Shown: in pieces, positions 1 to 64,000 of the stretch
Layout of the letters: every line of letters starts with the position of its first letter
How positions within the stretch are numbered: position 1 is the first letter of the stretch
Assembly (NCBI RefSeq): GCF_001281315.1
Contig: NZ_CP012479.1
Location: forward strand, 3,534,001 to 3,598,000
DNA from: Arthrobacter sp. ERGS1:01
GTDB taxonomy: Bacteria; Actinomycetota; Actinomycetes; Actinomycetales; Micrococcaceae
Length of the DNA: 64,000 bases
Reading direction: 5' to 3'
Made by a program: the position numbers and the translations under genes
Notes under the pieces: model-generated
What the model saw: only the letters and a program-made list of their open reading frames with translations
Database searches by the model: none
Told to the model about the DNA's origin: nothing

Positions 1-92
1 AAGCTGTGGTGCCCCGCTCCGCCGTCGGCCTTTATCCACTGTAAGTCGTGGCCGCGGCATTGCCCAAGCCGGGTCCTTTTGTGGCCTCGCCC

Positions 93-377
93 TTAGGGCT
101 GGGGTGCGGCCATGGCACGGGCCAGGACCGTGCGCAGCCGGACGGGATCAATGTGCCAGAAGTCGCGCTGGACCCCGTCCACCAGCACCACGGGGATCTC
201 CTCGCCGTACCTGGCCGTCAGTGCGGCGTCGCCGTCAAGGCTGATTTCGGTCCATTCCAAACCCAGTTCCACGGCCGCCTCGGAGACCACCGTCCGTGCG
301 TCGGCGCACAGGTGGCAGCCGGACCTCGTGATCAATTCAAGCAGGGGGCGGCGGGTGCCCGAAGGTGTGGAATCCAT
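93..377 (-). CDS. Glutaredoxin-like (DUF836) thiol protein
   Basis: A 94-residue protein with a CHLC redox motif near residue 20 and a thioredoxin-fold pattern behind it (a beta strand ending EIPVVLVDG, then a short C-terminal helix). Small glutaredoxin-like proteins of this family sit next to SerB-type HAD phosphatases in many actinobacteria, and that is the arrangement here: the HAD gene is divergent, 140 bases away. The ATG at 377 is preferred over an upstream in-frame start because AAAGG lies at a suitable distance before it and the homologous part of the protein starts just downstream. Its substrate cannot be told from the sequence. Confidence 0.75.
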   Translation of the reverse strand: MDSTPSGTRRPLLELITRSGCHLCADARTVVSEAAVELGLEWTEISLDGDAALTARYGEEIPVVLVDGVQRDFWHIDPVRLRTVLARAMAAPQP

Positions 378-517
378 GCCTTTAACGGTACGCACTCCGG
401 CGCCCACAAGCACAACGACGGCGTCCGGCGCACCCGGCCGGGAGAATTCGACCACTGTTAACCACGCCAAATCCGCCCCGGCGGGCATGGCGGGGCAGTA
501 TTGACTAGACTCTTTTT

Positions 518-1330
518 ATGCCCGACGTGACTACCAACAGTGCCGAGGCCGCCTCGACTACTGTGCAACACCAGGGCGAGGCCGCTTTCTTTGACGTGGA
601 CAACACGCTCATGAAGGGCGCCAGCTTGTTCCATGTGGCCCGGAAGATGTACCAGAAAAAGGCCTTCACGCTCCGTGACGTCGCCGGATTCGCCTGGAAG
701 CAGGCCAAGTTCATCCTGCGCGGGGAAAACATGAACGACGTCCATTCCGTCCAGGACTCGGCGCAAAAACTTGCCGCCGGCATCAGCGCGGACTTCATCC
801 GCCAGCTGGGCGAGGAAGTCTATGACGAGATGATCGTCTCCAAGATTTGGCCCGGCACCCGCGCCCTGACCCAGGAGCACCTCAAGTCCGGGCGCCAGGT
901 GTGGCTCGTGACGGCCACGCCCGTGGAAGTGGCCGGCGTGATCGCCACCCGCCTCCACCTCACGGGGGCCCTGGGCACCGTGGCGGAGATTGAGGATGGC
1001 GTCTATACGGGTCGGCTGGAGGGCGAGATCCTGCACGGACCCGCCAAGGGCCGCGCGGTGCGTGAGCTTGCCGAGGAGCAGGGCCTGGACCTGACCCGCT
1101 GCTGGGCGTACAGCGACTCCTACAACGACATCCCGCTGCTGACCGCAGTGGGCAATCCCGTGGCCATCAACCCGGACAGCAAGCTGCGCCGGCACGCACG
1201 CGAACACAACTGGCCCATCTACGACTACCGGGCCGGGCGCCGCGCGGCAACCCTGGGCCTGCAGGCCGCCACGGGCGTGGGCATCGTGTACGGGTTGTGG
1301 AAGGGCATCGCGTCCATGCGGCGCAAGTAA
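518..1330 (+). CDS. HAD-IB family hydrolase (SerB1-like phosphatase)
   Basis: 270 residues with the HAD signatures in order: FFDVDNTL (nucleophile Asp, residues about 25-30), a motif II Thr in VTATPVEV, and the metal-binding YSDSYNDIPLL near residue 210. These place it in the SerB-like subfamily IB. The C-terminus (GVGIVYGLWKGI then MRRK) is a short hydrophobic tail that could contact membrane. Family members dephosphorylate small phospho-substrates, phosphoserine among them, but the sequence does not fix the substrate. An AT-rich stretch with TTGACT just upstream and only a short leader suggest its own promoter. A strong terminator follows at 1385. Confidence 0.85.
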   Translation: MPDVTTNSAEAASTTVQHQGEAAFFDVDNTLMKGASLFHVARKMYQKKAFTLRDVAGFAWKQAKFILRGENMNDVHSVQDSAQKLAAGISADFIRQLGEEVYDEMIVSKIWPGTRALTQEHLKSGRQVWLVTATPVEVAGVIATRLHLTGALGTVAEIEDGVYTGRLEGEILHGPAKGRAVRELAEEQGLDLTRCWAYSDSYNDIPLLTAVGNPVAINPDSKLRRHAREHNWPIYDYRAGRRAATLGLQAATGVGIVYGLWKGIASMRRK

Positions 1331-1384
1331 GGTGCCGTGACCGCCCGGGCCGCTGGCCGGCGTCGAGCGTCGTCGCTTAAAAGC

Positions 1385-1422
1385 AAAGCGCCCGCGCACC
1401 GAAATCGGCGGGCGGGCGCTTT
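1385..1422. terminator. Bidirectional hairpin terminator
   Basis: Inverted arms AAAGCGCCCGC and GCGGGCGCTTT lie between the convergent HAD phosphatase and bS22 genes. The A and T ends make it usable on both strands. Confidence 0.8.
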
Positions 1423-1436
1423 CGCGAAAAGAAGAC

Positions 1437-1535
1437 TTACTTCTTGTTGCGACGCTGGTGGCGAGTCTTGCGAAGAAGCTTACGGTGCTTCTTCTTTGCC
1501 ATCCGCTTGCGGCGCTTCTTAATAACTGAACCCAT
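1437..1535 (-). CDS. 30S ribosomal protein bS22 (AURKAIP1/COX24 domain)
   Basis: A 32-residue, extremely basic protein: it begins [17 protein letters not shown] and ends RRNKK. This matches the tiny actinobacterial ribosomal protein bS22, whose mycobacterial counterpart is Rv0500B. AGGACTTCC-type purine sequence precedes the ATG. It sits downstream of, and co-oriented with, the small HTH gene, as in mycobacteria where Rv0500A and Rv0500B are adjacent. Because of its size it is easily missed by gene callers. Confidence 0.9.
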
Positions 1536-1589
1536 GGAAGTCCTCACAAACTACATAGTTGGCCTCGGATGAGGCCGTAAACGATTAGG

Positions 1590-1614
1590 TTGACCGATCG
1601 CAGGAATCGGTCAA
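1590..1614. promoter_or_regulatory. Perfect inverted repeat between HTH gene and bS22
   Basis: Arms TTGACCGAT and ATCGGTCAA with a 7-base spacer. It lies just after the HTH gene stop and about 55 bases before the bS22 start. It could be an intercistronic terminator or attenuator, or an operator. A second small hairpin (GGCCTC/GAGGCC, 1561-1576) lies next to it. Confidence 0.5.
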
Positions 1615-1647
1615 AGCCGAAAATGGATCTTTCCTAGGGTACCGCCT

Positions 1648-1884
1648 TTAGCCGGTATGCGCCGAACCGGAGGCTCCATTGCCGGCCTGGCCGTCAACCA
1701 CGGCCGTCTTCAGAATTGCCTCAACGGCGTTCTGCGGCACCCGGTAGGACCTGCCAAAGCGGACCGCGGGCAGTTCCCCGGCGTGCACCATGCGGTAAAC
1801 GGTCATCTTGGACACGCGCATGAGTTCGGCCACTTCCTGGACGGTCAGGAAGTTCACATTGGAGAAATTCTGCTCCTGCGCCAT
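1648..1884 (-). CDS. Excisionase-type MerR-like HTH DNA-binding protein
   Basis: 78 residues. After a short N-terminal stretch comes FLTVQEVAELMRVSKMTVYR, a winged-HTH recognition pattern of the excisionase/HTH_17 family, and then FGRSYRVPQNAVEAIL, the typical C-terminal strand and helix. No recombinase is nearby, so it is a chromosomal regulator rather than a phage Xis; the mycobacterial neighbour of bS22 and proC (Rv0500A) is the closest known context. The ATG at 1884 follows AAGGGA; a longer N-terminus has no such support. Its targets are unknown. Confidence 0.8.
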   Translation of the reverse strand: MAQEQNFSNVNFLTVQEVAELMRVSKMTVYRMVHAGELPAVRFGRSYRVPQNAVEAILKTAVVDGQAGNGASGSAHTG

Positions 1885-1997
1885 GGTCCCTTGGTATCCG
1901 TTCCCGTCAAAAAATGCTGGTGCGGGCACCGGCGCCCGTCAACCTCTAGCGCTAACTCTAGAGGCTGACGGGGCCAATGTGAAAGTCGTGACGGACG

Positions 1998-3116
1998 TTA
2001 GTTTCCGGACGTGCGGGTACGGCGCACGCGGGAGGCGTCGGCCAGCTTGGACAGCACGTCGGCCGTGACGTCCCACTCCATGCACGCGTCGGTGACGCTT
2101 TGCCCGTACGTGAGGTTCGCGGCACCCGCGGCAACCTCGTCGACGTCGAGCTTCTGCGCCCCGCCCACCAGGAAACTTTCCAGCATGACCCCGGCAATGG
2201 CGTCCGCGGACGCACCGCCGGCCTCCAACTGGGCGCCGATCTCCAGGGCCACCTCCGCCTGGCGGTGGTGGCTCTTGCCGGAGTTGGCATGGCTGGCGTC
2301 CACAATCAGGCGCGGGTTGATGCCGGCGCCCTCCGCAGCGGCCGCAGCGGCGGCAACGTCGGCCGCGGAGTAGTTGGGGCCCTTGCGCCCGCCGCGCAGG
2401 ATCATGTGGGTGTCCTGGTTGCCGGCCGTGCTGACCAGGGACGCCCGTCCGTCGCCGTCGATGCCCAGGAACGACTGCGCGGCGCTGGCGGCGCTGCACG
2501 CATCCAGGGCCACCTGGAGGTCCCCGTCGGTGCCGTTCTTGAAGCCGATGGGCATGGACAGCCCGGAGGAGAGCTGGCGGTGGATCTGGCTTTCGGTGGT
2601 GCGGGCCCCAATGGCCCCCCAGGAGATCAAATCGGCCGTGTACTGGGGGCTGATCGGTTCAAGGAATTCGGTGCCCGTGGGCAGGCCCAGGCGGGCCACC
2701 TCGAGCAGGAACTCGCGCGCCATTTCCAGCCCCTTGGCCACGTCGTGGCTGCCGTCCAGGTTGGGATCGTTGATCAGGCCCTTCCAGCCCACGGTGGTGC
2801 GCGGCTTTTCGAAGTAGGCGCGCATCACGATCAGCAGGTCTTCCTCGTGGTCCTTGGCGGCCGCGGCCAGGCGGCGGGCGTATTCCAGTCCGGCCTTGGG
2901 GTCGTGGATGGAGCACGGGCCCACCACCACCAGCAGGCGGTCGTCCACGCCGTCCATGACGGCCCGGACCTGGTCGCGGCCGCGTTCGACGACGTTGCTC
3001 GTGTGTGCGTCAAGCGGAAGTTCGGCGGAGAGCTCGGCCGGCGACGGGAGCGCGGTGAAGCGGCTGACCCGGAGGTTCGCGGTGCTGGATGACGTTTCGA
3101 CTGCTGTGGTGGTCAC
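1998..3116 (-). CDS. aroG: 3-deoxy-7-phosphoheptulonate synthase, class I (DAHP synthase)
   Basis: 372 residues. It condenses phosphoenolpyruvate with erythrose 4-phosphate, the first step of the shikimate pathway. The class I (AroFGH-type) signatures are visible: VVGPCSIHDP around residue 65, EKPRTTVGWKGLINDP, GFKNGTDG, LRGGRKGPNY and VDASHANSGK. It is not the larger plant-like class II enzyme common in mycobacteria. The gene stands alone, downstream of a leader peptide rich in Trp, Tyr and Phe (3233-3292) and two nested stem-loops. This implies regulation by aromatic amino acid supply, on top of any feedback inhibition. Confidence 0.95.
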   Translation of the reverse strand: MTTTAVETSSSTANLRVSRFTALPSPAELSAELPLDAHTSNVVERGRDQVRAVMDGVDDRLLVVVGPCSIHDPKAGLEYARRLAAAAKDHEEDLLIVMRAYFEKPRTTVGWKGLINDPNLDGSHDVAKGLEMAREFLLEVARLGLPTGTEFLEPISPQYTADLISWGAIGARTTESQIHRQLSSGLSMPIGFKNGTDGDLQVALDACSAASAAQSFLGIDGDGRASLVSTAGNQDTHMILRGGRKGPNYSAADVAAAAAAAEGAGINPRLIVDASHANSGKSHHRQAEVALEIGAQLEAGGASADAIAGVMLESFLVGGAQKLDVDEVAAGAANLTYGQSVTDACMEWDVTADVLSKLADASRVRRTRTSGN

Positions 3117-3180
3117 GGTGGGGATTCCTTTGGTGGGCTGGAAGCGAGCCCCTTTTCAGAAACCCGCCGGAAATGGCGAA

Positions 3181-3260
3181 GGACAGAGAAAGTTTCTCTG
3201 TCCTGTTGGCTCTGAAGGTGATTGGATGCGTGTCAGTTAGACGCGGGCCCCTCCAGAGCC
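3181..3260 (-). promoter_or_regulatory. aroG leader stem-loops (putative attenuator)
   Basis: On the minus strand the segment GTTGGCTCTG (3251-3260), inside the last part of the leader peptide gene, can pair perfectly with CAGAGCCAAC (3206-3215). Directly after the second arm comes another hairpin, GGACAGAGAAA / TTTCTCTGTCC (3181-3203), followed by a T-containing stretch. A ribosome stalled on the Trp/Tyr/Phe codons would cover the first arm and free the second. This is the geometry of transcription attenuation; which conformer terminates is not proven, and the T tract is imperfect. Confidence 0.55.
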
Positions 3261-3292
3261 AACGAAAAATACGCATACCAACGGTTTGTCAT
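3233..3292 (-). CDS. Aromatic-rich leader peptide of aroG
   Basis: A 19-codon open frame, MTNRWYAYFSLALEGPASN then TGA, about 115 bases before the aroG start. Codons 5 to 9 read Trp-Tyr-Ala-Tyr-Phe, so all three end products of the aromatic pathway are sampled within five codons. There is no Shine-Dalgarno sequence; a TAGTCT -10-like box lies six bases before the ATG with TTGGTG about 18 bases further up, which would give a leaderless transcript. The match between codon content and the enzyme controlled is the main argument that it is real. Confidence 0.65.
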   Translation of the reverse strand: MTNRWYAYFSLALEGPASN

Positions 3293-3352
3293 GATCACAG
3301 ACTAAACCGGTGCGGGCCGTTGCACCAAATCGGCGCTTTCTTCGCATAAACG

Positions 3353-3404
3353 CGCTTTCGCCGCTTTTAGGGGGTTTCCGGATCCCCTAAAAGCGGAGAA
3401 AGCG
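3353..3404. repeat. Long imperfect inverted repeat between gdhA and aroG leader
   Basis: Two 21-base arms with a single mismatch (arms begin CGCTTTCG and end GAAAGCG; both contain CCGCTTTTAGGGG or its complement) around a 10-base loop. A further GCGCTTTC copy lies just outside. It is longer than needed for a terminator and sits upstream of the aroG promoter and after the gdhA terminator. It may be a small palindromic repetitive element. Confidence 0.6.
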
Positions 3405-3431
3405 CCGTTATTCGCGTTAGGCGCACAAATG

Positions 3432-3467
3432 CCGCAAGGCACCCCTGGAACCAGGAGTGCCTTGCGG
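3432..3467. terminator. gdhA terminator hairpin
   Basis: Near-perfect stem, CCGCAAGGCACCCCTGG against CCAGGAGTGCCTTGCGG with a two-base loop, 14 bases after the gdhA stop. Confidence 0.8.
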
Positions 3468-3480
3468 TGTGTTGTGGAAC

Positions 3481-4938
<1,458 letters not shown>

Positions 4939-5037
4939 TCATGCATATAAGGCCCGAGCAGGAGGTGTTTTGGCGGGACTTGGCCCTAATTTTCGCTTCC
5001 GCCGGCCGCCCCTGATGACCGCGTGCGGTGCCGCTAG

Positions 5038-5700
5038 CTAGTCCTTGCGGCGTCGGAAGGCGGGCAGGTTCGCCAGGAGATCGGCGGCCTTGTTGGCCGC
5101 ACGCCCAACGCTGCGGGTAATTTGCGCCTGCACCGAGCTTTCACTATCAAGCGGGACCGTTCCGTCCGGGATGTGCGCCACGGCGGGCAGGTGCGCCACC
5201 GCGGGCACGCGGGGCTGTGCCGCCGCAGCTGCGGGCACGCCGACCAGCGGGTTTGCACCGTTTGACTTGGCCGCCTTGGGTGTTGTTGCGGGCTCGACGC
5301 CGGCGGCCCGGGCCTGCGCGGAAACGCCGGCTGGGGCTGTAGAGGTGGCGGCCGCAGCGGAGCCGGCTGACGCTGTGGAGCTTGCCGGGGTGCGGCCGGC
5401 GCCGACAACCCGACTCACCTCGCGGGGAGCGCGGACAAATCCGGCGCCAAGTCCGTCGAGCCATTCCGACACGAGGACCAGCGGCTCGGTGTTGATGCTG
5501 TAGAAACGCTTCTGGCCCTGGGCCCGCATGGTCACGACGCCGGCTTCACGCAGTACGCGCAAATGCTTGGAAACGGTGGGCTGGGAAACGCCCAATTCTT
5601 CAACAAGCTGGCCCACTGCCTTGTGCTCGGTGGCAAGCGCCTCAAGGATGTCTCGACGGGTGCCTTCGGCGATGACAGCGAATACTTCTTCTACGACCAT
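5038..5700 (-). CDS. ArsR-family regulator with long Ala/Pro-rich tail
   Basis: 220 residues. Residues 1-90 are an ArsR-type winged helix: FAVIAEGTRRDILEAL, then SQPTVSKHLRVLREAGVV (recognition helix) and GQKRFYSIN (wing). No paired cysteines of a metal sensor are present. The rest, about 120 residues, is Ala/Pro/Thr-rich and low in complexity, ending NLPAFRRRKD. That is about twice the usual length of the family. It lies between gdhA and acuC; its targets are not evident. The tail may be a disordered interaction segment. Confidence 0.85.
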   Translation of the reverse strand: MVVEEVFAVIAEGTRRDILEALATEHKAVGQLVEELGVSQPTVSKHLRVLREAGVVTMRAQGQKRFYSINTEPLVLVSEWLDGLGAGFVRAPREVSRVVGAGRTPASSTASAGSAAAATSTAPAGVSAQARAAGVEPATTPKAAKSNGANPLVGVPAAAAAQPRVPAVAHLPAVAHIPDGTVPLDSESSVQAQITRSVGRAANKAADLLANLPAFRRRKD

Positions 5701-5765
5701 CCCACTACCCTAGCGACATATGCCAAATACGGCATCTTCAGGCAATATCGTAAGCGCGAAGTGTT

Positions 5766-5809
5766 GGGCCCACAGCTCCGCGGGCCCCAAGAAATCGCGC
5801 CAGCGATTT
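5766..5809 (-). terminator. acuC terminator region
   Basis: Two stems: GGGCCC/GGGCCC (5766-5787) and AAATCGC/GCGATTT (5792-5809). On the minus strand the second is followed by TTCTTGGGG. They lie between the acuC stop and the ArsR promoter. Confidence 0.5.
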
Positions 5810-5828
5810 ATTGGGGAGGAGCTGGGGA

Positions 5829-7040
5829 TCAGTCGAACCAGGGGTCGAGCCCGTAGAGCGGAAACACCGCCTTGCGCGTTGCCATGACGGACCTGTCGAC
5901 GGCGTCGGCCGGGTTGTAGCCGACCTCCCAGGACCGCCACCAGGTGTCGGCGTCCTCCCCCATGAACAGCGGTGCCTCGCGGCCGTAGTGTTCCCTGACG
6001 TGGTCGCGCCAGCTGGGCGGGACGGCGGTGCGCAGCGGCACGGGCTTCCCCGCCGCAATGGCCATCAGGTGCGACCAGACGCGGGGCACCACGTTGACGA
6101 TGCTGTAGCCGCCGCCGCCTAGGGCGATCCACCGGCCGTCGCAGACCGCGTCGGCGAGCGTGGCGACGCTCAGGGCCGCCTCGCGTTGGGCGTCGACGCT
6201 GGTGTTCAGGTGCGTGAGCTCGTCCTCCCGGTGCGAATCGCAACCGTGTTGGCTGACGATCACCTCGGGGCCGAAGGCCTTGACCAGCGGCGGAACGATG
6301 GCGTGGAAGGCACGCAACCAGCCGGCGTCGGACGTCCCGGCGGGAAGGGCCACGTTCACGGCGGAGCCTTCGGCGCCGGGCCCGCCGATCTCGTTGGCGA
6401 AGCCGGTTCCGGGGAACAGGGTCAGCCCGGATTCGTGCAGGGAAATCGTGAGCACCCGGGGGTCGTCCCAAAAGGCGTTCTGCGTGCCGTCGCCGTGGTG
6501 GGCGTCGATGTCGATGTAGGCGATCCGTGAGACTCCGGAGTCGAGCAGGCGCATGACGGCCATGGCGACGTCGTTGTAGATGCAAAATCCGCTGGCCTTT
6601 TCGCGGCTGGCGTGGTGCATGCCGCCGCCAAAGTTCACGGCCCGGACCGCCGCCCCGGAAATCAGTGTGTCGGCGGCGATCAGGGAGGCCCCGGCCAGGC
6701 GGGCGCCGGCCTCGTGCATGCCGGCAAACGCCGGATCGTCCTCGGTGCCCAGTCCGCGCCCGGGATCGCTGAGCGTGGGGTCGGCCCCCACCCGGCGCAC
6801 CGCGGCAATGTAGGCGCGGCTGTGGACGGTGGCCAGTGCGTCGTCGTCGGCCACGAAGGATTCGAGCACCCGCACCTGGGGGAGGTCAAAAATGCCCAGC
6901 TCGCGGGCCAGCCGGGCCGTCAGTTCAAGCCGCTTTGGCGACATGGGGTGGTTGGGGCCAAAATTGTAGGCGGACATCGCCGGATCGCAGACTATGCTTG
7001 TCGGGACGGCCGCTGGCCCAAAGCTGGCAAATGATGACAT
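5829..7040 (-). CDS. acuC: Acetoin utilization protein AcuC (class I histone deacetylase family)
   Basis: 403 residues with the zinc deacetylase signatures in order: NHPMSPKRLELT near the N-terminus, GGGMHHASREKASGFC (catalytic His pair), YIDIDAHHGDGTQ (metal Asp and His) and LGGGGYSIVNVVPRVW. Bacterial AcuC proteins remove acetyl groups from lysines, classically activating acetyl-CoA synthetase. An acs gene lies at the far end of this window but is not linked to it. The gene is divergent from trkH, and the start region leaves only a short shared promoter. Confidence 0.9.
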   Translation of the reverse strand: MSSFASFGPAAVPTSIVCDPAMSAYNFGPNHPMSPKRLELTARLARELGIFDLPQVRVLESFVADDDALATVHSRAYIAAVRRVGADPTLSDPGRGLGTEDDPAFAGMHEAGARLAGASLIAADTLISGAAVRAVNFGGGMHHASREKASGFCIYNDVAMAVMRLLDSGVSRIAYIDIDAHHGDGTQNAFWDDPRVLTISLHESGLTLFPGTGFANEIGGPGAEGSAVNVALPAGTSDAGWLRAFHAIVPPLVKAFGPEVIVSQHGCDSHREDELTHLNTSVDAQREAALSVATLADAVCDGRWIALGGGGYSIVNVVPRVWSHLMAIAAGKPVPLRTAVPPSWRDHVREHYGREAPLFMGEDADTWWRSWEVGYNPADAVDRSVMATRKAVFPLYGLDPWFD

Positions 7041-7137
7041 CCATCACAGGCTACCGAACTCCGGACGGCTTTGCCGTATTCGAAGAAGGCGCCGGACGGT
7101 TGTCCGGCTTATCACGGGCAGGAGGGCAACACAGAAG

Positions 7138-8544
7138 TTGGCCGCTAAAAACATCCAGCCCGCCAAACCCCACAACTGGTTCCTTGCCATAGTGGTCAGT
7201 GTCCGTGACTTCGCGGACCGGGTGGCAAACAGCTCCCCCGCCAGGCTCGCGTTGATCGTGTTCGCCCTGGTCATCATGGCCTTCACCCTGGTCCTGTGCC
7301 TGCCCGCGGCCTCCCGCAACGGCCAGCCGACCGCCTTCCACGACGCCTTGTTCACGGCCGTGTCCGCCGTCTGCGTGACGGGCCTGACCACGGTCTCCAC
7401 GGCCCTTCACTGGTCCTTCTTTGGCCAGTTGGTGATCCTGATCGGCATCTTCGTGGGCGGTTTGGGCATCCTGACCCTGGCCTCGCTCATGTCCCTGATG
7501 GTCAGCAAGCGCCTGGGCGTCCGCGGAAAGCTGATCGCCCAGGAGGCCATGAATGCCGGCCGCCTCGGCGAGGTCGGTACGCTGCTGCGGATCGTCATCA
7601 GCACCTCGGTGGCCGTCGAGGTGGTCCTTGCCCTGGCCATGGCTCCCCGGTTCCTGATCCTTGGCGAATCGCTCCCGCAGGCCGTGTGGCACGCCGTCTT
7701 CTACTCCATCTCCGCCTTCAACAACGCCGGATTCACGCCGCATTCCGACGGCGTGGTGCCCTACGAGGCCGACCTGTGGATCCTGGTGCCGCTCATGATC
7801 GGCGGGTTCATCGGCAGCCTCGGCTTCCCGGTCATGATGGTGGTGCTCGTGACGGGTTTCCGCTTCAAGAAGTGGACGTTGCACGCCAAGCTCACCGTCC
7901 AGGTGTCCCTGATGTTGCTGGGGGCCGGTGCCGTGCTGTGGGGTGCCATGGAGTGGACCAACCCGGCCACCATCGGCAATATGAGCTTTGGCGACAAGAT
8001 CACGCACTCGATCTTTGCCTCCGTCATGACCCGTTCGCTGGGCTTCAACCTGGTGGACATGAACCACATGCACTCCTCCACCATGCTCCTGACGGATGCC
8101 TTGATGTTCGTGGGCGGTGGTTCCGCGTCAACGGCCGGCGGTATCAAGGTCACCACCTTGGCCGTGATGTTCCTGGCGATCGTGGCCGAGGCCCGCGGCG
8201 ACAACGACGTGAAGGTCTACGGACGCACCATCCCCCAGGGCACCATGCGCGTGGCCATCTCCGTGATCATGATGGGCGCCACGTTCGTCATGATCGCCAC
8301 GGGCCTGCTGCTGGCGATCTCGGGCCAAAGCCTGGACCGCGTGCTGTTCGAGACGATCTCCGCCTTTGCCACGGTGGGCCTGAGTACGGGGCTGAGCGCC
8401 GAGCTGCCGCCGTCGGGCGTATATGTCTTGTGCGCCATGATGTTCTTTGGCCGCGTCGGTTCCATCACGCTTGCCGCCGCCCTGGCGCTGCGGCAACGCC
8501 GTCAACTTTTCCACTACCCGGAAGAAAGGCCGATCATTGGCTGA
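7138..8544 (+). CDS. trkH: TrkH-family potassium uptake transmembrane subunit
   Basis: About 468 residues if translation starts at TTG 7138, which follows AGGAGGG by about 12 bases; a longer frame reaches upstream but enters an Arg-rich stretch overlapping acuC. Eight to ten hydrophobic segments are present, with four selectivity-filter-like repeats, including AVSAVCVTGLTTV, ISAFNNAGFTPHS, TRSLGFNLVDM and ISAFATVGLSTGLS. TrkH/KtrB proteins move K+ into the cell with a peripheral RCK subunit, which is the next gene. The stop codon overlaps the trkA start. Confidence 0.93.
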   Translation: MAAKNIQPAKPHNWFLAIVVSVRDFADRVANSSPARLALIVFALVIMAFTLVLCLPAASRNGQPTAFHDALFTAVSAVCVTGLTTVSTALHWSFFGQLVILIGIFVGGLGILTLASLMSLMVSKRLGVRGKLIAQEAMNAGRLGEVGTLLRIVISTSVAVEVVLALAMAPRFLILGESLPQAVWHAVFYSISAFNNAGFTPHSDGVVPYEADLWILVPLMIGGFIGSLGFPVMMVVLVTGFRFKKWTLHAKLTVQVSLMLLGAGAVLWGAMEWTNPATIGNMSFGDKITHSIFASVMTRSLGFNLVDMNHMHSSTMLLTDALMFVGGGSASTAGGIKVTTLAVMFLAIVAEARGDNDVKVYGRTIPQGTMRVAISVIMMGATFVMIATGLLLAISGQSLDRVLFETISAFATVGLSTGLSAELPPSGVYVLCAMMFFGRVGSITLAAALALRQRRQLFHYPEERPIIG

Positions 8545-9223
8545 CAAAATGAGCTCCAACGCCCGCCCGCCGCACAACGCACCGGTCCTGGTGATCGGCC
8601 TGGGCCGCTTTGGTGCGGCCACGGCCCACCAGTTGGTCAAGCAGGGCCGGGAGGTCCTGGCCATCGAGCGGGACCCCGCCCTGGTGCAAAAGTGGTCCGG
8701 CGTCCTCACCCACGTCGTGGAGGCCGACGCCACCAACATCGACGCGCTCCGCCAGCTCGGCGCGCAGGACTTCAGCTCCGCCGTCGTCGGCGTGGGCACG
8801 TCCATCGAATCCAGCGTGCTCATCACGGTGAACCTGGTGGATTTGGGCATCGACCACCTGTGGGTCAAGGCGATCACGCAGTCGCACGGGAAGATCCTGA
8901 CCCGGATTGGCGCCAACCACGTCATCTATCCCGAGGCCGACGCCGGCGTCCGCGCCGCGCACCTGGTGGGCGGGCGCATGCTTGACTTCATCGAGTTCGA
9001 CGACGACTTCGCGATCGTGAAGATGTACCCGCCGAAGGAGACCCAGGGCTTCACGCTGGAGGAGTCCAAGGTCCGCTCCAAGTACGGGGTGACCGTGGTG
9101 GGCGTGAAGTCGCCGGGCGAGGACTTCACCTACGCGCAGCCCAGCACCCGGGTCACGAGCCGGGACATGCTGATCGTCTCCGGCTACGTCGACCTGCTGG
9201 AACGCTTCGCCGCCCGCCCCTAA
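8537..9223 (+). CDS. trkA: TrkA-family potassium channel regulatory subunit (RCK)
   Basis: About 228 residues. Residues 15-140 are an RCK N-domain: VLVIGLGRFGAATAHQLVKQ dinucleotide loop, acidic VLAIERD ending strand 2, then VVEADATNIDALRQLG. A TrkA-C domain follows (KYGVTVVGVKSP and DMLIVSGYVDLLERF). It gates TrkH in response to nucleotide binding at the inner membrane face. TTG at 8537 has AAAGG eight bases upstream and overlaps the trkH stop; the in-frame ATG at 8549 is the alternative but has no ribosome site. Confidence 0.93.
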   Translation: MADKMSSNARPPHNAPVLVIGLGRFGAATAHQLVKQGREVLAIERDPALVQKWSGVLTHVVEADATNIDALRQLGAQDFSSAVVGVGTSIESSVLITVNLVDLGIDHLWVKAITQSHGKILTRIGANHVIYPEADAGVRAAHLVGGRMLDFIEFDDDFAIVKMYPPKETQGFTLEESKVRSKYGVTVVGVKSPGEDFTYAQPSTRVTSRDMLIVSGYVDLLERFAARP

Positions 9224-9273
9224 GCTCACGTTTTTGGGCTGGTGCGCGTCTACCTGTCATGGAGGTAAAACTG

Positions 9274-9783
9274 ATGCTCAAGCACACTGTTTTTGACTCG
9301 CCCCTGGGCCCTTTGACGGCCGTGGCGAACGACGACGGGCTGGCCGCCGTGTACATGGCCGAGCACAAGCGCCGTCCCGACTGGGCCGATCTGGGTGAAC
9401 GGGTGGCTGTGGAGGACTCACCCGTGCTGGCCGCGACCGTGGCCCAACTGGGCGAGTACTTTGCCGGCACCCGCACGGAGTTTTCGCTGCCGCTGGCGCC
9501 GGCCGGGAACCCGTTCCAGCACCGCGTCTGGGCCGCCCTGCGCGAGATCCCGTACGGAGAGCTGCGCAGCTACGGCGACCTGGCCGCAATGCTAGGTGAC
9601 CGGTCCATGGCCCAGGCCGTGGGCGCCGCGAACGGCCGCAACCCCATCAGCATCATCGTCCCCTGCCACCGTGTGGTGGGTGCCGACGGTTCCCTGGTGG
9701 GCTACGCAGGCGGGCTGGACCGCAAACAATTCCTGCTGGAACTGGAAAACCCGCAACGGACCCACACCGAGGCGTTGTTCTAG
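9274..9783 (+). CDS. ogt: Methylated-DNA-[protein]-cysteine S-methyltransferase
   Basis: 169 residues. The C-terminal active site IIVPCHRVVGADGSLVGYAG is intact and is preceded by FQHRVWAALREIPYGE and the helix-turn-helix with GAANGRNP. It accepts the alkyl group from O6-alkylguanine irreversibly. ATG 9274 follows GGAGG at ideal spacing and is preferred over ATG 9259. A sigma factor and a second, divergent alkyltransferase follow on the same strand within 30 bases, suggesting one alkylation-response unit. Confidence 0.92.
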   Translation: MLKHTVFDSPLGPLTAVANDDGLAAVYMAEHKRRPDWADLGERVAVEDSPVLAATVAQLGEYFAGTRTEFSLPLAPAGNPFQHRVWAALREIPYGELRSYGDLAAMLGDRSMAQAVGAANGRNPISIIVPCHRVVGADGSLVGYAGGLDRKQFLLELENPQRTHTEALF

Positions 9784-9809
9784 GTGGCCCTCCCAACGGC
9801 GGCCCTCCC

Positions 9810-10382
9810 GTGACCGTGGCACTGGCACCGTTCGAGGTGCTGGTGGCGGAGCACGGAGCGGTGGTGCTGCGGGTCTGCCGGGCCCTGGTGGGCGTCCAGG
9901 AGGCCGACGACGTCTGGCAGGAGACCTTCATGGCCGCCCTGCGCGCGTACCCGGGTTCCGGCGATGTCCGCAACCGCGAGGCCTGGCTCGTGGCGATTGC
10001 CCGCAACAAGGCGATTGACCACCACCGCAAGGCCGGCCGGCTGCCCATCCCGGCCGACGACTTCCCCGGGGAATTCGGCGGGGCCGGCGTCTCCGGCGGG
10101 GTTGGGACCGGCGCTCGTTCGGCCGTTGACAGCGGCAGTGAACGGGACGGCGTCGAACGTGCCGCGGAGGCCGGGCAGGAGGCGGCGCTCGTGTGGTCCG
10201 CGCTGGCCGCGTTGCCGCCCAAGCAGCGCGAGGCTGTGGTCTACCACCATCTCGCCGGGCTGCGGTATGCGGAAGTGGCGGCGCTGCTGGGCAACTCGGA
10301 GGCCGCCGCGCGCCGGGCCGCCGCCGACGGGATGAAGGCACTGCGGGCACTTTTGCTGGAACCGACGAGGAGCGGGCAATGA
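9810..10382 (+). CDS. ECF-type RNA polymerase sigma factor
   Basis: 190 residues. Region 2 is visible as LVGVQEADDVWQETFMAALR followed by REAWLVAIARNKAIDHHRK, and region 4 as LPPKQREAVVYHHLAGLRYAEVAALLGNSEAAARRAAADGM in pieces. About 40 residues of Gly/Ser-rich linker join them. GTG start. The stop overlaps the next start in an ATGA, so it is translationally coupled to an alkyltransferase paralogue and there is no separate anti-sigma gene. It probably directs expression of its own neighbourhood in response to alkylation; that is inference from context. Confidence 0.88.
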   Translation: MTVALAPFEVLVAEHGAVVLRVCRALVGVQEADDVWQETFMAALRAYPGSGDVRNREAWLVAIARNKAIDHHRKAGRLPIPADDFPGEFGGAGVSGGVGTGARSAVDSGSERDGVERAAEAGQEAALVWSALAALPPKQREAVVYHHLAGLRYAEVAALLGNSEAAARRAAADGMKALRALLLEPTRSGQ

Positions 10383-11035
10383 ACACAGACGTTGAACTTC
10401 AGGGCTTCGAACAGCATGGCTTTGGCCAACAGGATTCTGAATTGCCGGCGGAATTTGCCGCAGTGGCCGCGGACGAGTCCGACGCGCTGGCCCGACTGCA
10501 CGGCAAACTGGCATCCGCGGCCGCCGCGGACGGGTTGCTCGATGTGGCGTACCGCGTCATGGACTCCCCCGTGGGTCCGCTGCTGTTGGCCGGAACCGAT
10601 GCCGGCCTGGTGCGGGTGGCGTTTGCCCGGGAGGGCCACGATGCCGTGCTGGAACAGCTCGCCACCGCCATCAGCCCGCGCCTGCTCCGGGCGCCGGCAC
10701 GGCTGGATTCGGCGGCGCGCGAACTGGATGAATACTTTGCCCGGCGGCGCCACAGCTTTAACTTGGCGCTGGATTTTCGGCTGGCCAAGGGCTTCCGGCG
10801 CGAGGTCATGGCGCATCTGCCGGAGATTGGCTACGGGCACACTGCCAGCTATGCCGCCGTGGCCGCGTTGACGTCGAGCCCGCGGGCCGTGCGGGCGGTG
10901 GGGACGGCGTGCGCACGCAATCCGCTGCCGCTGGTGGTGCCGTGCCACCGCGTCATCCGGTCGGACGGCAGCCAAGGCGCCTACCTGGGCGGCGCGGACG
11001 CAAAGGCGCTCCTGCTGGCCCTCGAATCGGAATAG
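10379..11035 (+). CDS. Alkyltransferase paralogue with N-terminal extension, coupled to sigma factor
   Basis: 218 residues. Residues about 55-218 form an Ogt-like fold with an intact active site, LVVPCHRVIRSDGSQGAYLGG, after RREVMAHLPEIGYGHTASY and GTACARNPLP. The first 55 residues are acidic and Gln-rich (for example AAVAADESDALARLHG) and absent from ordinary Ogt; they resemble the short leading helix of small anti-sigma proteins, but I cannot prove homology. The ATG overlaps the sigma factor stop. The protein may combine DNA repair with sensing for the sigma factor. It is well diverged from the ogt product upstream, so this is not a recent duplication. Confidence 0.85.
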   Translation: MNTDVELQGFEQHGFGQQDSELPAEFAAVAADESDALARLHGKLASAAAADGLLDVAYRVMDSPVGPLLLAGTDAGLVRVAFAREGHDAVLEQLATAISPRLLRAPARLDSAARELDEYFARRRHSFNLALDFRLAKGFRREVMAHLPEIGYGHTASYAAVAALTSSPRAVRAVGTACARNPLPLVVPCHRVIRSDGSQGAYLGGADAKALLLALESE

Positions 11036-11050
11036 CCCCACCCCCCCAGA

Positions 11051-11299
11051 CGCCGTATCACTTTTGGTTGCGTTTCAGCCGACGCGGTATCACCTTTGGT
11101 TGCGTTTCAGCCGACGCGGTATCACCTTTGGTCGGGTTTCCAGGAACGCGGTATCACTTCCCACATACCAGCTCGGATGCTCGAGGGTCTAGTGATACCG
11201 CGTTCCGAAATGACGTTCCAAAGGTGATACCTCGTTCCCAAAAAACGTGCCAAAAGTGATACCGGATCCGGGAAAAGGGCGCCAAAGGTGATACCGCGT
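11051..11299. repeat. Phased array of eight 31-bp repeat units, four forward and four inverted
   Basis: The core GCGGTATCACCTTTGG (with variants GTATCACTTTTGG) occurs four times on the plus strand with GTATC at about 11055, 11086, 11117 and 11151. It then occurs four times as its complement CCAAAGGTGATACCGCG at about 11191, 11218, 11249 and 11282. Units are spaced 31-32 bases, close to three helical turns. Two of the intervals repeat TTGCGTTTCAGCCGAC exactly. The array fills the space between the convergent alkyltransferase and proC genes, and the last unit touches the proC stop codon. Translations across it give repeating short peptides, which I read as an artefact. Confidence 0.85.
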
Positions 11300-12135
11300 T
11301 ATTTGGCGGCGAGCTCTTCCGTGATTTGGGCGGCGCGGGCTGCGGCCGCCTTCGCGCCGTCGGCAACGATGCCGGGCAGGCCCAGGCGGTCGAAGGTCGC
11401 GATGGCCTGTTCCGTGGTGCCGTTGGGGCTCGTCACTCCGCGACGCAGCGTGGCCGCGTCGGCGCCGGGCTCCGCGAGCATCAGGCCCGCCCCGGCCACC
11501 GTCTCCCGGGCCAGCACCCGGGCGACATCGGCGTTCAAGCCAAAGTCCTCCGCCGCGGCCGCCATGGCCTCGGCCAGGTAGAACGCATAGGCCGGGCCGG
11601 AGCCGCTGATGGCCGACACCGCGTCCTGCTGGTCCTCGGGAATGTCCAGGACCACGCCCGAGCCGTCAAAGATCTCGTGCGCGGCGGCCAGGTGGTGTTC
11701 GTCAACGTTTGTCCCCGCGGACAGGGCCACCACGCCGCGGCCAACCTTCAACGGCGTGTTGGGCATGGACCGCACCACGGGCTGTCCGGCGGTCAGGGCG
11801 CCCTCCAACTGTTCCAAGGACACGGCCGCCGCGACGCTGATCACCACCGCGTCCGATTGCAGGTGCCCCGCGATTTCCCGGCACAGTTCCGCAATACCCA
11901 CCGGCTTCACGCCGAGAATAACGACGCCGGCCCCGGCCACGGCCTGCACGTTGGCGTCGGACTCCTCGTTGGAGGCCAAGGCCGTGACACCGTGCCGTTG
12001 CGCCAGTTCCTCCGCCCGGTCCGGGCGACGCACCGTCACCGTGACGGACTGCGGGCTGGTCCCCGCGGCCAACAGACCCGTCAAAATTGCCTCGCCCATG
12101 GAACCGCAGCCTAGAAACACAATCTTTTTACTCAT
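11299..12135 (-). CDS. proC: Pyrroline-5-carboxylate reductase
   Basis: 278 residues. It reduces pyrroline-5-carboxylate to proline, the last step of proline synthesis. The Rossmann loop IVFLGCGSMGEAIL is at the N-terminus, VVILGVKP follows at about residue 75, and the substrate-binding signature GSGPAYAFYLAEAMA with the C-terminal RRGVTSPNGTTEQAI is intact. ATG 12135 follows GGGGGC and starts directly at the Rossmann strand. The repeat array abuts its stop codon. Confidence 0.95.
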   Translation of the reverse strand: MSKKIVFLGCGSMGEAILTGLLAAGTSPQSVTVTVRRPDRAEELAQRHGVTALASNEESDANVQAVAGAGVVILGVKPVGIAELCREIAGHLQSDAVVISVAAAVSLEQLEGALTAGQPVVRSMPNTPLKVGRGVVALSAGTNVDEHHLAAAHEIFDGSGVVLDIPEDQQDAVSAISGSGPAYAFYLAEAMAAAAEDFGLNADVARVLARETVAGAGLMLAEPGADAATLRRGVTSPNGTTEQAIATFDRLGLPGIVADGAKAAAARAAQITEELAAK

Positions 12136-12271
12136 GCCCCCATCATTCTTGGCTAAGGCAACGGGCGCAACAAACGCCCACCTGCACGCGGGCCAGGGAT
12201 CGGGAAAACCCAACTGCCAGTCTTTTCCCAGCACCATACGGGTGTTTGCACAGACAAGCCTTTTAGAGTCA

Positions 12272-12386
12272 TAACTACCTCATAAAGGTGCGAGTGATGA
12301 CGGGCCATACGTTGTTTTCAACGAATGGCCCAAAGCGCCGGAAGCGGCTAGGTGTCCCCCAAGACCTAGCATTGCTTCCGGCGTTT
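12272..12386 (+). ncRNA. Structured small RNA candidate, copy 1 (C-rich loop)
   Basis: A 29-base head (TAACTACCTCATAA then aGGTGCGAGTGATGA) is followed by hairpin A (GGGCCAT/ATGGCCC, with an inner CGTTG/CAACG) and a long hairpin B. In hairpin B the outer arms are CGCCGGAAGC/GCTTCCGGCG, the inner arms GCTAGGT/ACCTAGC, and the loop is GTCCCCCAAG; TTTCTC follows. A second copy 242 bases downstream keeps the head and both hairpins but changes both sides of the stems together. Hairpin B looks like a terminator as well. No open frame is conserved between copies. Confidence 0.7.
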
Positions 12387-12513
12387 CTCACGTTAAAAGG
12401 ATTCCAAGAAACGCTGAAAACCGGCGGAAACAGCCCACTTCACGTAATAAATCGTTTAATGGCAAACACACAGCTTTCGCCCCGGTTATTCTCAAACACG
12501 GGACCTAATGTTT

Positions 12514-12634
12514 TAACTACCTCATAAGGGTGCGAGTGATGATCGGACTGGTCCTGTCCTGAAGACCAGTCAAATCGCCGGAGAACTCGCCAGTGTTTCC
12601 CCCCATCCACTGGCACAATGTTCTCCGGCGATTT
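12514..12634 (+). ncRNA. Structured small RNA candidate, copy 2 (C-rich loop)
   Basis: The head matches copy 1 in 28 of 29 bases. Hairpin A is GACTGGTC/GACCAGTC. Hairpin B has outer arms TCGCCGGAGAAC/GTTCTCCGGCGA, inner arms GCCAGTG/CACTGGC and loop TTTCCCCCCATC, and ends in ATTTCAC. Compared with copy 1 the stems differ in sequence but still pair, which is covariation evidence within a single window. The C-run in the loop is the only shared loop feature. The AT-richer 130 bases between the copies could hold a separate promoter for this one. Confidence 0.7.
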
Positions 12635-12711
12635 CACTTTAACGACACTTCACCGCGCCGCCCTGTTGGCCGGTCATGTATCCACACCATAAAAGGGCCA
12701 ACGGCCCGGCC

Positions 12712-13566
12712 CTACGGAAGCGTTTGCCCCAGGTGCACGCGGGCGAATTCGAGGGTTTCGGCCAACCATTCCTCGCGCTGCCCGGCACCCTTCGCCTTAC
12801 GGGTGGAGATCTCGGCCACCACGGCCCCGTCGAAGCCGTTGTTCGCCACGTGCCGGAGCACCTCCACGCACTGCTGGGTCCCGTGCCCGGGAATCAGGTG
12901 CTGGTCCTTCGTGGACGGCGAGGTGCCATCGGTCAGGTGGATGTGCCGCAGCCGGTCACCGAGCGCAATCACGGCGTCGAGGCTTGACGCGTCGGCCGTG
13001 GCCGCGTGCGAGAAGTCCCAGGTGACGTCCCGGTAGTCCTGCGGCACGGGATCCCAATGCGGCAGGTACGCCAGCGCCTCACGCCCGCGGACCCGCCACG
13101 GGTACATGTTCTCCACCGCAATCCGGATGCCGAAGGCGTCGGAAATGTCGCGCACGCCGTGGGCGAAGGTTTCCGCGTAGTCGTTTTGCCAGCGGAACGG
13201 CGGGTGCACCACCACGACGTCGGCGCCCACGTCCACGGCCATCTGCGCCGAACGCTGGATCTTGGTCCAGGCCTTGCCCCACACCTGCTGGGTGAGCAGC
13301 AGCGTGGGGGCGTGGATGGCCAGGATCGGCTGCTCGTACCGTTCGGCCAGCGCGTTCAGCGCCCGGGCATCCTGGCTGTCACCGTTGTGGGTCACCAGCA
13401 CCTCGACGCCGTCGTACCCGAGGTCCGCGGCGATCGCGAAGCCGTCGTGCACGCTCAACGGGTACACCGAGGCCGTGGACAGGGCCACGGGAATGTGCCG
13501 CCCGCGCACCTGGTCCTCGGGCGTCGTCGTACCGGCGTCGGCGGAATCCCCTGCTGAGCGTGTCAT
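12712..13566 (-). CDS. Sugar phosphate isomerase/epimerase-like TIM-barrel protein
   Basis: 284 residues of the AP-endonuclease 2 / xylose isomerase-like fold. Metal-ligand-type residues are seen in DVVVVHPPFRWQ, IAVENMYPW (Glu), VTWDFSHA (Asp, His) and RLRHIHLTDG (His, Asp), with a late VVAEIST (Glu). The equivalent mycobacterial gene (Rv0498) lies beside a Ppx homologue and proC, as here. The substrate is unknown. The stop of the upstream ppx gene lies only six bases from its start, so the two are probably co-transcribed. Confidence 0.8.
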   Translation of the reverse strand: MTRSAGDSADAGTTTPEDQVRGRHIPVALSTASVYPLSVHDGFAIAADLGYDGVEVLVTHNGDSQDARALNALAERYEQPILAIHAPTLLLTQQVWGKAWTKIQRSAQMAVDVGADVVVVHPPFRWQNDYAETFAHGVRDISDAFGIRIAVENMYPWRVRGREALAYLPHWDPVPQDYRDVTWDFSHAATADASSLDAVIALGDRLRHIHLTDGTSPSTKDQHLIPGHGTQQCVEVLRHVANNGFDGAVVAEISTRKAKGAGQREEWLAETLEFARVHLGQTLP

Positions 13567-13572
13567 GGCGGC

Positions 13573-14559
13573 CTAGTTCCTCGCGGCGTTCTTCAATTTG
13601 CCCACGTGGGCGGGCGGATCCAGCGGGCCGTCAAAGACCAGCTGGTCCAGGCGGCGCAGGATCAGGCCCTCGCGCAGCGCCCACGGGCTGATTTGCATGG
13701 ACTGGACCTTGAACATCTCCAGCGCCGTCTGGGCCACCAGCGCCCCGGCCAGCATCTGCTTGGCGCGCGCCACGGACACGCCGGGCAGGTGCAGGCGGTC
13801 AGCCGAGGACATGGCGGAGAGCCGCTGGGACCAGAGGCCGAGGTCGGAGAGGTGAAGTTCGCGCTTGACGTACGGCCCCATGGACGACGGCGCCGCCCCC
13901 GTGATGCGCGCCAGCGCCCGGAATGACTTGGAGGAGCCCGTGACGATGTTGGGCACGCCCAGCTTGGCGAGCTCGGCCACCGGCTCCTTCAGCGTCGCCT
14001 TGATGTGCTTGCGCACCTCCTTGACGCTCTTGGCCGTGGGCGGGTCCTCCGTGAGCCAGTCGCGGGTGAGCCGGCCGGCGCCCAACGGCACCGAGTGGGC
14101 CAGATCGGGCAGCTCGTTGCCGCCCTGCGCCATTTCGAAGGAACCACCGCCAATGTCGAGGTTCAAGATGGTGCCCGCACCCCAACCATGCCAGCGGCGG
14201 ACGGCAAAGAATGTCATGGCCGATTCCTCGGCACCCGTCAGCTCGGTCAGCCGGACGGTGGTCTCATGCTGCACCCGGTCCAGCACGGCGGCGCCGTTGG
14301 TGGATTCGCGGATCGCGGAGGTACAAAACGCCAGCAGGTCCTTGGCCCGGTGCTTGGCCGCGAACTCCCACGCCTCGAGGATGAATTCGATGAGTTCGGT
14401 TTGGCCCTCGTCGGTGATGTTGCCGTCGCCGTCCAGGTACTGCACCAGGCTCAGCGGCCGTTTGTGCGATGCGTAGGGCACCGGTTTCGCGCCGGGCCGG
14501 GCATCCACCAGCAGCAGGTGGACCGTGTTGGAGCCGATGTCGAGCACGCCTAATCTCAT
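13573..14559 (-). CDS. Ppx/GppA exopolyphosphatase family protein
   Basis: 328 residues of the actin-like ASKHA fold. The phosphate-1 loop GVLDIGSNTVHLLLVD starts at residue 4, the phosphate-2 loop is ILNLDIGGGSFEMAQG, and a conserved Ser/Gly segment IVTGSSKSFRALARI follows. Family members hydrolyse polyphosphate or pppGpp. At this length it is the short actinobacterial form without the C-terminal HD domain, like Rv0496. ATG 14559 begins at the phosphate-1 strand; upstream in-frame codons encode an unconserved Arg/Pro stretch. Confidence 0.88.
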   Translation of the reverse strand: MRLGVLDIGSNTVHLLLVDARPGAKPVPYASHKRPLSLVQYLDGDGNITDEGQTELIEFILEAWEFAAKHRAKDLLAFCTSAIRESTNGAAVLDRVQHETTVRLTELTGAEESAMTFFAVRRWHGWGAGTILNLDIGGGSFEMAQGGNELPDLAHSVPLGAGRLTRDWLTEDPPTAKSVKEVRKHIKATLKEPVAELAKLGVPNIVTGSSKSFRALARITGAAPSSMGPYVKRELHLSDLGLWSQRLSAMSSADRLHLPGVSVARAKQMLAGALVAQTALEMFKVQSMQISPWALREGLILRRLDQLVFDGPLDPPAHVGKLKNAARN

Positions 14560-14598
14560 GTGCCCATTATTGCGCGTCGCCGGCCTCCGAACACCAAA

Positions 14599-14645
14599 GC
14601 CGCCCCGTGCCGGGCAACAATTACGTTGCCTCGCCACGGGGCGGC
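14599..14645 (-). terminator. Hairpin after the hexosaminidase gene
   Basis: Arms GCCGCCCCGTG and CACGGGGCGGC, with an inner GGCAA/TTGCC stem, between the hexosaminidase stop and the ppx start. On the minus strand it is followed by a short T run. Confidence 0.65.
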
Positions 14646-14667
14646 CTGGTTTACCGCGCGGGTGCTG

Positions 14668-17600
14668 CTACTTGTGCAGTCCCGCACGTCGACGGTTGCC
14701 CAGGACGACGCCGGCGCCCAGCAGCACCAGGAGCAGCGAGCCGCCCCACAGTCCCGCAGTCGAGGCGCCCGTGCTGGCCAGTCCGTCCTGCGCCGGTGCC
14801 GCCACCACGGTGAACGTGGCCTGGACGGCGCGCTTGGAGGTTTCGCCGCGAAGCGTCACGGTGTGCTCGCCCGGGGCGAATCCGGCCGGGACGGTCCAGG
14901 TGAAGGAAACGTTGCCCTGCGCGTCGGCTACAGCAGTTCCCAGGCTGACGGCCTGGCTGTGGACGGTGCCGGTCACGGACTCGCCGGGCGCGAATCCGGT
15001 GCCCGTGAACGTGACCGTCTGGCCCTGGACGACGGCGTTGCCCGAGGCCGGGTGCACCGAAACCGTGCCGTGCGGCGCCGCGGCGGTGGCCGGGGCCGTG
15101 GTTGCCGGAGCAGTCGTAGCCGGGGTGGTGGCCGCCGTCGTGGGCTCTGCCGAGTTCGACGACGTCGGCTCGACTGTCGGGTCCACCGTGGGTTCGGCCG
15201 TGGGCATCGCCGAGTTCGACGACGTCGGATCAACGGTGGGCTCAATGGTCGAGTCGACCGTGGGCTCAATGGTCGGGTCGACGGTCGGGTCGACGGTCGG
15301 CGCAACCGTGGGGTCCGTCGTCGCCGTGGCCGTCGCGGAAGCCGTGGCCGTCGCGGAAGCGGTAGCCGTGGCGGTCGGCGTCGTCGTTGGTCCCTGCGGC
15401 ACGGTGCCGTCGACCGTGAGTTCGGCCAACGTGGTCCACGGCTTGTTCGCCTGCTCGGAGAGGGCCTTCAGGGTCAGGTAGCGACCCGTGGCGGGGGTCG
15501 CCAGGACCACGTTTTGCATCGTGTTGACGTTCGGGAACGAGCCCTCGGCCACCTTGGCGCCCAGGGATGCCGGGCTGGAGCTGAGGTAGATCTCGTAGCC
15601 CTTGATCCGGCCGTTGACGGCACCGGAGCTGCTGCCTTGGCGGGGCAGCGCGTTCACTGCGCACACGTTCAGTTCCGCGCCCAGGTCCACCGTGATGGTG
15701 TGCGGCAGGGGCACGTCCGCGGGCGTCCAGGCGGTACCCCAGAACGAGTTCGGGTCCCCGTCGATCGCGTTGCTGCCCGGGGTGATCTCGCCCTGGCCGT
15801 TGTTGAAGCTGTCCACCACGGCGGACACGGGGCGAACCGGTGCCAGCGAGCAGCTGAGCAGGCCCGTGGCGTCGGCACTGGTGCTGGTCAGCGACGCGCC
15901 GCTGGCCGTGTACGCCGTCGTCGCGGACACCGTGAAGTTCCCGTAGGCGGCATCCCTTCCCGGCGTCACGGTAAACGTGACGTCCTTCGATACACCCGCG
16001 GCAAGGGTTCCCACCGTGGCGGACGCCGGGGCCAGCACCCAACCGGCCGGGACCTTGGCGGTGACCACGGTGCCGGTCATGGCGTTTTCGGTGCGGTTGT
16101 CCACCGTGACCGTGACGGTCGCCGGAGCTCCGGCCACGACGCGGGCGGGGGCCTTGACGGAGGTTGACACCTCACCGGACAGGGCGAAGACGGCCGCGGT
16201 GCGAACATCGCCGGCCTGCTGGGTCAGGGCACCGGAGGCGTTGACGCTCAGCGGCAGCTGGGTGATCGCGTTGCGGATCCGCAAACCGGTGGAGTCCTTG
16301 AGGATCTCCCACTTCTGCAGGTTCCTGGCGTTGCCGTTCGCTGTTGCGCAGGCCGCCAGCGACGGCGCAAGGTCCTGCTGCATGGGTGCCTGCAGCCACA
16401 GCACGCCGCCGGACATGCCCAGGCACTGCCCCGTGGACGCCTTGAGCTGGTAGTAGTGGTCGTCCGTGGCCGTCAGCTGCCACGTGGTGGCGGGATCGGT
16501 AGACACGGAGACTGCGGCACCGTTGGGGTTCACCGCTTTGCCGGCCGTCTTGAGCGAGTAGCCGCCGTCGCCCACCGGGGTGCGGTTGTAGCTGTCGTAA
16601 CCGGGCGCGCGGCCCAGCTTGGTGGTCAAGGCGGTAAATCCGGCGTAGTCGGCCGTCGGCTTGGGTCCACCCCAGGTGGCCTGCGCCAGGAACCGTTCGG
16701 TGCCAAAGAGCTGCTCCTCCACCTGGGATTCCGTGGCGGCGGGGGTGTTGTCGGGCCAGGCGGAGAGTTTCGCGCCAAGGACCTTGCCCTTGCCGGGCGT
16801 CTCCGTGACGGTGCTGCCGCCGTCGAACTTGCTGGGGGTCCAGCCGGAGGTCCACAGGCTCTGCAACTGCACCGTGTAGTTGCCGGGGCGGTTGAAGTAC
16901 AGCGACTGCGAGGAGTTTTCCACGTCATGGCCGGCGTCGAGCAGGGCCTGGGGCGTGGGCCGGAGTTGAGCCAGTGTTCCACCACGATGTCCTTGTCCAG
17001 GGCGAGCTTGCTGGAGGAGGGGACGCCGTCGTTCCAGATGCGCAGGGTCTTGCCCTTGGACTTCACGTAGGCGTTGACCTTGTTCATGAACCAGACAAAG
17101 ACGTCGCCCGGGCCGGAATTGGCCGGGAAGATCTCCGGATGGGCGGTCACGAAGGCCTGGAACTGGGGGTAGTTGGCGTAGCTGTCGCCCATCATGTACT
17201 CGTCCCCGCCCATGTGCCAGTAGGGCTGTCCGGGGAAGGCGGCGGCGTATTCGTCGGCGAGCTTGGTGACCATGGTGAAGGCCTCGGGCGCGGTGATGTC
17301 CAGCTGTTCCTCCTTCTTCACCCCGTCCTTGTTGACGAGTTGCAGCTCAGGGTAGTCGTACAGCCACGGCCGCATGTGCCCGGGTGAGTTCACTTCCAGG
17401 ACCAGTTGGATGTGGTATTTCTTGGCCCACGCGGTGATCTGCGCGGCCTCGGCCTTCGTGTAGTAGGCCCAAAAATTGGCCTTCGGGTAGGCGTCGGACT
17501 TCAGCTTCGTTTCCAGCCAGAGCTGGTTGAGCTTGTTGTACGCCATGTCCTTCATGGTCCGTTCCAGCGACTCCAGCGAAATGGTGACCTGGCAAGCACA

Positions 17601-18179
17601 CAGGCCCACGCCGCGCTCCTGGTAGCGGGGCACGTCGGTCGAGGTGCCGGCGTTGACCACATTGCCCTGCGTCAGCAGCTGCACAATGGTCTGGGCGCCG
17701 TAGAAGGCGCCGGCGTCGGTGGCACCGGTGACCTTCAGCGTGGTCCCGGACTTCAGCTCATAGCCTTCCTTGCCCAGCTCTGCGCTGCGGGAGGGGTCCA
17801 CGGCGATCTCGATGTCGCCGACGACGGCGGCCGAGGTTCCGGTAGCCACGGTGCGGCCCAGCACGGAGCCAAGTTGCGTGGCAAGGTCCCCCGTGAGCGT
17901 GGCGTCGGCGCCAACCACCCTGGCACCGGCACCGAGCGTGAAGGCGCCGGTGGCCGGGGTCCAGTTGGAGAGGCCGGGAATGGTTTGCGGCGCCCCGGCG
18001 GGCGTCAGCGGGACGGTGCCCGACGGCGCGGCAACCGCCACGACGGCGGGCGCAAGGACCGCGGGGGCCGGGGCCGCGGAGGCTCCCGGAAGGGCGGCTG
18101 CGGTGGAGGCTAGGGCCATGGCCGCGGCGGTCAACGCCGCAACCACCGCCTTGTGCCCGAATCGATGGCGATTGTTCAT
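14668..18179 (-). pseudogene. Secreted wall-anchored beta-N-acetylhexosaminidase (GH20), interrupted by a -1 frameshift
   Basis: Together the two frames encode about 1,170 residues. The order is: signal peptide (residues 1-40, from MNNRHRFGHK), GH20b-like domain, GH20 catalytic domain with the acid/base signature HMGGDEY, a ricin-B-like stretch (TGQCLGMSGG), a NEW3-like domain, an F5/8 discoidin-like domain, about 60 residues of PTVDPT-type repeats (DNA about 15163-15315), an Ig-like domain and the LASTG-TM-RRR anchor of class E sortases. It would remove terminal GlcNAc or GalNAc from glycans. The frame breaks at a GGG run (16957-16959): one added base restores VEHWLNSGP to TPQALLDAGHD and on into ENSSQS. 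ATG 18179 follows GGGGAG. This is either a real null or a sequencing error. Confidence 0.85.
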
Positions 18180-18370
18180 ATCTCCCCATGAGGCTCGAAC
18201 GATGCGAATGGTGGTGAAAACCGCCCAAGGGTGCCACCAGGAAGAGTGACGTGAACCACACCATGGGCGTGCTGGGTTCATCCTATGTTCGGGAAGGTCC
18301 GAAGGAGCCAATGTTACGGATAGCAAATGACATAAGGGCACAAGAACAAACACCCCGCGGAATGCAAAAG

Positions 18371-18399
18371 GGCCCCGCAACCATAGCGGTTGCGGGGCC
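18371..18399. terminator. topA terminator hairpin
   Basis: Twelve-base perfect arms, GGCCCCGCAACC and GGTTGCGGGGCC, with a five-base loop. It lies 25 bases after the topA stop, with CTTTT on the minus-strand exit side. Confidence 0.85.
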
Positions 18400-18424
18400 T
18401 TCTCACGCCTGTTTCCAAACGGCG

Positions 18425-21178
18425 CTACTTCTTTGCGGCGACCTTCTTCTTGGCGGGGGGCTTCTTGGCCGGCGCCTTGGCCGTGCGCTTGACCGGTCCG
18501 CGTTCGCGCTTGTCGGCCAGCAGGCCAATCGCGATCTCACGGGTCAATTCCTCGACATCGGTGCCGCGGGGCACCGTGATGTTGGTGACGCCGTCGGTGA
18601 TGTACGGGCCGAAGCGGCCCTCCTTCACCACGATCTTCTTGCCGGAGACGGGGTCGTCGCCAAATTCGGCCAGCGGCGGCACGGCGGTGCGGGCGCCACG
18701 CTGCTTGGGCTGGGAGTAGATCTCCAGGGCGGCCTCGAGGGTGATCGTGAAGATCTCCTCCTCGCTGCCGATGGAGCGCGAATCGGAGCCCTTCTTCAGG
18801 TACGGACCAAACCGGCCGTTTTGCACGGTGATCTCGGTGCCCTCGGCATCGGTGCCCAACACGCGCGGCAGGCTCATGATGGCCAGGGCCTCATCCAACG
18901 TGACGGAGTCGACGGTCATGGTCTTGAACAGCGAGCCGGTGCGCGGTTTGGCCTTGACGGGCTTCTTCGGCGGCTTCGGCTTGCCATTCTTGTAGTACTC
19001 GACCGGCTGGTTGGCGATTTCCTCTTCGGTCATCTCCGGGATCACCTCGGTCACGTACGCGCCGTAGCGGCCGTTCTTGGCCACCACGGTGTGCCCGCTG
19101 GCGGGATCGACGCCGAGCACGCGCTCCTCCGGCGCCGCGGTCTCCATGAGTTCCTGGGCCTTGGCGGGCGTGAGCTCGTCGGGGGCCAGGTCCTCGGGGA
19201 CGTTGGCACGGGCGGCCTCGATGATTTCACCGGTCTTGGGGTCGAGGGTGGGAACGGTGCTTTCCAGGTACGGGCCAAACTTGCCCACGCGCAGCACCAG
19301 GGTGTCGGTGATGGGCATGGAGTTGATGTCGCGGGCGTCGATTTCGCCAAGGTTGTTGACGATGCTCAACAGGCCGGCATCCTCGTCGTCACCAAAGTAG
19401 AAGCGCTTGAGCCAGTCGGAGCCCTGCTCCTGGCCGTTGGCGATCCTGTCCAGCCCGGTTTCCATGCCGGCCGTGAACTTGTAGTCCACGTAGTCGGTGA
19501 AGTGCTGCTCCAGCAGGCGGATCACGGAGAACGCAACCCAGCTGGGCACCAGGGCCGAACCCTGCTTGCGCACGTAGCCGCGGTCCATGATGGTGGACAG
19601 CGTGGACGCGTAGGTGGACGGGCGGCCAATGTCGCGCTCTTCCATTTCCTTCGTCAGCGACGCTTCCGTGAAGCGCGGCGGCGGAGACGTCTCGTGGCCG
19701 CTGGCCGTGACATCGGCCGCCGTCAGGACGTCGGCTTCCTTGACGTTGGGCAGGCGGCGGTCCGAATCGTCGGAATCGTTGCGGGATTCGTCGCGGCCTT
19801 CCTCGTAGGCGGCCAGGAAGCCGCGGAAGGTGATGACGGTACCGGAGGCCGAGAACTCGGCATCCTGGCCGTCGGCGGCGACGGCACCCAACTTGATGGT
19901 CGCCGTCGAGCCCTTGGCGTCGGCCATCTGGGAGGCGACGGTGCGCTTCCAGATCAGCTCGTAGAGCTTGAATTCGTCGCCGCGGAGGGCGCTGGCCACC
20001 TGGGCCGGGGTGCGGAAGGAGTCACCGGCGGGGCGGATGGCCTCGTGGGCCTCCTGCGCGTTGGAGCTCTTGTTCGCGTAGACGCGCTTGGCGGCGGGGA
20101 TGAACTCGGGGCCGTACAGCTCGGAGGCCTGCCGGCGGGCCGCGTTGACGGCCTCGTCGCTCAGCGAGGAGGAGTCGGTACGCATATAGGTGATGTAACC
20201 GTTTTCGTACAGCCGCTGGGCGGTCGACATGGTCGACTTCGAGGAGAAGCGCAGCTTGCGGCCGGCTTCCTGCTGGAGGGTCGACGTCGTAAACGGCGGG
20301 GCGGGCCGGCGCGTGTACGGCTTGTGCTCCACGGAGCGGACGGTGAAGTCCGCCTGCTGCAGGCTCTCGGCGAGGGCCTTGGCAGCAACCTCGTCCAGGT
20401 GGGCCACGTTCTTGCCTGTCAGTTCACCCTTGTCGTTGAAGTCGCGGCCCGAGGCGACGCGGCGGCCGTCCAGGGCGGCCAGCTTGGCGCTGAAGGATTC
20501 GCCCGCGGCGGCGTCGGGGGTGAAGGTGCCGGCCAGGTCCCAGTAGCTGGCCGAACGGAACGCCATGCGCTCCCGTTCGCGCTCCACCACCATGCGGGTC
20601 ACCACTGACTGCACGCGGCCGGCGGAGAGTCCGCGGGAGACCTTGCGCCACAGCACGGGGGAAATCTCGTAGCCGTACAGGCGGTCCAGCACACGGCGGG
20701 TTTCCTGCGCGTCCACGAGGTCGGTGTCCAGCTCACGCAGGTTGCCCAGGGCGCGCTGCAGGGACTCCTTGGTGATTTCGGCAAACGTCATGCGGTGCAC
20801 GGGCACCTTTGGCTTGAGCACCTCGAGCAGGTGCCACGCGATGGCTTCGCCCTCGCGATCCCCATCGGTTGCGAGGTAGAGTTCGTCGGCGTCCTTGAGC
20901 TGCGCCTTGAGCTCGGCCACCTTCTTCTTCTTGTCCGGGGAGACCACGTAGTACGGCTTGAAGTCGTTTTCCAGGTCGACGGCGAACTTGCCGATCGGGG
21001 ACTTCTTCAACTCCGCGGGCAGGTCGGAAGGCTGCGGCAGGTCACGGATGTGGCCGATGGAGGCCTCGACGACGAATCCCTCGCCAAGATACTTGGCGAT
21101 GGTCTTGCTCTTCGCGGGGGACTCTACGATGACGAGCTTTTTGCCGGTTTTCGGCTTGCTGGCTGCCTTGGTGGGCAC
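18425..21178 (-). CDS. topA: DNA topoisomerase I (type IA)
   Basis: 917 residues. The Toprim domain opens the protein (KKLVIVESPAKSKTIAKYL, then LATDGDREGEAIAWHLLE), and the catalytic tyrosine is in GYITYMRTDSSSLSDEA. Three or four C-terminal GRFGPYL/GRYGAYV-type repeats (topoisomerase C-repeats, no zinc fingers) precede a Lys/Ala-rich tail ending KKKVAAKK, as is usual in actinobacteria. It relaxes negative supercoils. The gene is single, with a terminator behind it. The long reading frames on its opposite strand are codon-bias shadows. Confidence 0.97.
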   Translation of the reverse strand: MPTKAASKPKTGKKLVIVESPAKSKTIAKYLGEGFVVEASIGHIRDLPQPSDLPAELKKSPIGKFAVDLENDFKPYYVVSPDKKKKVAELKAQLKDADELYLATDGDREGEAIAWHLLEVLKPKVPVHRMTFAEITKESLQRALGNLRELDTDLVDAQETRRVLDRLYGYEISPVLWRKVSRGLSAGRVQSVVTRMVVERERERMAFRSASYWDLAGTFTPDAAAGESFSAKLAALDGRRVASGRDFNDKGELTGKNVAHLDEVAAKALAESLQQADFTVRSVEHKPYTRRPAPPFTTSTLQQEAGRKLRFSSKSTMSTAQRLYENGYITYMRTDSSSLSDEAVNAARRQASELYGPEFIPAAKRVYANKSSNAQEAHEAIRPAGDSFRTPAQVASALRGDEFKLYELIWKRTVASQMADAKGSTATIKLGAVAADGQDAEFSASGTVITFRGFLAAYEEGRDESRNDSDDSDRRLPNVKEADVLTAADVTASGHETSPPPRFTEASLTKEMEERDIGRPSTYASTLSTIMDRGYVRKQGSALVPSWVAFSVIRLLEQHFTDYVDYKFTAGMETGLDRIANGQEQGSDWLKRFYFGDDEDAGLLSIVNNLGEIDARDINSMPITDTLVLRVGKFGPYLESTVPTLDPKTGEIIEAARANVPEDLAPDELTPAKAQELMETAAPEERVLGVDPASGHTVVAKNGRYGAYVTEVIPEMTEEEIANQPVEYYKNGKPKPPKKPVKAKPRTGSLFKTMTVDSVTLDEALAIMSLPRVLGTDAEGTEITVQNGRFGPYLKKGSDSRSIGSEEEIFTITLEAALEIYSQPKQRGARTAVPPLAEFGDDPVSGKKIVVKEGRFGPYITDGVTNITVPRGTDVEELTREIAIGLLADKRERGPVKRTAKAPAKKPPAKKKVAAKK

Positions 21179-21369
21179 GGTACTCCTACAGGGAATGAAA
21201 GATGGGCGAACGGCGCCCCATGAGCCTAGTTCACCATATTTCTACCGTGAACGCGTATTGCTTGTGAAACGCAACCACCTTTTCGGACCGTGTGGAGGAG
21301 GCTTTGTGACGCGGTTCATTCCTTTTTTCATCCCCGCACGGATAGGGCCGCAATGGCCCGCGACTTCGC

Positions 21370-22017
21370 CTACTCCCCCGCGGGCGGCACCTCGGGCACC
21401 AGGATCATCGTCACGTAGCTGTGCCGGGCCCCGGCGACGGCGGGGCCGACTTCCGCGGACTCGCTCAGCGCCCGGTAACGGTCGGAGAGTGCACGGTACT
21501 CGGCGGCAAACTCCTCCGACTGCTCCTTGGTGAGCAGGAACTTGCTGGAGGCGATCTCGAAGGTGGGCTTGTCGGCCTCGCCGAATTCCTGGGAGTACTT
21601 CAAAGCCCGCACCACCCGGTCGCGGGCGGTGCCCAGGGTGACGTCGATGAAGGATGAGTTCAACAGGTCCGAGGCACCGGCCAGGCTGCCCACTGTCAGC
21701 GTGTCCCCCGCGGCCTTCCAATACCGTTCCCGGCCGTCGCCGATTGACTCGGCGCGCACCACATAGCCCCATTTCTGCAGGGCGCGCAGGTGGTAGCTCA
21801 TGGCGCTGGGGGTCAGACCAAACCGGCCGGCGAGCTCGGTGGCGGTGTGGGCGCGCTTGGAGCTGAACAGTTCGTCGATCACCTCGAGGCGCACCTTGTG
21901 CGCCAGCGCCCGGATGGCCAGGGGGTCGGTGATCTTCACGACGACGCGGTCGTCGGAGGACCCGTCCCGGCCGTCCTGCCCGCCGGCAGCCTCCGCACCC
22001 CGGTTTTGTTTGCTCAT
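21370..22017 (-). CDS. ArsR-like winged-helix regulator, divergent from an MFS gene
   Basis: 215 residues. After a charged N-terminus, DPLAIRALAHKVRLEVIDEL and TELAGRFGLTPSAMSYHLRALQKWGYV form the DNA-binding winged helix, and RERYWKAAG is the wing. The C-terminal 110 residues are a helical domain with no metal-binding cysteines. The start at ATG 22017 is chosen because upstream in-frame codons run into the operator and promoter. A perfect inverted repeat lies in the 69-base gap before the divergent transporter gene, so the natural reading is a local repressor of that exporter. Confidence 0.82.
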   Translation of the reverse strand: MSKQNRGAEAAGGQDGRDGSSDDRVVVKITDPLAIRALAHKVRLEVIDELFSSKRAHTATELAGRFGLTPSAMSYHLRALQKWGYVVRAESIGDGRERYWKAAGDTLTVGSLAGASDLLNSSFIDVTLGTARDRVVRALKYSQEFGEADKPTFEIASSKFLLTKEQSEEFAAEYRALSDRYRALSESAEVGPAVAGARHSYVTMILVPEVPPAGE

Positions 22018-22062
22018 GGCACCAGCATAGCCACCATCTGAAACGAATGCTTTACATTGCAA

Positions 22063-22084
22063 TTATGAAGGACTACCTTCATAA
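22063..22084. promoter_or_regulatory. Operator-like inverted repeat in the HTH/MFS divergent promoter
   Basis: TTATGAAGG and CCTTCATAA separated by ACTA. The right arm ends two bases before the MFS start codon, and TTTACA (22051-22056) could be the -35 box. A dimeric regulator bound here would block the MFS promoter. Confidence 0.65.
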
Positions 22085-22086
22085 CT

Positions 22087-23331
22087 ATGAAACAGACACT
22101 TCAGAACTTGGCGGTCGCTCCTCCCGTGCCGCTACTGCGCAACCGGGACTTCGTGCTGGCCGGTACGGCCCGGTTCGTGGCGGCGGTCGGGTACGGCGCC
22201 GTCGTCGTGTCCGTGATGCTGCACCTGCAGTCCACGCTCAACGGGAGGGCCGGGGTGTGGGCCGTCACGGCGTATTTGTTGCTGTCCACCCTGCCCACGG
22301 TGTTGCTGGCGCCGTGGGCCGGACGGCTCGTGGACACCCGCGACTCCCGGACGCTGGCCATTGCCTCGTCCCTGCTTGCCGCCGCGGCGGTCGCGGCCAT
22401 GGCTGCCTGCGTTGGATTGCTGGCCGACTATGTGCCGGCCCTGTTTGTCCTCACCCTGGTGTTGGAAACGGCCATCGCCATCTCCACGCCCACGTGGTCG
22501 GCCCTGCTGCCGCGGATTGTCGGGGAGGAAAATACGCCGCGGGCCCTGGGCTCCATGCAGGCCACGCTCATGCTGGCGCAACTTGCGGGCCCGGCAATTG
22601 GCGGCATCCTGCTCGGGGCCGGCGGCCTGGCCGCCAGCTTTTGGGCCGCCGCAGCCTGCTACGGCTTGCTGGCGCTGGGTGCCCGCATGATCCGCACCCG
22701 CCGGGCGCCGTCGCCGGAGCACGACGCCGGCGCCCCCCGACTGCTCGACGGCCTGCGCCTGCTCAACCGGGACAAGCTGATGTGGGCACTTTTAGGGGGA
22801 ACCATGTTCGTGGTGCTGGCCGCCGAGGCGATCAACGTCCTGGAGGTCTTTCTGGCACGGGTCGCCCTGGGCGCCTCGCCCGCCGAATACGGCTTCCTGG
22901 CCGCGGCGATGGGTGCCGGCATGGTGGGCGGCTCGCTCGCCGCCGGGCGCATCACCACGGAGAAGGTGCGCGTGGGCGTCTTTGTGCTGAGCATTGCCGG
23001 CACGGGCGCCGGGCTTCTCCTGATGGGGACGGCGCCGCAGCTGGCACTGCTCTACGTCTACGCCGCTGCCGTGGGTGCCTGGGTCGGGGCGTTGAACGCC
23101 ACCTTTGGCGCGTTGTTGCTCCTGCGCACGCCCGAGCAGCAGCGCGGCCAGGTGTCCGCCATGGCCAACGGGCTCACCCGCGCCGTGTCCATCGGGGCGC
23201 TCGGTGCCGGCGGCATCCTGGGCAGCGTGTTTGATCCCCGGCTGGGCTTCGCCGTGTGTGGCGCGGCGACCCTGGCAGTGGCCGTCGGGACGGCCGTCGT
23301 CATTGCCCGGGCCTACCGCACCGGCGCGTAG
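22087..23331 (+). CDS. MFS transporter
   Basis: 414 residues with about twelve hydrophobic segments. The loop motif between segments 2 and 3 is seen as LLAPWAGRLVDTRDSRTLA, and the segment 5 region as AQLAGPAIGGILLGAGG. It is of the DHA3-like drug-exporter type, with Arg/Lys at cytoplasmic loops. The gene has no obvious Shine-Dalgarno close to its ATG. The divergent regulator and operator suggest substrate-induced export; the substrate is not deducible. Confidence 0.85.
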   Translation: MKQTLQNLAVAPPVPLLRNRDFVLAGTARFVAAVGYGAVVVSVMLHLQSTLNGRAGVWAVTAYLLLSTLPTVLLAPWAGRLVDTRDSRTLAIASSLLAAAAVAAMAACVGLLADYVPALFVLTLVLETAIAISTPTWSALLPRIVGEENTPRALGSMQATLMLAQLAGPAIGGILLGAGGLAASFWAAAACYGLLALGARMIRTRRAPSPEHDAGAPRLLDGLRLLNRDKLMWALLGGTMFVVLAAEAINVLEVFLARVALGASPAEYGFLAAAMGAGMVGGSLAAGRITTEKVRVGVFVLSIAGTGAGLLLMGTAPQLALLYVYAAAVGAWVGALNATFGALLLLRTPEQQRGQVSAMANGLTRAVSIGALGAGGILGSVFDPRLGFAVCGAATLAVAVGTAVVIARAYRTGA

Positions 23332-23335
23332 CGAC

Positions 23336-23360
23336 GCCCGGCGAAAGACCCGCGCCGGGC
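23336..23360. terminator. Hairpin between convergent MFS and methyltransferase genes
   Basis: Arms GCCCGGCG and CGCCGGGC with a nine-base loop, four bases after the MFS stop. Confidence 0.6.
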
Positions 23361-23380
23361 CGACGTTTTCCGTCCGGCTA

Positions 23381-25027
23381 TCAGTCCTCGGCGGGCAGCA
23401 GGAAGCCGTCCCGGACCAGGTTGCACACCTCGCCGTACAGGGCGTCGGCGAATTCCTTGTCCTCGCGCTCCAGCAGTGTCGCAAGCGCCGGGATCAGTTG
23501 GCCCACCGTAAGGTCGCCGTCGCTCGCGGAAACAAAGCCGGCCAGTTCGGTGCTGAGCAGGTTGGTGCGGCGCAGCCCGGCGCCCTGGCGCAGCAGGATC
23601 ACCCCGGGATGTTCGGCGCCGGGCTTTTGGTGGCGCTCCTCCGTGACGTCCTCGGCCACCACGAGCCGCTCCCCCAGGATGGATTCGCGGGCATCGAGCC
23701 AGGCTTCCCGCTCCAGGGTGGCCGCCAGGTGCGGGCCCACGGGCTGTTCAATCGGGTAGAGGATTTCCTCGAAGCGGGTGTCCGTCGTGAAGTTCCACGC
23801 CGGCGCCCCCTCGGCGGTCACGGATTCCGGGCGGCGCAGCAGGATGTAGCCAAAGCCGATTCCGGCCACGTAGCGGGAGGCGAAATCGCGCAGGTAGTCC
23901 GCGTAGGCGTTCGCATAGGCGTCCGAATCCCTGCCCTGGGAGGCGTCCTGCAACCAGGTTTCGGCGTAGCCGCCCGGGCTGACCTGCTCGCGCTGGATGA
24001 ACCAGGCCTGGGTGTCCTCGGGCACCCACTTCCGGGGGCGGTCCCACCAGTCGCGGATGGCGCCGTCGTCACCGCGCACCACCTCCCAGTTGCCGAGCAT
24101 CTGGGCCATGCCGCCCGGGGCAAGGATGGCCGGCAGGCCGCGGACAAGGCTTTCAACAATGACATCCCCGGCCAGCCCGCCATCGCGGTAGGTGAACTGC
24201 TCGCCGGACCCCTCGCCCTCGTGGCGGGGCGTGATGACGAACGGCGGGTTGGAGACCACCAGGTCGAACCGCTCCCCCGCCACGGGCTCCAACAGGCTAC
24301 CCAGGCGCAGGGAGATGCGGGCGTCCTCGTTGTGGGGATCAAAATCGGTGGCCACCAGGCCCAGCGCAGCGGAGTTGAGCATGAGGTTGAAGCGGGTGAA
24401 CGCCAGGGCCCGGATGGAAATATCGGTGGCCACCACGGTGCTGGCATGGTGGAGCAGGTGGAAGAGCTGGATTCCGCACCCCGTGCCAAGGTCAAGCGCC
24501 CGGCCCACCACGCTGCGAATGGTGCCCTGCGCCAGCGTCAGCGAGGCCTGGCCAATCCCCAACACATGGTCCTTGCGGAGCACGCCGGGACGCTGGTGCG
24601 CACCGAGGTCGCTGGCCACCCACAGATCGGTGTCGTTCTCACCGGGAGTGGCGGCGGGCCAGCCGTAGGGGCGCAGGTCCACGGCGGCACGCAAAAGCGC
24701 TGAGTCGTGGGCGGATTCAATCAGGCCCAGGGCTGCGAGCGCGTCGAGGCCAATCCCGGGCAGTGCCGCGGCCAGGGCTTCCGGGGTGACGGTTTCGGCC
24801 AGCAGCCACAGGCGCACGACGACGGCCAGCGGCTTGGTGTTCTCCCGCAACGCCAATGACGCCGGCACCGTCTGGTCCCGGCCCAGCGCCTGGTGGGCGT
24901 CGTCGCCCAGGAGCTCCGCGACGCCGTCGACCGTGTAGTTCAGTGCTGTGAGGTCGGCGGCGAGCGCCTTGAGCAGTTCGGGGTTGTCACTGCGCGGGGC
25001 GTCCGGGACGGCGGCAAAATCAGTCAT
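23381..25027 (-). CDS. SAM-dependent methyltransferase with N-terminal DUF7059-type domain
   Basis: 548 residues. The first 150 are a helical domain (ELLKALAADLTALNYTVDGV). The Rossmann methyltransferase core follows: RALDLGTGCGIQLFHLL (motif I), VVATDISIRALAFTRFNL, and the NPPF-type catalytic motif LVVSNPPFVITPRH. NPPF/NPPY enzymes methylate the amide or exocyclic nitrogen of Gln, Ade or Gua, so release-factor, rRNA or DNA substrates are all possible; the fusion with the N-terminal domain is typical of actinobacteria and its target is not established. It stands alone, facing the MFS gene. Confidence 0.82.
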   Translation of the reverse strand: MTDFAAVPDAPRSDNPELLKALAADLTALNYTVDGVAELLGDDAHQALGRDQTVPASLALRENTKPLAVVVRLWLLAETVTPEALAAALPGIGLDALAALGLIESAHDSALLRAAVDLRPYGWPAATPGENDTDLWVASDLGAHQRPGVLRKDHVLGIGQASLTLAQGTIRSVVGRALDLGTGCGIQLFHLLHHASTVVATDISIRALAFTRFNLMLNSAALGLVATDFDPHNEDARISLRLGSLLEPVAGERFDLVVSNPPFVITPRHEGEGSGEQFTYRDGGLAGDVIVESLVRGLPAILAPGGMAQMLGNWEVVRGDDGAIRDWWDRPRKWVPEDTQAWFIQREQVSPGGYAETWLQDASQGRDSDAYANAYADYLRDFASRYVAGIGFGYILLRRPESVTAEGAPAWNFTTDTRFEEILYPIEQPVGPHLAATLEREAWLDARESILGERLVVAEDVTEERHQKPGAEHPGVILLRQGAGLRRTNLLSTELAGFVSASDGDLTVGQLIPALATLLEREDKEFADALYGEVCNLVRDGFLLPAED

Positions 25028-25068
25028 TGCACCAGCCTACCGAGTGGAGGCCGGGGTAGACTGGCGGC

Positions 25069-25140
25069 ATGGAACAGATCCAGCGATTTACCTGCCCTCG
25101 GCCGCATCCGGCCGCATGGGCTGCTTCGCTGACGCGCTAG
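25069..25140 (+). CDS. Possible 23-codon leader ORF before the PheRS-like gene
   Basis: An open frame starting MEQIQRF and ending SLTR lies 65 bases before the PheRS-like gene. TAGACT eight bases before the ATG would give a leaderless message. A GGGGTT/AACCCC stem (25163-25193) follows it. It has only one Phe codon, so attenuation by phenylalanine is weakly supported; it may be chance. Confidence 0.25.
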   Translation: MEQIQRFTCPRPHPAAWAASLTR

Positions 25141-25204
25141 GTCCATCCGGTTCCGCGGCTGAGGGGTTGATTCCCATCCACGCCGCGAACCCCAAGGACT
25201 TCCC

Positions 25205-26338
25205 ATGCACACCCAACTTTCACGCACCGAACTCAACCTCACCGAGCTCAACCAGGCCCTGGCCATCCCGGACCTGAGCGATCCCGGCTCCGGCCACGCC
25301 ATGGCCGCCCTGCTGCGGGACGTCACCGACGCCCTGGCCGGCACCTGGGGCGTCCCGGTCGAGACGCACCGGCTCAGCCCGCTGGTGGCCACCCGGGACA
25401 ATTACGACCGGCTCGGTTACAGCCCGGACGACGTCACCCGGGATTCACGCTACTCCCGGCATGTGAGCCCCACCGTGATGCTGCGCAGCCACACCTCGGC
25501 CGGCGTGCCGGCACTGCTGGATTCCCTGCGCGGGGTCCAGGACCGCTACGACACCCTCCACGTGCTGCCCGGTCTTGTGTACCGGCGCGACGCCGTGGAC
25601 CGCACTCATGTGGGGACCCCGCACCAGGTGGATTTGTGGCGGTTGCAGTCGCGCGGACTGCTGGGCGTTGCCGAGCTGCACGCCATGTTGGGTGCCGTGG
25701 TTGACGCCGTGCTGCCCGGTGCGCGGTGGCGTGCCACGGCCAGCGCACATTCCTATACGACGGCGGGGGTCCAGCTGGACGTGTGGGTTGGCGGCGCGTG
25801 GCTGGAGTTGGCGGAGGCCGGGCTGGTGGCGGCGTCGGTGTTGCGGGCCGCCGGGCTGGATCCCCGCAGGTGGGGCGGGCTGGCCTTGGGCATGGGGCTG
25901 GACCGTGCAGTGATGCTGCGCAAGGGCATCGACGACATCCGGCTGCTGCGCTCCGCCGATCCCCGCGTCGCCGCGCAGATGGGCGACCTGGCGCCCTACC
26001 GGCCGGTGTCGGCCATGCCGCCCATGCGTCGGGACCTGTCCCTGGTTTGCAAGGACGACGTCGACGCCGAGGTTTTGGGTGACGCCGCCCGCACGGCGCT
26101 GGGAAAGGACGCCGAGGTGTTGGCCGGGCTTGAGGTGCTGGCCGCGACCCCCGCCGCGCATTTGCCGGCCGCCGCCGCGGGCCGGTTGGGCATCCGGTCG
26201 GGCCAGGCCAACGTCCTGGTGCGCCTGACCCTGCAGTCGCTGGAGCGGACCCTCACCACCGCGGAGTCGAACGCCATGCGCAACCGGGTCTACCTGGCGC
26301 TCCATGAGGGCCCGGAACTGGAGCTGATCGCCGTGTAG
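25205..26338 (+). CDS. Single-chain PheRS-like protein (PheS core plus FDX-ACB domain)
   Basis: 377 residues. Residues 1-270 carry class II synthetase features of PheS: motif 2-like LPGLVYRRDAVDRTHVGTPH and motif 3-like GLALGMGLDRAVMLRKGIDD. Residues 285-377 form an FDX-ACB-like anticodon-binding domain (MPPMRRDLSLV ... ALHEG), normally found on PheT. The layout is that of the monomeric mitochondrial PheRS rather than the bacterial tetramer, and the PheT editing and Myf domains are absent. ATG 25205 follows AAGGA. Normal pheS and pheT are expected elsewhere, so this is a paralogue of unknown function: amino-acid ligation to something else, a second PheRS or a regulator. Confidence 0.8.
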   Translation: MHTQLSRTELNLTELNQALAIPDLSDPGSGHAMAALLRDVTDALAGTWGVPVETHRLSPLVATRDNYDRLGYSPDDVTRDSRYSRHVSPTVMLRSHTSAGVPALLDSLRGVQDRYDTLHVLPGLVYRRDAVDRTHVGTPHQVDLWRLQSRGLLGVAELHAMLGAVVDAVLPGARWRATASAHSYTTAGVQLDVWVGGAWLELAEAGLVAASVLRAAGLDPRRWGGLALGMGLDRAVMLRKGIDDIRLLRSADPRVAAQMGDLAPYRPVSAMPPMRRDLSLVCKDDVDAEVLGDAARTALGKDAEVLAGLEVLAATPAAHLPAAAAGRLGIRSGQANVLVRLTLQSLERTLTTAESNAMRNRVYLALHEGPELELIAV

Positions 26339-26354
26339 TGCGCCGACGACGGCC

Positions 26355-26420
26355 TGCGGGGGCTGGTGTGGTGATTCGCCCCCGGCCGGCCGGCGTCGGA
26401 TCACCACATCAACCCCCGCA
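26355..26420. terminator. Long inverted repeat between convergent genes
   Basis: Two 21-base arms match at 19 positions (TGCGGGGG and ATCACCAC ends) around a 24-base GC-rich centre. It is a likely bidirectional terminator for the PheRS-like and cysteine hydrolase genes, though there is no T tract. Confidence 0.6.
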
Positions 26421-26438
26421 CGGTTTGCGTTGACGCGC

Positions 26439-27008
26439 CTACCCTGCAGCCGGCGGCGTTTCAGCCAGATAATCGGCGCTGTCCATGACCCTACACAGGG
26501 GTTGCAGCAGTTCGAGCAGCGCCAGGGTCTGTTGCTGGGCCTCGTCACTGACCGCCGCGCAGGCGTCGGCAATCACGGTGACGTACCGGCCGGCGTCGAC
26601 CGCGCCCAGCGCCGTCGCGAGGATGCAGCAGTCGGTGGCAACGCCGGTGATCACCATTTCCCCGCCCGCCGGGATCAGTGCCGCAAGTTCGGGCCCCCAT
26701 TTGGAGAACGTGGTCTTGGAAACGATGCTGCTTCCGGGCGGCACGTCCACCGTGATGTCCCAGGCGGGCGCGTCCGGCGGCAGCAGCATCTCATCCCAGC
26801 GCTCGTAATAGGCCTGCCAGGCGCCCTGGACGTCCTGCGGATCGGCGACGAACCGCGTGTAGACGGCCGGCCCGGCCAGGTGGTCCGCCAAGCCCTTGAT
26901 GACCGGGACGATCTCGTCGTACCGCGGCACGGCCCACTGGCTGGCCAGGTCGCGAAAGCCGCTTTGCATGTCGATGACCACCAGGGTGGCGTTGTGCGGG
27001 GTGTTCAT
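26439..27008 (-). CDS. Cysteine hydrolase (isochorismatase-like)
   Basis: 189 residues. The catalytic triad is visible: Asp in LVVIDMQSGF, Lys in IVSKTTFSKWG and Cys in GVATDCCILAT, with the cis-peptide VATD before it. Family members cleave amides and ureides (nicotinamidase, N-carbamoyl and ureidoacrylate amidohydrolases) or isochorismate. The start overlaps the permease stop (TGATG), so it is made with the NCS1 permease. In the E. coli Rut pathway the equivalent enzyme is RutB. The likely substrate is an N-heterocycle breakdown product, by inference. Confidence 0.85.
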   Translation of the reverse strand: MNTPHNATLVVIDMQSGFRDLASQWAVPRYDEIVPVIKGLADHLAGPAVYTRFVADPQDVQGAWQAYYERWDEMLLPPDAPAWDITVDVPPGSSIVSKTTFSKWGPELAALIPAGGEMVITGVATDCCILATALGAVDAGRYVTVIADACAAVSDEAQQQTLALLELLQPLCRVMDSADYLAETPPAAG

Positions 27009-28456
27009 CAGGACTCCATGGCGGGTTCGGCGGCGGGTTCTTCGTGTGCGTCATGCCCGGCGCGGCCCTCGCGGCTCAGCCGGGACAAGGGGCGCAGCTT
27101 GTACGTGGCCAGGTAGACCAGCAGGGCGATCGCGGCGGCCACGAACATGCTCAGGTCACCGGCCTTCGGGAAGGCTGCCGCGAAGGGCCCCGTATAGAGG
27201 GAGGACACCCAGAACGGCATGGATCCGACCACGCCGGCGGCCCAGGCGATGAAGCCCCACTCGAACTTGCGGGTCTTGTCGAAGAGTTGCGCCATGCCCT
27301 GCTTGCTCTGCCGGACACCGAGGTAGTAGTCACAGATCAGGACGGTGGCAAAGGGTGCGATGAAGTACGCCGTCAGGTTCAGGAAGACCGAGAAGCCTTC
27401 ATAGATGCCATTCTGCCCCCACAGCGCCACCAGGTAGGAGGCCACGCAAATCAGTACGACGCCGGTGCTTCGCTTGATCGGCACGCCCATGGTCTGGATG
27501 GAGATGGCGCCGCCGTAGACGTTGAGGAAGTTTTGCGAGAAGGAGGAGATGGCGACGGTCAACAGGCCCGGGACGGCCCACGGGCCCATGAGCTGGTTCA
27601 GCGCCGTGATGGGGTCCGAGCTGGTGGCCGTGCCGGCCAGGATGACGCCCACGATCCCCATCCAGGCAACCGTGACGAAGTTGCCCAGTATGGTGAAGAT
27701 GCCGGCGTTGCGGCGGGTGACGGGGGTGTCCGGCAGGTAGCGGGAGTAGTCGGAGGCGAAGGGCAGCCAGGCCACCAGGAACGCCAGGAAGTAGCCGAAG
27801 AAGGTGATCCAGCTGCCCGCCCCGAGGAATCCCTCGGCGTGCGGGTTGGCGGCCAGGCTCACGCCGCCGCGGGACACCGTGACGATGGTGATCATGATGA
27901 AGGCCAGGAACAGCACGATCGCCAGGATCCGTTGCAGGAAGTGGATCAGGTTGTAGCCGATCACGGCCACCGCCAGTTGCAGCAGCATCAAGACCAGGGC
28001 CGTAAGCCAGAACGGCAGGCTGGTCATTTCCGCGATGGCCTTGCCGCCGAGGATGACCGTCACGGCGGCCCAGCCGACGCCGGCAAAGACGTTGACGTAG
28101 GCCACGGGGAACAGGTTTCCGATGAAGCCCAGGGGGCCGCGGGCCTGCATTTGCTGGGGCACGCCCAGCCGGACGCCCATGCGGGACATGATGCCCATGG
28201 TGGCCGAGCCGATGAACGCGCCGGCGACGATGGCCGTGACGGCCCCCGCCATGGACAGGCCGAAGTAGGTGGCACTGAAGCCCAGCACGATGATGGGGAA
28301 GTTCATGCCGGCGGCAAACCAGATGAAGAACTGGGAGCTGGCCTTGCCGTGGCGTTCCACCTCGGGGATGTGCTCCACCCCGTACGGTTCAACTTTGGTC
28401 AGGCTGTCCCGGTACCCGCGGTCGTCGGCAGTACTCGATTCGTCTATACGCGCCAT
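27008..28456 (-). CDS. NCS1-family nucleobase/cytosine-type permease
   Basis: 482 residues with twelve hydrophobic segments. The N-terminal YGVEHIPEVERHGKASSQFFIWFAAGMN in pieces, the segment 3 region LGVPQQMQARGPLG and GYNLIHFLQRILA are typical of nucleobase:cation symporters of the cytosine/purine/hydantoin type. It is transcribed just downstream of the GntR gene and overlaps the cysteine hydrolase. Uptake of a nitrogen heterocycle or its derivative fits the rest of the cluster. Confidence 0.88.
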   Translation of the reverse strand: MARIDESSTADDRGYRDSLTKVEPYGVEHIPEVERHGKASSQFFIWFAAGMNFPIIVLGFSATYFGLSMAGAVTAIVAGAFIGSATMGIMSRMGVRLGVPQQMQARGPLGFIGNLFPVAYVNVFAGVGWAAVTVILGGKAIAEMTSLPFWLTALVLMLLQLAVAVIGYNLIHFLQRILAIVLFLAFIMITIVTVSRGGVSLAANPHAEGFLGAGSWITFFGYFLAFLVAWLPFASDYSRYLPDTPVTRRNAGIFTILGNFVTVAWMGIVGVILAGTATSSDPITALNQLMGPWAVPGLLTVAISSFSQNFLNVYGGAISIQTMGVPIKRSTGVVLICVASYLVALWGQNGIYEGFSVFLNLTAYFIAPFATVLICDYYLGVRQSKQGMAQLFDKTRKFEWGFIAWAAGVVGSMPFWVSSLYTGPFAAAFPKAGDLSMFVAAAIALLVYLATYKLRPLSRLSREGRAGHDAHEEPAAEPAMES

Positions 28457-28621
28457 TGCGTTTGTCCTATCGCGAAGAATTTCGGCAGCAGGGTGCTGCC
28501 CAGCGTCACGTCCACCAGCAGGGGGCGCGTTCAGCCATGAAATTGGGGGTTTGTCATAGAGGGGCTGCCGGAGGCGGTGGAGCGTGCCTGGCGCCGGCGG
28601 GCCCTTGCTTGCGGTAGAGCG

Positions 28622-29302
28622 TTACTTGCGGTCGATGGCCGAATCCATCATGACTTCCCTGGCCGAGATGACCACGTGGTCCCGCATCGCCAGTTCGGCC
28701 CCCACGCCGTCCTTTTGCGTGATGAGTTCCAGGACCCGCCGGTGTTCGGCCGTGGAGACGGCCAGCCGGCCGGGATGCTGGACGGACTTGAGCACCAGCC
28801 GGTGGTAGGCCATCTGGTTCATCAGGGTCCGGTAGTGTTCGGCCAGCTTGCGGTTGTCGGCGCCGGCGACGATGGTCTCGTGGAAATCGTGCACCAGCTC
28901 GGCGTAGGCAACGGAGTCGTTGTGCCGCACGGCTTGTTCGGAGGCCTCCACATTGGTGCGCAGGGCCGCCAGTTCGGGAATGCTGCCGCGGCGGGCCATG
29001 AGGCGGGCCGCCATGCCTTCGAGGGTTTCCTTGACCTCGAACATTTCAATGATTTCGCGCCGGGAAATCTCCCGGACGAACGTGCCGACCTTGGGCCGGA
29101 TCTCCACGAGCCCCTCAATTTGCAGTTGCTTGAGTGCTTCGCGGACGGGTGTGCGGCTGACCTCGAAGTGGTCGGCCAGCTTGACTTCGGAGAGTGCCGT
29201 GCCGGGCGTGTATTCGCCGCCCAGGACCAGTTCGCGGATGCGGTCCAGCAGGGCGACGTCGTTGAAGCCGCCCAGCGGGGTGGGAGTTGTTGTGGTGTGC
29301 AT
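28622..29302 (-). CDS. GntR-family (FCD/FadR subfamily) regulator
   Basis: About 226 residues. The winged HTH is LSEVKLADHFEVSRTPVREA with LVEIRPKVGTFV. The FCD effector domain shows the metal- and ligand-binding Asp/His pattern: EMFEVKETLEGMAARLMA, HDFHETIVAGADN and AEHRRVLELI. ATG 29302 follows AAGAGGG and is preferred over ATG 29320. A TTGCATGGTA site lies at its own start and the same sequence recurs at three other promoters of the cluster, so it probably represses the whole catabolic unit until an organic acid effector is present. Confidence 0.88.
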   Translation of the reverse strand: MHTTTTPTPLGGFNDVALLDRIRELVLGGEYTPGTALSEVKLADHFEVSRTPVREALKQLQIEGLVEIRPKVGTFVREISRREIIEMFEVKETLEGMAARLMARRGSIPELAALRTNVEASEQAVRHNDSVAYAELVHDFHETIVAGADNRKLAEHYRTLMNQMAYHRLVLKSVQHPGRLAVSTAEHRRVLELITQKDGVGAELAMRDHVVISAREVMMDSAIDRK

Positions 29303-29314
29303 CACGATACCCTC

Positions 29315-29324
29315 TTGCATGGTA
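29315..29324. promoter_or_regulatory. Cluster operator, copy 1 (GntR gene)
   Basis: TTGCATGGTA, a candidate GntR half-site, at the GntR gene's own 5' end. Confidence 0.5.
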
Positions 29325-29469
29325 GGAACTCTATTTATTCGAATGGTGGGAAGTCAATAGATTTCCCCAAACTTGCCCTTTTTGACACATATTCGCCAAG
29401 CTACAAGGCAATGTCACGGGACGGCGTGCGTGAAGACCCTTGAAATCAAGCGCTAAAGGCCTCACTGTG

Positions 29470-29479
29470 TACCATACAA
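29470..29479. promoter_or_regulatory. Cluster operator, copy 2 (between tautomerase and GntR genes)
   Basis: TACCATACAA, the reverse complement of the same candidate operator, in the intergenic space before the GntR promoter. Confidence 0.5.
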
Positions 29480-29481
29480 GA

Positions 29482-29682
29482 TCACGGTGGTATGGCATCC
29501 ATCTCGGCCAGCGTGAGGTCGCCGGCGGCCCAGTGGGCTCGTGGGATCTCCCGCACGATCACCTTGATGTGTTCGGGTTTGGCGTTGACGGTGCGCTCCA
29601 CGGCGGCGTGGAGCTCGTGGATCAGGGCGCGAATCTGCTCCGGCGTCCGCCCGGCGGATACGGAGACTTCAACCAGCGGCAT
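29482..29682 (-). CDS. 4-oxalocrotonate tautomerase family protein
   Basis: 66 residues starting MPLVEVSVSAGRTPEQIR. The Pro after the initiator Met is the catalytic base of the family once Met is removed, and the length matches the short hexameric 4-OT type. IKVIVREIPRAHWAAGG-like sequence carries the second conserved segment. It is the last gene of the six-gene run led by the luciferase-like monooxygenase, two bases after the dehydrogenase stop. It should isomerise an unsaturated oxo-acid produced by ring cleavage. Confidence 0.85.
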   Translation of the reverse strand: MPLVEVSVSAGRTPEQIRALIHELHAAVERTVNAKPEHIKVIVREIPRAHWAAGDLTLAEMDAIPP

Positions 29683-29684
29683 GA

Positions 29685-31172
29685 TCAGCTTCTCATGATG
29701 AAGGGATCGGCCACGGGCTCTTCATTGGTGTTGATCCACACACTCTTGAGCCGCGTGTACTCACGGATGGTTTCGGTGCCATGCTCAACGCCCACGCCGC
29801 TGTTCTTGAACCCCTGGCGCGGGGACATCGGCGACATCGCCCGGTAGGTGTTGACCCAGATGGTGCCGGCGTCGAGGCGGCCGGCAAGGCGGTGCGCCCG
29901 GGAGAGGTTCTGGGTCCACAGGCCCGCCGCCAGCCCGTACTCGGTGTCGTTGGCCAGCCGGACCACTTCCTCCTCGCTCTCGAACGGCATGATGGCCGCC
30001 ACGGGGCCGAAGATCTCCTCCCGGACCACGCGCATATTGTTGTCGACGTCGGTCAGGACGGTGGGTTCGTAAAAGTAGCCGCCCAGGCCGCCGTCGCTCC
30101 TGCGGCCGCCCGTGCGCACCGTGGCGCCTTCGCTGACGCCCAGGTCCACGTAGCCGGCCACCTTCTCGCGCTGGTCGGCGAAGGCCAGCGGGCCCAGTTC
30201 CGTGGCGTCGTCGAGCGGGTTGCCGATCACGATGCTGCGGGCACGCTCGGTGACGCGTTCCAGGAGTTCGTCGTAGACGGACTTGTGGGCGAAGACGCGG
30301 CTGCCGGCGATGCAGGTCTGCCCGGCCGCCGCGAAGATGCCGGCCACCACGCCCATGGACGCATTGGCGACGTTGGCGTCGTCGAACACAATGTTGGGCG
30401 ACTTTCCGCCCAGTTCAAGGGTGGAGCCGATGAACCGCGACGCCGTGCTGGCCGCGATCCGCGAGCCGGTCAGGGTGCTGCCGGTGAAGGAGACCTTGGC
30501 GAGCTTGGGGTGCTCCACCAGGGCGGCGCCGGCTTCGCCGCCGAACCCCGTCACCACGTTGACCACGCCCGGCGGGAAGCCGGCCTCGGCCGTGAGCTCG
30601 GCCAGCCGCAGCACCGTCGCGGAGGTGTACTCCGAGGGTTTGATGACGATCGTGTTGCCGGCGGCCAGTGCTGGTGCCAGCTTGCTGGTGGTCAGGGTCA
30701 GCGGCGAATTCCACGGCGTGATGGCACCCACCACGCCCAACGGCTCGCGGGTGGTGTAGTTGAGCACGCGCCGGTCCGACGTCGGGATGACGTCGCCTTG
30801 GATCTTGTCCGCCAGGCCCGCGTAATAGTAGTAGTACTCCGGCAGGGCGGCGAGCTGGCCGCGCATTTCACGCAGCAGCTTGCCGTTGTCCAGGGTCTCC
30901 ATGTGCGCCAGTTCCTCGGCATGTTCTCCGATCAGGTCGCCGAGTCGGCGCAGCAGGTGCCCGCGCCTGGTCTGGCTGAGGTCCCGCCAGCGCGGGTCCT
31001 CGAACGCGGCGTGCGCGGCGTCGACCGCCCTGCCGACGTCCTCGGCGTTGCCGCGGGCGGCGCTGTAGAGGACGTCCAGGGTGGCCGGGTTGGTGCTCTG
31101 GAAGTATTCGCCGGAGGACGGGGCCACCCACTGCGCCCCGATGTAGTGCTGGTATTTCTTCTCATTCGTCAT
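29685..31172 (-). CDS. Aldehyde dehydrogenase family protein
   Basis: 495 residues, full length. The catalytic Cys is in AAGQTCIAGSRVFAH, the general base Glu in STLELGGKSPNIVFD, the NAD-binding region in KPSEYTSATVLRLAEL and GFGGEAGAALVEH, and the late EIFGPV is present. These match the 2-hydroxymuconic semialdehyde/betaine aldehyde dehydrogenase type. It overlaps the end of the alpha/beta hydrolase gene upstream. In this setting it would oxidise a semialdehyde released from a ring-cleavage product. Confidence 0.9.
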   Translation of the reverse strand: MTNEKKYQHYIGAQWVAPSSGEYFQSTNPATLDVLYSAARGNAEDVGRAVDAAHAAFEDPRWRDLSQTRRGHLLRRLGDLIGEHAEELAHMETLDNGKLLREMRGQLAALPEYYYYYAGLADKIQGDVIPTSDRRVLNYTTREPLGVVGAITPWNSPLTLTTSKLAPALAAGNTIVIKPSEYTSATVLRLAELTAEAGFPPGVVNVVTGFGGEAGAALVEHPKLAKVSFTGSTLTGSRIAASTASRFIGSTLELGGKSPNIVFDDANVANASMGVVAGIFAAAGQTCIAGSRVFAHKSVYDELLERVTERARSIVIGNPLDDATELGPLAFADQREKVAGYVDLGVSEGATVRTGGRRSDGGLGGYFYEPTVLTDVDNNMRVVREEIFGPVAAIMPFESEEEVVRLANDTEYGLAAGLWTQNLSRAHRLAGRLDAGTIWVNTYRAMSPMSPRQGFKNSGVGVEHGTETIREYTRLKSVWINTNEEPVADPFIMRS

Positions 31173-31893
31173 GGCAGGTCCCTTCGATGAATGTGGTCAG
31201 GGCGGCCGCGAACTCCCGCGGTTGTTCGGCCGGCAGCATGTGCCTGGCCCCGGGGACGACGACGGCGGCGCAGTTCGGGATGGCCGCGGCCAGGCGGCGG
31301 GTCATCTCCGGTGTGGAGCCGGGATCCAACTCGCCGGTCAGGGCCAGTGCCGGCATCGTGATCCGCCCGAGTTCGGGCGCGATTTCGGCGTCGGCCGTGG
31401 CAAAGACCCGATAGCAGTTCAGGTAGGAGCGCACGTTGTTGGCGTGCAGCGTGGCGGCCGTCGCGGCCGCCAGTTCCGGTGCCGCGCCATCGGGGAACCA
31501 GCGTTGCAGGGAGCCGGCCACGCTGGCCGGAAAGTCCGCTTCCGCCGCAGCGAGGCGGGCGAGTACCGCCTCCCGTTCGGAATCCGAACGTTGGCAGACC
31601 GAGCTCACCGAGCTCAGGCTGGCCACGAGCTCCGGGCGGTGCACGGCGATGTGCTGGGCCACCAAGGCGCCCAGCGAGAACCCGGCCAGGTGCGTTCCGG
31701 GCGCAAGCTGCGTGGCGACGTCGTCGGCCATCTCGGCCAAGGTGATGCCGTCGCGGGCCGGCGCCCTGCCGCCGTGGCCGGGCAATTCCAGGGCCGTGAC
31801 CTCAAAGCTGCCGGCCAGCAGCGCGGCGGCGGGCTCCCACATGGTGTGGTCCAGCCCGACGCCGTGCAGCAGGACCAGCCGCGGCAGGGCCAT
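31162..31893 (-). CDS. Alpha/beta hydrolase
   Basis: 243 residues. The oxyanion loop LLHGVGLDHTMWEP, nucleophile elbow AGFSLGALVAQHI (Ser), the acid in LTGELDPGSTP and the late VVPGARHMLPAEQP (His) form a full catalytic triad. It is of the 3-oxoadipate enol-lactonase or RutD type. It is placed between the DUF1185 pair and the aldehyde dehydrogenase, four bases after the previous stop, and overlaps the dehydrogenase start. Hydrolysis of a ring-opened intermediate is likely. Confidence 0.87.
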   Translation of the reverse strand: MALPRLVLLHGVGLDHTMWEPAAALLAGSFEVTALELPGHGGRAPARDGITLAEMADDVATQLAPGTHLAGFSLGALVAQHIAVHRPELVASLSSVSSVCQRSDSEREAVLARLAAAEADFPASVAGSLQRWFPDGAAPELAAATAATLHANNVRSYLNCYRVFATADAEIAPELGRITMPALALTGELDPGSTPEMTRRLAAAIPNCAAVVVPGARHMLPAEQPREFAAALTTFIEGTCHDE

Positions 31894-31896
31894 GGC

Positions 31897-32448
31897 CTAT
31901 TGCCCGGGGGCGAAATCGGCCAGGCGCTGCTGGGGGCGGCCCTGCGAGGCTGCGGCGAGCGCAATGATGAGCTCGTCGGGATGCGGGGCGTCGGCGATGC
32001 GCACCTCGATGGTCTGGTGGTGGGAGCGGATGGTGGCATCGGTGATGTGCTTGAGCGGGATGTCGAAGATGATCCCGGCCGGGCCGCGCTTCTCGACGGC
32101 GGGCAGCAGCGTGGTGGCATGGGCGGCGTCGCGGAAGTGGTCGCCGAACTTCAGCGTGTGGATCAGCGCGGAGCCGTGTTCGACCTCCCCGTTCAGCCCC
32201 ACGATGGCGGCCTTGCCGTAGGCCTCCGCCGTGGCGCCGAGGGCTTCCAGCACGGCCGGGGCCAGCAGTGCGCCGACGTCGGAGGCGGTGGCGTCGATGC
32301 CGGGGCCCAGGTCCTCAACGAAGCCCTGGCCGGCCCACGGGTTTTCGATCACGGCGGCGACAATTGCCACCCGGGCGGCGGGCGTTACGGGGCGGCCGCC
32401 TTCCGTGGTGATTTCCTCAATGATGGTGACTACCTTGCGAATTTTCAT
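31897..32448 (-). CDS. DUF1185 (amino acid synthesis family) protein, copy 2
   Basis: 183 residues of the PF06684 family, with EITTEGGRPVTPAARVAIVA and YGKAAIVGLNGEVEHGSALI. The second segment is shared with its neighbour. The family has been named for a presumed amino acid role, but no reaction has been settled to my knowledge. Two paralogues in a row suggest a hetero-oligomer or two related steps. The start overlaps the stop of copy 1 by four bases. Confidence 0.8.
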   Translation of the reverse strand: MKIRKVVTIIEEITTEGGRPVTPAARVAIVAAVIENPWAGQGFVEDLGPGIDATASDVGALLAPAVLEALGATAEAYGKAAIVGLNGEVEHGSALIHTLKFGDHFRDAAHATTLLPAVEKRGPAGIIFDIPLKHITDATIRSHHQTIEVRIADAPHPDELIIALAAASQGRPQQRLADFAPGQ

Positions 32449-33104
32449 GCGAGTACGCTCTCCAGGTCTTGTGCCCTAACGGCGGGGTCTGTTTTTCGGT
32501 CGCCTATGCGGGCGTGGGGGCGCGGGCCGGTGGAGGCCGCGGCGATAATGACGATTTCGCCGGCGCGGGGGCCGTCGGACACCCGGGCCGAGACGGTTTG
32601 GTAGTGGCTGCGCGTGGCGGCCTGGGTCTTGTGCCACATGGGCACCACCAGGGTCTCCCCCGCCTCGGCACGGGAGTCGGCGAAGCAAATGATCGATTCC
32701 CCTTGCAGGAAGTCGCGCATGAGGTTGCCGAAGAACGGCGTGTGGATCAGCGCGCCGCCGTGCTCGATCTCCCCCGAGGTGCCCACGATGGCGGCCTTGC
32801 CGAAGGCCTCGATGGCCGCGGCTCCTCCGAGCGAGTCAATCAGCCGGTCGGTCAGCAGCTTGGCCAAATGCGGCGCCATGGCCTCGGCCGCGGCGGACAA
32901 ATCCGCCGCGGGGCCGGTGCCCAGCCACGGGTTGGCGATGACGGCGGCCACGGTGGCGCGCAGTGCCGGCCGTTCGGGCCGGGTGCCGTTTTCCGCCAGC
33001 ACCTCCTCTTTATAGAGGACCACCTTGCGCAGGACGGCGTCGAGCGCACCCGAGTTTGCCGTCGTCGGCGTCGCGCCGGGCCGGGGGCTAGTTGGCGGAG
33101 TCAA
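32445..33104 (-). CDS. DUF1185 (amino acid synthesis family) protein, copy 1
   Basis: 219 residues, with the same core as copy 2: VVLYKEEVLAENGTRPERPA, VIANPWLGTGPAAD and FGKAAIVGTSGEIEHGGALI. It is about 35 residues longer at the N-terminus. The 5' end overlaps the luciferase-like gene by 17 bases, so translation is coupled to the monooxygenase. Identity to copy 2 is moderate by eye, which points to old duplication. Confidence 0.8.
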   Translation of the reverse strand: MTPPTSPRPGATPTTANSGALDAVLRKVVLYKEEVLAENGTRPERPALRATVAAVIANPWLGTGPAADLSAAAEAMAPHLAKLLTDRLIDSLGGAAAIEAFGKAAIVGTSGEIEHGGALIHTPFFGNLMRDFLQGESIICFADSRAEAGETLVVPMWHKTQAATRSHYQTVSARVSDGPRAGEIVIIAAASTGPRPHARIGDRKTDPAVRAQDLESVLA

Positions 33105-34221
33105 AGCGCGGCTTTACGTGTTCGGAGAACAGCTCCAGGCTGCGCATGGCCTTCTTGTGGTCCAGTCCGGGGTGGGTGGTCCAGAGCATCATGTGCTCCA
33201 GCCCCACCTCGCGCCGGAGTTCCTCGATCTTCTCCGCCACGAAGTCCGGGGTGCCCACCAGCATGTTGCGATCCATGAGGAAATCGAAGTCCAGCTTGTG
33301 GGCGGCGGTGAGTTCCTCGCCGTCCTCCATCATGTTGCCCAGTCCGCGCCAGTGGGTGATCCACTTGTAGGAGTTCATGACGGCCTCCTCGAATTCCTCG
33401 CGGGCCTGCTCCATGGTGTCGGCGACATAGAGGTCGCGGACCAGCGCGATGCCTTCGCCGAGCGGCACGTTGCGTCCCTGCGCGACCGACGCCGACTGGC
33501 TGTACATCTCAAAGCGCGGCTTGAGTGCGGAGACCGGCGGGAGCCAGAAGATGCCCTGGATGCCGTCGCGGCCGGCGTTTTGGATGGAGCGCGGGGTGTC
33601 GATGACCTGCCAGAGCGGCATTTCCTTTTGGAACGGCTTGGGTACCACCGACATCTTGGTGATGACGCCGTCGCCGTCGGTGAAGTCGGGCGTAGACGGA
33701 GACATCGGGTGGCTCCACTTCACGCCGGGCTTGGGGAATTCGAAGAACTGGCCCTTGTGGCTGAAGAAGTCCTCGGTCCAGGCCTTGCGCATGACCTCAA
33801 CGGTTTCCTCGAAGAGTGCCCGGTTTTGTTCCTGGTCGCGGGGGTCGGCAAGTTCGTTCAGGTTCAACGCCTCGCGGCCGTAGAGTCCGCGGCCCACGCC
33901 CACTTCAACGCGGCCGTCGGAGAGCTGGTCCAGCAGGGCCAGGTCCTCGGCCAGGCGCAGCGGATGCCAGAAGGTGGCGATGGCGGCGGCCTGGCCGATC
34001 CGGATGGAGGAGGTGCGGGCGGCGATGTCCGTGCCCATCAAGACCGGGTTCGGTGTGAGCTCCTGGCCCTCGTGGCCAAAGTGGTGTTCCGTGTACCAGG
34101 TGGACCAGAAACCATAGGATTCGGCTGCCTGGGCGTATTCACGGGCATCTTTCATGTGCTGGTTGTAGTTTTTAAGGTCACCGGGCGCCCCAAGGGCGTG
34201 GAAGATGGAGAAGCGCATCAT
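33088..34221 (-). CDS. LLM-class flavin-dependent monooxygenase
   Basis: 377 residues of the bacterial luciferase-like TIM-barrel family. FWSTWYTEHHFGHEG carries the conserved flavin-contacting His pair, and RIGQAAAIATFWHPLRLAEDLALLDQLSDGRVEVGVGRG in pieces is the phosphate and isoalloxazine region. Such enzymes oxygenate or open rings using reduced flavin from a partner; a matching flavin reductase is divergently transcribed 730 bases away. This is the first gene of the catabolic run and carries the best promoter-linked operator. RutA is the closest functional analogue in concept. Confidence 0.9.
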   Translation of the reverse strand: MMRFSIFHALGAPGDLKNYNQHMKDAREYAQAAESYGFWSTWYTEHHFGHEGQELTPNPVLMGTDIAARTSSIRIGQAAAIATFWHPLRLAEDLALLDQLSDGRVEVGVGRGLYGREALNLNELADPRDQEQNRALFEETVEVMRKAWTEDFFSHKGQFFEFPKPGVKWSHPMSPSTPDFTDGDGVITKMSVVPKPFQKEMPLWQVIDTPRSIQNAGRDGIQGIFWLPPVSALKPRFEMYSQSASVAQGRNVPLGEGIALVRDLYVADTMEQAREEFEEAVMNSYKWITHWRGLGNMMEDGEELTAAHKLDFDFLMDRNMLVGTPDFVAEKIEELRREVGLEHMMLWTTHPGLDHKKAMRSLELFSEHVKPRFDSAN

Positions 34222-34304
34222 TGAAGCCTTTCGATCTGTGCCGTGCCGCTCTGTACGAAGAGGTGCGGCCGGCCTGCGGGCGATGACCTCACTGTCACCA
34301 CTTG

Positions 34305-34314
34305 TTGCATGGTA
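34305..34314. promoter_or_regulatory. Cluster operator, copy 3 (monooxygenase promoter)
   Basis: TTGCATGGTA within TTGTTGCATGGTACAGA, 84 bases before the monooxygenase start. Confidence 0.6.
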
Positions 34315-34482
34315 CAGACTATAACCACTCGCTTTTCACATCGTCAACGCCCTGACGCGAAAGTCCTCCCATGCGCGTCATAATTCAATGATCTTGCGGG
34401 GTTGCGCCTCAAAACATCCAAGGCCCGGGCCGCCACGCGTCACACAATCTTGACGCTGGCATGTGAGCTGGATTACGGTGAG

Positions 34483-34492
34483 TACCATACAA
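34483..34492. promoter_or_regulatory. Cluster operator, copy 4 (SnoaL-like gene promoter)
   Basis: TACCATACAA, reading TTGTTGTATGGTACTC on the other strand, 22 bases before the SnoaL-like gene start. With copy 3 it brackets the divergent promoter region. Confidence 0.6.
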
Positions 34493-34514
34493 CAACGCTC
34501 AATGAGGAGAATGT

Positions 34515-34949
34515 TTGGCCATGCCACAGGAATCAGAGTTGAAAACCCGCGTACGCCAGGTGTGGCACGCCGTCTGGGACGACGGCGACGTCGACGCCCT
34601 GGACTCATTGCTGGCCGACGATTTTGAGCGGACCGCCCATGGATCGACCCATCCGCTCAGCGCCGCGGAGTTCAAGGACGCGGTCCGCACCACCCGCGAA
34701 GCGTTCCCGGACCTGACCACCACGGTTGAGGACCTAATCGAGCAGGACGGTCATCTGGCGATCTATTGGAGCAGCACCGGCACCCACCGCAACGAATTCT
34801 TCGGCGTCCCGGCCACGAACCGCCAGGTCAACACCTACGGCTCGAATTTCTGCACGTTCACCGACGGCCGGCTCAGCAAGGAACGCGTCACCTGGGACCC
34901 CCGCCAACTATTGACCGCCCTGGGCATCACATCACTGGGAGACGACTAA
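34515..34949 (+). CDS. SnoaL-like polyketide-cyclase/ester cyclase fold protein
   Basis: About 144 residues of the NTF2/SnoaL fold: LKTRVRQVWHAVWDDGDVDALDSLLADDFER, TTREAFPDLTTTVEDLIEQD and FFGVPATNRQVNTYGSNFC (in pieces). TTG 34515 is five bases after GAGGAG; ATG 34521 is the alternative start. It shares a TAATG junction with the flavin reductase. It may act as a lyase, isomerase or hydrolase for a small intermediate; the sequence does not fix the reaction. Confidence 0.82.
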   Translation: MAMPQESELKTRVRQVWHAVWDDGDVDALDSLLADDFERTAHGSTHPLSAAEFKDAVRTTREAFPDLTTTVEDLIEQDGHLAIYWSSTGTHRNEFFGVPATNRQVNTYGSNFCTFTDGRLSKERVTWDPRQLLTALGITSLGDD

Positions 34950-35476
34950 TGACCGACACCATGCTTACCCCGCCGCAGCTCAACGATCCCGACCCCGCCA
35001 TGATGAGGGGCTTCAACCGCCAATTCGTCACGGGAGTCACCGTGGTCACCACCCGGGAGGGGGAAAAGGCACGCGGCCTGGCCGTGAATTCCTACGCCAC
35101 GGTGTCCCTGGACCCGCCGCTGATCATGGTCTGCATCCAGCGCACCTCATCGACCTACCCGGCCCTGCACGCGGCAACCCACCTCGGCGTGAACATCCTG
35201 GCCAACGACCAGCGCGACGTCGTCTCGGTGTTCTCCTCCAAGGCGGAGGACAAATTTGCCACGATCGACTGGCATGAGGGGCCGCACGGCTCCCCGCTGA
35301 TTGACGGTTCGGCGGCCATGCTCGAAGCGGAAATCCGTGAACGGTTCCAGGCCAAGACCCACACGGTGTTTATTTGCCGGGTCCGCCATGCCGACGTGAA
35401 CGACAAAGCGCCCATGGTCTACAAGGCCGCCCGTTTCTACGACGGCGACAGCCTGCAGGAACTGCCCCCGGAGTAG
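34949..35476 (+). CDS. Flavin reductase (HpaC/RutF-like)
   Basis: 175 residues. FNRQFVTGVTVVTTREGEKARGLAVNSYATVSLDPPLIMVCI in pieces is the flavin-binding signature of the flavin reductase-like domain, and TFKFATIDWHEG-like sequence carries the second motif. It supplies reduced flavin, most simply to the luciferase-like monooxygenase in the divergent operon. The ATG overlaps the stop of the preceding gene. Confidence 0.9.
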   Translation: MTDTMLTPPQLNDPDPAMMRGFNRQFVTGVTVVTTREGEKARGLAVNSYATVSLDPPLIMVCIQRTSSTYPALHAATHLGVNILANDQRDVVSVFSSKAEDKFATIDWHEGPHGSPLIDGSAAMLEAEIRERFQAKTHTVFICRVRHADVNDKAPMVYKAARFYDGDSLQELPPE

Positions 35477-35516
35477 CCGGGCGCACCCGGCCGGGGACGC
35501 CGTCGTCGTTCTTTGG

Positions 35517-36410
35517 CTAGTCCGTGCAACCCTGGGGGCACTGCAGGGTGGCCGGGTCGGCGGAGCAGTCGGCGCAGTACAGGTTCAGGTTGCGGCAGCT
35601 CGGGTTGGAGCAATTCTCGAACTTGTTGGTGGGGTTTTCGCAACGGATGCAGCGGCCGATCGTGGCGGCCTCGTCGCTGAATTCCATGTGCATGCGCTTG
35701 TCGAACACGTACAGCGAGCCCTCCCACAGGCCCTTGTCCTTGAACGTCTCCCCGTAGCGGACGATCCCGCCGTCCATCTGGTAGACCTCCTTGAAGCCGC
35801 GGTTCACCATGAGTGAGCTGAGGACCTCGCAACGGATGCCGCCCGTGCAGTAGGTGACCACGGGCTTGTCCTTGAGGTCGTCATACTTGCCGGAGTCGAG
35901 TTCGGTGATGAAGTCGTGGGTGGTGGCGACGTCGGGGACGATCGCGTTCTTGAATTTGCCGATTTGGGCTTCGAAGGCGTTGCGGCCGTCAAAGAAGACG
36001 ACCTCCTCGCCGGCGGTCTTCTTGGCTGCGACGAGCTCGTGAAGTTCCTCGGGCTTGAGGTGCGTGCCTCCGCCGACGACGCCGTTTTCGTCGACTTTCA
36101 GTTCGCCGGGGGCGCCGAAGCTCACGATTTCATCGCGGGCCTTGACGCTCAGGCGCGGGAAATCGTCGCCCGTGCCGTCGGACCACTTGATGTCGATGTC
36201 CTTGAAGCCGGCGTATTCGCGGGTGGTCTTCAGGTACTGCTTGAGGTCCTTGATGTCGCCGCCGACGGTTGCGTTGATGCCGTCCTTGGAGATGAGGATC
36301 CGGCCCTTGAGCCCGAGCTTCTCGCACAGGGCCCGCTGCCAGAGCCGCACCGCGTCCGGGTCCCGGACAGGGGTAAAACCGTAAAAGAGCACAATCTTGT
36401 TCAAAGCCAC
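35517..36410 (-). CDS. trhO: Rhodanese-domain tRNA uridine hydroxylase (TrhO/UPF0176)
   Basis: 297 residues. The N-terminal acylphosphatase-like region ([20 protein letters not shown]) leads into a rhodanese domain with active-site CTGGIRCE and a C-terminal Cys-rich region ([19 protein letters not shown] and YCADCSADP). TrhO hydroxylates uridine 34 of tRNA to start the cmo5U/mo5U modification. GTG 36410 is the chosen start because conserved sequence begins there ([12 protein letters not shown]); a longer frame adds an unconserved stretch overlapping the divergent acetyltransferase promoter. Confidence 0.88.
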
Positions 36411-36507
36411 GTATTTAAGCGTACTTTGTGCCGCCAAATGCGGGCCCGCGCGTGGATCGCCCGGGCTGTTCGTGGCAAGGGGGTCCGGTGCGGCATAGGC
36501 TTGGTGC

Positions 36508-37218
36508 ATGACATCTGGTTCCACTGAACTTGAGGAACTGTTAGACGCCTGGTTTGCCGGTTGGACAGCGCTTCGAAGTTACAAAACCGCCTTTGACACC
36601 GGCTATCCCGCCGCCCTGCGCCTGGACCGCAGCGGCGACTGGGAATACTTCATCTGCGATCCGCAACCGGCGCCCTTCGCATTGCTTGCCGCCGAGGTGG
36701 CCCGCTCCACGAACCGGGCCATGTGCGTGCTTGGCCCGGACATCCACCGCTACGTCAAGCAGGCCCATGAGGCCGGGCTGGGCATGCTGTCGGTGTCGGA
36801 ACAAGTCATGACGGTCGACATGGACATGCAGGACAACCAGGACCCGTTCCTCGTGGAGCCCGAATTGGAGCTCCAGGTGACCCGTATTGGCGGGCGCCGG
36901 GTGGCCAGTGCCTGCGATGCGCGATTTTCCGGAGCCATTGTGAACGGTACGACGGTGCTGGCCAGCGGCAAGGTGGCGATCTACGGCGAATACGCCATTT
37001 TCGACCAGGTCGAAACCCACCCGGAGCACCGGCGCCACGGCTATGGCCGGCTCATCATGCAATCGCTGACGGCCCACGCCAAGGAGTATCCCGTGACGAC
37101 GGGTCTGTTGTTGGCCAGCACCGACGGGCAGCGGCTGTACTACAAGATGGGGTGGCGCAGCGTGGCTGCCGTGACGGTGCTGGTGCCGCGGGCCCGTTTG
37201 GAGCGCGGCCTGGCCTGA
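36508..37218 (+). CDS. GNAT-family N-acetyltransferase
   Basis: 236 residues. The acetyl-CoA-binding motif is [20 protein letters not shown] around residue 175, followed by [21 protein letters not shown]. The N-terminal 140 residues are a second, degenerate GNAT-like half. The substrate is unknown. It is divergent from trhO and about 95 bases before the helicase gene. Confidence 0.85.
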
Positions 37219-37313
37219 GGGACCGGCCCGAACGGGTTGTGCCTGGCGGGGCGCCGGGGCACGCGCCGTTGGACGCCGTCGTCGGTCTTCCCGGGCGGTG
37301 ACACAATGATGGG

Positions 37314-39640
37314 GTGTCCGCCAACAATTCGTTGATCTCCCTGCTTGGCCGGGGTGAGAGCCCTGCCCAGCTTCAGCATGTCCGCCGCATCCCGGCGCGC
37401 CAGGCCGTGACGGTGCCGTGGCCGGACTGGGCGCATTCCGATCTGGTGGAGGCATACTCGCGCTTGGGTGTTGCGTCGCCGTGGCGGCACCAGGTGGCCG
37501 GGGCCGAGGCCGCGCATGATGGCCGGCACGTGGTCATTGCCACCGGCACCGCGTCCGGAAAGTCGCTCGCCTACCAGTTGCCCGCCGTCGACGCCGTTCA
37601 CCGTGCAGAGCTGCGGGTCCTGGCGAACCCCGGTCGTTTGGAGCACGACGGCGCCGTCACCTTGTACCTCTCCCCCACCAAGGCGCTGGCCGCGGACCAG
37701 CTGGCGGCATTGACCTCCCTGCACCTGCCCACGTTGCGGGCGGCAACGTACGACGGCGACACTCCCCCGCGGACCGTCGCTGGATCCGTGACCACGCGAA
37801 CTTCATCCTGTGCAATCCGGACATGCTGCACTTTGGCGTGTTGCCCAACCACACGTGGTGGGCCCGGTTCTTCAAGCGGCTGAAATATGTGGTCATCGAC
37901 GAGGCGCACAGCTATCGCGGAGTTTTTGGCTCGCATGTGGCCGTGCTGATGCGGCGTTTGCGGCGAATCTGCGCCCACTACGGCTCCAACCCGGTTTTCA
38001 TTGGTGCGTCCGCCACCTCCTCCGACCCCGCCGAGTCGTTTTCCCGGCTCATTGGCGCTCCCGCGGAAACCGTCACGGACGACGATTCGCCGCACGGCGC
38101 CACCACGGTGGCTTTTTGGGAACCGGAGCTGACGGAGTTCAAGGGTGAAAACGGTGCCAAGACACGGCGGACGGCGATCGCCGAAACCTCGGATCTCCTG
38201 GCCAATCTGGTCTCCGCCAGGGTGCGCACCATCGCCTTCATCAAGTCCCGGCGCGGGGCCGAGACCATTGCCAGCGTGACAAAGCGGTTGTTGGATGACG
38301 TGGATCCCAGCCTGCCCGGGCGGGTTGCGGCCTACCGTTCGGGTTATCTGCCGGAGGAGCGCCGGGCGTTGGAGAAGGCCTTGCGGGCGGGGGAACTTTT
38401 GGGTGTTTCCAGCACGTCCGCCCTGGAGCTGGGGATCGATATTTCCGGGCTCGACGCCGTCCTGGTGGCGGGTTGGCCGGGAACCAGGGCCTCCCTGTTC
38501 CAACAAATCGGGCGTGCCGGGCGCGCCGGGCAGGATGCGCTGGCGGCCTTTGTCGCCAGCGACGACCCGCTGGACACCTACCTCGTGCACCACCCGGAGG
38601 CGATCTTCGACGTTCCGGTGGAGGCGACCGTCTTCGACCCCTCGAACCCTTACGTTTTGGGACCCCACCTCTGTGCGGCGGCGGCCGAAATGCCGCTCAC
38701 CCACGAGGACCTGGCGCTTTTCCCGGCGAACACCCCAGCCCTGCTGGATCAGTTGGTGGCCGACGGCTACCTGCGACGGCGCCCCGCCGGCTGGTTTTGG
38801 ACGCATCCGCAAAGTGCCGCGGCCATGGTCAATCTCCGGGCCGACGGCGGCGGGCCCATCAACATCATCGACGCCGATACCGGGGCGCTGCTGGGGACCA
38901 TGGACTCCCCGCAGTCCCACTACCAGGCCCACCAGGGGGCGGTCTACGTCCATCAGGGCGAACCGTATGTGGTGGCGGAGCTCAACGAACAAGACCACTG
39001 CGCCCTGGTCCGCCGCGGCAATCCCGATTACTACACGACCGCTCGCGACGTCACCCAGATCGCCGTGCTGGAATCGCTCCGGCATGAAGTGTGGGGTCCG
39101 GTGGAGATGCACTTTGGTGAAGTGCAGGTCACCACCCAGGTTGTCTCCTTCCAGCGCAAAGCCTTTGTGTCCAACGAGGTGCTGGGTGAGGAGCCCCTGG
39201 AGTTGGGGGCCCGGGACCTGTTCACCAAGGCCGTCTGGTTCACCCTGGACAACCGCACCATGATCGACGGCGGCCTCGTGGAGCCGCAGTTCCCGGGCGC
39301 CTTGCATGCGGCCGAACATGCGGCCATTGGCCTGCTGCCGCTGGTGGCGTCCAGCGACCGTTGGGACGTGGGCGGCGTTTCCACGGCAATCCATGCCGAT
39401 ACGGGCCAGCCCACCATCTTTGTCTACGACGGCCACCCCGGCGGCGCGGGTTTTGCCGAGCGCGGCTTCGCCATGGCCAGGGTGTGGTTGGCGGCCACCC
39501 GCGATGCCATCAGGGCGTGCGAATGTGAATCGGGATGCCCGTCCTGCGTGCAATCCCCCAAGTGCGGCAACAAGAACAACCCCCTGGACAAGGCCGGGGC
39601 CGTCACCTTGCTCAACACGCTACTCAAACACGCCGCTTAG
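37314..39640 (+). pseudogene. DEAD/DEAH-box helicase of the actinobacterial Tad neighbourhood, with a frameshift
   Basis: About 775 residues across two frames. The first frame has the Q-motif region, Walker A (ATGTASGKSLAYQLP) and LYLSPTKALA. The second has the Walker B box (VIDEAHSYRG), SATSSDPAE, LGVSSTSALELGIDIS, a GRAGRAGQ motif VI and a DUF1998-like C-terminus with a Cys cluster (CESGCPSCVQSPKCG). Adding one C to the run of five at 37764-37768 joins the frames (DGDTPPADRRW). Members of this family sit beside Tad genes in many actinobacteria; their substrate is uncertain. Either the gene is broken or a base is missing from the sequence. Start GTG 37314. Confidence 0.85.
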
Positions 39641-40527
39641 CAGCCGACTCCGTTGGGGTTGGTGTTGCAGTCATCGGCGTAGTTGAGGGTGATGGCGCGC
39701 CAGACGGTCAGGCCCAGGGGTGCGGAGGTGAAGTGGCCTTGGTCGGCGATGGGCAGGGTGGGGCCGCCATTGACGCTGTAACTGCCGTTGAAGTGGGTGG
39801 TGACGGTGATGGCGTATTTGCCGGTGGCGCCATAGGCGTGGCTGGTTTTGGTTTGTTCGCCGATCCGGTCTTCGGGCAGTGGGGCGCCGGAGCTGACAGT
39901 GGGTCCGATGACCGTGCCGTCGCCGTAGTTCCAGGTGTAGGCGACGGGCGTGGCGGTGATGTGGACCTTTTGGCCCAGAAGGATGACGTCGAAGTCTTGT
40001 TGGTGGGCGTCCGCGTAGAAGTTGGTGTCCTGGCCGCGGAGCGTGTGGGGGCCGGGTTGGGAGCCGATCGTGGCGGGCTGGATCGGGGACTCCTGGAACG
40101 CGCGGCCGATCTGCGCGGCAATCTCTGCGAGGACGTCAACGGGTTTCGCCGTGTAGATGCAGGTTGACCCTGAGATGAGTGTCCATTCCACTGGGCTCGG
40201 TGGTTTCAGGGACCGGAACCAGTCGACGAGCTTCCCGTTCTTCCCATCCTTGCAGGCTTCACGATCCGGCAGGCAGCTCGTGGGGTGACCCGCGTTGATG
40301 GTAGAGCAGGCCAGCGAGAACTTATACATATATGGATCTTCAGTGGCCATAGGTGGCAGGTCACCAAAATACTTTCCGTCCGGGGACTTCTGCCAGGCCT
40401 CAGACTGCACTCCTTTGCCCTTCCAATCCTGGATGAAGCCACCATCTGCGTACGCAGCCGAGACAACGAAGCCAAAAGTGAATCCTAGAACGCCAAGTCC
40501 TGCAATTAGTTTTTGAAGGAATTGCAT
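39637..40527 (-). CDS. Secreted PKD-domain protein of unknown function
   Basis: 296 residues. A signal peptide (LQKLIAGLGVLGFTFGFVVSAAYA) is followed by about 170 residues with paired cysteines, then a PKD-like domain (ITATPVAYTWNYGDGTVIG, SHAYGATGKYAITVTT). It ends in CNTNPNGVGC. Base composition is lower in GC than the flanking helicase and Tad genes. Its stop overlaps the convergent helicase stop by four bases. With the next gene it forms a two-gene secreted-protein set at the end of the Tad locus. Confidence 0.75.
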   Translation of the reverse strand: MQFLQKLIAGLGVLGFTFGFVVSAAYADGGFIQDWKGKGVQSEAWQKSPDGKYFGDLPPMATEDPYMYKFSLACSTINAGHPTSCLPDREACKDGKNGKLVDWFRSLKPPSPVEWTLISGSTCIYTAKPVDVLAEIAAQIGRAFQESPIQPATIGSQPGPHTLRGQDTNFYADAHQQDFDVILLGQKVHITATPVAYTWNYGDGTVIGPTVSSGAPLPEDRIGEQTKTSHAYGATGKYAITVTTHFNGSYSVNGGPTLPIADQGHFTSAPLGLTVWRAITLNYADDCNTNPNGVGC

Positions 40528-40529
40528 GG

Positions 40530-41240
40530 CTAGTCTTTCGTGAGGTGCTCAGCCTTGTGAGTAGTCCAGTGACCCTGTTCATAGGTAGCCACCAATATGT
40601 CTGCGCGGGCATCAGTCTTAGGCAAGTCTGAGTCAATTGTCTTGTCGGCTTTGTAAGAAGTCACCTGCTTCTGCTGAATCATCAAAACGGCTTGGTAAGT
40701 ATCATCTGGAGTCTTATAGAACGTACTGGTCGATGAGTACACGATCATCTGACCACCCCTGATCCAGCCGCCTTCTCCATACCAAGTTGTCACCATGTCC
40801 CTGACGCCAGTACAAGTCGTGCATTCCGTGTCGGTTATGGCCATCATCGGAGTCGCGTCACCTGTTTCATAGGCGTAGCCGAGGGTGGAGTACCAGTAGG
40901 TGGCGAATGCTTCCAGGCCGGCTTTGGAGAATTCCTTGGCCTTGGCCGGGAGGACAGGCACCGGAACGTTCTGCGCGGGACCATCGGCCGTGGCCGGCTT
41001 GTACACCGGTTTGGGTGTCGGTGTTGGCGCATGTGTGGTGGGTGGCGCCGGGCTTGAAGCTGCCGCCGAGGCGGCCGGCGTCGTATCTACCGCAATGGGC
41101 GGTCCGCCACCGGAACAGCTAGCCATGGCAAGTCCCGTCGCCAAGACAATCGCGAAGCCCGCAGCTGGCAAGAACCGAGCCCGCCGGCGTCGGCGGTCGT
41201 TTCCGGGATTCGATTGTGGATACAACCCTGTGGTCCTCAT
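40530..41240 (-). CDS. Lipoprotein of the DUF6318 type
   Basis: About 236 residues. A basic stretch (DRRRRRARFLPAAGF) and hydrophobic core lead to the lipobox LAMASC, then a Pro/Thr/Ala-rich spacer and a globular domain (EAFATYWYSTLGYAYETGD, CTTCTGV). It should be anchored outside the membrane by its Cys. ATG 41240 is preferred, but several in-frame ATGs exist. The GC content falls in the 3' half. The gene lies two bases upstream of the PKD gene. Confidence 0.72.
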   Translation of the reverse strand: MRTTGLYPQSNPGNDRRRRRARFLPAAGFAIVLATGLAMASCSGGGPPIAVDTTPAASAAASSPAPPTTHAPTPTPKPVYKPATADGPAQNVPVPVLPAKAKEFSKAGLEAFATYWYSTLGYAYETGDATPMMAITDTECTTCTGVRDMVTTWYGEGGWIRGGQMIVYSSTSTFYKTPDDTYQAVLMIQQKQVTSYKADKTIDSDLPKTDARADILVATYEQGHWTTHKAEHLTKD

Positions 41241-41358
41241 AAGAGCCCCCGCCATCAACAATCCGAAGGACCCGTCCTGAAGGTCCCCCATTCAGCTGGT
41301 TACTAAGCTACCCCAGCGACAGAATCCCCGCCAGAAGTTGTCCACACCCTTTACTTGG

Positions 41359-41745
41359 TCATGGCGTCGCACCGGCAGGCGGCGGTCCGGCCCTCGCAAT
41401 GCCGCGAGCCGGCCACGGCAACCGGGTATGCACCACCACTTCTACCTGGACGGTGTCGGAAGCCGACCCCAGCACTGCACAGGACGCGATCACGGCACCG
41501 TGGCGCGATGCCAGATCCGATGCCACCTGGCATGGGTCTCCCGTGGCCAGTCCTCGGGCCGCGTCCGCGGCAGCAAGTGCGGCAAGGTCGGCCGCCGTTG
41601 CCGCTTTGCCGGCAGCCACGGCCGCCTCGGCAAGGGACAAGATGCCCATCAGCAGAATCAGCAGCGCAATCGCCAGTCCTGCCGCCACGACAGTTCCGGC
41701 GCCGCCCTCACGCGAGTCCACGTTGCCAGCCAATCCAGCATCCAT
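41359..41745 (-). CDS. TadE/TadG-like minor pseudopilin (Rv3654c-like)
   Basis: About 128 residues. After a short N-terminus comes REGGAGTVVAAGLAIALLILLMGIL, the processed-pilin type hydrophobic helix with Glu near its start, then LAAADAARGLATGDPCQVA and a second Cys. It belongs to the TadE-like minor pilins at the end of actinobacterial Tad operons. It overlaps the preceding TadE-like gene; GTG 41721 is an alternative start that would shorten the overlap. Confidence 0.75.
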   Translation of the reverse strand: MDAGLAGNVDSREGGAGTVVAAGLAIALLILLMGILSLAEAAVAAGKAATAADLAALAAADAARGLATGDPCQVASDLASRHGAVIASCAVLGSASDTVQVEVVVHTRLPWPARGIARAGPPPAGATP

Positions 41746-42208
41746 ATCGTGGCTCTTCGCTCGCGACGACGCCGATGCCTGCCATTGCGAACTGCTTGGC
41801 CGCTGCAAGCTGCTCCGGCTTGCCCCGCGGCATGCCAACATCGGCTCCGGGCTCGTAGTTTTCAACCCTCGCGGTGGCGCGTGCCGTTTGTTGCCACGCG
41901 AGCACGGCGGCGAACGGCCCTGCAGTATGCCCAGAAATCGTGACAGTGGCATACCCATCAGTCAGCTCGACGCTCACGGAGACACCCTCCCCCGCAAGCC
42001 GTGAGGAAGCATCCACCGCCTGGGCGGACGATTCACCCCTGGCCAGTGACCGGGCTCCTGCCCTGGCGCCCTCCTCAAGCCTGATTTGCAAAATGGCGGC
42101 GCTCCCGCCTAGAAGCAGCAGGGCCAGCAATACGGTGATGGCAGGCAGTACCACGGCAAATTCCGCGGTAACGGAGCCCCGCATCTTGCTAGATAGCTGG
42201 CTACGCAT
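41708..42208 (-). CDS. TadE-like minor pseudopilin
   Basis: 166 residues. MRGSVTAEFAVVLPAITVLLALLLLG is the TadE-type helix with the prepilin-like Gly-Ser-Val-Thr-Ala-Glu-Phe start, followed by LRLEEGARAGARSLARGES-like sequence. Tad pilus minor subunits of this kind are cut by a prepilin peptidase at the membrane. It starts 48 bases downstream of the stranded 3' end of the pilin-like DUF4244 gene, so its transcription from the Tad promoter is now separated by the integrated element. Confidence 0.8.
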   Translation of the reverse strand: MRSQLSSKMRGSVTAEFAVVLPAITVLLALLLLGGSAAILQIRLEEGARAGARSLARGESSAQAVDASSRLAGEGVSVSVELTDGYATVTISGHTAGPFAAVLAWQQTARATARVENYEPGADVGMPRGKPEQLAAAKQFAMAGIGVVASEEPRYGCWIGWQRGLA

Positions 42209-42255
42209 GGTGTCCCACTTTCTGGATCGTTCGGCTAACCGGGTCTGCTCGGTCG

Positions 42256-42373
42256 CTACATGCTCAGCGCGGTACGGATGATGTTCAACAAGAACCCGCG
42301 GACCTCGTCGCTCTTGAGAATCACCACCAGCAAACCGGCAAAACCCACGGCCGCCAAGGTTGCGATGGCGTAT
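42256..42373 (-). pseudogene. 3' fragment of the DUF4244 pilin-like gene
   Basis: The minus strand reads Ala-Ile-Ala-Thr-Leu-Ala-Ala-Val then GFAGLLVVILKSDEVRGF to ...RTALSM and TAG. It is the hydrophobic helix and tail of a Flp/DUF4244 pilin with no start codon. It joins precisely to the 5' fragment at 51341-51516 to recreate TAEYAIATLAAVG. Confidence 0.9.
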
Positions 42374-42384
42374 GCGGATAGTAT
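42361..42384. other. attL of the integrated element
   Basis: Core TAT at 42371-42373, flanked on the left by the pilin gene arm TGCGATGGCG and on the right by the element arm GCGGATAGTATG. The integrase gene begins 18 bases after the core. Confidence 0.8.
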
Positions 42385-42390
42385 GTCAGC

Positions 42391-43839
42391 ATGGCTAGTC
42401 GAACCGCACGCAGAGCAGCGATCTATACCCGCATCAGCCGCGACATCGAGGGCACCGGCTGGGGCGTGGAGCGTCAGCGTGAGGACTGCGAGAAGCTCGC
42501 GGCGAGCATGGGCCTCACGGTCGTCGAGACGTACTCAGACAACGACGTCAGTGCATACTCAGGCAAGACCCGGCCGGCTTATGAGCGGCTACTCGCGGCC
42601 ATTCAGCGCGGCGAAGTTCAGACCGTCCTCACATGGAACACTGACCGCCTGCACCGCCGCACATCTGAGCTGGAACGCTACATCGACATCTGCCAGCCGC
42701 TCGACGTCGAGACTCACTCGGTCAAGGCTGGGCACATCAACCTTGACTCGGCGAACGGGCGCGCCGTCGCGAAGATTCTCGGCACCATCGCACAGCAAGA
42801 GTCAGAGCTGAAGAGCGAGCGCATCAAGCGCCAGAAGCGACAGGCCGCACAGTCTGGGCGCTACCTTGGCGGCCGGGTGCCGTGGGGCTGGCGTGTCGAC
42901 GAAGGCGTGATCGTCGAAGACACGGCCGCCGCTGACTTTATCCGCGCCGGCGTTCAGGCGATCCTCGACGGCCATTCCCTGATTGAAGTCACGCGGCGAT
43001 GGTCTGATGCCGGCGCTCGCAGCCTTGCCGGCAACCGCATGAATACGACTCAGGTGCGTCGTGTCCTGACGCGCTCGCGCAACGCCGGCATCGTCACCCA
43101 TCACGGCGAACCAGTCTCAAGTGACTGGCCGGCACTGCTGAGCGTCGAAGACTTCCGGGCCATGGAAGCAAAGCTGAACGACCGCACTATCCCCCGCCAA
43201 TCGGCCTCGAAATTCAAGTACCTGCTCAGCGGCATCGTTGCCTGCCATTGCGGCGAGTACATGACCGGCTTCGGTGCGGCCGCCACGGCCGAGCACCCGG
43301 AATACCGGCGCATGTACCGGTGCCGTGTCCACCAGCAAGGCGGGCGCTACGTGCCGGGCCACTCGACACGCGAAATGAACCGCTTGGACGGCTACGTGAC
43401 AGACGTCATCGCCGCCTACCTGCAACGCCCAGACCTGAAGGCCGCCGTCCTCTCGGCCGCCGCCGACATCGCCGACAGTGCCGTCAGCAGTGCGCCGGCG
43501 AAGGCGCTCGACACTGGGGCGCTGCTCACCCGCAAGCAAGACCTTGCGCGGCTCTTCGCCGCTGGCGTGATCGAAGAGTCACAGCTGATCGAAGGTACGG
43601 CACAGATTCGCTCTGAACTCGCTGACATCGAGCGGCAGGCAGTGCAGGACGGTGGCAGCAGCGAGCTAATAGGTGTGCTCATGGCTGCTGACCCTGGCGA
43701 AGCCTTCAGGGGCGCTGAGACGGGCGTGCAGCGCGGCGTCATTCGGGCGCTCGCGGATGTCCAGATTCTTCAGGGGAAGTCGACGCCCGGCGTCTTCAAT
43801 CCCGAACTCATTGCAATCACATGGAAGGGGGCCAACTGA
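42391..43839 (+). CDS. int: Large serine recombinase (integrase)
   Basis: 482 residues. The catalytic N-terminal domain has Ser in AIYTRISRDIEGTGWGVERQ, then the RPAYERLLAAIQRGEV and LHRRTSELERYIDIC region. The recombinase domain (GGRVPWGWRV; NRMNTTQVRRVLTRSRNAGI) and a zinc-ribbon domain (GIVACHCGEYMTGF ... YRCRVHQQGG) follow, with a coiled-coil C-terminus. It catalyses integration by cutting both att sites at a 2-bp core and normally needs a directionality factor to excise. Position beside attL is as expected. The stop overlaps the next start in TGATG. Confidence 0.93.
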   Translation: MASRTARRAAIYTRISRDIEGTGWGVERQREDCEKLAASMGLTVVETYSDNDVSAYSGKTRPAYERLLAAIQRGEVQTVLTWNTDRLHRRTSELERYIDICQPLDVETHSVKAGHINLDSANGRAVAKILGTIAQQESELKSERIKRQKRQAAQSGRYLGGRVPWGWRVDEGVIVEDTAAADFIRAGVQAILDGHSLIEVTRRWSDAGARSLAGNRMNTTQVRRVLTRSRNAGIVTHHGEPVSSDWPALLSVEDFRAMEAKLNDRTIPRQSASKFKYLLSGIVACHCGEYMTGFGAAATAEHPEYRRMYRCRVHQQGGRYVPGHSTREMNRLDGYVTDVIAAYLQRPDLKAAVLSAAADIADSAVSSAPAKALDTGALLTRKQDLARLFAAGVIEESQLIEGTAQIRSELADIERQAVQDGGSSELIGVLMAADPGEAFRGAETGVQRGVIRALADVQILQGKSTPGVFNPELIAITWKGAN

Positions 43840-44342
43840 TGCCCAGGAAACGGAACAACCGGACTAAGACGCTCACAGCCAAGTGGATGACTGATCAGCA
43901 AACAGCTGATCTTAGGCGCAATGGTTGGGAGATCGACCCTGAGGACACTTATGAAGCCGCTCAGCTGCGCTATATGGATAGCACGGGACAAGTCCCGATG
44001 TCAGCTGACGGTGACATGGTGGCGTATGTCGATCCTATGGAATACAGATTTCGAGCTGACGTCGTCCTTACGGCGCGCTGCGGTGCCTGCGGTGAAATTG
44101 CCTCGAAACTCTTCCTTTCCAAGAGCACGCCGGCCGCCAACCATGCGGCAATTGCACGGTACGCGTTCTGGGCGTCTCCAAAGGTCGCGGTGAAGTGCAA
44201 ACATCACGGTGTGCTGCCGCACCCGCGCGACTTGGTGCGGGCGATTTCCTCTGGCTTGCAAAAGGGCGACGGCCGGAAGTTCGGCCGTGACGACGGCAGC
44301 CAGCCGAAGGCGATCCTCAAGGTTCAGCCACTGTCGGTGTGA
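43839..44342 (+). CDS. Hypothetical protein with zinc-binding-like Cys/His cluster
   Basis: 167 residues, not recognised. The basic N-terminus (MPRKRNNRTKTLTAKWM) and a CGAC ... CKHHG pattern suggest a small nucleic-acid-binding or zinc-ribbon protein. The ATG at 43839 overlaps the integrase stop and has GGAAGGGGG before it. Because it is coupled to the integrase it is the best candidate in the element for a recombination directionality factor, but there is no homology evidence for that. Confidence 0.7.
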   Translation: MPRKRNNRTKTLTAKWMTDQQTADLRRNGWEIDPEDTYEAAQLRYMDSTGQVPMSADGDMVAYVDPMEYRFRADVVLTARCGACGEIASKLFLSKSTPAANHAAIARYAFWASPKVAVKCKHHGVLPHPRDLVRAISSGLQKGDGRKFGRDDGSQPKAILKVQPLSV

Positions 44343-44534
44343 GCAGATATGCTTAACTCGTAAGCAAATATTGAAGCTTTTGATGCAGGCTAGGGGCGCT
44401 TTAACCGGCAGTTCCCCGCTACGGCGGAAACCTGACTGAATGGGATTTACGGACATGCGGAGCAACGGCGCATGCAACATCCCACCCTGAAACCTTGAGC
44501 AAGTTCAGTAATTCCTAACAGGGGTTTCTGAACC
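44343..44534. other. 192-bp non-coding stretch of the element
   Basis: No credible gene. It contains partial inverted repeats (GCTTAACTCGTAAGC near its start, and TTCAG/CTGAA flanking the end). It separates the integration module from the replication module and probably holds the promoter for the latter. Confidence 0.4.
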
Positions 44535-44759
44535 ATGCCAGCAATCAAGTCCGTGCGATCCGCACGCGCATCTCTCGCAGTCTCTACGCGCTGGGGTCAC
44601 CAAGACCTGCCAGAGCGCAAGCGCGATCTCGAAACGGCGAAGCTCGCCGCGCACATTGCCGCCGTCGCAGCCACGGCACCACTCCCAACACCTGAGCAAG
44701 CGCAAGAGCTTGCCCGCCTGCTGATGCCGATCATGACCGGCGTTAAGGCAGGTGCGTAG
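44535..44759 (+). CDS. Small hypothetical element protein
   Basis: 74 residues, with a basic N-terminus and a helical, Ala-rich C-terminus (LPTPEQAQELARLLMPIM). Similar short proteins are common in actinobacterial phages and plasmids; function unknown. AGGGG lies in front of the ATG. It starts a run of closely packed genes to 47,465. Confidence 0.6.
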   Translation: MPAIKSVRSARASLAVSTRWGHQDLPERKRDLETAKLAAHIAAVAATAPLPTPEQAQELARLLMPIMTGVKAGA

Positions 44760-44761
44760 CC

Positions 44762-45169
44762 GTGCACTTGGAAACAGAAATCCCCGCCAGTCTGGCAACA
44801 GGCGGGGACTCACTCGAACAGCTACTAAAACTATCTGATGCTGACATCCTAGCTGGCCTCATGGACGGCGTGCAGGCCGCTCACGCGTTTTGCCCCGAAG
44901 ACTGGCGGGTTGACGCCGAAGCCGTAGTGCTGGAACTCGCACAGTCCGGCCGGGTGTTCACCGTCGACGACGTACGCCGCGCCGGCATCCCTGACCCGGA
45001 CATCCCGCAACGCTGGGGCGCGCTCATCGCCGTCATGAGCAACGCCGGCCTCATCACTGTCGTGGGTGCGCAGGAACACCGCATCAAGACGGGAACCAAG
45101 CAGCTCGTCCGCCAGTGGTGCGGCACCGCGAGCGCCGGCTGCACTGAGCTTTCAGGTGGTGCGTCATGA
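44762..45169 (+). CDS. Hypothetical protein preceding the replication gene
   Basis: 135 residues, GTG start two bases after the previous stop. The central stretch WRVDAEAVVLELAQSGRVFTVDDVRRAG and a following LIAVMSNAGLITVVG look like a winged-helix fold. Phage replication modules often carry such a helper next to the initiator. It overlaps the next start in ATGA, so the two are translationally coupled. Confidence 0.6.
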   Translation: MHLETEIPASLATGGDSLEQLLKLSDADILAGLMDGVQAAHAFCPEDWRVDAEAVVLELAQSGRVFTVDDVRRAGIPDPDIPQRWGALIAVMSNAGLITVVGAQEHRIKTGTKQLVRQWCGTASAGCTELSGGAS

Positions 45170-45954
45170 CGGGCGAGCGGACTCTCGAAGGCATTCACCG
45201 CTTCGACTGGGAAACAATCGTCCGCCGCGTGCAGATGCCTCTGGCGACGAAGGGAATAGCTCTCCTGCTCGCAACGTATTCGGACACGCCAACAGGCGAG
45301 AGTATTTATCCCGGGCATACCAAGCTGGCAGCCGTGGCCTGCGCCAGCAAGAGCACAGTGGAACGGGCGATCAAGACGCTGCGTTCGATTGGCCTGATCG
45401 AAGAGGTAGCACCCGGACGCTCACGCGGCAGGAACGGCGGCGGACTGGCTGCCGTGTACCGCCTGACTTTGCCAAGTGACCTCATGGAATCTGTCGCCAT
45501 GCTCGATCCAGATGAGAAGGTGCTGTGCGTCCCTGGGCATCCCCCGGCGGCCGGCAATGATCCGTCACCTGTGACGGTTGATTCTGCTAATGACCCGTCA
45601 TCGGTGCGGGATCATTTAGCGATTAATCATCCGTCAAATGACGTGAATCATCCGTCAAATGAGCTGAATCATCCGTCATTTAGCGATGAATCATCCGTCA
45701 CCCAGGACGACCCACCTACTCATTTACCACCTACACACTTAACACCTCCTCCTTCGTCACCTAGCGTGACCGTCACCAGCGCGCGAGACGTCAAGGCTCG
45801 CGGCGCTGACGACCGCGACGGATTGGAGATTGATTCCATGGATGATTTGGGCGGGGATGGAAAGGGGCTGTCCGAAGAGCAAAATCGACAGTGGCAGTTG
45901 CGGAAGCTCGAAGACATGATGAAGCGCGAGCAGAGCGGGGCGGTAAGAGCATGA
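45166..45954 (+). CDS. Phage-type replication initiator/replisome organiser-like HTH protein with in-gene iterons
   Basis: 262 residues. Residues 20-100 carry a winged HTH like those of phage replication proteins: TKLAAVACASKSTVERAIKTL and GLIEEVAPGRSRGRNGGG. A hydrophilic region with repeating Asn-His-Pro-Ser follows (about residues 135-180), which is the translation of the iterons at 45556-45700, then an acidic C-terminus. Initiators of this kind (lambda O-like in logic) bind repeats inside their own gene. No primase or helicase is encoded, so host or helper functions would be needed. Confidence 0.72.
   Translation: MTGERTLEGIHRFDWETIVRRVQMPLATKGIALLLATYSDTPTGESIYPGHTKLAAVACASKSTVERAIKTLRSIGLIEEVAPGRSRGRNGGGLAAVYRLTLPSDLMESVAMLDPDEKVLCVPGHPPAAGNDPSPVTVDSANDPSSVRDHLAINHPSNDVNHPSNELNHPSFSDESSVTQDDPPTHLPPTHLTPPPSSPSVTVTSARDVKARGADDRDGLEIDSMDDLGGDGKGLSEEQNRQWQLRKLEDMMKREQSGAVRA
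45556..45700 (+). repeat. In-gene iteron array (putative replication origin of the element)
   Basis: The 12-mer AATCATCCGTCA or a close variant occurs at 45556, 45589, 45625, 45646, 45667 and 45689. The last four are exact copies spaced 21-22 bases, two helical turns; the first two are variants (AATGATCCGTCA, AATGACCCGTCA) at 33 and 36 bases. TCATTTAGCGAT occurs twice among them. An AT-richer stretch (about 45701-45755) follows and could be the unwinding region. Confidence 0.75.
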
Positions 45955-46154
45955 ACACGATGGACAAGATTCGGGCGGCTCTTGCCGGCCTCAGTGCTGT
46001 CGATACGGCGGCCGCTGTCGAGCAGTTGCGGGGAATGCTCGCAGGACTGCCAGAGGACGGCAGGAGCGCCACTGACGGCCTGCTCAGGGCTGACCTAGAT
46101 CTGTTCCTGCTGGGCTACGACGCCGGTACGCGTGCCGCGACCGGGAGGGGCTGA
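45951..46154 (+). CDS. Small hypothetical element protein
   Basis: 67 residues beginning MNTMDKIRAALAGLSAV and ending ATGRG. It is helical, with a Leu-rich core. The ATG overlaps the replication gene stop in ATGA. Function unknown. Confidence 0.6.
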   Translation: MNTMDKIRAALAGLSAVDTAAAVEQLRGMLAGLPEDGRSATDGLLRADLDLFLLGYDAGTRAATGRG

Positions 46155-46156
46155 CC

Positions 46157-46336
46157 ATGACGCCGCTAACGGACACGAGCCGCACCGCCGACAGCTGGCC
46201 CACACACCGCGCAAAGGCCCGCAGGCGACGCACGAGCGAGCACACGGGCTACTCGTCACGTATCGCTCGCGAGCACCTCGACAGGGTCGAGCAAAGAATG
46301 ATTCAACGGCTGATACAAGCTCGCAAATCACGGTAA
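46157..46336 (+). CDS. Very small basic hypothetical protein
   Basis: 59 residues, starting MTPLTDTSRTADSWP and ending QARKSR. It is strongly basic (AKARRRRTSEH). The ATG is two bases after the preceding stop and follows GGGAGGGG, the best ribosome site in the module, which supports translation despite its size. Confidence 0.6.
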   Translation: MTPLTDTSRTADSWPTHRAKARRRRTSEHTGYSSRIAREHLDRVEQRMIQRLIQARKSR

Positions 46337-46450
46337 AGACGGCACACTCACGGCAAATGCACGACACGGGCACCGTCCCACAACTGCCCTCAAAACGCCG
46401 AAAGAATTAAAGCAACCGCACAACGCGGCCACCATATGGAAGGCAATAAA

Positions 46451-46855
46451 GTGACTCTCGCACCGCTCAACACCAAGACCGGACTCCCCGAAATGCTTAC
46501 CGCCGCGCAGGCTCAGAAGGTCGGCGTCATGCTGCACCTGTTCTTCGCGCGCGCAACCGACAAGGAACTCAGCGAACCAACATCGACGGACGATCTTGTC
46601 GCGCTCATCAAGATGGGAATCAAGGCCGGCGACAAGGCCGCCGCAGCAGCCGCAGCGGTCGCCGCGCCGGCCCCGGCGGTGAAGATGTCCGGGCAGGTGC
46701 TTTTCAATGCGGGCAGCGGCAGCTACGACCCCGTAGGCGCACGCGCAAAGGAAATCCGCGACGCGGAAACCATCCGTCTCCACAAAGAGAAGTACGGCGA
46801 CATGACCGATGCCGAGATCGACCTTCTCCACCTTGCCGACGCAGCGGGCATCTAG
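46451..46855 (+). CDS. Hypothetical element protein
   Basis: About 134 residues from GTG 46451, which has GGAAGG at good spacing; ATG 46436 in frame is the alternative. It is helical, with an Ala/Pro stretch in the middle and a DMTDAEIDLLHLADAAGI C-terminus. Not recognised. About 115 non-coding bases precede it. Confidence 0.6.
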   Translation: MTLAPLNTKTGLPEMLTAAQAQKVGVMLHLFFARATDKELSEPTSTDDLVALIKMGIKAGDKAAAAAAAVAAPAPAVKMSGQVLFNAGSGSYDPVGARAKEIRDAETIRLHKEKYGDMTDAEIDLLHLADAAGI

Positions 46856-46858
46856 GAA

Positions 46859-47011
46859 ATGACTCGCATGAGACAGATTGACATCAGGCTCCCCGAGTCA
46901 CTGATCAGCACCCTCGACCAGCTGGGCGCGGCATCAGGACTCAGCCGAGCCGCAACCATTCGCACGCTGCTCGCCGGCGCAGTCGCGAGTCCAGGCACAG
47001 ACGATGAGTAG
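46859..47011 (+). CDS. Ribbon-helix-helix (CopG-like) DNA-binding protein
   Basis: 50 residues: MRQIDIRLPESLISTLDQLG then GLSRAATIRTLLAGAV. This is the beta strand and two helices of a minimal ribbon-helix-helix regulator. It begins three bases after the previous stop and overlaps the start of the TerS-like gene by eight bases. It is likely a repressor or copy-control protein of the element. Confidence 0.75.
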   Translation: MTRMRQIDIRLPESLISTLDQLGAASGLSRAATIRTLLAGAVASPGTDDE

Positions 47012-47465
47012 CCGGCTCCCCGTCGATCTGTCCGTGCTCGAAAAGGAAACCCGCGCAGTCCAGCTAAAGACCGAAGGGTACAGCTACGACGACATTGCGG
47101 TGGCAGTCGGCTACTCGAACCGCAGCGCAGCCCACAAGGCCGTCGTGCGGGCACTGAACCGCCGGCCAGCCGAGAGCGTCGACCAAATGCGAGAAGTCGA
47201 AGGCCTGCGGCTCGAAGGCATGAATCAGACGCTAGCCGAGATCATCAACAGCGAAGCCGCCAGCTTCGACGAGAAGATCAAAGCGATCAACGCCGCCGTC
47301 AGAGTGTCCGAAAGCATCGCCAAACTCTTCGGACTCTATGCACCAATCAAGACGGAAACAAGCAACACCGGCACGATCGAAGTCGTATTCAGTGCTGCAC
47401 TCGCGCCGCAACGTCACGGCATGCAGGCGGCGACGCTGGAAATCGATGAGCCAGACCTTTTGTGA
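47004..47465 (+). CDS. Terminase small subunit-like protein
   Basis: 153 residues. An HTH (AVQLKTEGYSYDDIAVAVGY then SNRSAAHKAVVRALNR) is followed by REVEGLRLEGMNQTLAEIIN, IKAINAAVRVSESIAKLFGL and YAPIK. This layout matches small terminase or terminase-adjacent DNA-recognition proteins of actinobacteriophages (ends ...KLxGLxAP). There is no large terminase in the element. A lone terS is a hallmark of phage satellites, which use it to redirect helper packaging. The assignment rests on pattern, not alignment. Confidence 0.6.
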   Translation: MSSRLPVDLSVLEKETRAVQLKTEGYSYDDIAVAVGYSNRSAAHKAVVRALNRRPAESVDQMREVEGLRLEGMNQTLAEIINSEAASFDEKIKAINAAVRVSESIAKLFGLYAPIKTETSNTGTIEVVFSAALAPQRHGMQAATLEIDEPDLL

Positions 47466-47499
47466 CCAGCTCGCAGGACACACATAGGGCAGGACACGC

Positions 47500-47530
47500 G
47501 AGCGCCCGGCGGACAATCTGCCGGGCGCTC
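47500..47530. terminator. Bidirectional hairpin inside the element
   Basis: GAGCGCCCGGC and GCCGGGCGCTC with a nine-base loop, between the convergent TerS-like and YrhB/Imm35-like genes. Confidence 0.8.
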
Positions 47531-47538
47531 CCTGCTGT

Positions 47539-47949
47539 CTATTCCTCGTCGCTGGGAACGTCGCCGACGGGCGTGAAGGTGTTCAAATAGGCGAAGTTGT
47601 AGAGCGATGGAAGCTCGATCAGTTCGCCGGTGATCTTGTCGACGAGCACCGGGCCTTCGCCGACAGGCTGGAACGCATAGTCATTGTCGATCAGCAGATC
47701 ACGCGAGCCGTCGATGATCTGCCAGTGGCGCGGACTCTCGTAGCCGTAGGCGGCGACCATGTAGTGACCCGGCCGGCTGCTGCCACGGCGGGCGCTGGCG
47801 ACGATCTGGCGCGCAGCCTCGAAGGTCACGGGCGGGTGCTGGCTGCGGTCGGTCACGGCGCTCTCTCGCTCTCGTCGTAGTGGCTCCAATTGGCTCACGT
47901 TGTCAGGTTCCGTTGCCGTTGTCCATGGGACTTGTTTCGAACTGTTCAT
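47539..47949 (-). CDS. YrhB/Imm35-like protein
   Basis: 136 residues from ATG 47949. VTFEAARQIVASAR, GYESPRHWQIIDGSRDLLID and VGEGPVLVDKITGELIELPS follow the order seen in YrhB/immunity protein 35 domains, small globular proteins found as immunity proteins or alone. No toxin gene is adjacent, so a defence or accessory role is only suggestive. It is divergent from the second serine recombinase; its start codon sits inside the palindrome at 47947. Confidence 0.55.
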   Translation of the reverse strand: MNSSKQVPWTTATEPDNVSQLEPLRRERESAVTDRSQHPPVTFEAARQIVASARRGSSRPGHYMVAAYGYESPRHWQIIDGSRDLLIDNDYAFQPVGEGPVLVDKITGELIELPSLYNFAYLNTFTPVGDVPSDEE

Positions 47950-47974
47950 ACATAAACGGAACCCTTTATGTATG
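47947..47974. promoter_or_regulatory. 28-bp palindrome spanning the divergent recombinase/YrhB-like starts
   Basis: Perfect arms CATACATAAA and TTTATGTATG around CGGAACCC. The initiator codons of both divergent genes fall within the arms. It could be the recombinase's crossover/res-type site, an operator for both genes, or both. Confidence 0.65.
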
Positions 47975-48651
47975 ATCGAGCTATGAGAACGCCTGAAACG
48001 CTCGCCGTCGTCGGCTACATCCGAGTATCCACGTCCAAGCAAGACGTCAGCCCCGAAGTGCAACAGGCCGCCCTCGAAGCCGAAGCAGTGCGGCACGGCT
48101 GGGCGCTCACCATCTACCGCGAGAACGCCGCGTCAGCGACGAGCCTGAAGAACCGGCCGATACTCGCTGATGCACTCGCTCAGCTGAAAGCCGGCCGCTT
48201 TGACGCGCTTGCCGTGTCCAAGCTCGACCGACTCAGCCGCAGCGTTGCCGACTTCGCCGCCATGCTCGAAACAGCGAACCGGCAACGCTGGGCGCTGATC
48301 TGCCTTGACTTGGGCATCGATACTTCGACAATCACGGGTGCGGCCATGGCTCAGGTGACCTGCACATTCGCTGAGATGGAACGGAAGAAGATCGCGGAAC
48401 GCACGAGCGCCGCCATGCGAGTCAAAGCCGCAGCCGGGCAACACATGGGCCGCCGTAGCGTGCTCGACGTCGCCACCGTTCAGCGCATCTCCGGCGACCG
48501 CGCGGACGGCCTCTCATTGGCCCGCATCGCCGCCGGCCTCAACGCCGACGGCATCCCAACGGCGACCGGGAAGACATGGTACGCGTCAACCATTCGTCAG
48601 GTACTCACGAGCGCCAAAGCGCGCGATTTTGCAACACTTTGCAACAAGTAA
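47968..48651 (+). CDS. Small serine recombinase (resolvase/invertase family)
   Basis: 227 residues. The catalytic domain has Ser in VVGYIRVSTSKQDVSPEVQQ, then the SKLDRLSRSVADFAAMLE signature and a long E-helix (EMERKKIAERTSAAMRVKAA). A C-terminal Hin-like HTH (RISGDRADGLSLARIAAGLN) ends the protein. ATG 47968 or ATG 47983 may start it. It is unlike the 482-residue integrase and is too short for the large-serine type. It could resolve multimers, invert DNA or act in excision. Confidence 0.85.
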   Translation: MYDRAMRTPETLAVVGYIRVSTSKQDVSPEVQQAALEAEAVRHGWALTIYRENAASATSLKNRPILADALAQLKAGRFDALAVSKLDRLSRSVADFAAMLETANRQRWALICLDLGIDTSTITGAAMAQVTCTFAEMERKKIAERTSAAMRVKAAAGQHMGRRSVLDVATVQRISGDRADGLSLARIAAGLNADGIPTATGKTWYASTIRQVLTSAKARDFATLCNK

Positions 48652-48751
48652 TAGCAAGTAAAAGCCACAGGGAACTTGTCAGAATCTGTAGCACCGCGTA
48701 ACGTGTGTGGCACGACGAGATCGGCGAATGCGCCGGCCACGTTGACCGCCT

Positions 48752-48774
48752 AGAGCCCCTCATTGAGGGGCTCT
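48752..48774. terminator. Hairpin terminator
   Basis: AGAGCCCCTC and GAGGGGCTCT with a three-base loop, between the convergent recombinase and DUF3800 genes. Confidence 0.8.
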
Positions 48775-48780
48775 CAGTGC

Positions 48781-49506
48781 TTAAGGCATCCAAAAGCGTT
48801 CGTGATGGACGGCCGGCGACAACTTTGCTGACAAGTCCTTGCGGGCCTTCAGTGCCCTCGGATGCGCACCCCTGTCGCAGCACTTTCTGTTGTAGAGGTA
48901 GGCGGCAAGGTCGGCCGCCTGAAGGCCCGCGTGATAGTGACTATCATCAAAACGAACCGGCTGGATAATTCTTGACAGCGTGCTGCTTCGATAACCCGGA
49001 GTACCGGTTTGGCTGAAAAGTTCGATCATGGCGGCATGCTGGGCTTGGCCCGGTTCCTGGTCAGCCATGACCAACACGTCAAGCTGTTTCTGCCGCGCAT
49101 ACTCGTCCACCCTTTCGAGTACATGCCGCAGCACGACCTCATGCGGATCGTGCGGATTCGAGTAGCGAGCATTTTGCCGCTCAACGTCCATCCCTTGCAG
49201 AAAGACTTTTGCCCCACTGTCGACAATGGCAGTAAGAGCCTTGCCGTAGACGCTGGCCGCCGCGCGATGCTTGCCCGCGATCGGCTCCCATCCATTCCGC
49301 TGCTGCATGATCTCATGCCCGTGCAGCTCAGTCTGAGGGTCAACGCCGAATGCAGAATGAGCGTAGGACATGACCCCCCGAAACCCGGCGGCGAGGTCGA
49401 AAAGGCCGATCATGTCGACCACGACGGCGCTCACACAGTATTTGTTCTTTTGGTCTGGATAGGACTCATCTACGAAGGCAACAAGCATTCCATCATTAAG
49501 GCACAT
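48781..49506 (-). CDS. DUF3800 domain protein
   Basis: About 241 residues. The family landmarks are present: Asp-Glu-Ser near the N-terminus (LVAFVDESYPD), a mid-protein acidic segment (LDVLVMADQEPGQ) and a C-terminal LQAADLAAYLYNRK. The fold is RNase H-like, with acidic residues suggesting a metal-dependent nuclease. DUF3800 proteins are scattered through phages, mobile elements and defence islands; no biochemical role is settled to my knowledge. ATG 49506 and ATG 49488 are both possible. It is transcribed towards the recombinase. Confidence 0.82.
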   Translation of the reverse strand: MCLNDGMLVAFVDESYPDQKNKYCVSAVVVDMIGLFDLAAGFRGVMSYAHSAFGVDPQTELHGHEIMQQRNGWEPIAGKHRAAASVYGKALTAIVDSGAKVFLQGMDVERQNARYSNPHDPHEVVLRHVLERVDEYARQKQLDVLVMADQEPGQAQHAAMIELFSQTGTPGYRSSTLSRIIQPVRFDDSHYHAGLQAADLAAYLYNRKCCDRGAHPRALKARKDLSAKLSPAVHHERFWMP

Positions 49507-49542
49507 TGGGACGGGGGAAACTACTCGACTACGCCCACAATC

Positions 49543-49691
49543 TGTGGATAAGTTGTGCAAAAGTAGACAATTTCTGTGCACAGCTTGTGAACTGACTGTG
49601 GATAACCATATTTTTTCTTGGAACGCCTGCCGAAAATCCCTAGAAACTCGCGCTTCGAACTCAAATTCGAGGTGCTATGGCCTGTGGATAA
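49543..49691. other. DnaA-box cluster in the element
   Basis: Three exact TGTGGATAA 9-mers (complement of TTATCCACA) at 49543-49551, 49597-49605 and 49683-49691, all in one orientation, with a TATTTTTTCTT stretch after the second. The surrounding 296-bp gap (49507-49803) has no other gene. By chance about 0.5 such 9-mers are expected in the whole window on both strands. It may be a host-DnaA-dependent origin or a DnaA-controlled promoter. Confidence 0.7.
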
Positions 49692-49803
49692 AGAGACGCT
49701 ACTTCTGCACACACCTGTACTAAATTAGAAGCCCAACTTGTGGAGAACCTTGACACCTAATCGGAGTTCGTTCCCGCGAACGCCGTGGTCATAGACTCGA
49801 GCC

Positions 49804-50133
49804 ATGGCGAAAGAGGGCAAAAAGGCGTGGCTGATCACCTATGAGCACGCATGGAAGGCCGGCGACGATGTCGCTGTCCTTGCCGTGCTGAACCCAGCCA
49901 CCGGACATGGCAAAGTCGAGGATGTCGTTGGCCTTTTCTGGCGCCAGCTTTCCCTGCGCGGTAGCGAAAAGCTTGCCTACATGAACCCCAAAGCCCCGCC
50001 TCCGTATAGGCCGAAGTGGGCAGCACCCGAAGAGTGCACCTGCGGGCACAGCCAAGTCGTCGTAGCTCGGCTAGTCACCGGGCTGCGAGCGTCCAATGAC
50101 GCAGGCTCGATCGACGGGCTGGTTTGGGATTAG
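49804..50133 (+). CDS. Hypothetical element protein
   Basis: 109 residues beginning MAKEGKKAWLITYEHAWKAG, with a CTCGHSQVVVARLVTG segment near the C-terminus. Not recognised. A TAGACT box six bases before the ATG would give a leaderless message. A GTTCG/CGAAC hairpin lies further up. It is oriented away from the DUF3800 gene and towards the membrane protein pair. Confidence 0.65.
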   Translation: MAKEGKKAWLITYEHAWKAGDDVAVLAVLNPATGHGKVEDVVGLFWRQLSLRGSEKLAYMNPKAPPPYRPKWAAPEECTCGHSQVVVARLVTGLRASNDAGSIDGLVWD

Positions 50134-50239
50134 TTGTCGACGGCGAAAGGCAAGTCAGCCTTAGCCTAAACACCCCAAGACCTAGCAAACTTTTCCGGAC
50201 ATCCGCATACTCGGCAGGTGCTAAGTCGACGCGGCGGCG

Positions 50240-50707
50240 CTACTTTCGTCGACCAAACAATCGCTTGAGTACGGACTTTGAAATGTACACCCCAAGCGAG
50301 AAAGAGACAGCAGCTGCGCCGAGCAATAGCACCCACACATATCCGGGGCTGATACCTTGGACGTTCGAAGGCCGAAGAAGCTCGTTGATGCCAATCCCGA
50401 AAAGGAAAAGCCCGATGGGCAGGACGATCATCATGCCTATGTTTGCGATCTCGTCAAGGCGCGACGCCAGCAGTTCTGCACGAGCATCCGTGACATGTTT
50501 CGATTGAACGTTGTCGAAGCCGTCAGCTTTGACTCGGGCCCGCGCTTCTAGTTGAATCCTGAAGTCCGCTAGATACTTATCGAGCAGTTCCCCCGCAGGC
50601 TGCGATAGTTCTGTTTCGCGAGCCTTGAACATGGACGGATCGCTTGGTTCGGCGACACCTGACACGCTTTCCTCAGGCGTCATCGTTGCCTCGTTCTTCG
50701 TCATCAA
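50240..50707 (-). CDS. Membrane protein with two transmembrane helices, second of a pair
   Basis: 155 residues. A soluble N-terminal helix-rich region (about 85 residues, LDKYLADFRIQLEARARVKA) precedes two hydrophobic helices, IGMMIVLPIGLFLFGIGI and GYVWVLLLGAAAVSFSLGVY, and a basic end (LKRLFGRRK). Its 5' end lies 35 bases inside the upstream gene, so the two are translationally coupled. Not recognised. Confidence 0.75.
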   Translation of the reverse strand: MMTKNEATMTPEESVSGVAEPSDPSMFKARETELSQPAGELLDKYLADFRIQLEARARVKADGFDNVQSKHVTDARAELLASRLDEIANIGMMIVLPIGLFLFGIGINELLRPSNVQGISPGYVWVLLLGAAAVSFSLGVYISKSVLKRLFGRRK

Positions 50708-51290
50708 CGTAGTCGTCGACTATGGCGCGGTAGTTCCATATGGAATCGGCCTCATCGTCGCGGGACGCCTGCTCATGGAGTGCATCGTTGCGCGCCTTGA
50801 GCAAGTCTCTTTCAGCCACGTCCAACTCATGCCAAGCATGCGAAATTTGGCTCTGAAACAGCGAAACTGCGGTCTCAAAGAGCGCCCGGCCGTTGCTCAT
50901 ACTCTTGCGCCAAGCTGCAAGGACTACCCCCATTCCTGACACAATGGACAGCCAGAGAAGCCCGTGGAGGATCCAATCCCTCGGAGTCTCGAAGATGTAG
51001 CTTCTGTAGAAGTAGCCAAAATACAGGCCGGTAACGGCGATCAGAATAGACAAATAGAGCGATAAGATCCACACTCTTTGCTCGATGATATGTTGGCGAC
51101 TCTGCAAGCTGTCGGTCGAATCAAGCAGTTCCACGATCTTGATTCGCTGCGCTCGTCGGGCAGCCTCGGCCGAAGCCGTCGCCGTTTCGAGCGCCTGCTC
51201 TGCTGCGATTCTCGCAGCTGTCTCTGCATTCTCGGGCACGGCTGACCCGTCATCTGAGGGAGGTCTGTCGCCGTATTGTCCCGTTGTCAT
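50673..51290 (-). CDS. Membrane protein with two transmembrane helices, first of a pair
   Basis: 205 residues. A long Ala/Glu coiled-coil (about residues 18-70, AETAARIAAEQALETATASA then EAARRAQRIKIV) leads to two hydrophobic helices (VWILSLYLSILIAVTGLYFG and ILHGLLWLSIVSGMGVVLA) and a soluble helical C-terminus ending in acidic residues. The gene is the last of the element, 50 bases from attR. A coupled pair of two-helix membrane proteins at an element edge is typical cargo; effector and immunity or superinfection exclusion are possibilities, not evidence. Confidence 0.75.
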   Translation of the reverse strand: MTTGQYGDRPPSDDGSAVPENAETAARIAAEQALETATASAEAARRAQRIKIVELLDSTDSLQSRQHIIEQRVWILSLYLSILIAVTGLYFGYFYRSYIFETPRDWILHGLLWLSIVSGMGVVLAAWRKSMSNGRALFETAVSLFQSQISHAWHELDVAERDLLKARNDALHEQASRDDEADSIWNYRAIVDDYVDDEERGNDDA

Positions 51291-51318
51291 GGGTCAATCC
51301 TACGGTGGTTACAATCTG

Positions 51319-51516
51319 CTAACTTGACATGACATTCGCATATTCGGCGGTCGCCATTCCCGTCTCAGAGCCGAGGTTTCGCAACTTCCTCCACGGTGTT
51401 GCGTTCCGTACCGATGGCAGGGCCGTTGCGCCGGGAAAGATCTCACGCACGTTGTCCAAAACGCCGGGATCGGTACTGGCCTGCGCCGCCGCACCGGGAT
51501 TGTCATTGGTGTACAT
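51319..51516 (-). pseudogene. 5' fragment of the DUF4244 pilin-like gene
   Basis: ATG 51516 (after AAGGAG) reads MYTNDNPGAAAQ ... RKLRNLGSETGMATAEYA, the leader and cleavage region of a Flp/DUF4244 pilin (Gly-Met-Ala-Thr-Ala-Glu-Tyr). At the attR core it passes into element DNA, adds Asn-Val-Met-Ser-Ser and stops. The hydrophobic helix needed for pilus assembly is absent. Confidence 0.9.
51328..51352. other. attR of the integrated element
   Basis: Core TAT at 51341-51343 with the element arm TTGACATGACATTCGCA on the left and the pilin gene arm TCGGCGGTCG on the right. Joining pilin arms across the core gives GATGGCG-TAT-TCGGCGG, the intact attB. Confidence 0.8.
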
Positions 51517-51712
51517 TTTCACTCCTTGACTAGATACTGCCGTTTCCCATTTCACTTCTCGCCGCCAGCATTCTGTCGGCTTGTCTCCAACCCTTCCCGC
51601 TTTGGTGTGGCTACAAAAGGCCATCTGCGGCAATCGTGGACCATCAGACTGTTAGGCATTCCTGTGGAGGAGCCAAAGGGTTGAATCCGTGGTGGTGCGC
51701 GGGCTCCAGGGT
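51517..51712. other. Intergenic region of the Tad locus
   Basis: 196 bases between tadC and the pilin-like 5' fragment. No gene or strong hairpin is visible; it should contain the promoter of the pilin gene. Confidence 0.4.
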
Positions 51713-52309
51713 TCAAAAGATCGGGATCATGGCCACCACCACCGGAACAATTCCCAGGCAGACAAAGGCCGGAAGGGAACAGAGCCCCAAGGGCACTACA
51801 AGCCTGACCCCAAGCGCAGCTGCCCGCTTTTCCGCGTCACGGTTGAACTGGCGGCGGCGTTGATCGGCTTCGGCGTAGAGCAGCGGTGCCGCCGGGGCGC
51901 CCGTCAGCGCCGCGAAGCTCAATGCAGCGTGCAGTTGGGCCACCGGTTCAATGTGGCGAACGCCGTCCCAGGAATGTTGCCACGACGCACCGATTTGCAG
52001 GCCGGCCACCACCCGGGACAAACACTGGCCAATCTCCGGGTCAGCGATCCCGGCCACCAGCCGAAGTGCCCACGGTATGGAAAGCCCGGCGTCAAGGCAT
52101 GCACCCAATAGCTCCAATAGCAGCGGCACGTCCGAAACGCCTCCATCATGACGGGAATCAGCCCGGCGCTCAATGGATCTGTCATCCGGGGACCGTCCGG
52201 ATCGACCGCGCTCCGGGCCTGAGCGACGTCGCCAAGGGTAGGCGCGGTCCCGCCCCAAGAGCCAACATGCCGCTGCCAACAGCGCAAAGATTCCCATGGC
52301 CGCCGTCAT
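51713..52309 (-). CDS. tadC: TadC-like type II secretion F family protein
   Basis: 198 residues from ATG 52309 (ATGA overlap with tadB). Hydrophobic helices lie near the N-terminus (MGIFALLAAACWLL) and C-terminus (VRLVVPLGLCSLPAFVCLGI); between them is the cytoplasmic SDVPLLLELLGACLDAGLSIPWAL and the LGIVPVVVAMIPIF tail. It is an inner-membrane platform component of the Tad pilus machine. Confidence 0.83.
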   Translation of the reverse strand: MTAAMGIFALLAAACWLLGRDRAYPWRRRSGPERGRSGRSPDDRSIERRADSRHDGGVSDVPLLLELLGACLDAGLSIPWALRLVAGIADPEIGQCLSRVVAGLQIGASWQHSWDGVRHIEPVAQLHAALSFAALTGAPAAPLLYAEADQRRRQFNRDAEKRAAALGVRLVVPLGLCSLPAFVCLGIVPVVVAMIPIF

Positions 52310-53166
52310 CTGGTTCTCGAACCACTCAACGGACCGGGTCCACGGCGGAGGCCGGCCGGGCGAACTCCTGCGGGCCGGGAAGCGGCCGCGATCAAGCGGT
52401 TGGACCACCACCTCCCGGCAGCCACCAAGGCAAGCCCAAGTCCCAGGCACGCCCACCCCAACGGCCCACCCAGCAGCACCCCCACCGGGTTCACCCCCAT
52501 GGCCATGCCAAGTCCCAAACCCACAAAAGGCAGCCAGGTCAGCAGGCGCACCGTGGCACGGGGGCCGGCCAGGGCCGTTTCGCGAAGGGCTGCCGCATCT
52601 TGTTCGGCCTCAAGCCTGCCGGCCAGACGGGCCAACACGGCCGCAACCGGTGCCCCGCTCGCCTCGCAGATTTCAAAGCAGGCCGCCACTTCCAGCCACA
52701 TCCGGCGTTGCTGCCCACTCATCCGGACCGTACCGGGATTCCAACGAAGCGGGTGCGGCGCCGATGCCGCCTGCAGGACCGCCGCCCGCAAGGCCTCTGC
52801 AACCGGCAACCCCAAAAGGCAGGCTCTCTCGACGGCGATAACAAGGGCCAGGGTGGGACCCGTCGATACTGCCGCTCCCCCGGCGGCGACTCGTCCGGCC
52901 GGCCCAAATTCGGCGGCGAGGACTTCGGCCAAAGCACCCCACACGCTGGGACCGTTCCGCCCCGAGGCCAGAAGCGCTGCCAGCTGGCGCACAATTCTCG
53001 GCATGCCCATATCCGGCCCGCGCCTACGCCCCCGCCCTGACCAGCCCGCAGGATCCCGGGCGTTTTCGAGACCGGCCGCTTTGTCCTCGGGCGGCCACGG
53101 ACGGCGTCGAAGGGACATGGCGATGCAGGCCGCCGCCGTCAAGAGGAACACGGTTGCCGCCATCAT
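52306..53166 (-). CDS. tadB: TadB-like type II secretion F family protein
   Basis: 286 residues. N-terminal and C-terminal hydrophobic helices flank a conserved F-domain (ALVIAVERACLLGLPVAEAL, EVAACFEICEASGAPVAAVLARLAG). The gene starts three bases after tadA and overlaps tadC. Its helical F-domain is the partner of TadA in the inner-membrane platform. Confidence 0.83.
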   Translation of the reverse strand: MMAATVFLLTAAACIAMSLRRRPWPPEDKAAGLENARDPAGWSGRGRRRGPDMGMPRIVRQLAALLASGRNGPSVWGALAEVLAAEFGPAGRVAAGGAAVSTGPTLALVIAVERACLLGLPVAEALRAAVLQAASAPHPLRWNPGTVRMSGQQRRMWLEVAACFEICEASGAPVAAVLARLAGRLEAEQDAAALRETALAGPRATVRLLTWLPFVGLGLGMAMGVNPVGVLLGGPLGWACLGLGLALVAAGRWWSNRLIAAASRPAGVRPAGLRRGPGPLSGSRTR

Positions 53167-53169
53167 GGG

Positions 53170-54444
53170 CTACTGCTTACCGAGCGCTGCGGGGTCGATC
53201 CCCAGCCGTGACGACAACGCTTTCCAAGCGGCGCCCGCAAGAACTTCCCTGCCGAATAACGCGTAGTCATGTCCGTCAGTGCCGCCGGGGCCGGGACGCC
53301 CCAGCCGCAGTGCCGGCACCACTGCCAGCTGCCCATCCTGCAGGGTCACGGTGCCAATTTCGGAGACAACCCGCCCGGAGGCGGAGCGGTCCACATGAAC
53401 GACCACATCCAGCGCACTTGCCGCCTGAAGCGCCACCGCCTGAGGACTCATGCCGGCCAGGGCGCCCAGCGCCGCAAGCCTGGCAGGAACATCGGCGGCA
53501 CTGTTGGCGTGGATGGTCCCGCCGCCCCCACTGTGCCCCGTATTGAGCGCCATAAGGAGTTCACGCACTTCCAAGCCCCGGCATTCGCCCACGATCAACC
53601 TGCCCGGATTCATCCTCAACGCCTGACGGACCAACTCCTGAAGATCCACAACCCCGGTACCTTCGGCGTTTGCATGCCGGGCCTCCAAAGTCAGTACGTG
53701 CGGGTGGTCGGGTTCCAGCTCCGCGGCATCCTCGATCAACACCAGCCGTTCAGTGGCCGGGCACAGCCCCAGCAAGGTCGAAAGCAACGTGGTTTTGCCG
53801 GCTCCCGTGGCACCGCTGATCAGGAAGCTGAGCCGGGCACCCACAATATTGCGCAGTACTCCGGCCATCACCGGGTGGACGCAGCCGGCTTCCTCGAGCT
53901 CGGCCAGTGTAAAGACCTGCCGGCGTTTGATGCGCACTGAAAGCAGCGTGCCGGCGGACGAGATGGGCGGCAATACGGCGTGGATACGGTATCCCGGGGC
54001 AATCCGGACGTCGACGCACGGCGAACTCTCATCGAGCCGGCGCCCTCCCGAGGCGATGAGCCGGACCGCCAATGCGCGCAGGGCGCCCTCGCTTTCAAAC
54101 CCTGCGTCGACGCGTTCGGGGCCGTTACCTCGATCCAGCCACACGGAGTTTGGGGCGTTGACAAAAATATCCGTAACCTGCGGGTCCAGCGCGAGTGGCT
54201 GCAACGGCCCCAATCCACTCAACTCGGCACTGATCCTGTCCATCGCGAGCAGCGAACCGGCCGCCCCCAGCAGGCGTCCGCTATCCCGAACGGCCGCCGC
54301 CACGCGGAGATCGGTAAGGGGGCCGGATTCGGAGAGGACCGTTTGGCGGACGGATTCCAACAGTCCCGGATCCACTGCTGAAACCATGGGCGGCGATATC
54401 CGCGCCGGTTCAGAATAGGCTGCGGTGGCCAGATGCCGTGTCAT
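53170..54444 (-). CDS. tadA: TadA/CpaF-family secretion ATPase
   Basis: 424 residues. Walker A is LISGATGAGKTTLLSTLLGL, followed by the Asp box (LVLIEDAAELEPDHPHV), a Walker B-type RLIVGECRGLEVRELLMAL and a His box (GHSGGGGTIHANSA). These are complete. It powers pilus assembly or secretion. ATG overlaps the CpaE-like gene stop in ATGA. Confidence 0.93.
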   Translation of the reverse strand: MTRHLATAAYSEPARISPPMVSAVDPGLLESVRQTVLSESGPLTDLRVAAAVRDSGRLLGAAGSLLAMDRISAELSGLGPLQPLALDPQVTDIFVNAPNSVWLDRGNGPERVDAGFESEGALRALAVRLIASGGRRLDESSPCVDVRIAPGYRIHAVLPPISSAGTLLSVRIKRRQVFTLAELEEAGCVHPVMAGVLRNIVGARLSFLISGATGAGKTTLLSTLLGLCPATERLVLIEDAAELEPDHPHVLTLEARHANAEGTGVVDLQELVRQALRMNPGRLIVGECRGLEVRELLMALNTGHSGGGGTIHANSAADVPARLAALGALAGMSPQAVALQAASALDVVVHVDRSASGRVVSEIGTVTLQDGQLAVVPALRLGRPGPGGTDGHDYALFGREVLAGAAWKALSSRLGIDPAALGKQ

Positions 54445-55631
54445 GGGATTCCCCGTTCAGTTCGGCGCGCCTGTTCGGTCGCTGGCCCGCCCTCCATCGC
54501 CATCCAGTCCAGCACGCCCGTGATCAGCGCCCGCATCCTCCGGCCTCGGGCCACGTCCCTTAGACGACCGGATTCCAGGGCATCGCCGACCCGGCGCAAG
54601 CGCGGAAATTCACCGATGGGCGGGGCACCCACGGTGGCAGCCACCAACGCGGCATCCACGCCGTCAAGCATCGGCCCCCTGATCGCCAACCCCACGGGAG
54701 CGGCGGGCAGTTCCGCCAGCACTCGGGCGGCAGCGGCCGCCGCCCGCAAGCGGCCGGGCACCACAACAACAAAGCTGTCGCAATGTGCGCCCAATGCAGC
54801 AACGGAGTCCGGCGACCTGCCCAGATCCACCACCACCAGGCCGTACGCTTCCCGGGCTGCGTGCATCGCCTCGCTGGTTCCCGTGGCTCCGGGGGAACGG
54901 ACCTGGCTTGCTCCGGATTGCGGGCCCCAGGACAACAGGGACATTCCGGCCGCCTGCGGCAACGATGCGGCCAGCTGTTCGGGGTTGATGGCCCCGGAGG
55001 CGTTGCGGAGATCAGGCCATCTCAGGCCGGCGGCTCCCTCGGCGGCAATTGCCACGTCGAGGCCGCCGCCCCATTCATCGCCGTCAACAAGCAGCGTCCG
55101 GGTTCCGCGCACGGCTGCCCCCGCCGCCAGCAGGGCCGCAAGCGTCGAGGCACCCGAGCCGCCGCACCCGCCCACGACCCCGAGGATCCCGGCGCCGCTC
55201 CCAGGATCCCGAAGCCTGGTCAGGTAGTTGGCCAACCATTGGGCGGAGTCGGGAAGAACGGCAACCCTGTCCGCGCTCAATTGTGAGGCCTGCAGCCACA
55301 TGCGCCCCGAATCGCCGGCCGGCCCCACCACCACTGTGGGGCCGCGCCATCCCGGGAGCCCTCCCTCCACGTCGCTGCCAATGAGGATTGCCGCAATGCC
55401 GTCCCAACGCCCTCCGCATTGCTCCACCGTCTCCGCAATGACCAGGCCGACGGCGGCTGCGGCACTGACGCGGCCGACCTCGCCGTGGAGCGCAGGAGAA
55501 CCGGAAATGACCATGACGACGGTTCCCGGCTCCGGCACCCAGGCCTGCCGCGATTGTCCTGCCGGGCCCGACGACGGGGCAGGCGCGGTTCCTGGTCCCG
55601 GACCGTGCCGGGCGCCGCTTCGATTTGTCAT
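54441..55631 (-). CDS. CpaE-like / Ssd-type MinD-family ATPase
   Basis: 396 residues. Residues 1-120 are a receiver-like domain (VVMVISGSPALHGEVGRV, IAAILIGSDVEG). Residues 140-390 are a ParA/MinD ATPase with deviant Walker A VVGGCGGSGASTLAALLAAG and RTLLVDGDEWGGGLDVAIA. Homologues direct Tad pilus localisation (CpaE) or, in mycobacteria, are called septum-site determining protein (Rv3660c). It is the first gene of the Tad operon. ATG 55631 is chosen; a longer frame adds an unconserved stretch. Confidence 0.87.
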   Translation of the reverse strand: MTNRSGARHGPGPGTAPAPSSGPAGQSRQAWVPEPGTVVMVISGSPALHGEVGRVSAAAAVGLVIAETVEQCGGRWDGIAAILIGSDVEGGLPGWRGPTVVVGPAGDSGRMWLQASQLSADRVAVLPDSAQWLANYLTRLRDPGSGAGILGVVGGCGGSGASTLAALLAAGAAVRGTRTLLVDGDEWGGGLDVAIAAEGAAGLRWPDLRNASGAINPEQLAASLPQAAGMSLLSWGPQSGASQVRSPGATGTSEAMHAAREAYGLVVVDLGRSPDSVAALGAHCDSFVVVVPGRLRAAAAAARVLAELPAAPVGLAIRGPMLDGVDAALVAATVGAPPIGEFPRLRRVGDALESGRLRDVARGRRMRALITGVLDWMAMEGGPATEQARRTERGIP

Positions 55632-55822
55632 GGCTCCACTCTTCGCCCCCGAGTTACCGACCGACACGGGCAACCGGTCCAATGTGCACAACCCCGATGG
55701 ATCGGCTGATTGTGGAGGACCAACTAGCCCCTCCACGCTCGACTTCGACTATTTTCCAAGGACATAACACTGCATCGCTCATATATTCGAAGCTTTTCAG
55801 GGGCTCGGGAGACAATGGATGC

Positions 55823-57523
55823 ATGTACGCGTTATTGGCCTTGGCACAGGAAAGTGCTTTCGTGACGGTCCAGCTGCTGGCCGCCGATGGAACGCCCCCG
55901 GCACCGGCGCAAACCGTTGCCCGCGAGGCCCTGGCCGGCGTCGTCCGCTCCCTGGAACAAGAGCACCAGCCGCGCTGGGTGTGGGACCGGGCCCAGCACT
56001 GGTACCCGGAGCTGCTGGCAGCCCAGGTTCGCCTGGAGCGCTGCCATGACCTGGCCTTGTGCCAAAGCATCCTGCTGTACTCAGAATTCGCCGCAAACAC
56101 CGGCTACCGCGAGCGCACGATCATCCTTCCGCCAGAAGTGGAGGCGGCGTACCCCGGGGCATCCGCGGCCCAGGAGAGCCTTTTTGACCAGCCGACGGCG
56201 GCGACCGGCTGGGATGTCCAAGCAGTGGCGGGGGAACTGCGGGCCCAGAAAATGGCCATTGCCTCCTCCACACACCCTGCCCGCCTCGCACTTCTCCTCA
56301 GTGCGGAATCCGCCTGCGCCCTGGTGGCCGCGGAGATGCAATATGAAGGTATGCCCTGGCGTGAGGACCTGCATAGGAGGTTGCTGGATGATCTGTTGGG
56401 AGTCGAGCCGGCCGGCCACGCGCGGCCGCCAAAACTGGAGGCGCGTGCCGTGGAACTTCGCGCCTTGCTGGACGCACCCGCCTTGAATCCCGACTCCCCA
56501 CAGGAGCTGATGAGGGCCCTGCACCGGGCAGGAATCGATGCGAAGTCAACGCGCTCCTGGGAATTGCAGGAGTACAAGCATCAGGCGATTGAGCCATTGC
56601 TGGCGTATAGGAAGCTGAGCCGTCTCTTCACCACCAACGGGTGGTCTTGGCTTGAACAGTGGGTGCGCGATGGCAGGTTCCACTCCGAATACATTGTGGG
56701 CGGGGTGGTCTCGGGACGGTGGGCGTCGCGCGGGGGCGGAGCCATGCAAATTCCCAAACAGATCAGGGGCGCGGCGTGCGCCGACCCCGGGCACAAGTTC
56801 ATCGTGGCGGATGCCGCCCAGCTGGAACCCCGGGTGCTTGCAGCACTCGCCCAGGACTCTTCCATGGCGGCGGCCGGTCGCGACAAGGACTTGTATGCCG
56901 GCATCGCGGCCCAGGGATTTGGCGGCGAGCGGGCGATGGCCAAGGTGGCACTCCTGGGTGCCATCTATGGTTCCACCTCGGGCGAATCGGGCCGGTTGAT
57001 GCCTCAGTTGACCCGCATGTACCCGCGCGCCGTGGGTTACGTTGAGGATGCCGCACGGGCCGGAGAACTCGGCAAGGCCGTGTCCACCAAGCTGGGTCGG
57101 AGCACTCCCCCGGTGTCGGCGCAGTGGCAGGCGGGCCAGCGCAGCAGCACGGCTGAGGAGCAGCGCCGGGCGGAGTCGGCAGCCAGGTCGAGAGGGCGGT
57201 TCACCCGCAACTTCGTGGTGCAGGGCACGGCGGCGGAATGGGCCTGTTGCTGGTTGGCCGAGTTGCGGCGCCGATTGCGGGCCTTGCCGGCCGCAGGATC
57301 CGCCTCGGCCGCAGGATCCGCCGCCGGCACCGGGTCCGCTCCGGCGTTGGTGTTCTTTCTCCACGACGAGGTCATCGTGCACTGCCCCGACGAGCTGGTG
57401 GAGGTCGTGACGGAGATGGTGCACGAGTCCTCCAGGTCTGCGACACGCTTGATATTCGGCGAGATCCCGCTGGAATTTCCCGTCAATGTCACAGTGGTTC
57501 AATCGTATGCGGACGCCAAGTAA
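55823..57523 (+). CDS. Family A DNA polymerase (bifunctional 3'-5' exonuclease/polymerase type)
   Basis: 566 residues, without the 5' nuclease of PolA. Polymerase motifs are visible: motif A FIVADAAQLEPRVLAALAQD, motif B AKVALLGAIYGSTSGESGR (Lys and Tyr of the finger), VVQGTAAEWACCWLAEL and motif C FFLHDEVIVH (His-Asp-Glu). The N-terminal 180 residues are a degenerate exonuclease-like domain (LLSAESACALVAAEMQYEGM). This paralogue is common in actinobacteria and probably acts in repair. ATG 55823 lies after AT-rich promoter-like DNA. Confidence 0.85.
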   Translation: MYALLALAQESAFVTVQLLAADGTPPAPAQTVAREALAGVVRSLEQEHQPRWVWDRAQHWYPELLAAQVRLERCHDLALCQSILLYSEFAANTGYRERTIILPPEVEAAYPGASAAQESLFDQPTAATGWDVQAVAGELRAQKMAIASSTHPARLALLLSAESACALVAAEMQYEGMPWREDLHRRLLDDLLGVEPAGHARPPKLEARAVELRALLDAPALNPDSPQELMRALHRAGIDAKSTRSWELQEYKHQAIEPLLAYRKLSRLFTTNGWSWLEQWVRDGRFHSEYIVGGVVSGRWASRGGGAMQIPKQIRGAACADPGHKFIVADAAQLEPRVLAALAQDSSMAAAGRDKDLYAGIAAQGFGGERAMAKVALLGAIYGSTSGESGRLMPQLTRMYPRAVGYVEDAARAGELGKAVSTKLGRSTPPVSAQWQAGQRSSTAEEQRRAESAARSRGRFTRNFVVQGTAAEWACCWLAELRRRLRALPAAGSASAAGSAAGTGSAPALVFFLHDEVIVHCPDELVEVVTEMVHESSRSATRLIFGEIPLEFPVNVTVVQSYADAK

Positions 57524-57549
57524 GCCTCACTGACATCCAGAAGGGCCCC

Positions 57550-59274
57550 ATGACCAACTCGACAGCCATCCCACGCACCGGTGAAATCCGTCAGGACCTG
57601 ACGTTTGGCAACGGACCGATTCTCACGATGGACGGTCCCACGGCGTCGTATGCCGAATCGGTGACTGTCAGCGGCGGGCGGATCGCCCATGTTGGGTCGC
57701 TGTCGGAGGCTCGGGAACGCCATCCGGATGCCAACTTCAGGGACCTTCGCGGCGCGACGCTGCTGCCCGGCTTCATTGATGCGCACAGCCATCTGCCCTT
57801 CGCCTTTGAATTGGCCGGGCAGGTCAACGTTGGCGCACCTCCCGTGGGCACCTGCCGCGACATCGCAGACGTGGTGGCCGCGCTGGAGGAGTTCCGGACC
57901 AGCCGCTCCGTCCCTGAGGGGGAATGGATTGTTGGCTACGGCTATGACCAGGAGACGCTGGCGGAGAACCGGCACATCACCAAATTCGATCTGGACGCCC
58001 ATTTCCCCCGGCACAAGGTCATGCTCATCCATGTGTCCAGCCATGGTGCGGTGCTGAACTCGGCCGCACTGGCCTGGGCGGGAGTCGATGCCGGGACCCC
58101 CACCCCCGACGGCGGCGTCATCTCGCGCGAACCCCTGACGGGTGAGCCGACGGGCCTGCTCATGGAAACGGCCTACATCTTCCTGGTGGCGAACAAGATG
58201 CCGCGCCCCGACCAGGAAGGAAGGCTGGAGCTGCTCGACGACGCACTTCAAATGTATGCCTCCCACGGCTACACCCATGCGCAGGACGGCTTTTCCACCG
58301 TCACGGACCTCAACTTTTACCAGGCTGCCGCCGCCCGCGGGCTGCTGTATCTGGATGTCGCGGCCCTGGGATCGTTCCTGGAATTTGGCGCCTGGGCGGG
58401 CAACACCGACTTCCCCACCGGCTCGTACAATGGCGGCTTCAAGATTGCCGGCATGAAAATCCTGCAGGACGGTTCTCCGCAGGGCCGCACCGCCTATATG
58501 AGCGAGCCCTACCTGCAAGGTGGCCCGGACGGGCAACAGGACTGGTGCGGCGAACCCACCACCCCCTTCGAGACGTTTGCCGCGGTCGTGAAAGCCGGAA
58601 TTGACGCCGGCGTCCAGATCTTTGTCCACGCCAATGGCGACGCCGCGATCGACGACGTCATCAAGGCACTGGAGTTGACGGGAACCACTGCGGCGGACGA
58701 CCGGCGGAGCGTAGTGATTCATTCGCAATTTCAGCGCCCCGAGCAGCTTGCGGACTACGCCAGGCTCGGCATCACACCCAGCTACTTCACGAACCACAGC
58801 TACTTTTGGGGTGACGTGCACGTGGCCAATGTGGGTTATCCAAAGGCGGCGTTCATCAGTCCGCTCAAATCCGCGGCGGCACGGGGGCTGGTTGCGTCCA
58901 ACCACACGGACTTTGCCGTTACGCCCCTGGACCCCTTCTTCGTTCTGTGGACCTCGATGGCCCGCACCACCCGCTCGGGCCGGGTCCTGGGGCCGGACGA
59001 ACGGATTGACGCTTACCAGGCGCTGCAGGCGATTACGACGTCGGCCGCGTACCAAATGTTCGAGGAAAACCGGAAGGGCCGGATCGCCGAGGGCCTGCTG
59101 GCCGACTTCGTGATCGTCTCCGCGGATCCCACACGGGTGGGCGTCGACGAGGTGAAGGAGTTGCAGGTATTGGAAACCATCAAGGAAGGCGCCACCATCT
59201 ACCGGGCCGAACAAGCGGACCGGGCCGACCAACCAGGCGAGGCGGACCAAGTACCCAAAGCCTCGGCACCCTAG
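57550..59274 (+). CDS. Amidohydrolase family protein (YtcJ-like)
   Basis: 574 residues of the PF07969-type metal-dependent hydrolases. FIDAHSHLPFAFE carries the N-terminal His-x-His pair; IFVHANGDAAIDDVIKAL, SVVIHSQFQRPEQLADYA and SNHTDFAVTPLDPFF carry later metal or catalytic residues. The last 15 residues are acidic. It should cleave amide-type bonds of an unknown substrate. AAGGG precedes the ATG at good spacing. Its stop overlaps that of the convergent Nudix gene by four bases. Confidence 0.87.
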   Translation: MTNSTAIPRTGEIRQDLTFGNGPILTMDGPTASYAESVTVSGGRIAHVGSLSEARERHPDANFRDLRGATLLPGFIDAHSHLPFAFELAGQVNVGAPPVGTCRDIADVVAALEEFRTSRSVPEGEWIVGYGYDQETLAENRHITKFDLDAHFPRHKVMLIHVSSHGAVLNSAALAWAGVDAGTPTPDGGVISREPLTGEPTGLLMETAYIFLVANKMPRPDQEGRLELLDDALQMYASHGYTHAQDGFSTVTDLNFYQAAAARGLLYLDVAALGSFLEFGAWAGNTDFPTGSYNGGFKIAGMKILQDGSPQGRTAYMSEPYLQGGPDGQQDWCGEPTTPFETFAAVVKAGIDAGVQIFVHANGDAAIDDVIKALELTGTTAADDRRSVVIHSQFQRPEQLADYARLGITPSYFTNHSYFWGDVHVANVGYPKAAFISPLKSAAARGLVASNHTDFAVTPLDPFFVLWTSMARTTRSGRVLGPDERIDAYQALQAITTSAAYQMFEENRKGRIAEGLLADFVIVSADPTRVGVDEVKELQVLETIKEGATIYRAEQADRADQPGEADQVPKASAP

Positions 59275-59951
59275 ATCGGTGCGGGAATCTCCCGGGAAAC
59301 ATCCCACGGCACGGTCCAGCCGAGCTCCTCAAAGACGTGATCCAGGATGCCCGCGGTGAAGCCCCACACCACCACGCCGTTGACCAGAAACGACGGGCCA
59401 CGGTAACTGCGGCCGCCGCGGTTCAGGGCGGCGGTGAACCTGTTGGCCGGGTCCAACAGCTCCCGTACGGGCACCCGGAATACCTGCGCGGATTCGCCGT
59501 AGTCCACCACTGCCACGGGTGTTTGCCGCGTCCACCAGCCGATCACGGGTGTCACGATGAAGTTGCTGACAGGCATGGGGACTTCCGGCAGCACCCCCAG
59601 GATTTCCACACCGTCCGGTTCCAGGCCGGTCTCCTCCTTGGCCTCGCGAAGGGCCGCGGCGATGATCGATGCGTCGCCCGGGTCGACACCGCCGCCAGGG
59701 AAGGCAACCTGCCCGGGATGGGCGCTGAGCGTGGTGGCCCGTTCCAGGAACAGCATGTCGAGGTCGGCCGGGACCAACGGCACACCGGCCGGCGCGGGGC
59801 TGCCGTCAAGGGTGCCAAAGAGCAGCAGCACGGCGGCCTGCCGGGCCGAGTTCCTGTCAAGGGGCGTGTCCCACATCGCGGGCCGGCCCAGGCGAAAGGC
59901 GTCGTGGGCGGCACGGCGGGCAAGGCCAGCCAAGTCCTCATAGGCGCTCAT
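59271..59951 (-). CDS. Nudix hydrolase (CoA pyrophosphatase-like)
   Basis: 226 residues. The Nudix box reads [26 protein letters not shown], here in pieces: [20 protein letters not shown]. The position normally Glu in G-x5-E is Asp. Upstream, [20 protein letters not shown] matches CoA-pyrophosphatase members (UPF0035-like). It would hydrolyse a nucleoside diphosphate linked to another group. Start overlaps the nth stop in ATGA. Confidence 0.87.
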
Positions 59952-60778
59952 GGGGCAGAATCGGTACCTTGTGAAACCACGCCGAGCCGGTCGGCGCGTT
60001 GGGATTCCTGGCGGAACTGCGCGGCGTTGTCCACATCGGCGAGCATGCGCGCGTGGAGGGCCTCCTGGCCGGGAGCCATCTCGTACTTGAGCAGTTTGGC
60101 GGCCTTGGCCGGGTCCGTCTCGCCCTCACCATAGGCGGGGCACAAGTGGGCGAGTGGGCATGCGCCGCACGCCGGCTTGCGGGCGTGGCAGATGCGCCGG
60201 CCATGGAATACCACCCGGTGCGAGACCATGGTCCAGTCCTTGGGCTCGAACAAGGCGGCAACGTCGGCCTCAATCCGCACCGGATCGCTGGAGACGGTCC
60301 AGCCAAACCGGCGCGCCAGCCGCATGAAATGGGTGTCGACGGTGATCCCGGGGACGCCGAACGCATTCCCGAGGACCACGTTCGCCGTTTTCCGCCCCAC
60401 CCCGGGAAGCGTCACGAGGGCTTCAAGCTTTCCCGGCACCTCGCCGTCGTACTCGTCAACGATCCGGGTGGCCAGGGCCAGCAGGTTGGCGGCCTTGGCC
60501 CGGAAGAAGCCCGTGGGCCGGATGAGTTCCTCCAGCTCCATGACCTGCGCCTCGGACAGCGCCAGGGGCGTGGGGTAGCGCGCAAACAGGGCCGGGGTGA
60601 TGGCGTTGACGCGCACATCGGTGGTTTGTGCGGAGAGAACGGTGGCCACCAGCAGCTCAAACGGGTTGTGGAAATCCAACTCCGCGTGGGCGTACGGATA
60701 AAGCTCCGCCAGCTCGCGGTTGATTTTCCGGGCCCGCCGTTTGAGCGCCAGCGCCGATTCGTTCTCCACCGGTTTCAC
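59948..60778 (-). CDS. nth: Endonuclease III (DNA glycosylase/AP lyase)
   Basis: 276 residues. The HhH-GPD core has [20 protein letters not shown] with catalytic Lys, and [13 protein letters not shown] with the catalytic Asp. The [4Fe-4S] cluster is C-x6-C-x2-C-x5-C ([17 protein letters not shown]). The enzyme removes oxidised pyrimidines. It is followed by about 45 residues of acidic and Gln-rich tail beyond the cluster. It sits in a three-gene run with the membrane protein and the Nudix hydrolase. Confidence 0.95.
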
Positions 60779-60781
60779 GGG

Positions 60782-62218
60782 TTACGAGCCTTCCGGAGCC
60801 CGCTCAATCCCCACCAGGTCCAGCAGTACGCCGGTTTTTCCGTGGCTGTCCTGGACCAGGAAGCTGGTGCCGCGGTCCTCAAGGGCCAGGATCCAGGAGC
60901 CGGGGGTCAGCTTGAACACAAACTGGCGGCTGTGCTCATCGACCACGTTCTGCGGCCGGTCCACGGCAAACCAGAACGGATCGGCAACCACGGCGGCCTT
61001 GGCGGCCTGCGGGTCGACGGTTGCGCCGATGCTCTCGCGGACCGGGGCCTCCCGTACGGGCTCAGACTCGGTCACCTTCGGATGCAGCATGGTTGCCGGT
61101 GCCGCTTCCTGCACGGGCTCGACGCCGGTGCCCGCGTCCGCGGTTTCCTCGGCGACTGCTTCGGCCGGGATCGCGGATTCCGCGGAAGCTTCCTCGGTTT
61201 CCGGGGCGGTCGAGGCGGAGGGGACCTCGGGGGTCACCCGGGTTTCGGGCGCGGCCTCGGCGGCTTCGGCCGTGAAATTGGCGTCACCGGCGGAGACTCC
61301 GGCAGTCTTGACGCCCTGGGGCTCCGCGGTTTCGGCACCGGCTGCGGCAGTCGCGGCCGTCGCGGGAGCCGAAGTTGCTGCACTTGCGGCAGCCGCAGGA
61401 GCGGTTGCCTGCTGGGTCGCGGAGGCATCGGCGGGGGTGAAGATCTGTCCTGCGGACGTGTGCCCGGCAGCCTGGGGGCCGGCGTTCCAGCCAAAGCCGG
61501 GCTGGCCGGCTGCGGCCTGACCGGCGGCGGGCTTGTCGGCTGCATCCTTGCCGGGCGCCTTCTGGCCGTACTGCGGCTTTGCCGCCGCAGCCGCCGCAGC
61601 CGCCGCGGCCGTTGCGGCCGTTCCGGACGTTGATGCCGAAGCGGAGCCCGCACCGGCGGGCAGGGCGAGCGCGGGCTTGGGGGCGGCCGGGCGGTGAACC
61701 GCGGGAACGGCGTCGCGCGCGGCCGGGTGGGCGGTGACTTCGGCGCGGTTGGCATAGTCGGCGGCAAACACGGGGATCCACTGGGCCAGGACGGTGGCGG
61801 CCAGCAGGATGAGGGCGCCAATCAGGCCCACCAGGTAGGCCACCTTGAAGTTGGTGACGGTCCCGAGGAAGAAGAAGGCGGTGGCGAAACTGGCCACAAC
61901 GGAGGCGAACTGGTCAACGGACAGCGAGCCGACGCGGAGCTTGAGTTCCGGGCTCATCCGGCGAATGCCGAACAGGGCGCCGACCACCAGCGGCAGGATG
62001 ACGCCGATGCCGGTAAAGTACAGGCCGGCCACGTTCCACAGATTGCCTGTCAACCCGTAGGTGAAGACGATCGGCAGCACGGAGGCCACGAAGATCACCA
62101 GGACGGCACCGAGCACGGTTACATCGCGGGCGGTCAAGGGGCCAAATACGGCTTTGCTGATTCCCGCGTTCTTGCGGTCCGGCGCCACCGTGGTGGTGGA
62201 CGCATTTTGCTCTGTCAT
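60782..62218 (-). CDS. Membrane protein with four N-terminal helices and Ala/Pro-rich C-terminus
   Basis: 478 residues from ATG 62218 (after GAGGAG). Four hydrophobic helices are in residues 25-165 (for example VLGAVLVIFVASVLPIVFTY and LVGLIGALILLAATVLAQWI). About 270 residues of Ala/Pro/Glu-rich, low-complexity sequence follow, then a globular C-terminal domain (VVADPFWFAVDRPQNVVDEH, PGSWILALEDRGTSFLVQDS). Not recognised. It is next to nth, four bases apart. Confidence 0.75.
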   Translation of the reverse strand: MTEQNASTTTVAPDRKNAGISKAVFGPLTARDVTVLGAVLVIFVASVLPIVFTYGLTGNLWNVAGLYFTGIGVILPLVVGALFGIRRMSPELKLRVGSLSVDQFASVVASFATAFFFLGTVTNFKVAYLVGLIGALILLAATVLAQWIPVFAADYANRAEVTAHPAARDAVPAVHRPAAPKPALALPAGAGSASASTSGTAATAAAAAAAAAAKPQYGQKAPGKDAADKPAAGQAAAGQPGFGWNAGPQAAGHTSAGQIFTPADASATQQATAPAAAASAATSAPATAATAAAGAETAEPQGVKTAGVSAGDANFTAEAAEAAPETRVTPEVPSASTAPETEEASAESAIPAEAVAEETADAGTGVEPVQEAAPATMLHPKVTESEPVREAPVRESIGATVDPQAAKAAVVADPFWFAVDRPQNVVDEHSRQFVFKLTPGSWILALEDRGTSFLVQDSHGKTGVLLDLVGIERAPEGS

Positions 62219-62547
62219 CAAGTCACTCCTCAAAGTCACGATTCTGTTACAGCCTAGTGAACGCCTGGGAGCAACACTAGCCAGCCACAGCCAACGAGCG
62301 ACACAAACTCCGGGGATGGGGAAACGTTCACCTACAACAATCTTGCGGCTTGCCGCGCATTTGGGCGCAGATATGACCCCGTTGGCCCGCATTCGCTGTG
62401 ATCGCAGACACGTTTGCGCCGACAAGGCTATACAGTAAAAGCTGGAACACAACGTTGTGCCGCCACCTCCCCTCAGAACCGCAAATCCGCGCGCAAATTA
62501 TGGGGGTGTGCCGGCATCCGTAAAGAAGGAATGAAGGGGTTACGAAG
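62219..62547. other. Intergenic promoter region between the membrane protein and acs
   Basis: 329 bases without a gene. It should hold the divergent promoters of the two genes, and contains a TGTGA-N6-ACACG sequence (62397-62412) resembling a GlxR/Crp half-palindrome (TGTGA-N6-TCACA). Crp-type control of acs would be typical, but this site deviates at two bases. Confidence 0.35.

Positions 62548-64000
<1,453 letters not shown>

Follow-up and report, generated by a model that had tools for sequence, protein, structure and literature searches.

We consider it rather likely that the element described here is a phage satellite of the TerS (terminase small subunit) type that lives in, and breaks, a Tad (Flp) pilin gene of its host and disables the competence pilus. 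The element spans 8,970 bp (42371-51342 in the window, that is, the whole 64,000-nucleotide stretch of Arthrobacter sp. ERGS1:01 DNA that was analysed) and splits a single host gene, which encodes a DUF4244/Flp-type pilin of a Tad cluster. A TerS-only phage satellite is quite probably the correct reading, being the best one of the gene content, and dependence on a helper phage is predicted. The initial annotation had likewise proposed a satellite, which remains the best fit to the contents; however, it missed the most informative fact, namely that the attachment site lies inside the Tad-cluster pilin gene and that relatives occupy Tad and comM genes, and the RHH regulator that it listed was recovered in neither the Pfam nor the PHROG scan at E 0.1.

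The ends of the element were placed at a TA core because of the empty sites in relatives and the conserved attP arms, and the TAT cores previously taken as its boundaries proved to mark where a single host gene is interrupted. The interrupted locus comprises the following features:

41708..42208, minus strand: host TadE minor pilin (PF07811, E 2.8e-6)
42262..42376, minus strand: C-terminal half of the pilin (AYAIATLAAVGFAGLLVVILKSDEVRGFLLNIIRTALS; AYAIATLAAV...), from its translation and as the second pilin piece in its own genome
42371..42373, no strand: left att core (TA/TAT), from junctions compared with empty sites
51341..51343, no strand: right att core (TA/TAT), from the same comparison
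51340..51516, minus strand: N-terminal half of the DUF4244/Flp-type pilin with the G/MATAEY motif (...GMATAEY), from its translation and intact orthologues
51713..52456, minus strand: host TadC-like protein (T2SSF, E 6.4e-14)
52306..53166, minus strand: host TadB-like protein, from its position and a 51% match in the L081 tad cluster, with no Pfam match
53170..54444, minus strand: host TadA ATPase (T2SSE, E 8e-47)

In the rebuilt attP, a dyad around the TA matches at 14 of 22 positions, a value equalled at 6 of 8,916 element positions, and each of the four same-site elements has TGTCAAG(T) in one arm, at a distance of 11 bases from the core (in the window element it was read by eye from the arm sequence). 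The GC content of the element is 0.600, against 0.663 in the remainder of the window. The TA core falls within the codons of the G/MATAEY motif, so that a serine integrase element inserted there splits the pilin. The match of the N-terminal half to DUF4244 (E 0.0082) lies below the cut-off, and the C-terminal half has a 97% identical counterpart in G022. The pilin is present in all 58 genomes searched, the window's own counted, and, as judged from the reach of the matches, is split in three of these: the window genome and G022, at the same site, and G013, in a different place. Host comEC, comM and the cpaF of the second cluster have uninterrupted frames across their matched parts. Conceivably, excision under induction would restore the pilin, such that the element is a switch and not a block: joined at the core, the two pilin halves share one reading frame, and the att sites seem undamaged. 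We deem such regulated insertion unlikely, no directionality factor having been identified.

Between the cores, the element carries the following features:

42391..43839, plus strand: large serine integrase, 482 aa (Resolvase and Recombinase domains; phrog_95, E 1.2e-91)
43821..44342, plus strand: 173-aa protein without a significant family
44535..44759, plus strand: 74-aa small protein, partially matched in further elements that carry the same integrase family
44762..45169, plus strand: 135-aa protein, possibly DNA-binding (phrog_27658, function unknown, E 8.8e-6; AbiEi_4 below the cut-off)
45166..45954, plus strand: lambda O-like replication initiator, Rep (phrog_391, E 1.4e-9; HTH_36 below the cut-off)
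45556..45709, no strand: iterons AATSAYCCGTCA, about 6 copies within rep, from a repeat search
46436..46855, plus strand: 139-aa protein without a family
47004..47465, plus strand: TerS (phrog_645, E 7.4e-26, a family labelled Rnase E; phage homologues, context and fold)
47539..48096, minus strand: protein matching a phage 'immunity protein' (phrog_3585, E 5.4e-13)
47968..48651, plus strand: small serine recombinase of the resolvase/invertase type (Resolvase domain, E 2.5e-37)
48781..49581, minus strand: DUF3800 protein, cargo (PF12686, E 1.2e-10)
49804..50133, plus strand: 109-aa protein, cargo, without a family
50240..50707, minus strand: 155-aa protein, cargo, without a family; hydrophobic stretches by eye
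50673..51290, minus strand: 205-aa protein, cargo, without a significant family; hydrophobic stretches by eye

This gene set includes several of the features used to recognize PICIs and SaPIs: a terminal site-specific integrase whose att sites are defined (here a serine integrase and a TA core), the element's own replication initiator and origin (an O-like Rep and iterons, identified by sequence only), and a putative packaging redirector in the form of TerS, supported by homology, context and fold, together with a lack of terL, portal and tail genes. The terminal integrase, the phage-type replication gene with its iterons and the second serine recombinase with cargo, all noted in the initial annotation, were thus recovered, as was the absence of capsid, large terminase, portal, relaxase and FtsK families, to which T4SS families can be added, among the element ORFs scanned against Pfam and PHROG. 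The same scans yielded none of the structural and lysis genes of a complete prophage, and a PADLOC search with 7 element proteins gave zero matches. An 82% homologue of the integrase comes from Paenarthrobacter ureafaciens, and the best relative of the integrase among viral contigs is 37% identical over residues 26-291. The small serine recombinase has 67-70% homologues in L083 and L085, and blastp matches the 74-aa protein to L081 (59% over 32 aa), L084 (33% over 58 aa) and L102 (44%).

With respect to TerS, the identification of the 47004..47465 product as a phage terminase small subunit is sound by homology, context and fold, and a role in packaging is predicted. Its homologues occur in 141 phage records; in two Arthrobacter phages the homologue is gene 1, directly before the large terminase and then the portal and protease genes, which bears out the earlier call of a lone TerS and argues against the unrelated HTH family considered there as a way in which that call could fail. 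Among 19 viral contigs with a TerS homologue, a TerL match lies less than 190 bp downstream in five, and in a sixth, L026, it lies 1.25 kb downstream. Comparison of the TerS model with viral models by Foldseek gave 13 matches at E<=0.001 with modest TM-scores, two of them named terminase small subunit and three from Arthrobacter phages; a fold search of the PDB ranked Sf6 TerS first at a non-significant E of 0.52, and a sequence search of solved structures retrieved no TerS. TerS was matched in 2 of 197 genomes, the window's own being one, and a search of genome contigs detected three distant loci. No homologue of the window TerS could be detected in the resident prophage, and hence no helper was identified.

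It is unlikely that the element is instead a decayed prophage, a remnant stripped of its structural genes, although the phage-type integrase, the O-like Rep and TerS would all be compatible with such an origin. The named genes have open frames and, moreover, the integrase, Rep and TerS recur pairwise elsewhere: integrase and TerS on a 116,300-bp Paenarthrobacter ureafaciens contig, Rep and TerS on a 13,385-bp contig, and integrase and Rep on contigs of 5,030 and 7,507 bp, each presumed to be a single contig from identical sizes. Rep relatives were found in 41 of 395 genomes and in none of the viral contigs scanned. Rep was rejected as a means of recognizing the satellite family: the neighborhoods of L052 and L054, read by eye, are those of other elements with tyrosine integrases, one of them also with a tape-measure-like ORF, and Rep alone is therefore not diagnostic. 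As a separate observation, the IMG/VR contig L014 combines TerS, a resolvase and a primase-like ORF and looks satellite-like.

The 11 related Tad-inserted elements that were fetched speak further against decay: the same-site relatives are similar in size (8-12 kb), and among the 74 scanned ORFs of the 11 (of 118 predicted; the other 44 are integrases, resolvases, host fragments and doubtful ORFs) none matched a terminase, portal or tail family. Likewise, tblastn queries for TerL (three sequences) and portal (one sequence) gave no match in the 11 loci. The family tallies cover the best 25 of 62 families for PHROG and are complete for Pfam (22 families). A Pfam Phage_capsid gene is present in 4 of the 11 elements, the other 7 being without a capsid gene, and the same-site relative G234 encodes a phage primase and a major head protein. 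The window TerS was not found in any of the 11, and therefore does not belong to the core of the wider integrase family, whose cargo differs from capsid-bearing to HNH elements and one with Mob_Pre. This last element (G298, locus L097, at cpaF), which also has a plasmid-type Rep_OBD gene, would favor an integrative mobilizable or conjugative element over a satellite. We consider this alternative very improbable, given that the window element showed no match to relaxase, FtsK or T4SS families in the Pfam and PHROG scans and that TerS points to packaging; nor are conjugation modules or full phage modules a constant feature of the relatives, the other circumstance in which the initial annotation would have abandoned the satellite reading, Mob_Pre being found in one of 11.

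Under the satellite reading, entry of a helper phage would trigger excision, the O-like protein would fire the iteron origin of the excised element, and the element TerS would steer the helper large terminase to a satellite pac/cos site, such that satellite DNA would travel inside helper particles. The integrated element, in turn, would remove one subunit of a competence-type pilus, and the host would become unable to import homologous DNA capable of curing the element by transformation. In Micrococcus luteus, according to the parts of the report drawn on here, both tad clusters are required for transformation (PMC4322843). The split of the pilin is observed directly, and a role of the window element as a competence disrupter is suggested by analogy with the need for tad genes and Flp in M. 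luteus.

The insertion preferences of the integrase family bear on this possibility. Of the related integrase ORFs found within the same bacterial family, 65 were scored: 35 adjoin Tad-pilus genes (cpaF in 23 cases, tadC in 6, the pilin in 5 and tadB in 1), 9 adjoin comM, 17 adjoin neither and 4 are undetermined. The 65 come from 69 matches, including the window's own, after dropping G287:C7 and the second matches in G108 (not fetched), G296 (frame interrupted) and G330 (not scored). Adjoining denotes a Tad match no more than 150 bp away from the integrase ORF; the comM matches lay within 56 bp, and in the pilin cases L081, L083 and L147 the pilin half was read in the sequence upstream of the integrase. 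ComM and DprA domains were confirmed by family search; comM was recognized after the integrase tree was made, in which the comM-adjacent members are labelled 'none' or 'unknown'. In other families of the order, 10 of 25 integrase loci likewise adjoin such genes, a count that may be low given that window-family sequences served as queries; at one further locus, L227, which was not counted, a tadE match lies 492 bp away. The assignments to family (Micrococcaceae) and order (Micrococcales) are inferred from named homologues. None of 50 control tyrosine-recombinase loci adjoins Tad genes or comM; the 30 top-scoring loci make a weak control, since their high scores and 10 dprA neighbors suggest housekeeping Xer recombinases, and 20 lower-scoring loci, hand-picked among the matches listed, were therefore added.

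Large serine integrases often use attB sites in coding DNA. Competence genes may be targeted simply because they are conserved and dispensable, coding DNA that is cheap to lose, with no gain from loss of competence; the 17 integrases outside Tad genes and comM adjoin varied genes (by eye, phosphoketolase-, glpD- and ParA-like ORFs among them), in keeping with such neutral targeting. We give this explanation appreciable but minor weight, given that insertions strike at least five genes, at several positions each in cpaF, the pilin and comM, with integrases down to 28% identity, and that, to our knowledge, the Tad pilus and ComM have no common function besides transformation. Tad pili also act as phage receptors in other bacteria, and the element might remove the pilus to exclude competing phages. 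However, comM, whose product is not a surface component, is also struck by the same integrase family, and we accordingly rank superinfection exclusion low, as improbable; moreover, loss of a receptor could cost the element its own helper.

That one integrase family with varied cargo is found repeatedly in cpaF, tadB, tadC, the pilin gene and comM suggests blocked transformation as the shared benefit. A large, order-wide guild of diverse serine-integrase elements, some of them satellites, might convergently target chiefly Tad genes and comM and block curative DNA uptake, a proposal for which we see the case as evenly balanced. Satellites would then be among the parties to an intragenomic conflict over competence whose main target is the Tad pilus, and this could as readily prove wrong as right. 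If true, these proposals bring the Tad pilus and Actinobacteria within the idea of competence sabotage by mobile elements, with phage satellites among its agents, predict which actinobacteria have lost transformability, and why, and add a TerS-only, serine-integrase satellite to the actinobacterial repertoire. The carriers would then be natural mutants with which to test the chromosomal-curing theory, and the survey yields a set of serine integrases with recognizable attB sites in pilus genes.

SaPI-type PICIs share with the window element an integrase, a replication initiator, a lone TerS, cargo and the lack of terL, portal and tail genes. The SaPI-type integrase is a tyrosine recombinase, whereas the window element has a serine integrase and an attB inside a protein-coding gene; no Stl-like divergent master repressor was recognized in its Pfam and PHROG scans, and neither an interference gene nor a helper was identified. 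Capsid-forming PICIs have a counterpart in the 4 of the 11 related Tad-inserted elements with a capsid gene; however, in the account drawn on here their genes cover capsid, protease, portal, connectors and both terminase subunits (PMC10690885), and neither the window element nor the 11 relatives has the full set of capsid, protease, portal, terL and terS, with no terL or portal detected.

The serine-integrase satellite class is not wholly new, and the initial description of it as not a standard one was overstated: in Mycobacterium, candidate PICIs have already been proposed that include phiRv1 and small elements carrying serine integrases and capsid genes, as far as the cited portions of that study extend (PMC10654092). 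Like the window element, these are actinobacterial and chromosomal, some with serine integrases and replication genes, and their satellite status is inferred from gene content; unlike it, they are defined by an integrase and a major capsid gene, which the window element, with its TerS, lacks and the four capsid-bearing relatives have, and those portions mention no Tad or competence target. The Streptomyces satellites MulchRoom and MiniFlayer are likewise actinobacterial satellites of phages but, in the sections cited, carry capsid and packaging genes with both terminase subunits and have virulent helpers (PMC10690885).

A literature search found no report of mobile elements disrupting Tad genes. 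Disruption of competence genes by mobile elements is already known: in the parts cited of PMC4774983, in which the terms Actinobacteria, tad, Micrococcus, serine and Flp have zero occurrences, prophages and other mobile elements disrupt comK, comYC, comFA and comM. In contrast to those elements, the ones described here chiefly strike the Tad pilus, and those carriers that were delimited are small (5-12 kb). Common to both are insertions within the reading frames of transformation genes, convergence of sites, different targets of related integrases and comM as a target, and comYC encodes the main component of a competence pilus (PMC4774983, same parts).

The TAT cores by which the initial annotation had bounded the serine-integrase element lie at 42371-42373 and 51341-51343 as placed there, and they are both ends of one interrupted host pilin gene, whose N-terminal half reads ...ETGMATAEY up to the right core and whose C-terminal half begins at the left core. 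The DUF4244 match in the N-terminal piece is below the Pfam cut-off (E 0.0082). The pilin is surrounded by a Tad cluster, and the features discussed here are as follows:

41708-42208: TadE, Tad cluster
42262-42376, minus strand: C-terminal half of the pilin, AYAIATLAAVGFAGLLVVILKSDEVRGFLLNIIRTALS
42391-43839: large serine integrase, named from family matches
45166-45954: O-like replication initiator (Rep), with about six iterons within the gene
47004-47465: predicted terminase small subunit (TerS)
51340-51516, minus strand: N-terminal half of the pilin
51713-52456: TadC-like protein, Tad cluster
between TadC and TadA: TadB-like ORF, named from position and similarity alone
53170-54444: TadA, Tad cluster

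A search of 58 genomes, among them that of the window, found the pilin in every one; judging from the extent of the matches, it is split in three: the window's genome, G022, in which the same codons are interrupted, and G013, in which a 34-kb element with a different large serine integrase (25% identical) occupies another position in the gene. The latter insertion, approximately 34 kb in length, runs from L134:1772 to L135 (G013:C72:133106-167822), with the point of entry after ATLAAV and the integrase at L135:14788-16287; hence, two integrase types are found in one pilin. The sequence MATAEYAIA is present at the insertion site in 27 of the 28 intact pilin loci displayed, the exception being L133. 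A motif of the form G/XXXXEY is the Flp processing site (PMC4322843), and given that the ends of the element fall at the core, it is the codons of this motif that are split by the insertion.

The trinucleotide ATA is common to both junctions, and the rebuilt attP forms a dyad about TA with 14 of 22 arm positions matching, a score equalled at 6 of 8,916 positions within the element. One arm carries TGTCAAG(T) 11 bases from the core, identified by eye in the window, in all four same-site elements (the window's and those of G022, G233, and G234); the integrases of the other three are 42-52% identical to that of the window.

With respect to gene content, family matches and repeats agree with the integrase, the iteron-bearing replication gene, and the second serine recombinase that the initial annotation had described; no capsid, large terminase (TerL), portal, relaxase, or FtsK family, which it had reported to be missing, was detected among the scanned ORFs, and neither was a tail family. 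The RHH regulator that it had proposed finds no counterpart, as no RHH family was detected among the scanned element ORFs. Besides the small serine recombinase, the element encodes a phage immunity-protein-like ORF, a DUF3800 protein, and two ORFs with hydrophobic stretches that match no family; PADLOC gave no matches among seven element ORFs. The small recombinase (47968-48651) is 57-70% alike in elements with differing target genes (L083:9097-9777, L085:8634-9305, L096:7609-8313). A 74-aa protein (44535-44759), a candidate accessory or directionality factor, has partial matches at two loci with the same integrase family (L081:12065-12193 and L102:9300-9545).

Homology and genomic context uphold the earlier assignment of the TerS-like gene, and we consider it established that this protein belongs to the phage terminase small subunits, with the activity itself predicted. 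Homologues occur in 141 phage records (tblastn), all at less than 60% identity and chiefly in phages of Gordonia, Arthrobacter, Microbacterium, and Streptomyces, where they are variously annotated as terminase small subunit, Rnase E, HTH, or hypothetical protein; the family itself, phrog_645, carries the label Rnase E. Gene 1 of the Arthrobacter phages Abba and Lilmac1015 encodes the homologue and precedes the genes for large terminase, portal, and protease; gene 1 of the Arthrobacter laboratory phage Prairie is related as well. TerS homologues are present on 19 viral contigs: in five of these (L012, L013, L015, L024, and L028), a TerL match starts at most 190 bp downstream, in L026 the distance is 1.25 kb, in L030 the homologue is followed by a weak TerL match of prophage type, and the remaining 12 show no TerL match with the queries used. 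The AlphaFold model (pLDDT 80.8, pTM 0.49) consists of an HTH and two hairpins, one long and helical and the other of beta strands. A Foldseek search against viral models gave 13 matches at E<=0.001, two of them named terminase small subunit and three from Arthrobacter phages, and the TM-scores were about 0.3-0.6; in the PDB, Sf6 TerS ranked first, without significance. The 8.4-kb viral contig L014 (IMGVR_UViG_3300031449_000034) encodes, within 3583-6484, a TerS 38% and a resolvase 46% identical to those of the window; a primase-like ORF is also present, no TerL match was found, and the contig is possibly a distant satellite.

Judging by equal contig sizes, a 116,300-bp Paenarthrobacter ureafaciens contig apparently encodes both integrase (82%) and TerS (65%), a 13,385-bp contig Rep with TerS, and two contigs of 5,030 and 7,507 bp integrase with Rep. 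Among 197 genomes, TerS was found in the window's genome and in one distant relative, and the element is therefore rare among them.

The larger finding is that the integrase family concentrates on competence genes, the Tad pilus foremost. Integrase matches (E<=1e-30; 69 in total) are present in 56 of 295 genomes of the host's family (Micrococcaceae, as judged from named homologues), and among the 65 integrase ORFs scored for the adjoining gene, 35 adjoin a Tad gene (cpaF 23, tadC 6, pilin 5, tadB 1), nine adjoin comM, 17 neither, and four are not assignable. The names are supported by the domains T2SSE (cpaF), T2SSF (tadB and tadC), TadE, Mg_chelatase/ChlI/Mg_chelatase_C (ComM), and DNA_processg_A (the DprA neighbour). 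When the integrases are grouped at 70% identity, which gives 58 clusters, the proportion holds (30 Tad, 7 comM, 16 neither, 4 not assignable, and 1 mixed cpaF/none). As a rough inference, Tad loci and comM together would amount to well under 1% of such genomes. In other families of the order, 10 of 25 loci are within 170 bp of cpaF (6), tadC (2), or comM (2). In the control set of 50 tyrosine-recombinase loci of Micrococcaceae, none had a Tad or comM match; dprA was found at 11 (10 of the 30 top-scoring and 1 of the 20 lower-scoring), as would be expected if many of the top-scoring loci are xerC beside dprA. Insertion positions vary, with several in cpaF, two pilin areas, and both ends of comM, and a quick integrase tree implies at least 15 switches between Tad and non-Tad targets, with comM taken as non-Tad. 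Neutral targeting, with conserved dispensable genes serving as landing sites, appears less likely but plausible as the source of this distribution; conflict over transformation best accounts for the joint Tad and comM pattern. In G321, a single comM fragment is flanked by two different serine integrases (L060:3963-8058), as if two elements had entered the same gene.

Eleven Tad-inserted elements, each of about 5-12 kb, could be delimited, and the window's TerS was not found in these relatives. Family scans of 74 of their 118 predicted ORFs detected Phage_capsid (4), HNH_3 (4), D5_N (2), AAA_25 (2), Mob_Pre (1), and Rep_OBD (1) by Pfam, with no terminase, portal, or tail families; PHROG agrees among the 25 families listed of 62, and when three TerL proteins and one portal protein served as tblastn queries, the 11 loci gave no match. 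Capsid genes are carried by G234 (at the pilin), G278 and G246 (cpaF), and G346 (tadC), with phage-type primases also in G234 and G346 and a helicase/primase-like ORF in G246; Mob_Pre and Rep_OBD co-occur in G298 (L097), at cpaF. Thus, the family at Tad sites mixes capsid-bearing satellite-like elements, at least one mobilizable type, and others without a nameable phage hallmark. Two elements at different Tad genes (L082:5950-9479 and L099:3715-7279) share the order integrase, primase/helicase, unassigned ORF (scaffold-like by eye), capsid, with no terL or portal detected, a layout that may represent a minimal capsid-bearing type. The pilin-inserted element of G233 carries cargo ORFs resembling an MFS transporter and a TetR-type regulator (L083:6712-8843).

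The window's element is most likely a TerS-only satellite with putative helper dependence; it would be packaged in a helper-dependent manner and might gain from blocked host transformation. On contig C3 of the host genome, a prophage at about 1.02-1.05 Mb (L268 and L269; G000:C3:1018000-1057800) encodes TerL, portal, capsid, and a tyrosine integrase, with no detectable homologue of the element's TerS, and is a possible helper. In the host, comEC, comM, and the second-cluster cpaF are open across the matched parts, and the pilin is the only broken gene among the few competence genes examined. Micrococcus luteus, whose strain trpE16 is well established as a laboratory system, belongs to the same family as this host. 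Natural transformation of that species requires both tad clusters and the Flp pilus (PMC4322843).

Among the papers listed by the literature searches, which were judged by title and start of abstract and leave most subscription journals outside, none reports Tad genes as integration sites. Croucher and colleagues described prophages and other elements that interrupt comK, comYC, comFA, and comM and argued that an arms race is under way (PMC4774983); tad, Flp, Micrococcus, Actinobacteria, and serine do not occur in that text. Interruption of comM is also on record in Acinetobacter (PMC11472951). As for the type of element, candidate PICIs have been reported in Mycobacterium along with phiRv1/phiRv2, and some of these candidates have serine integrases (PMC10654092), and actinobacterial elements of less than 15 kb have been suspected to be satellites (PMC10023795).
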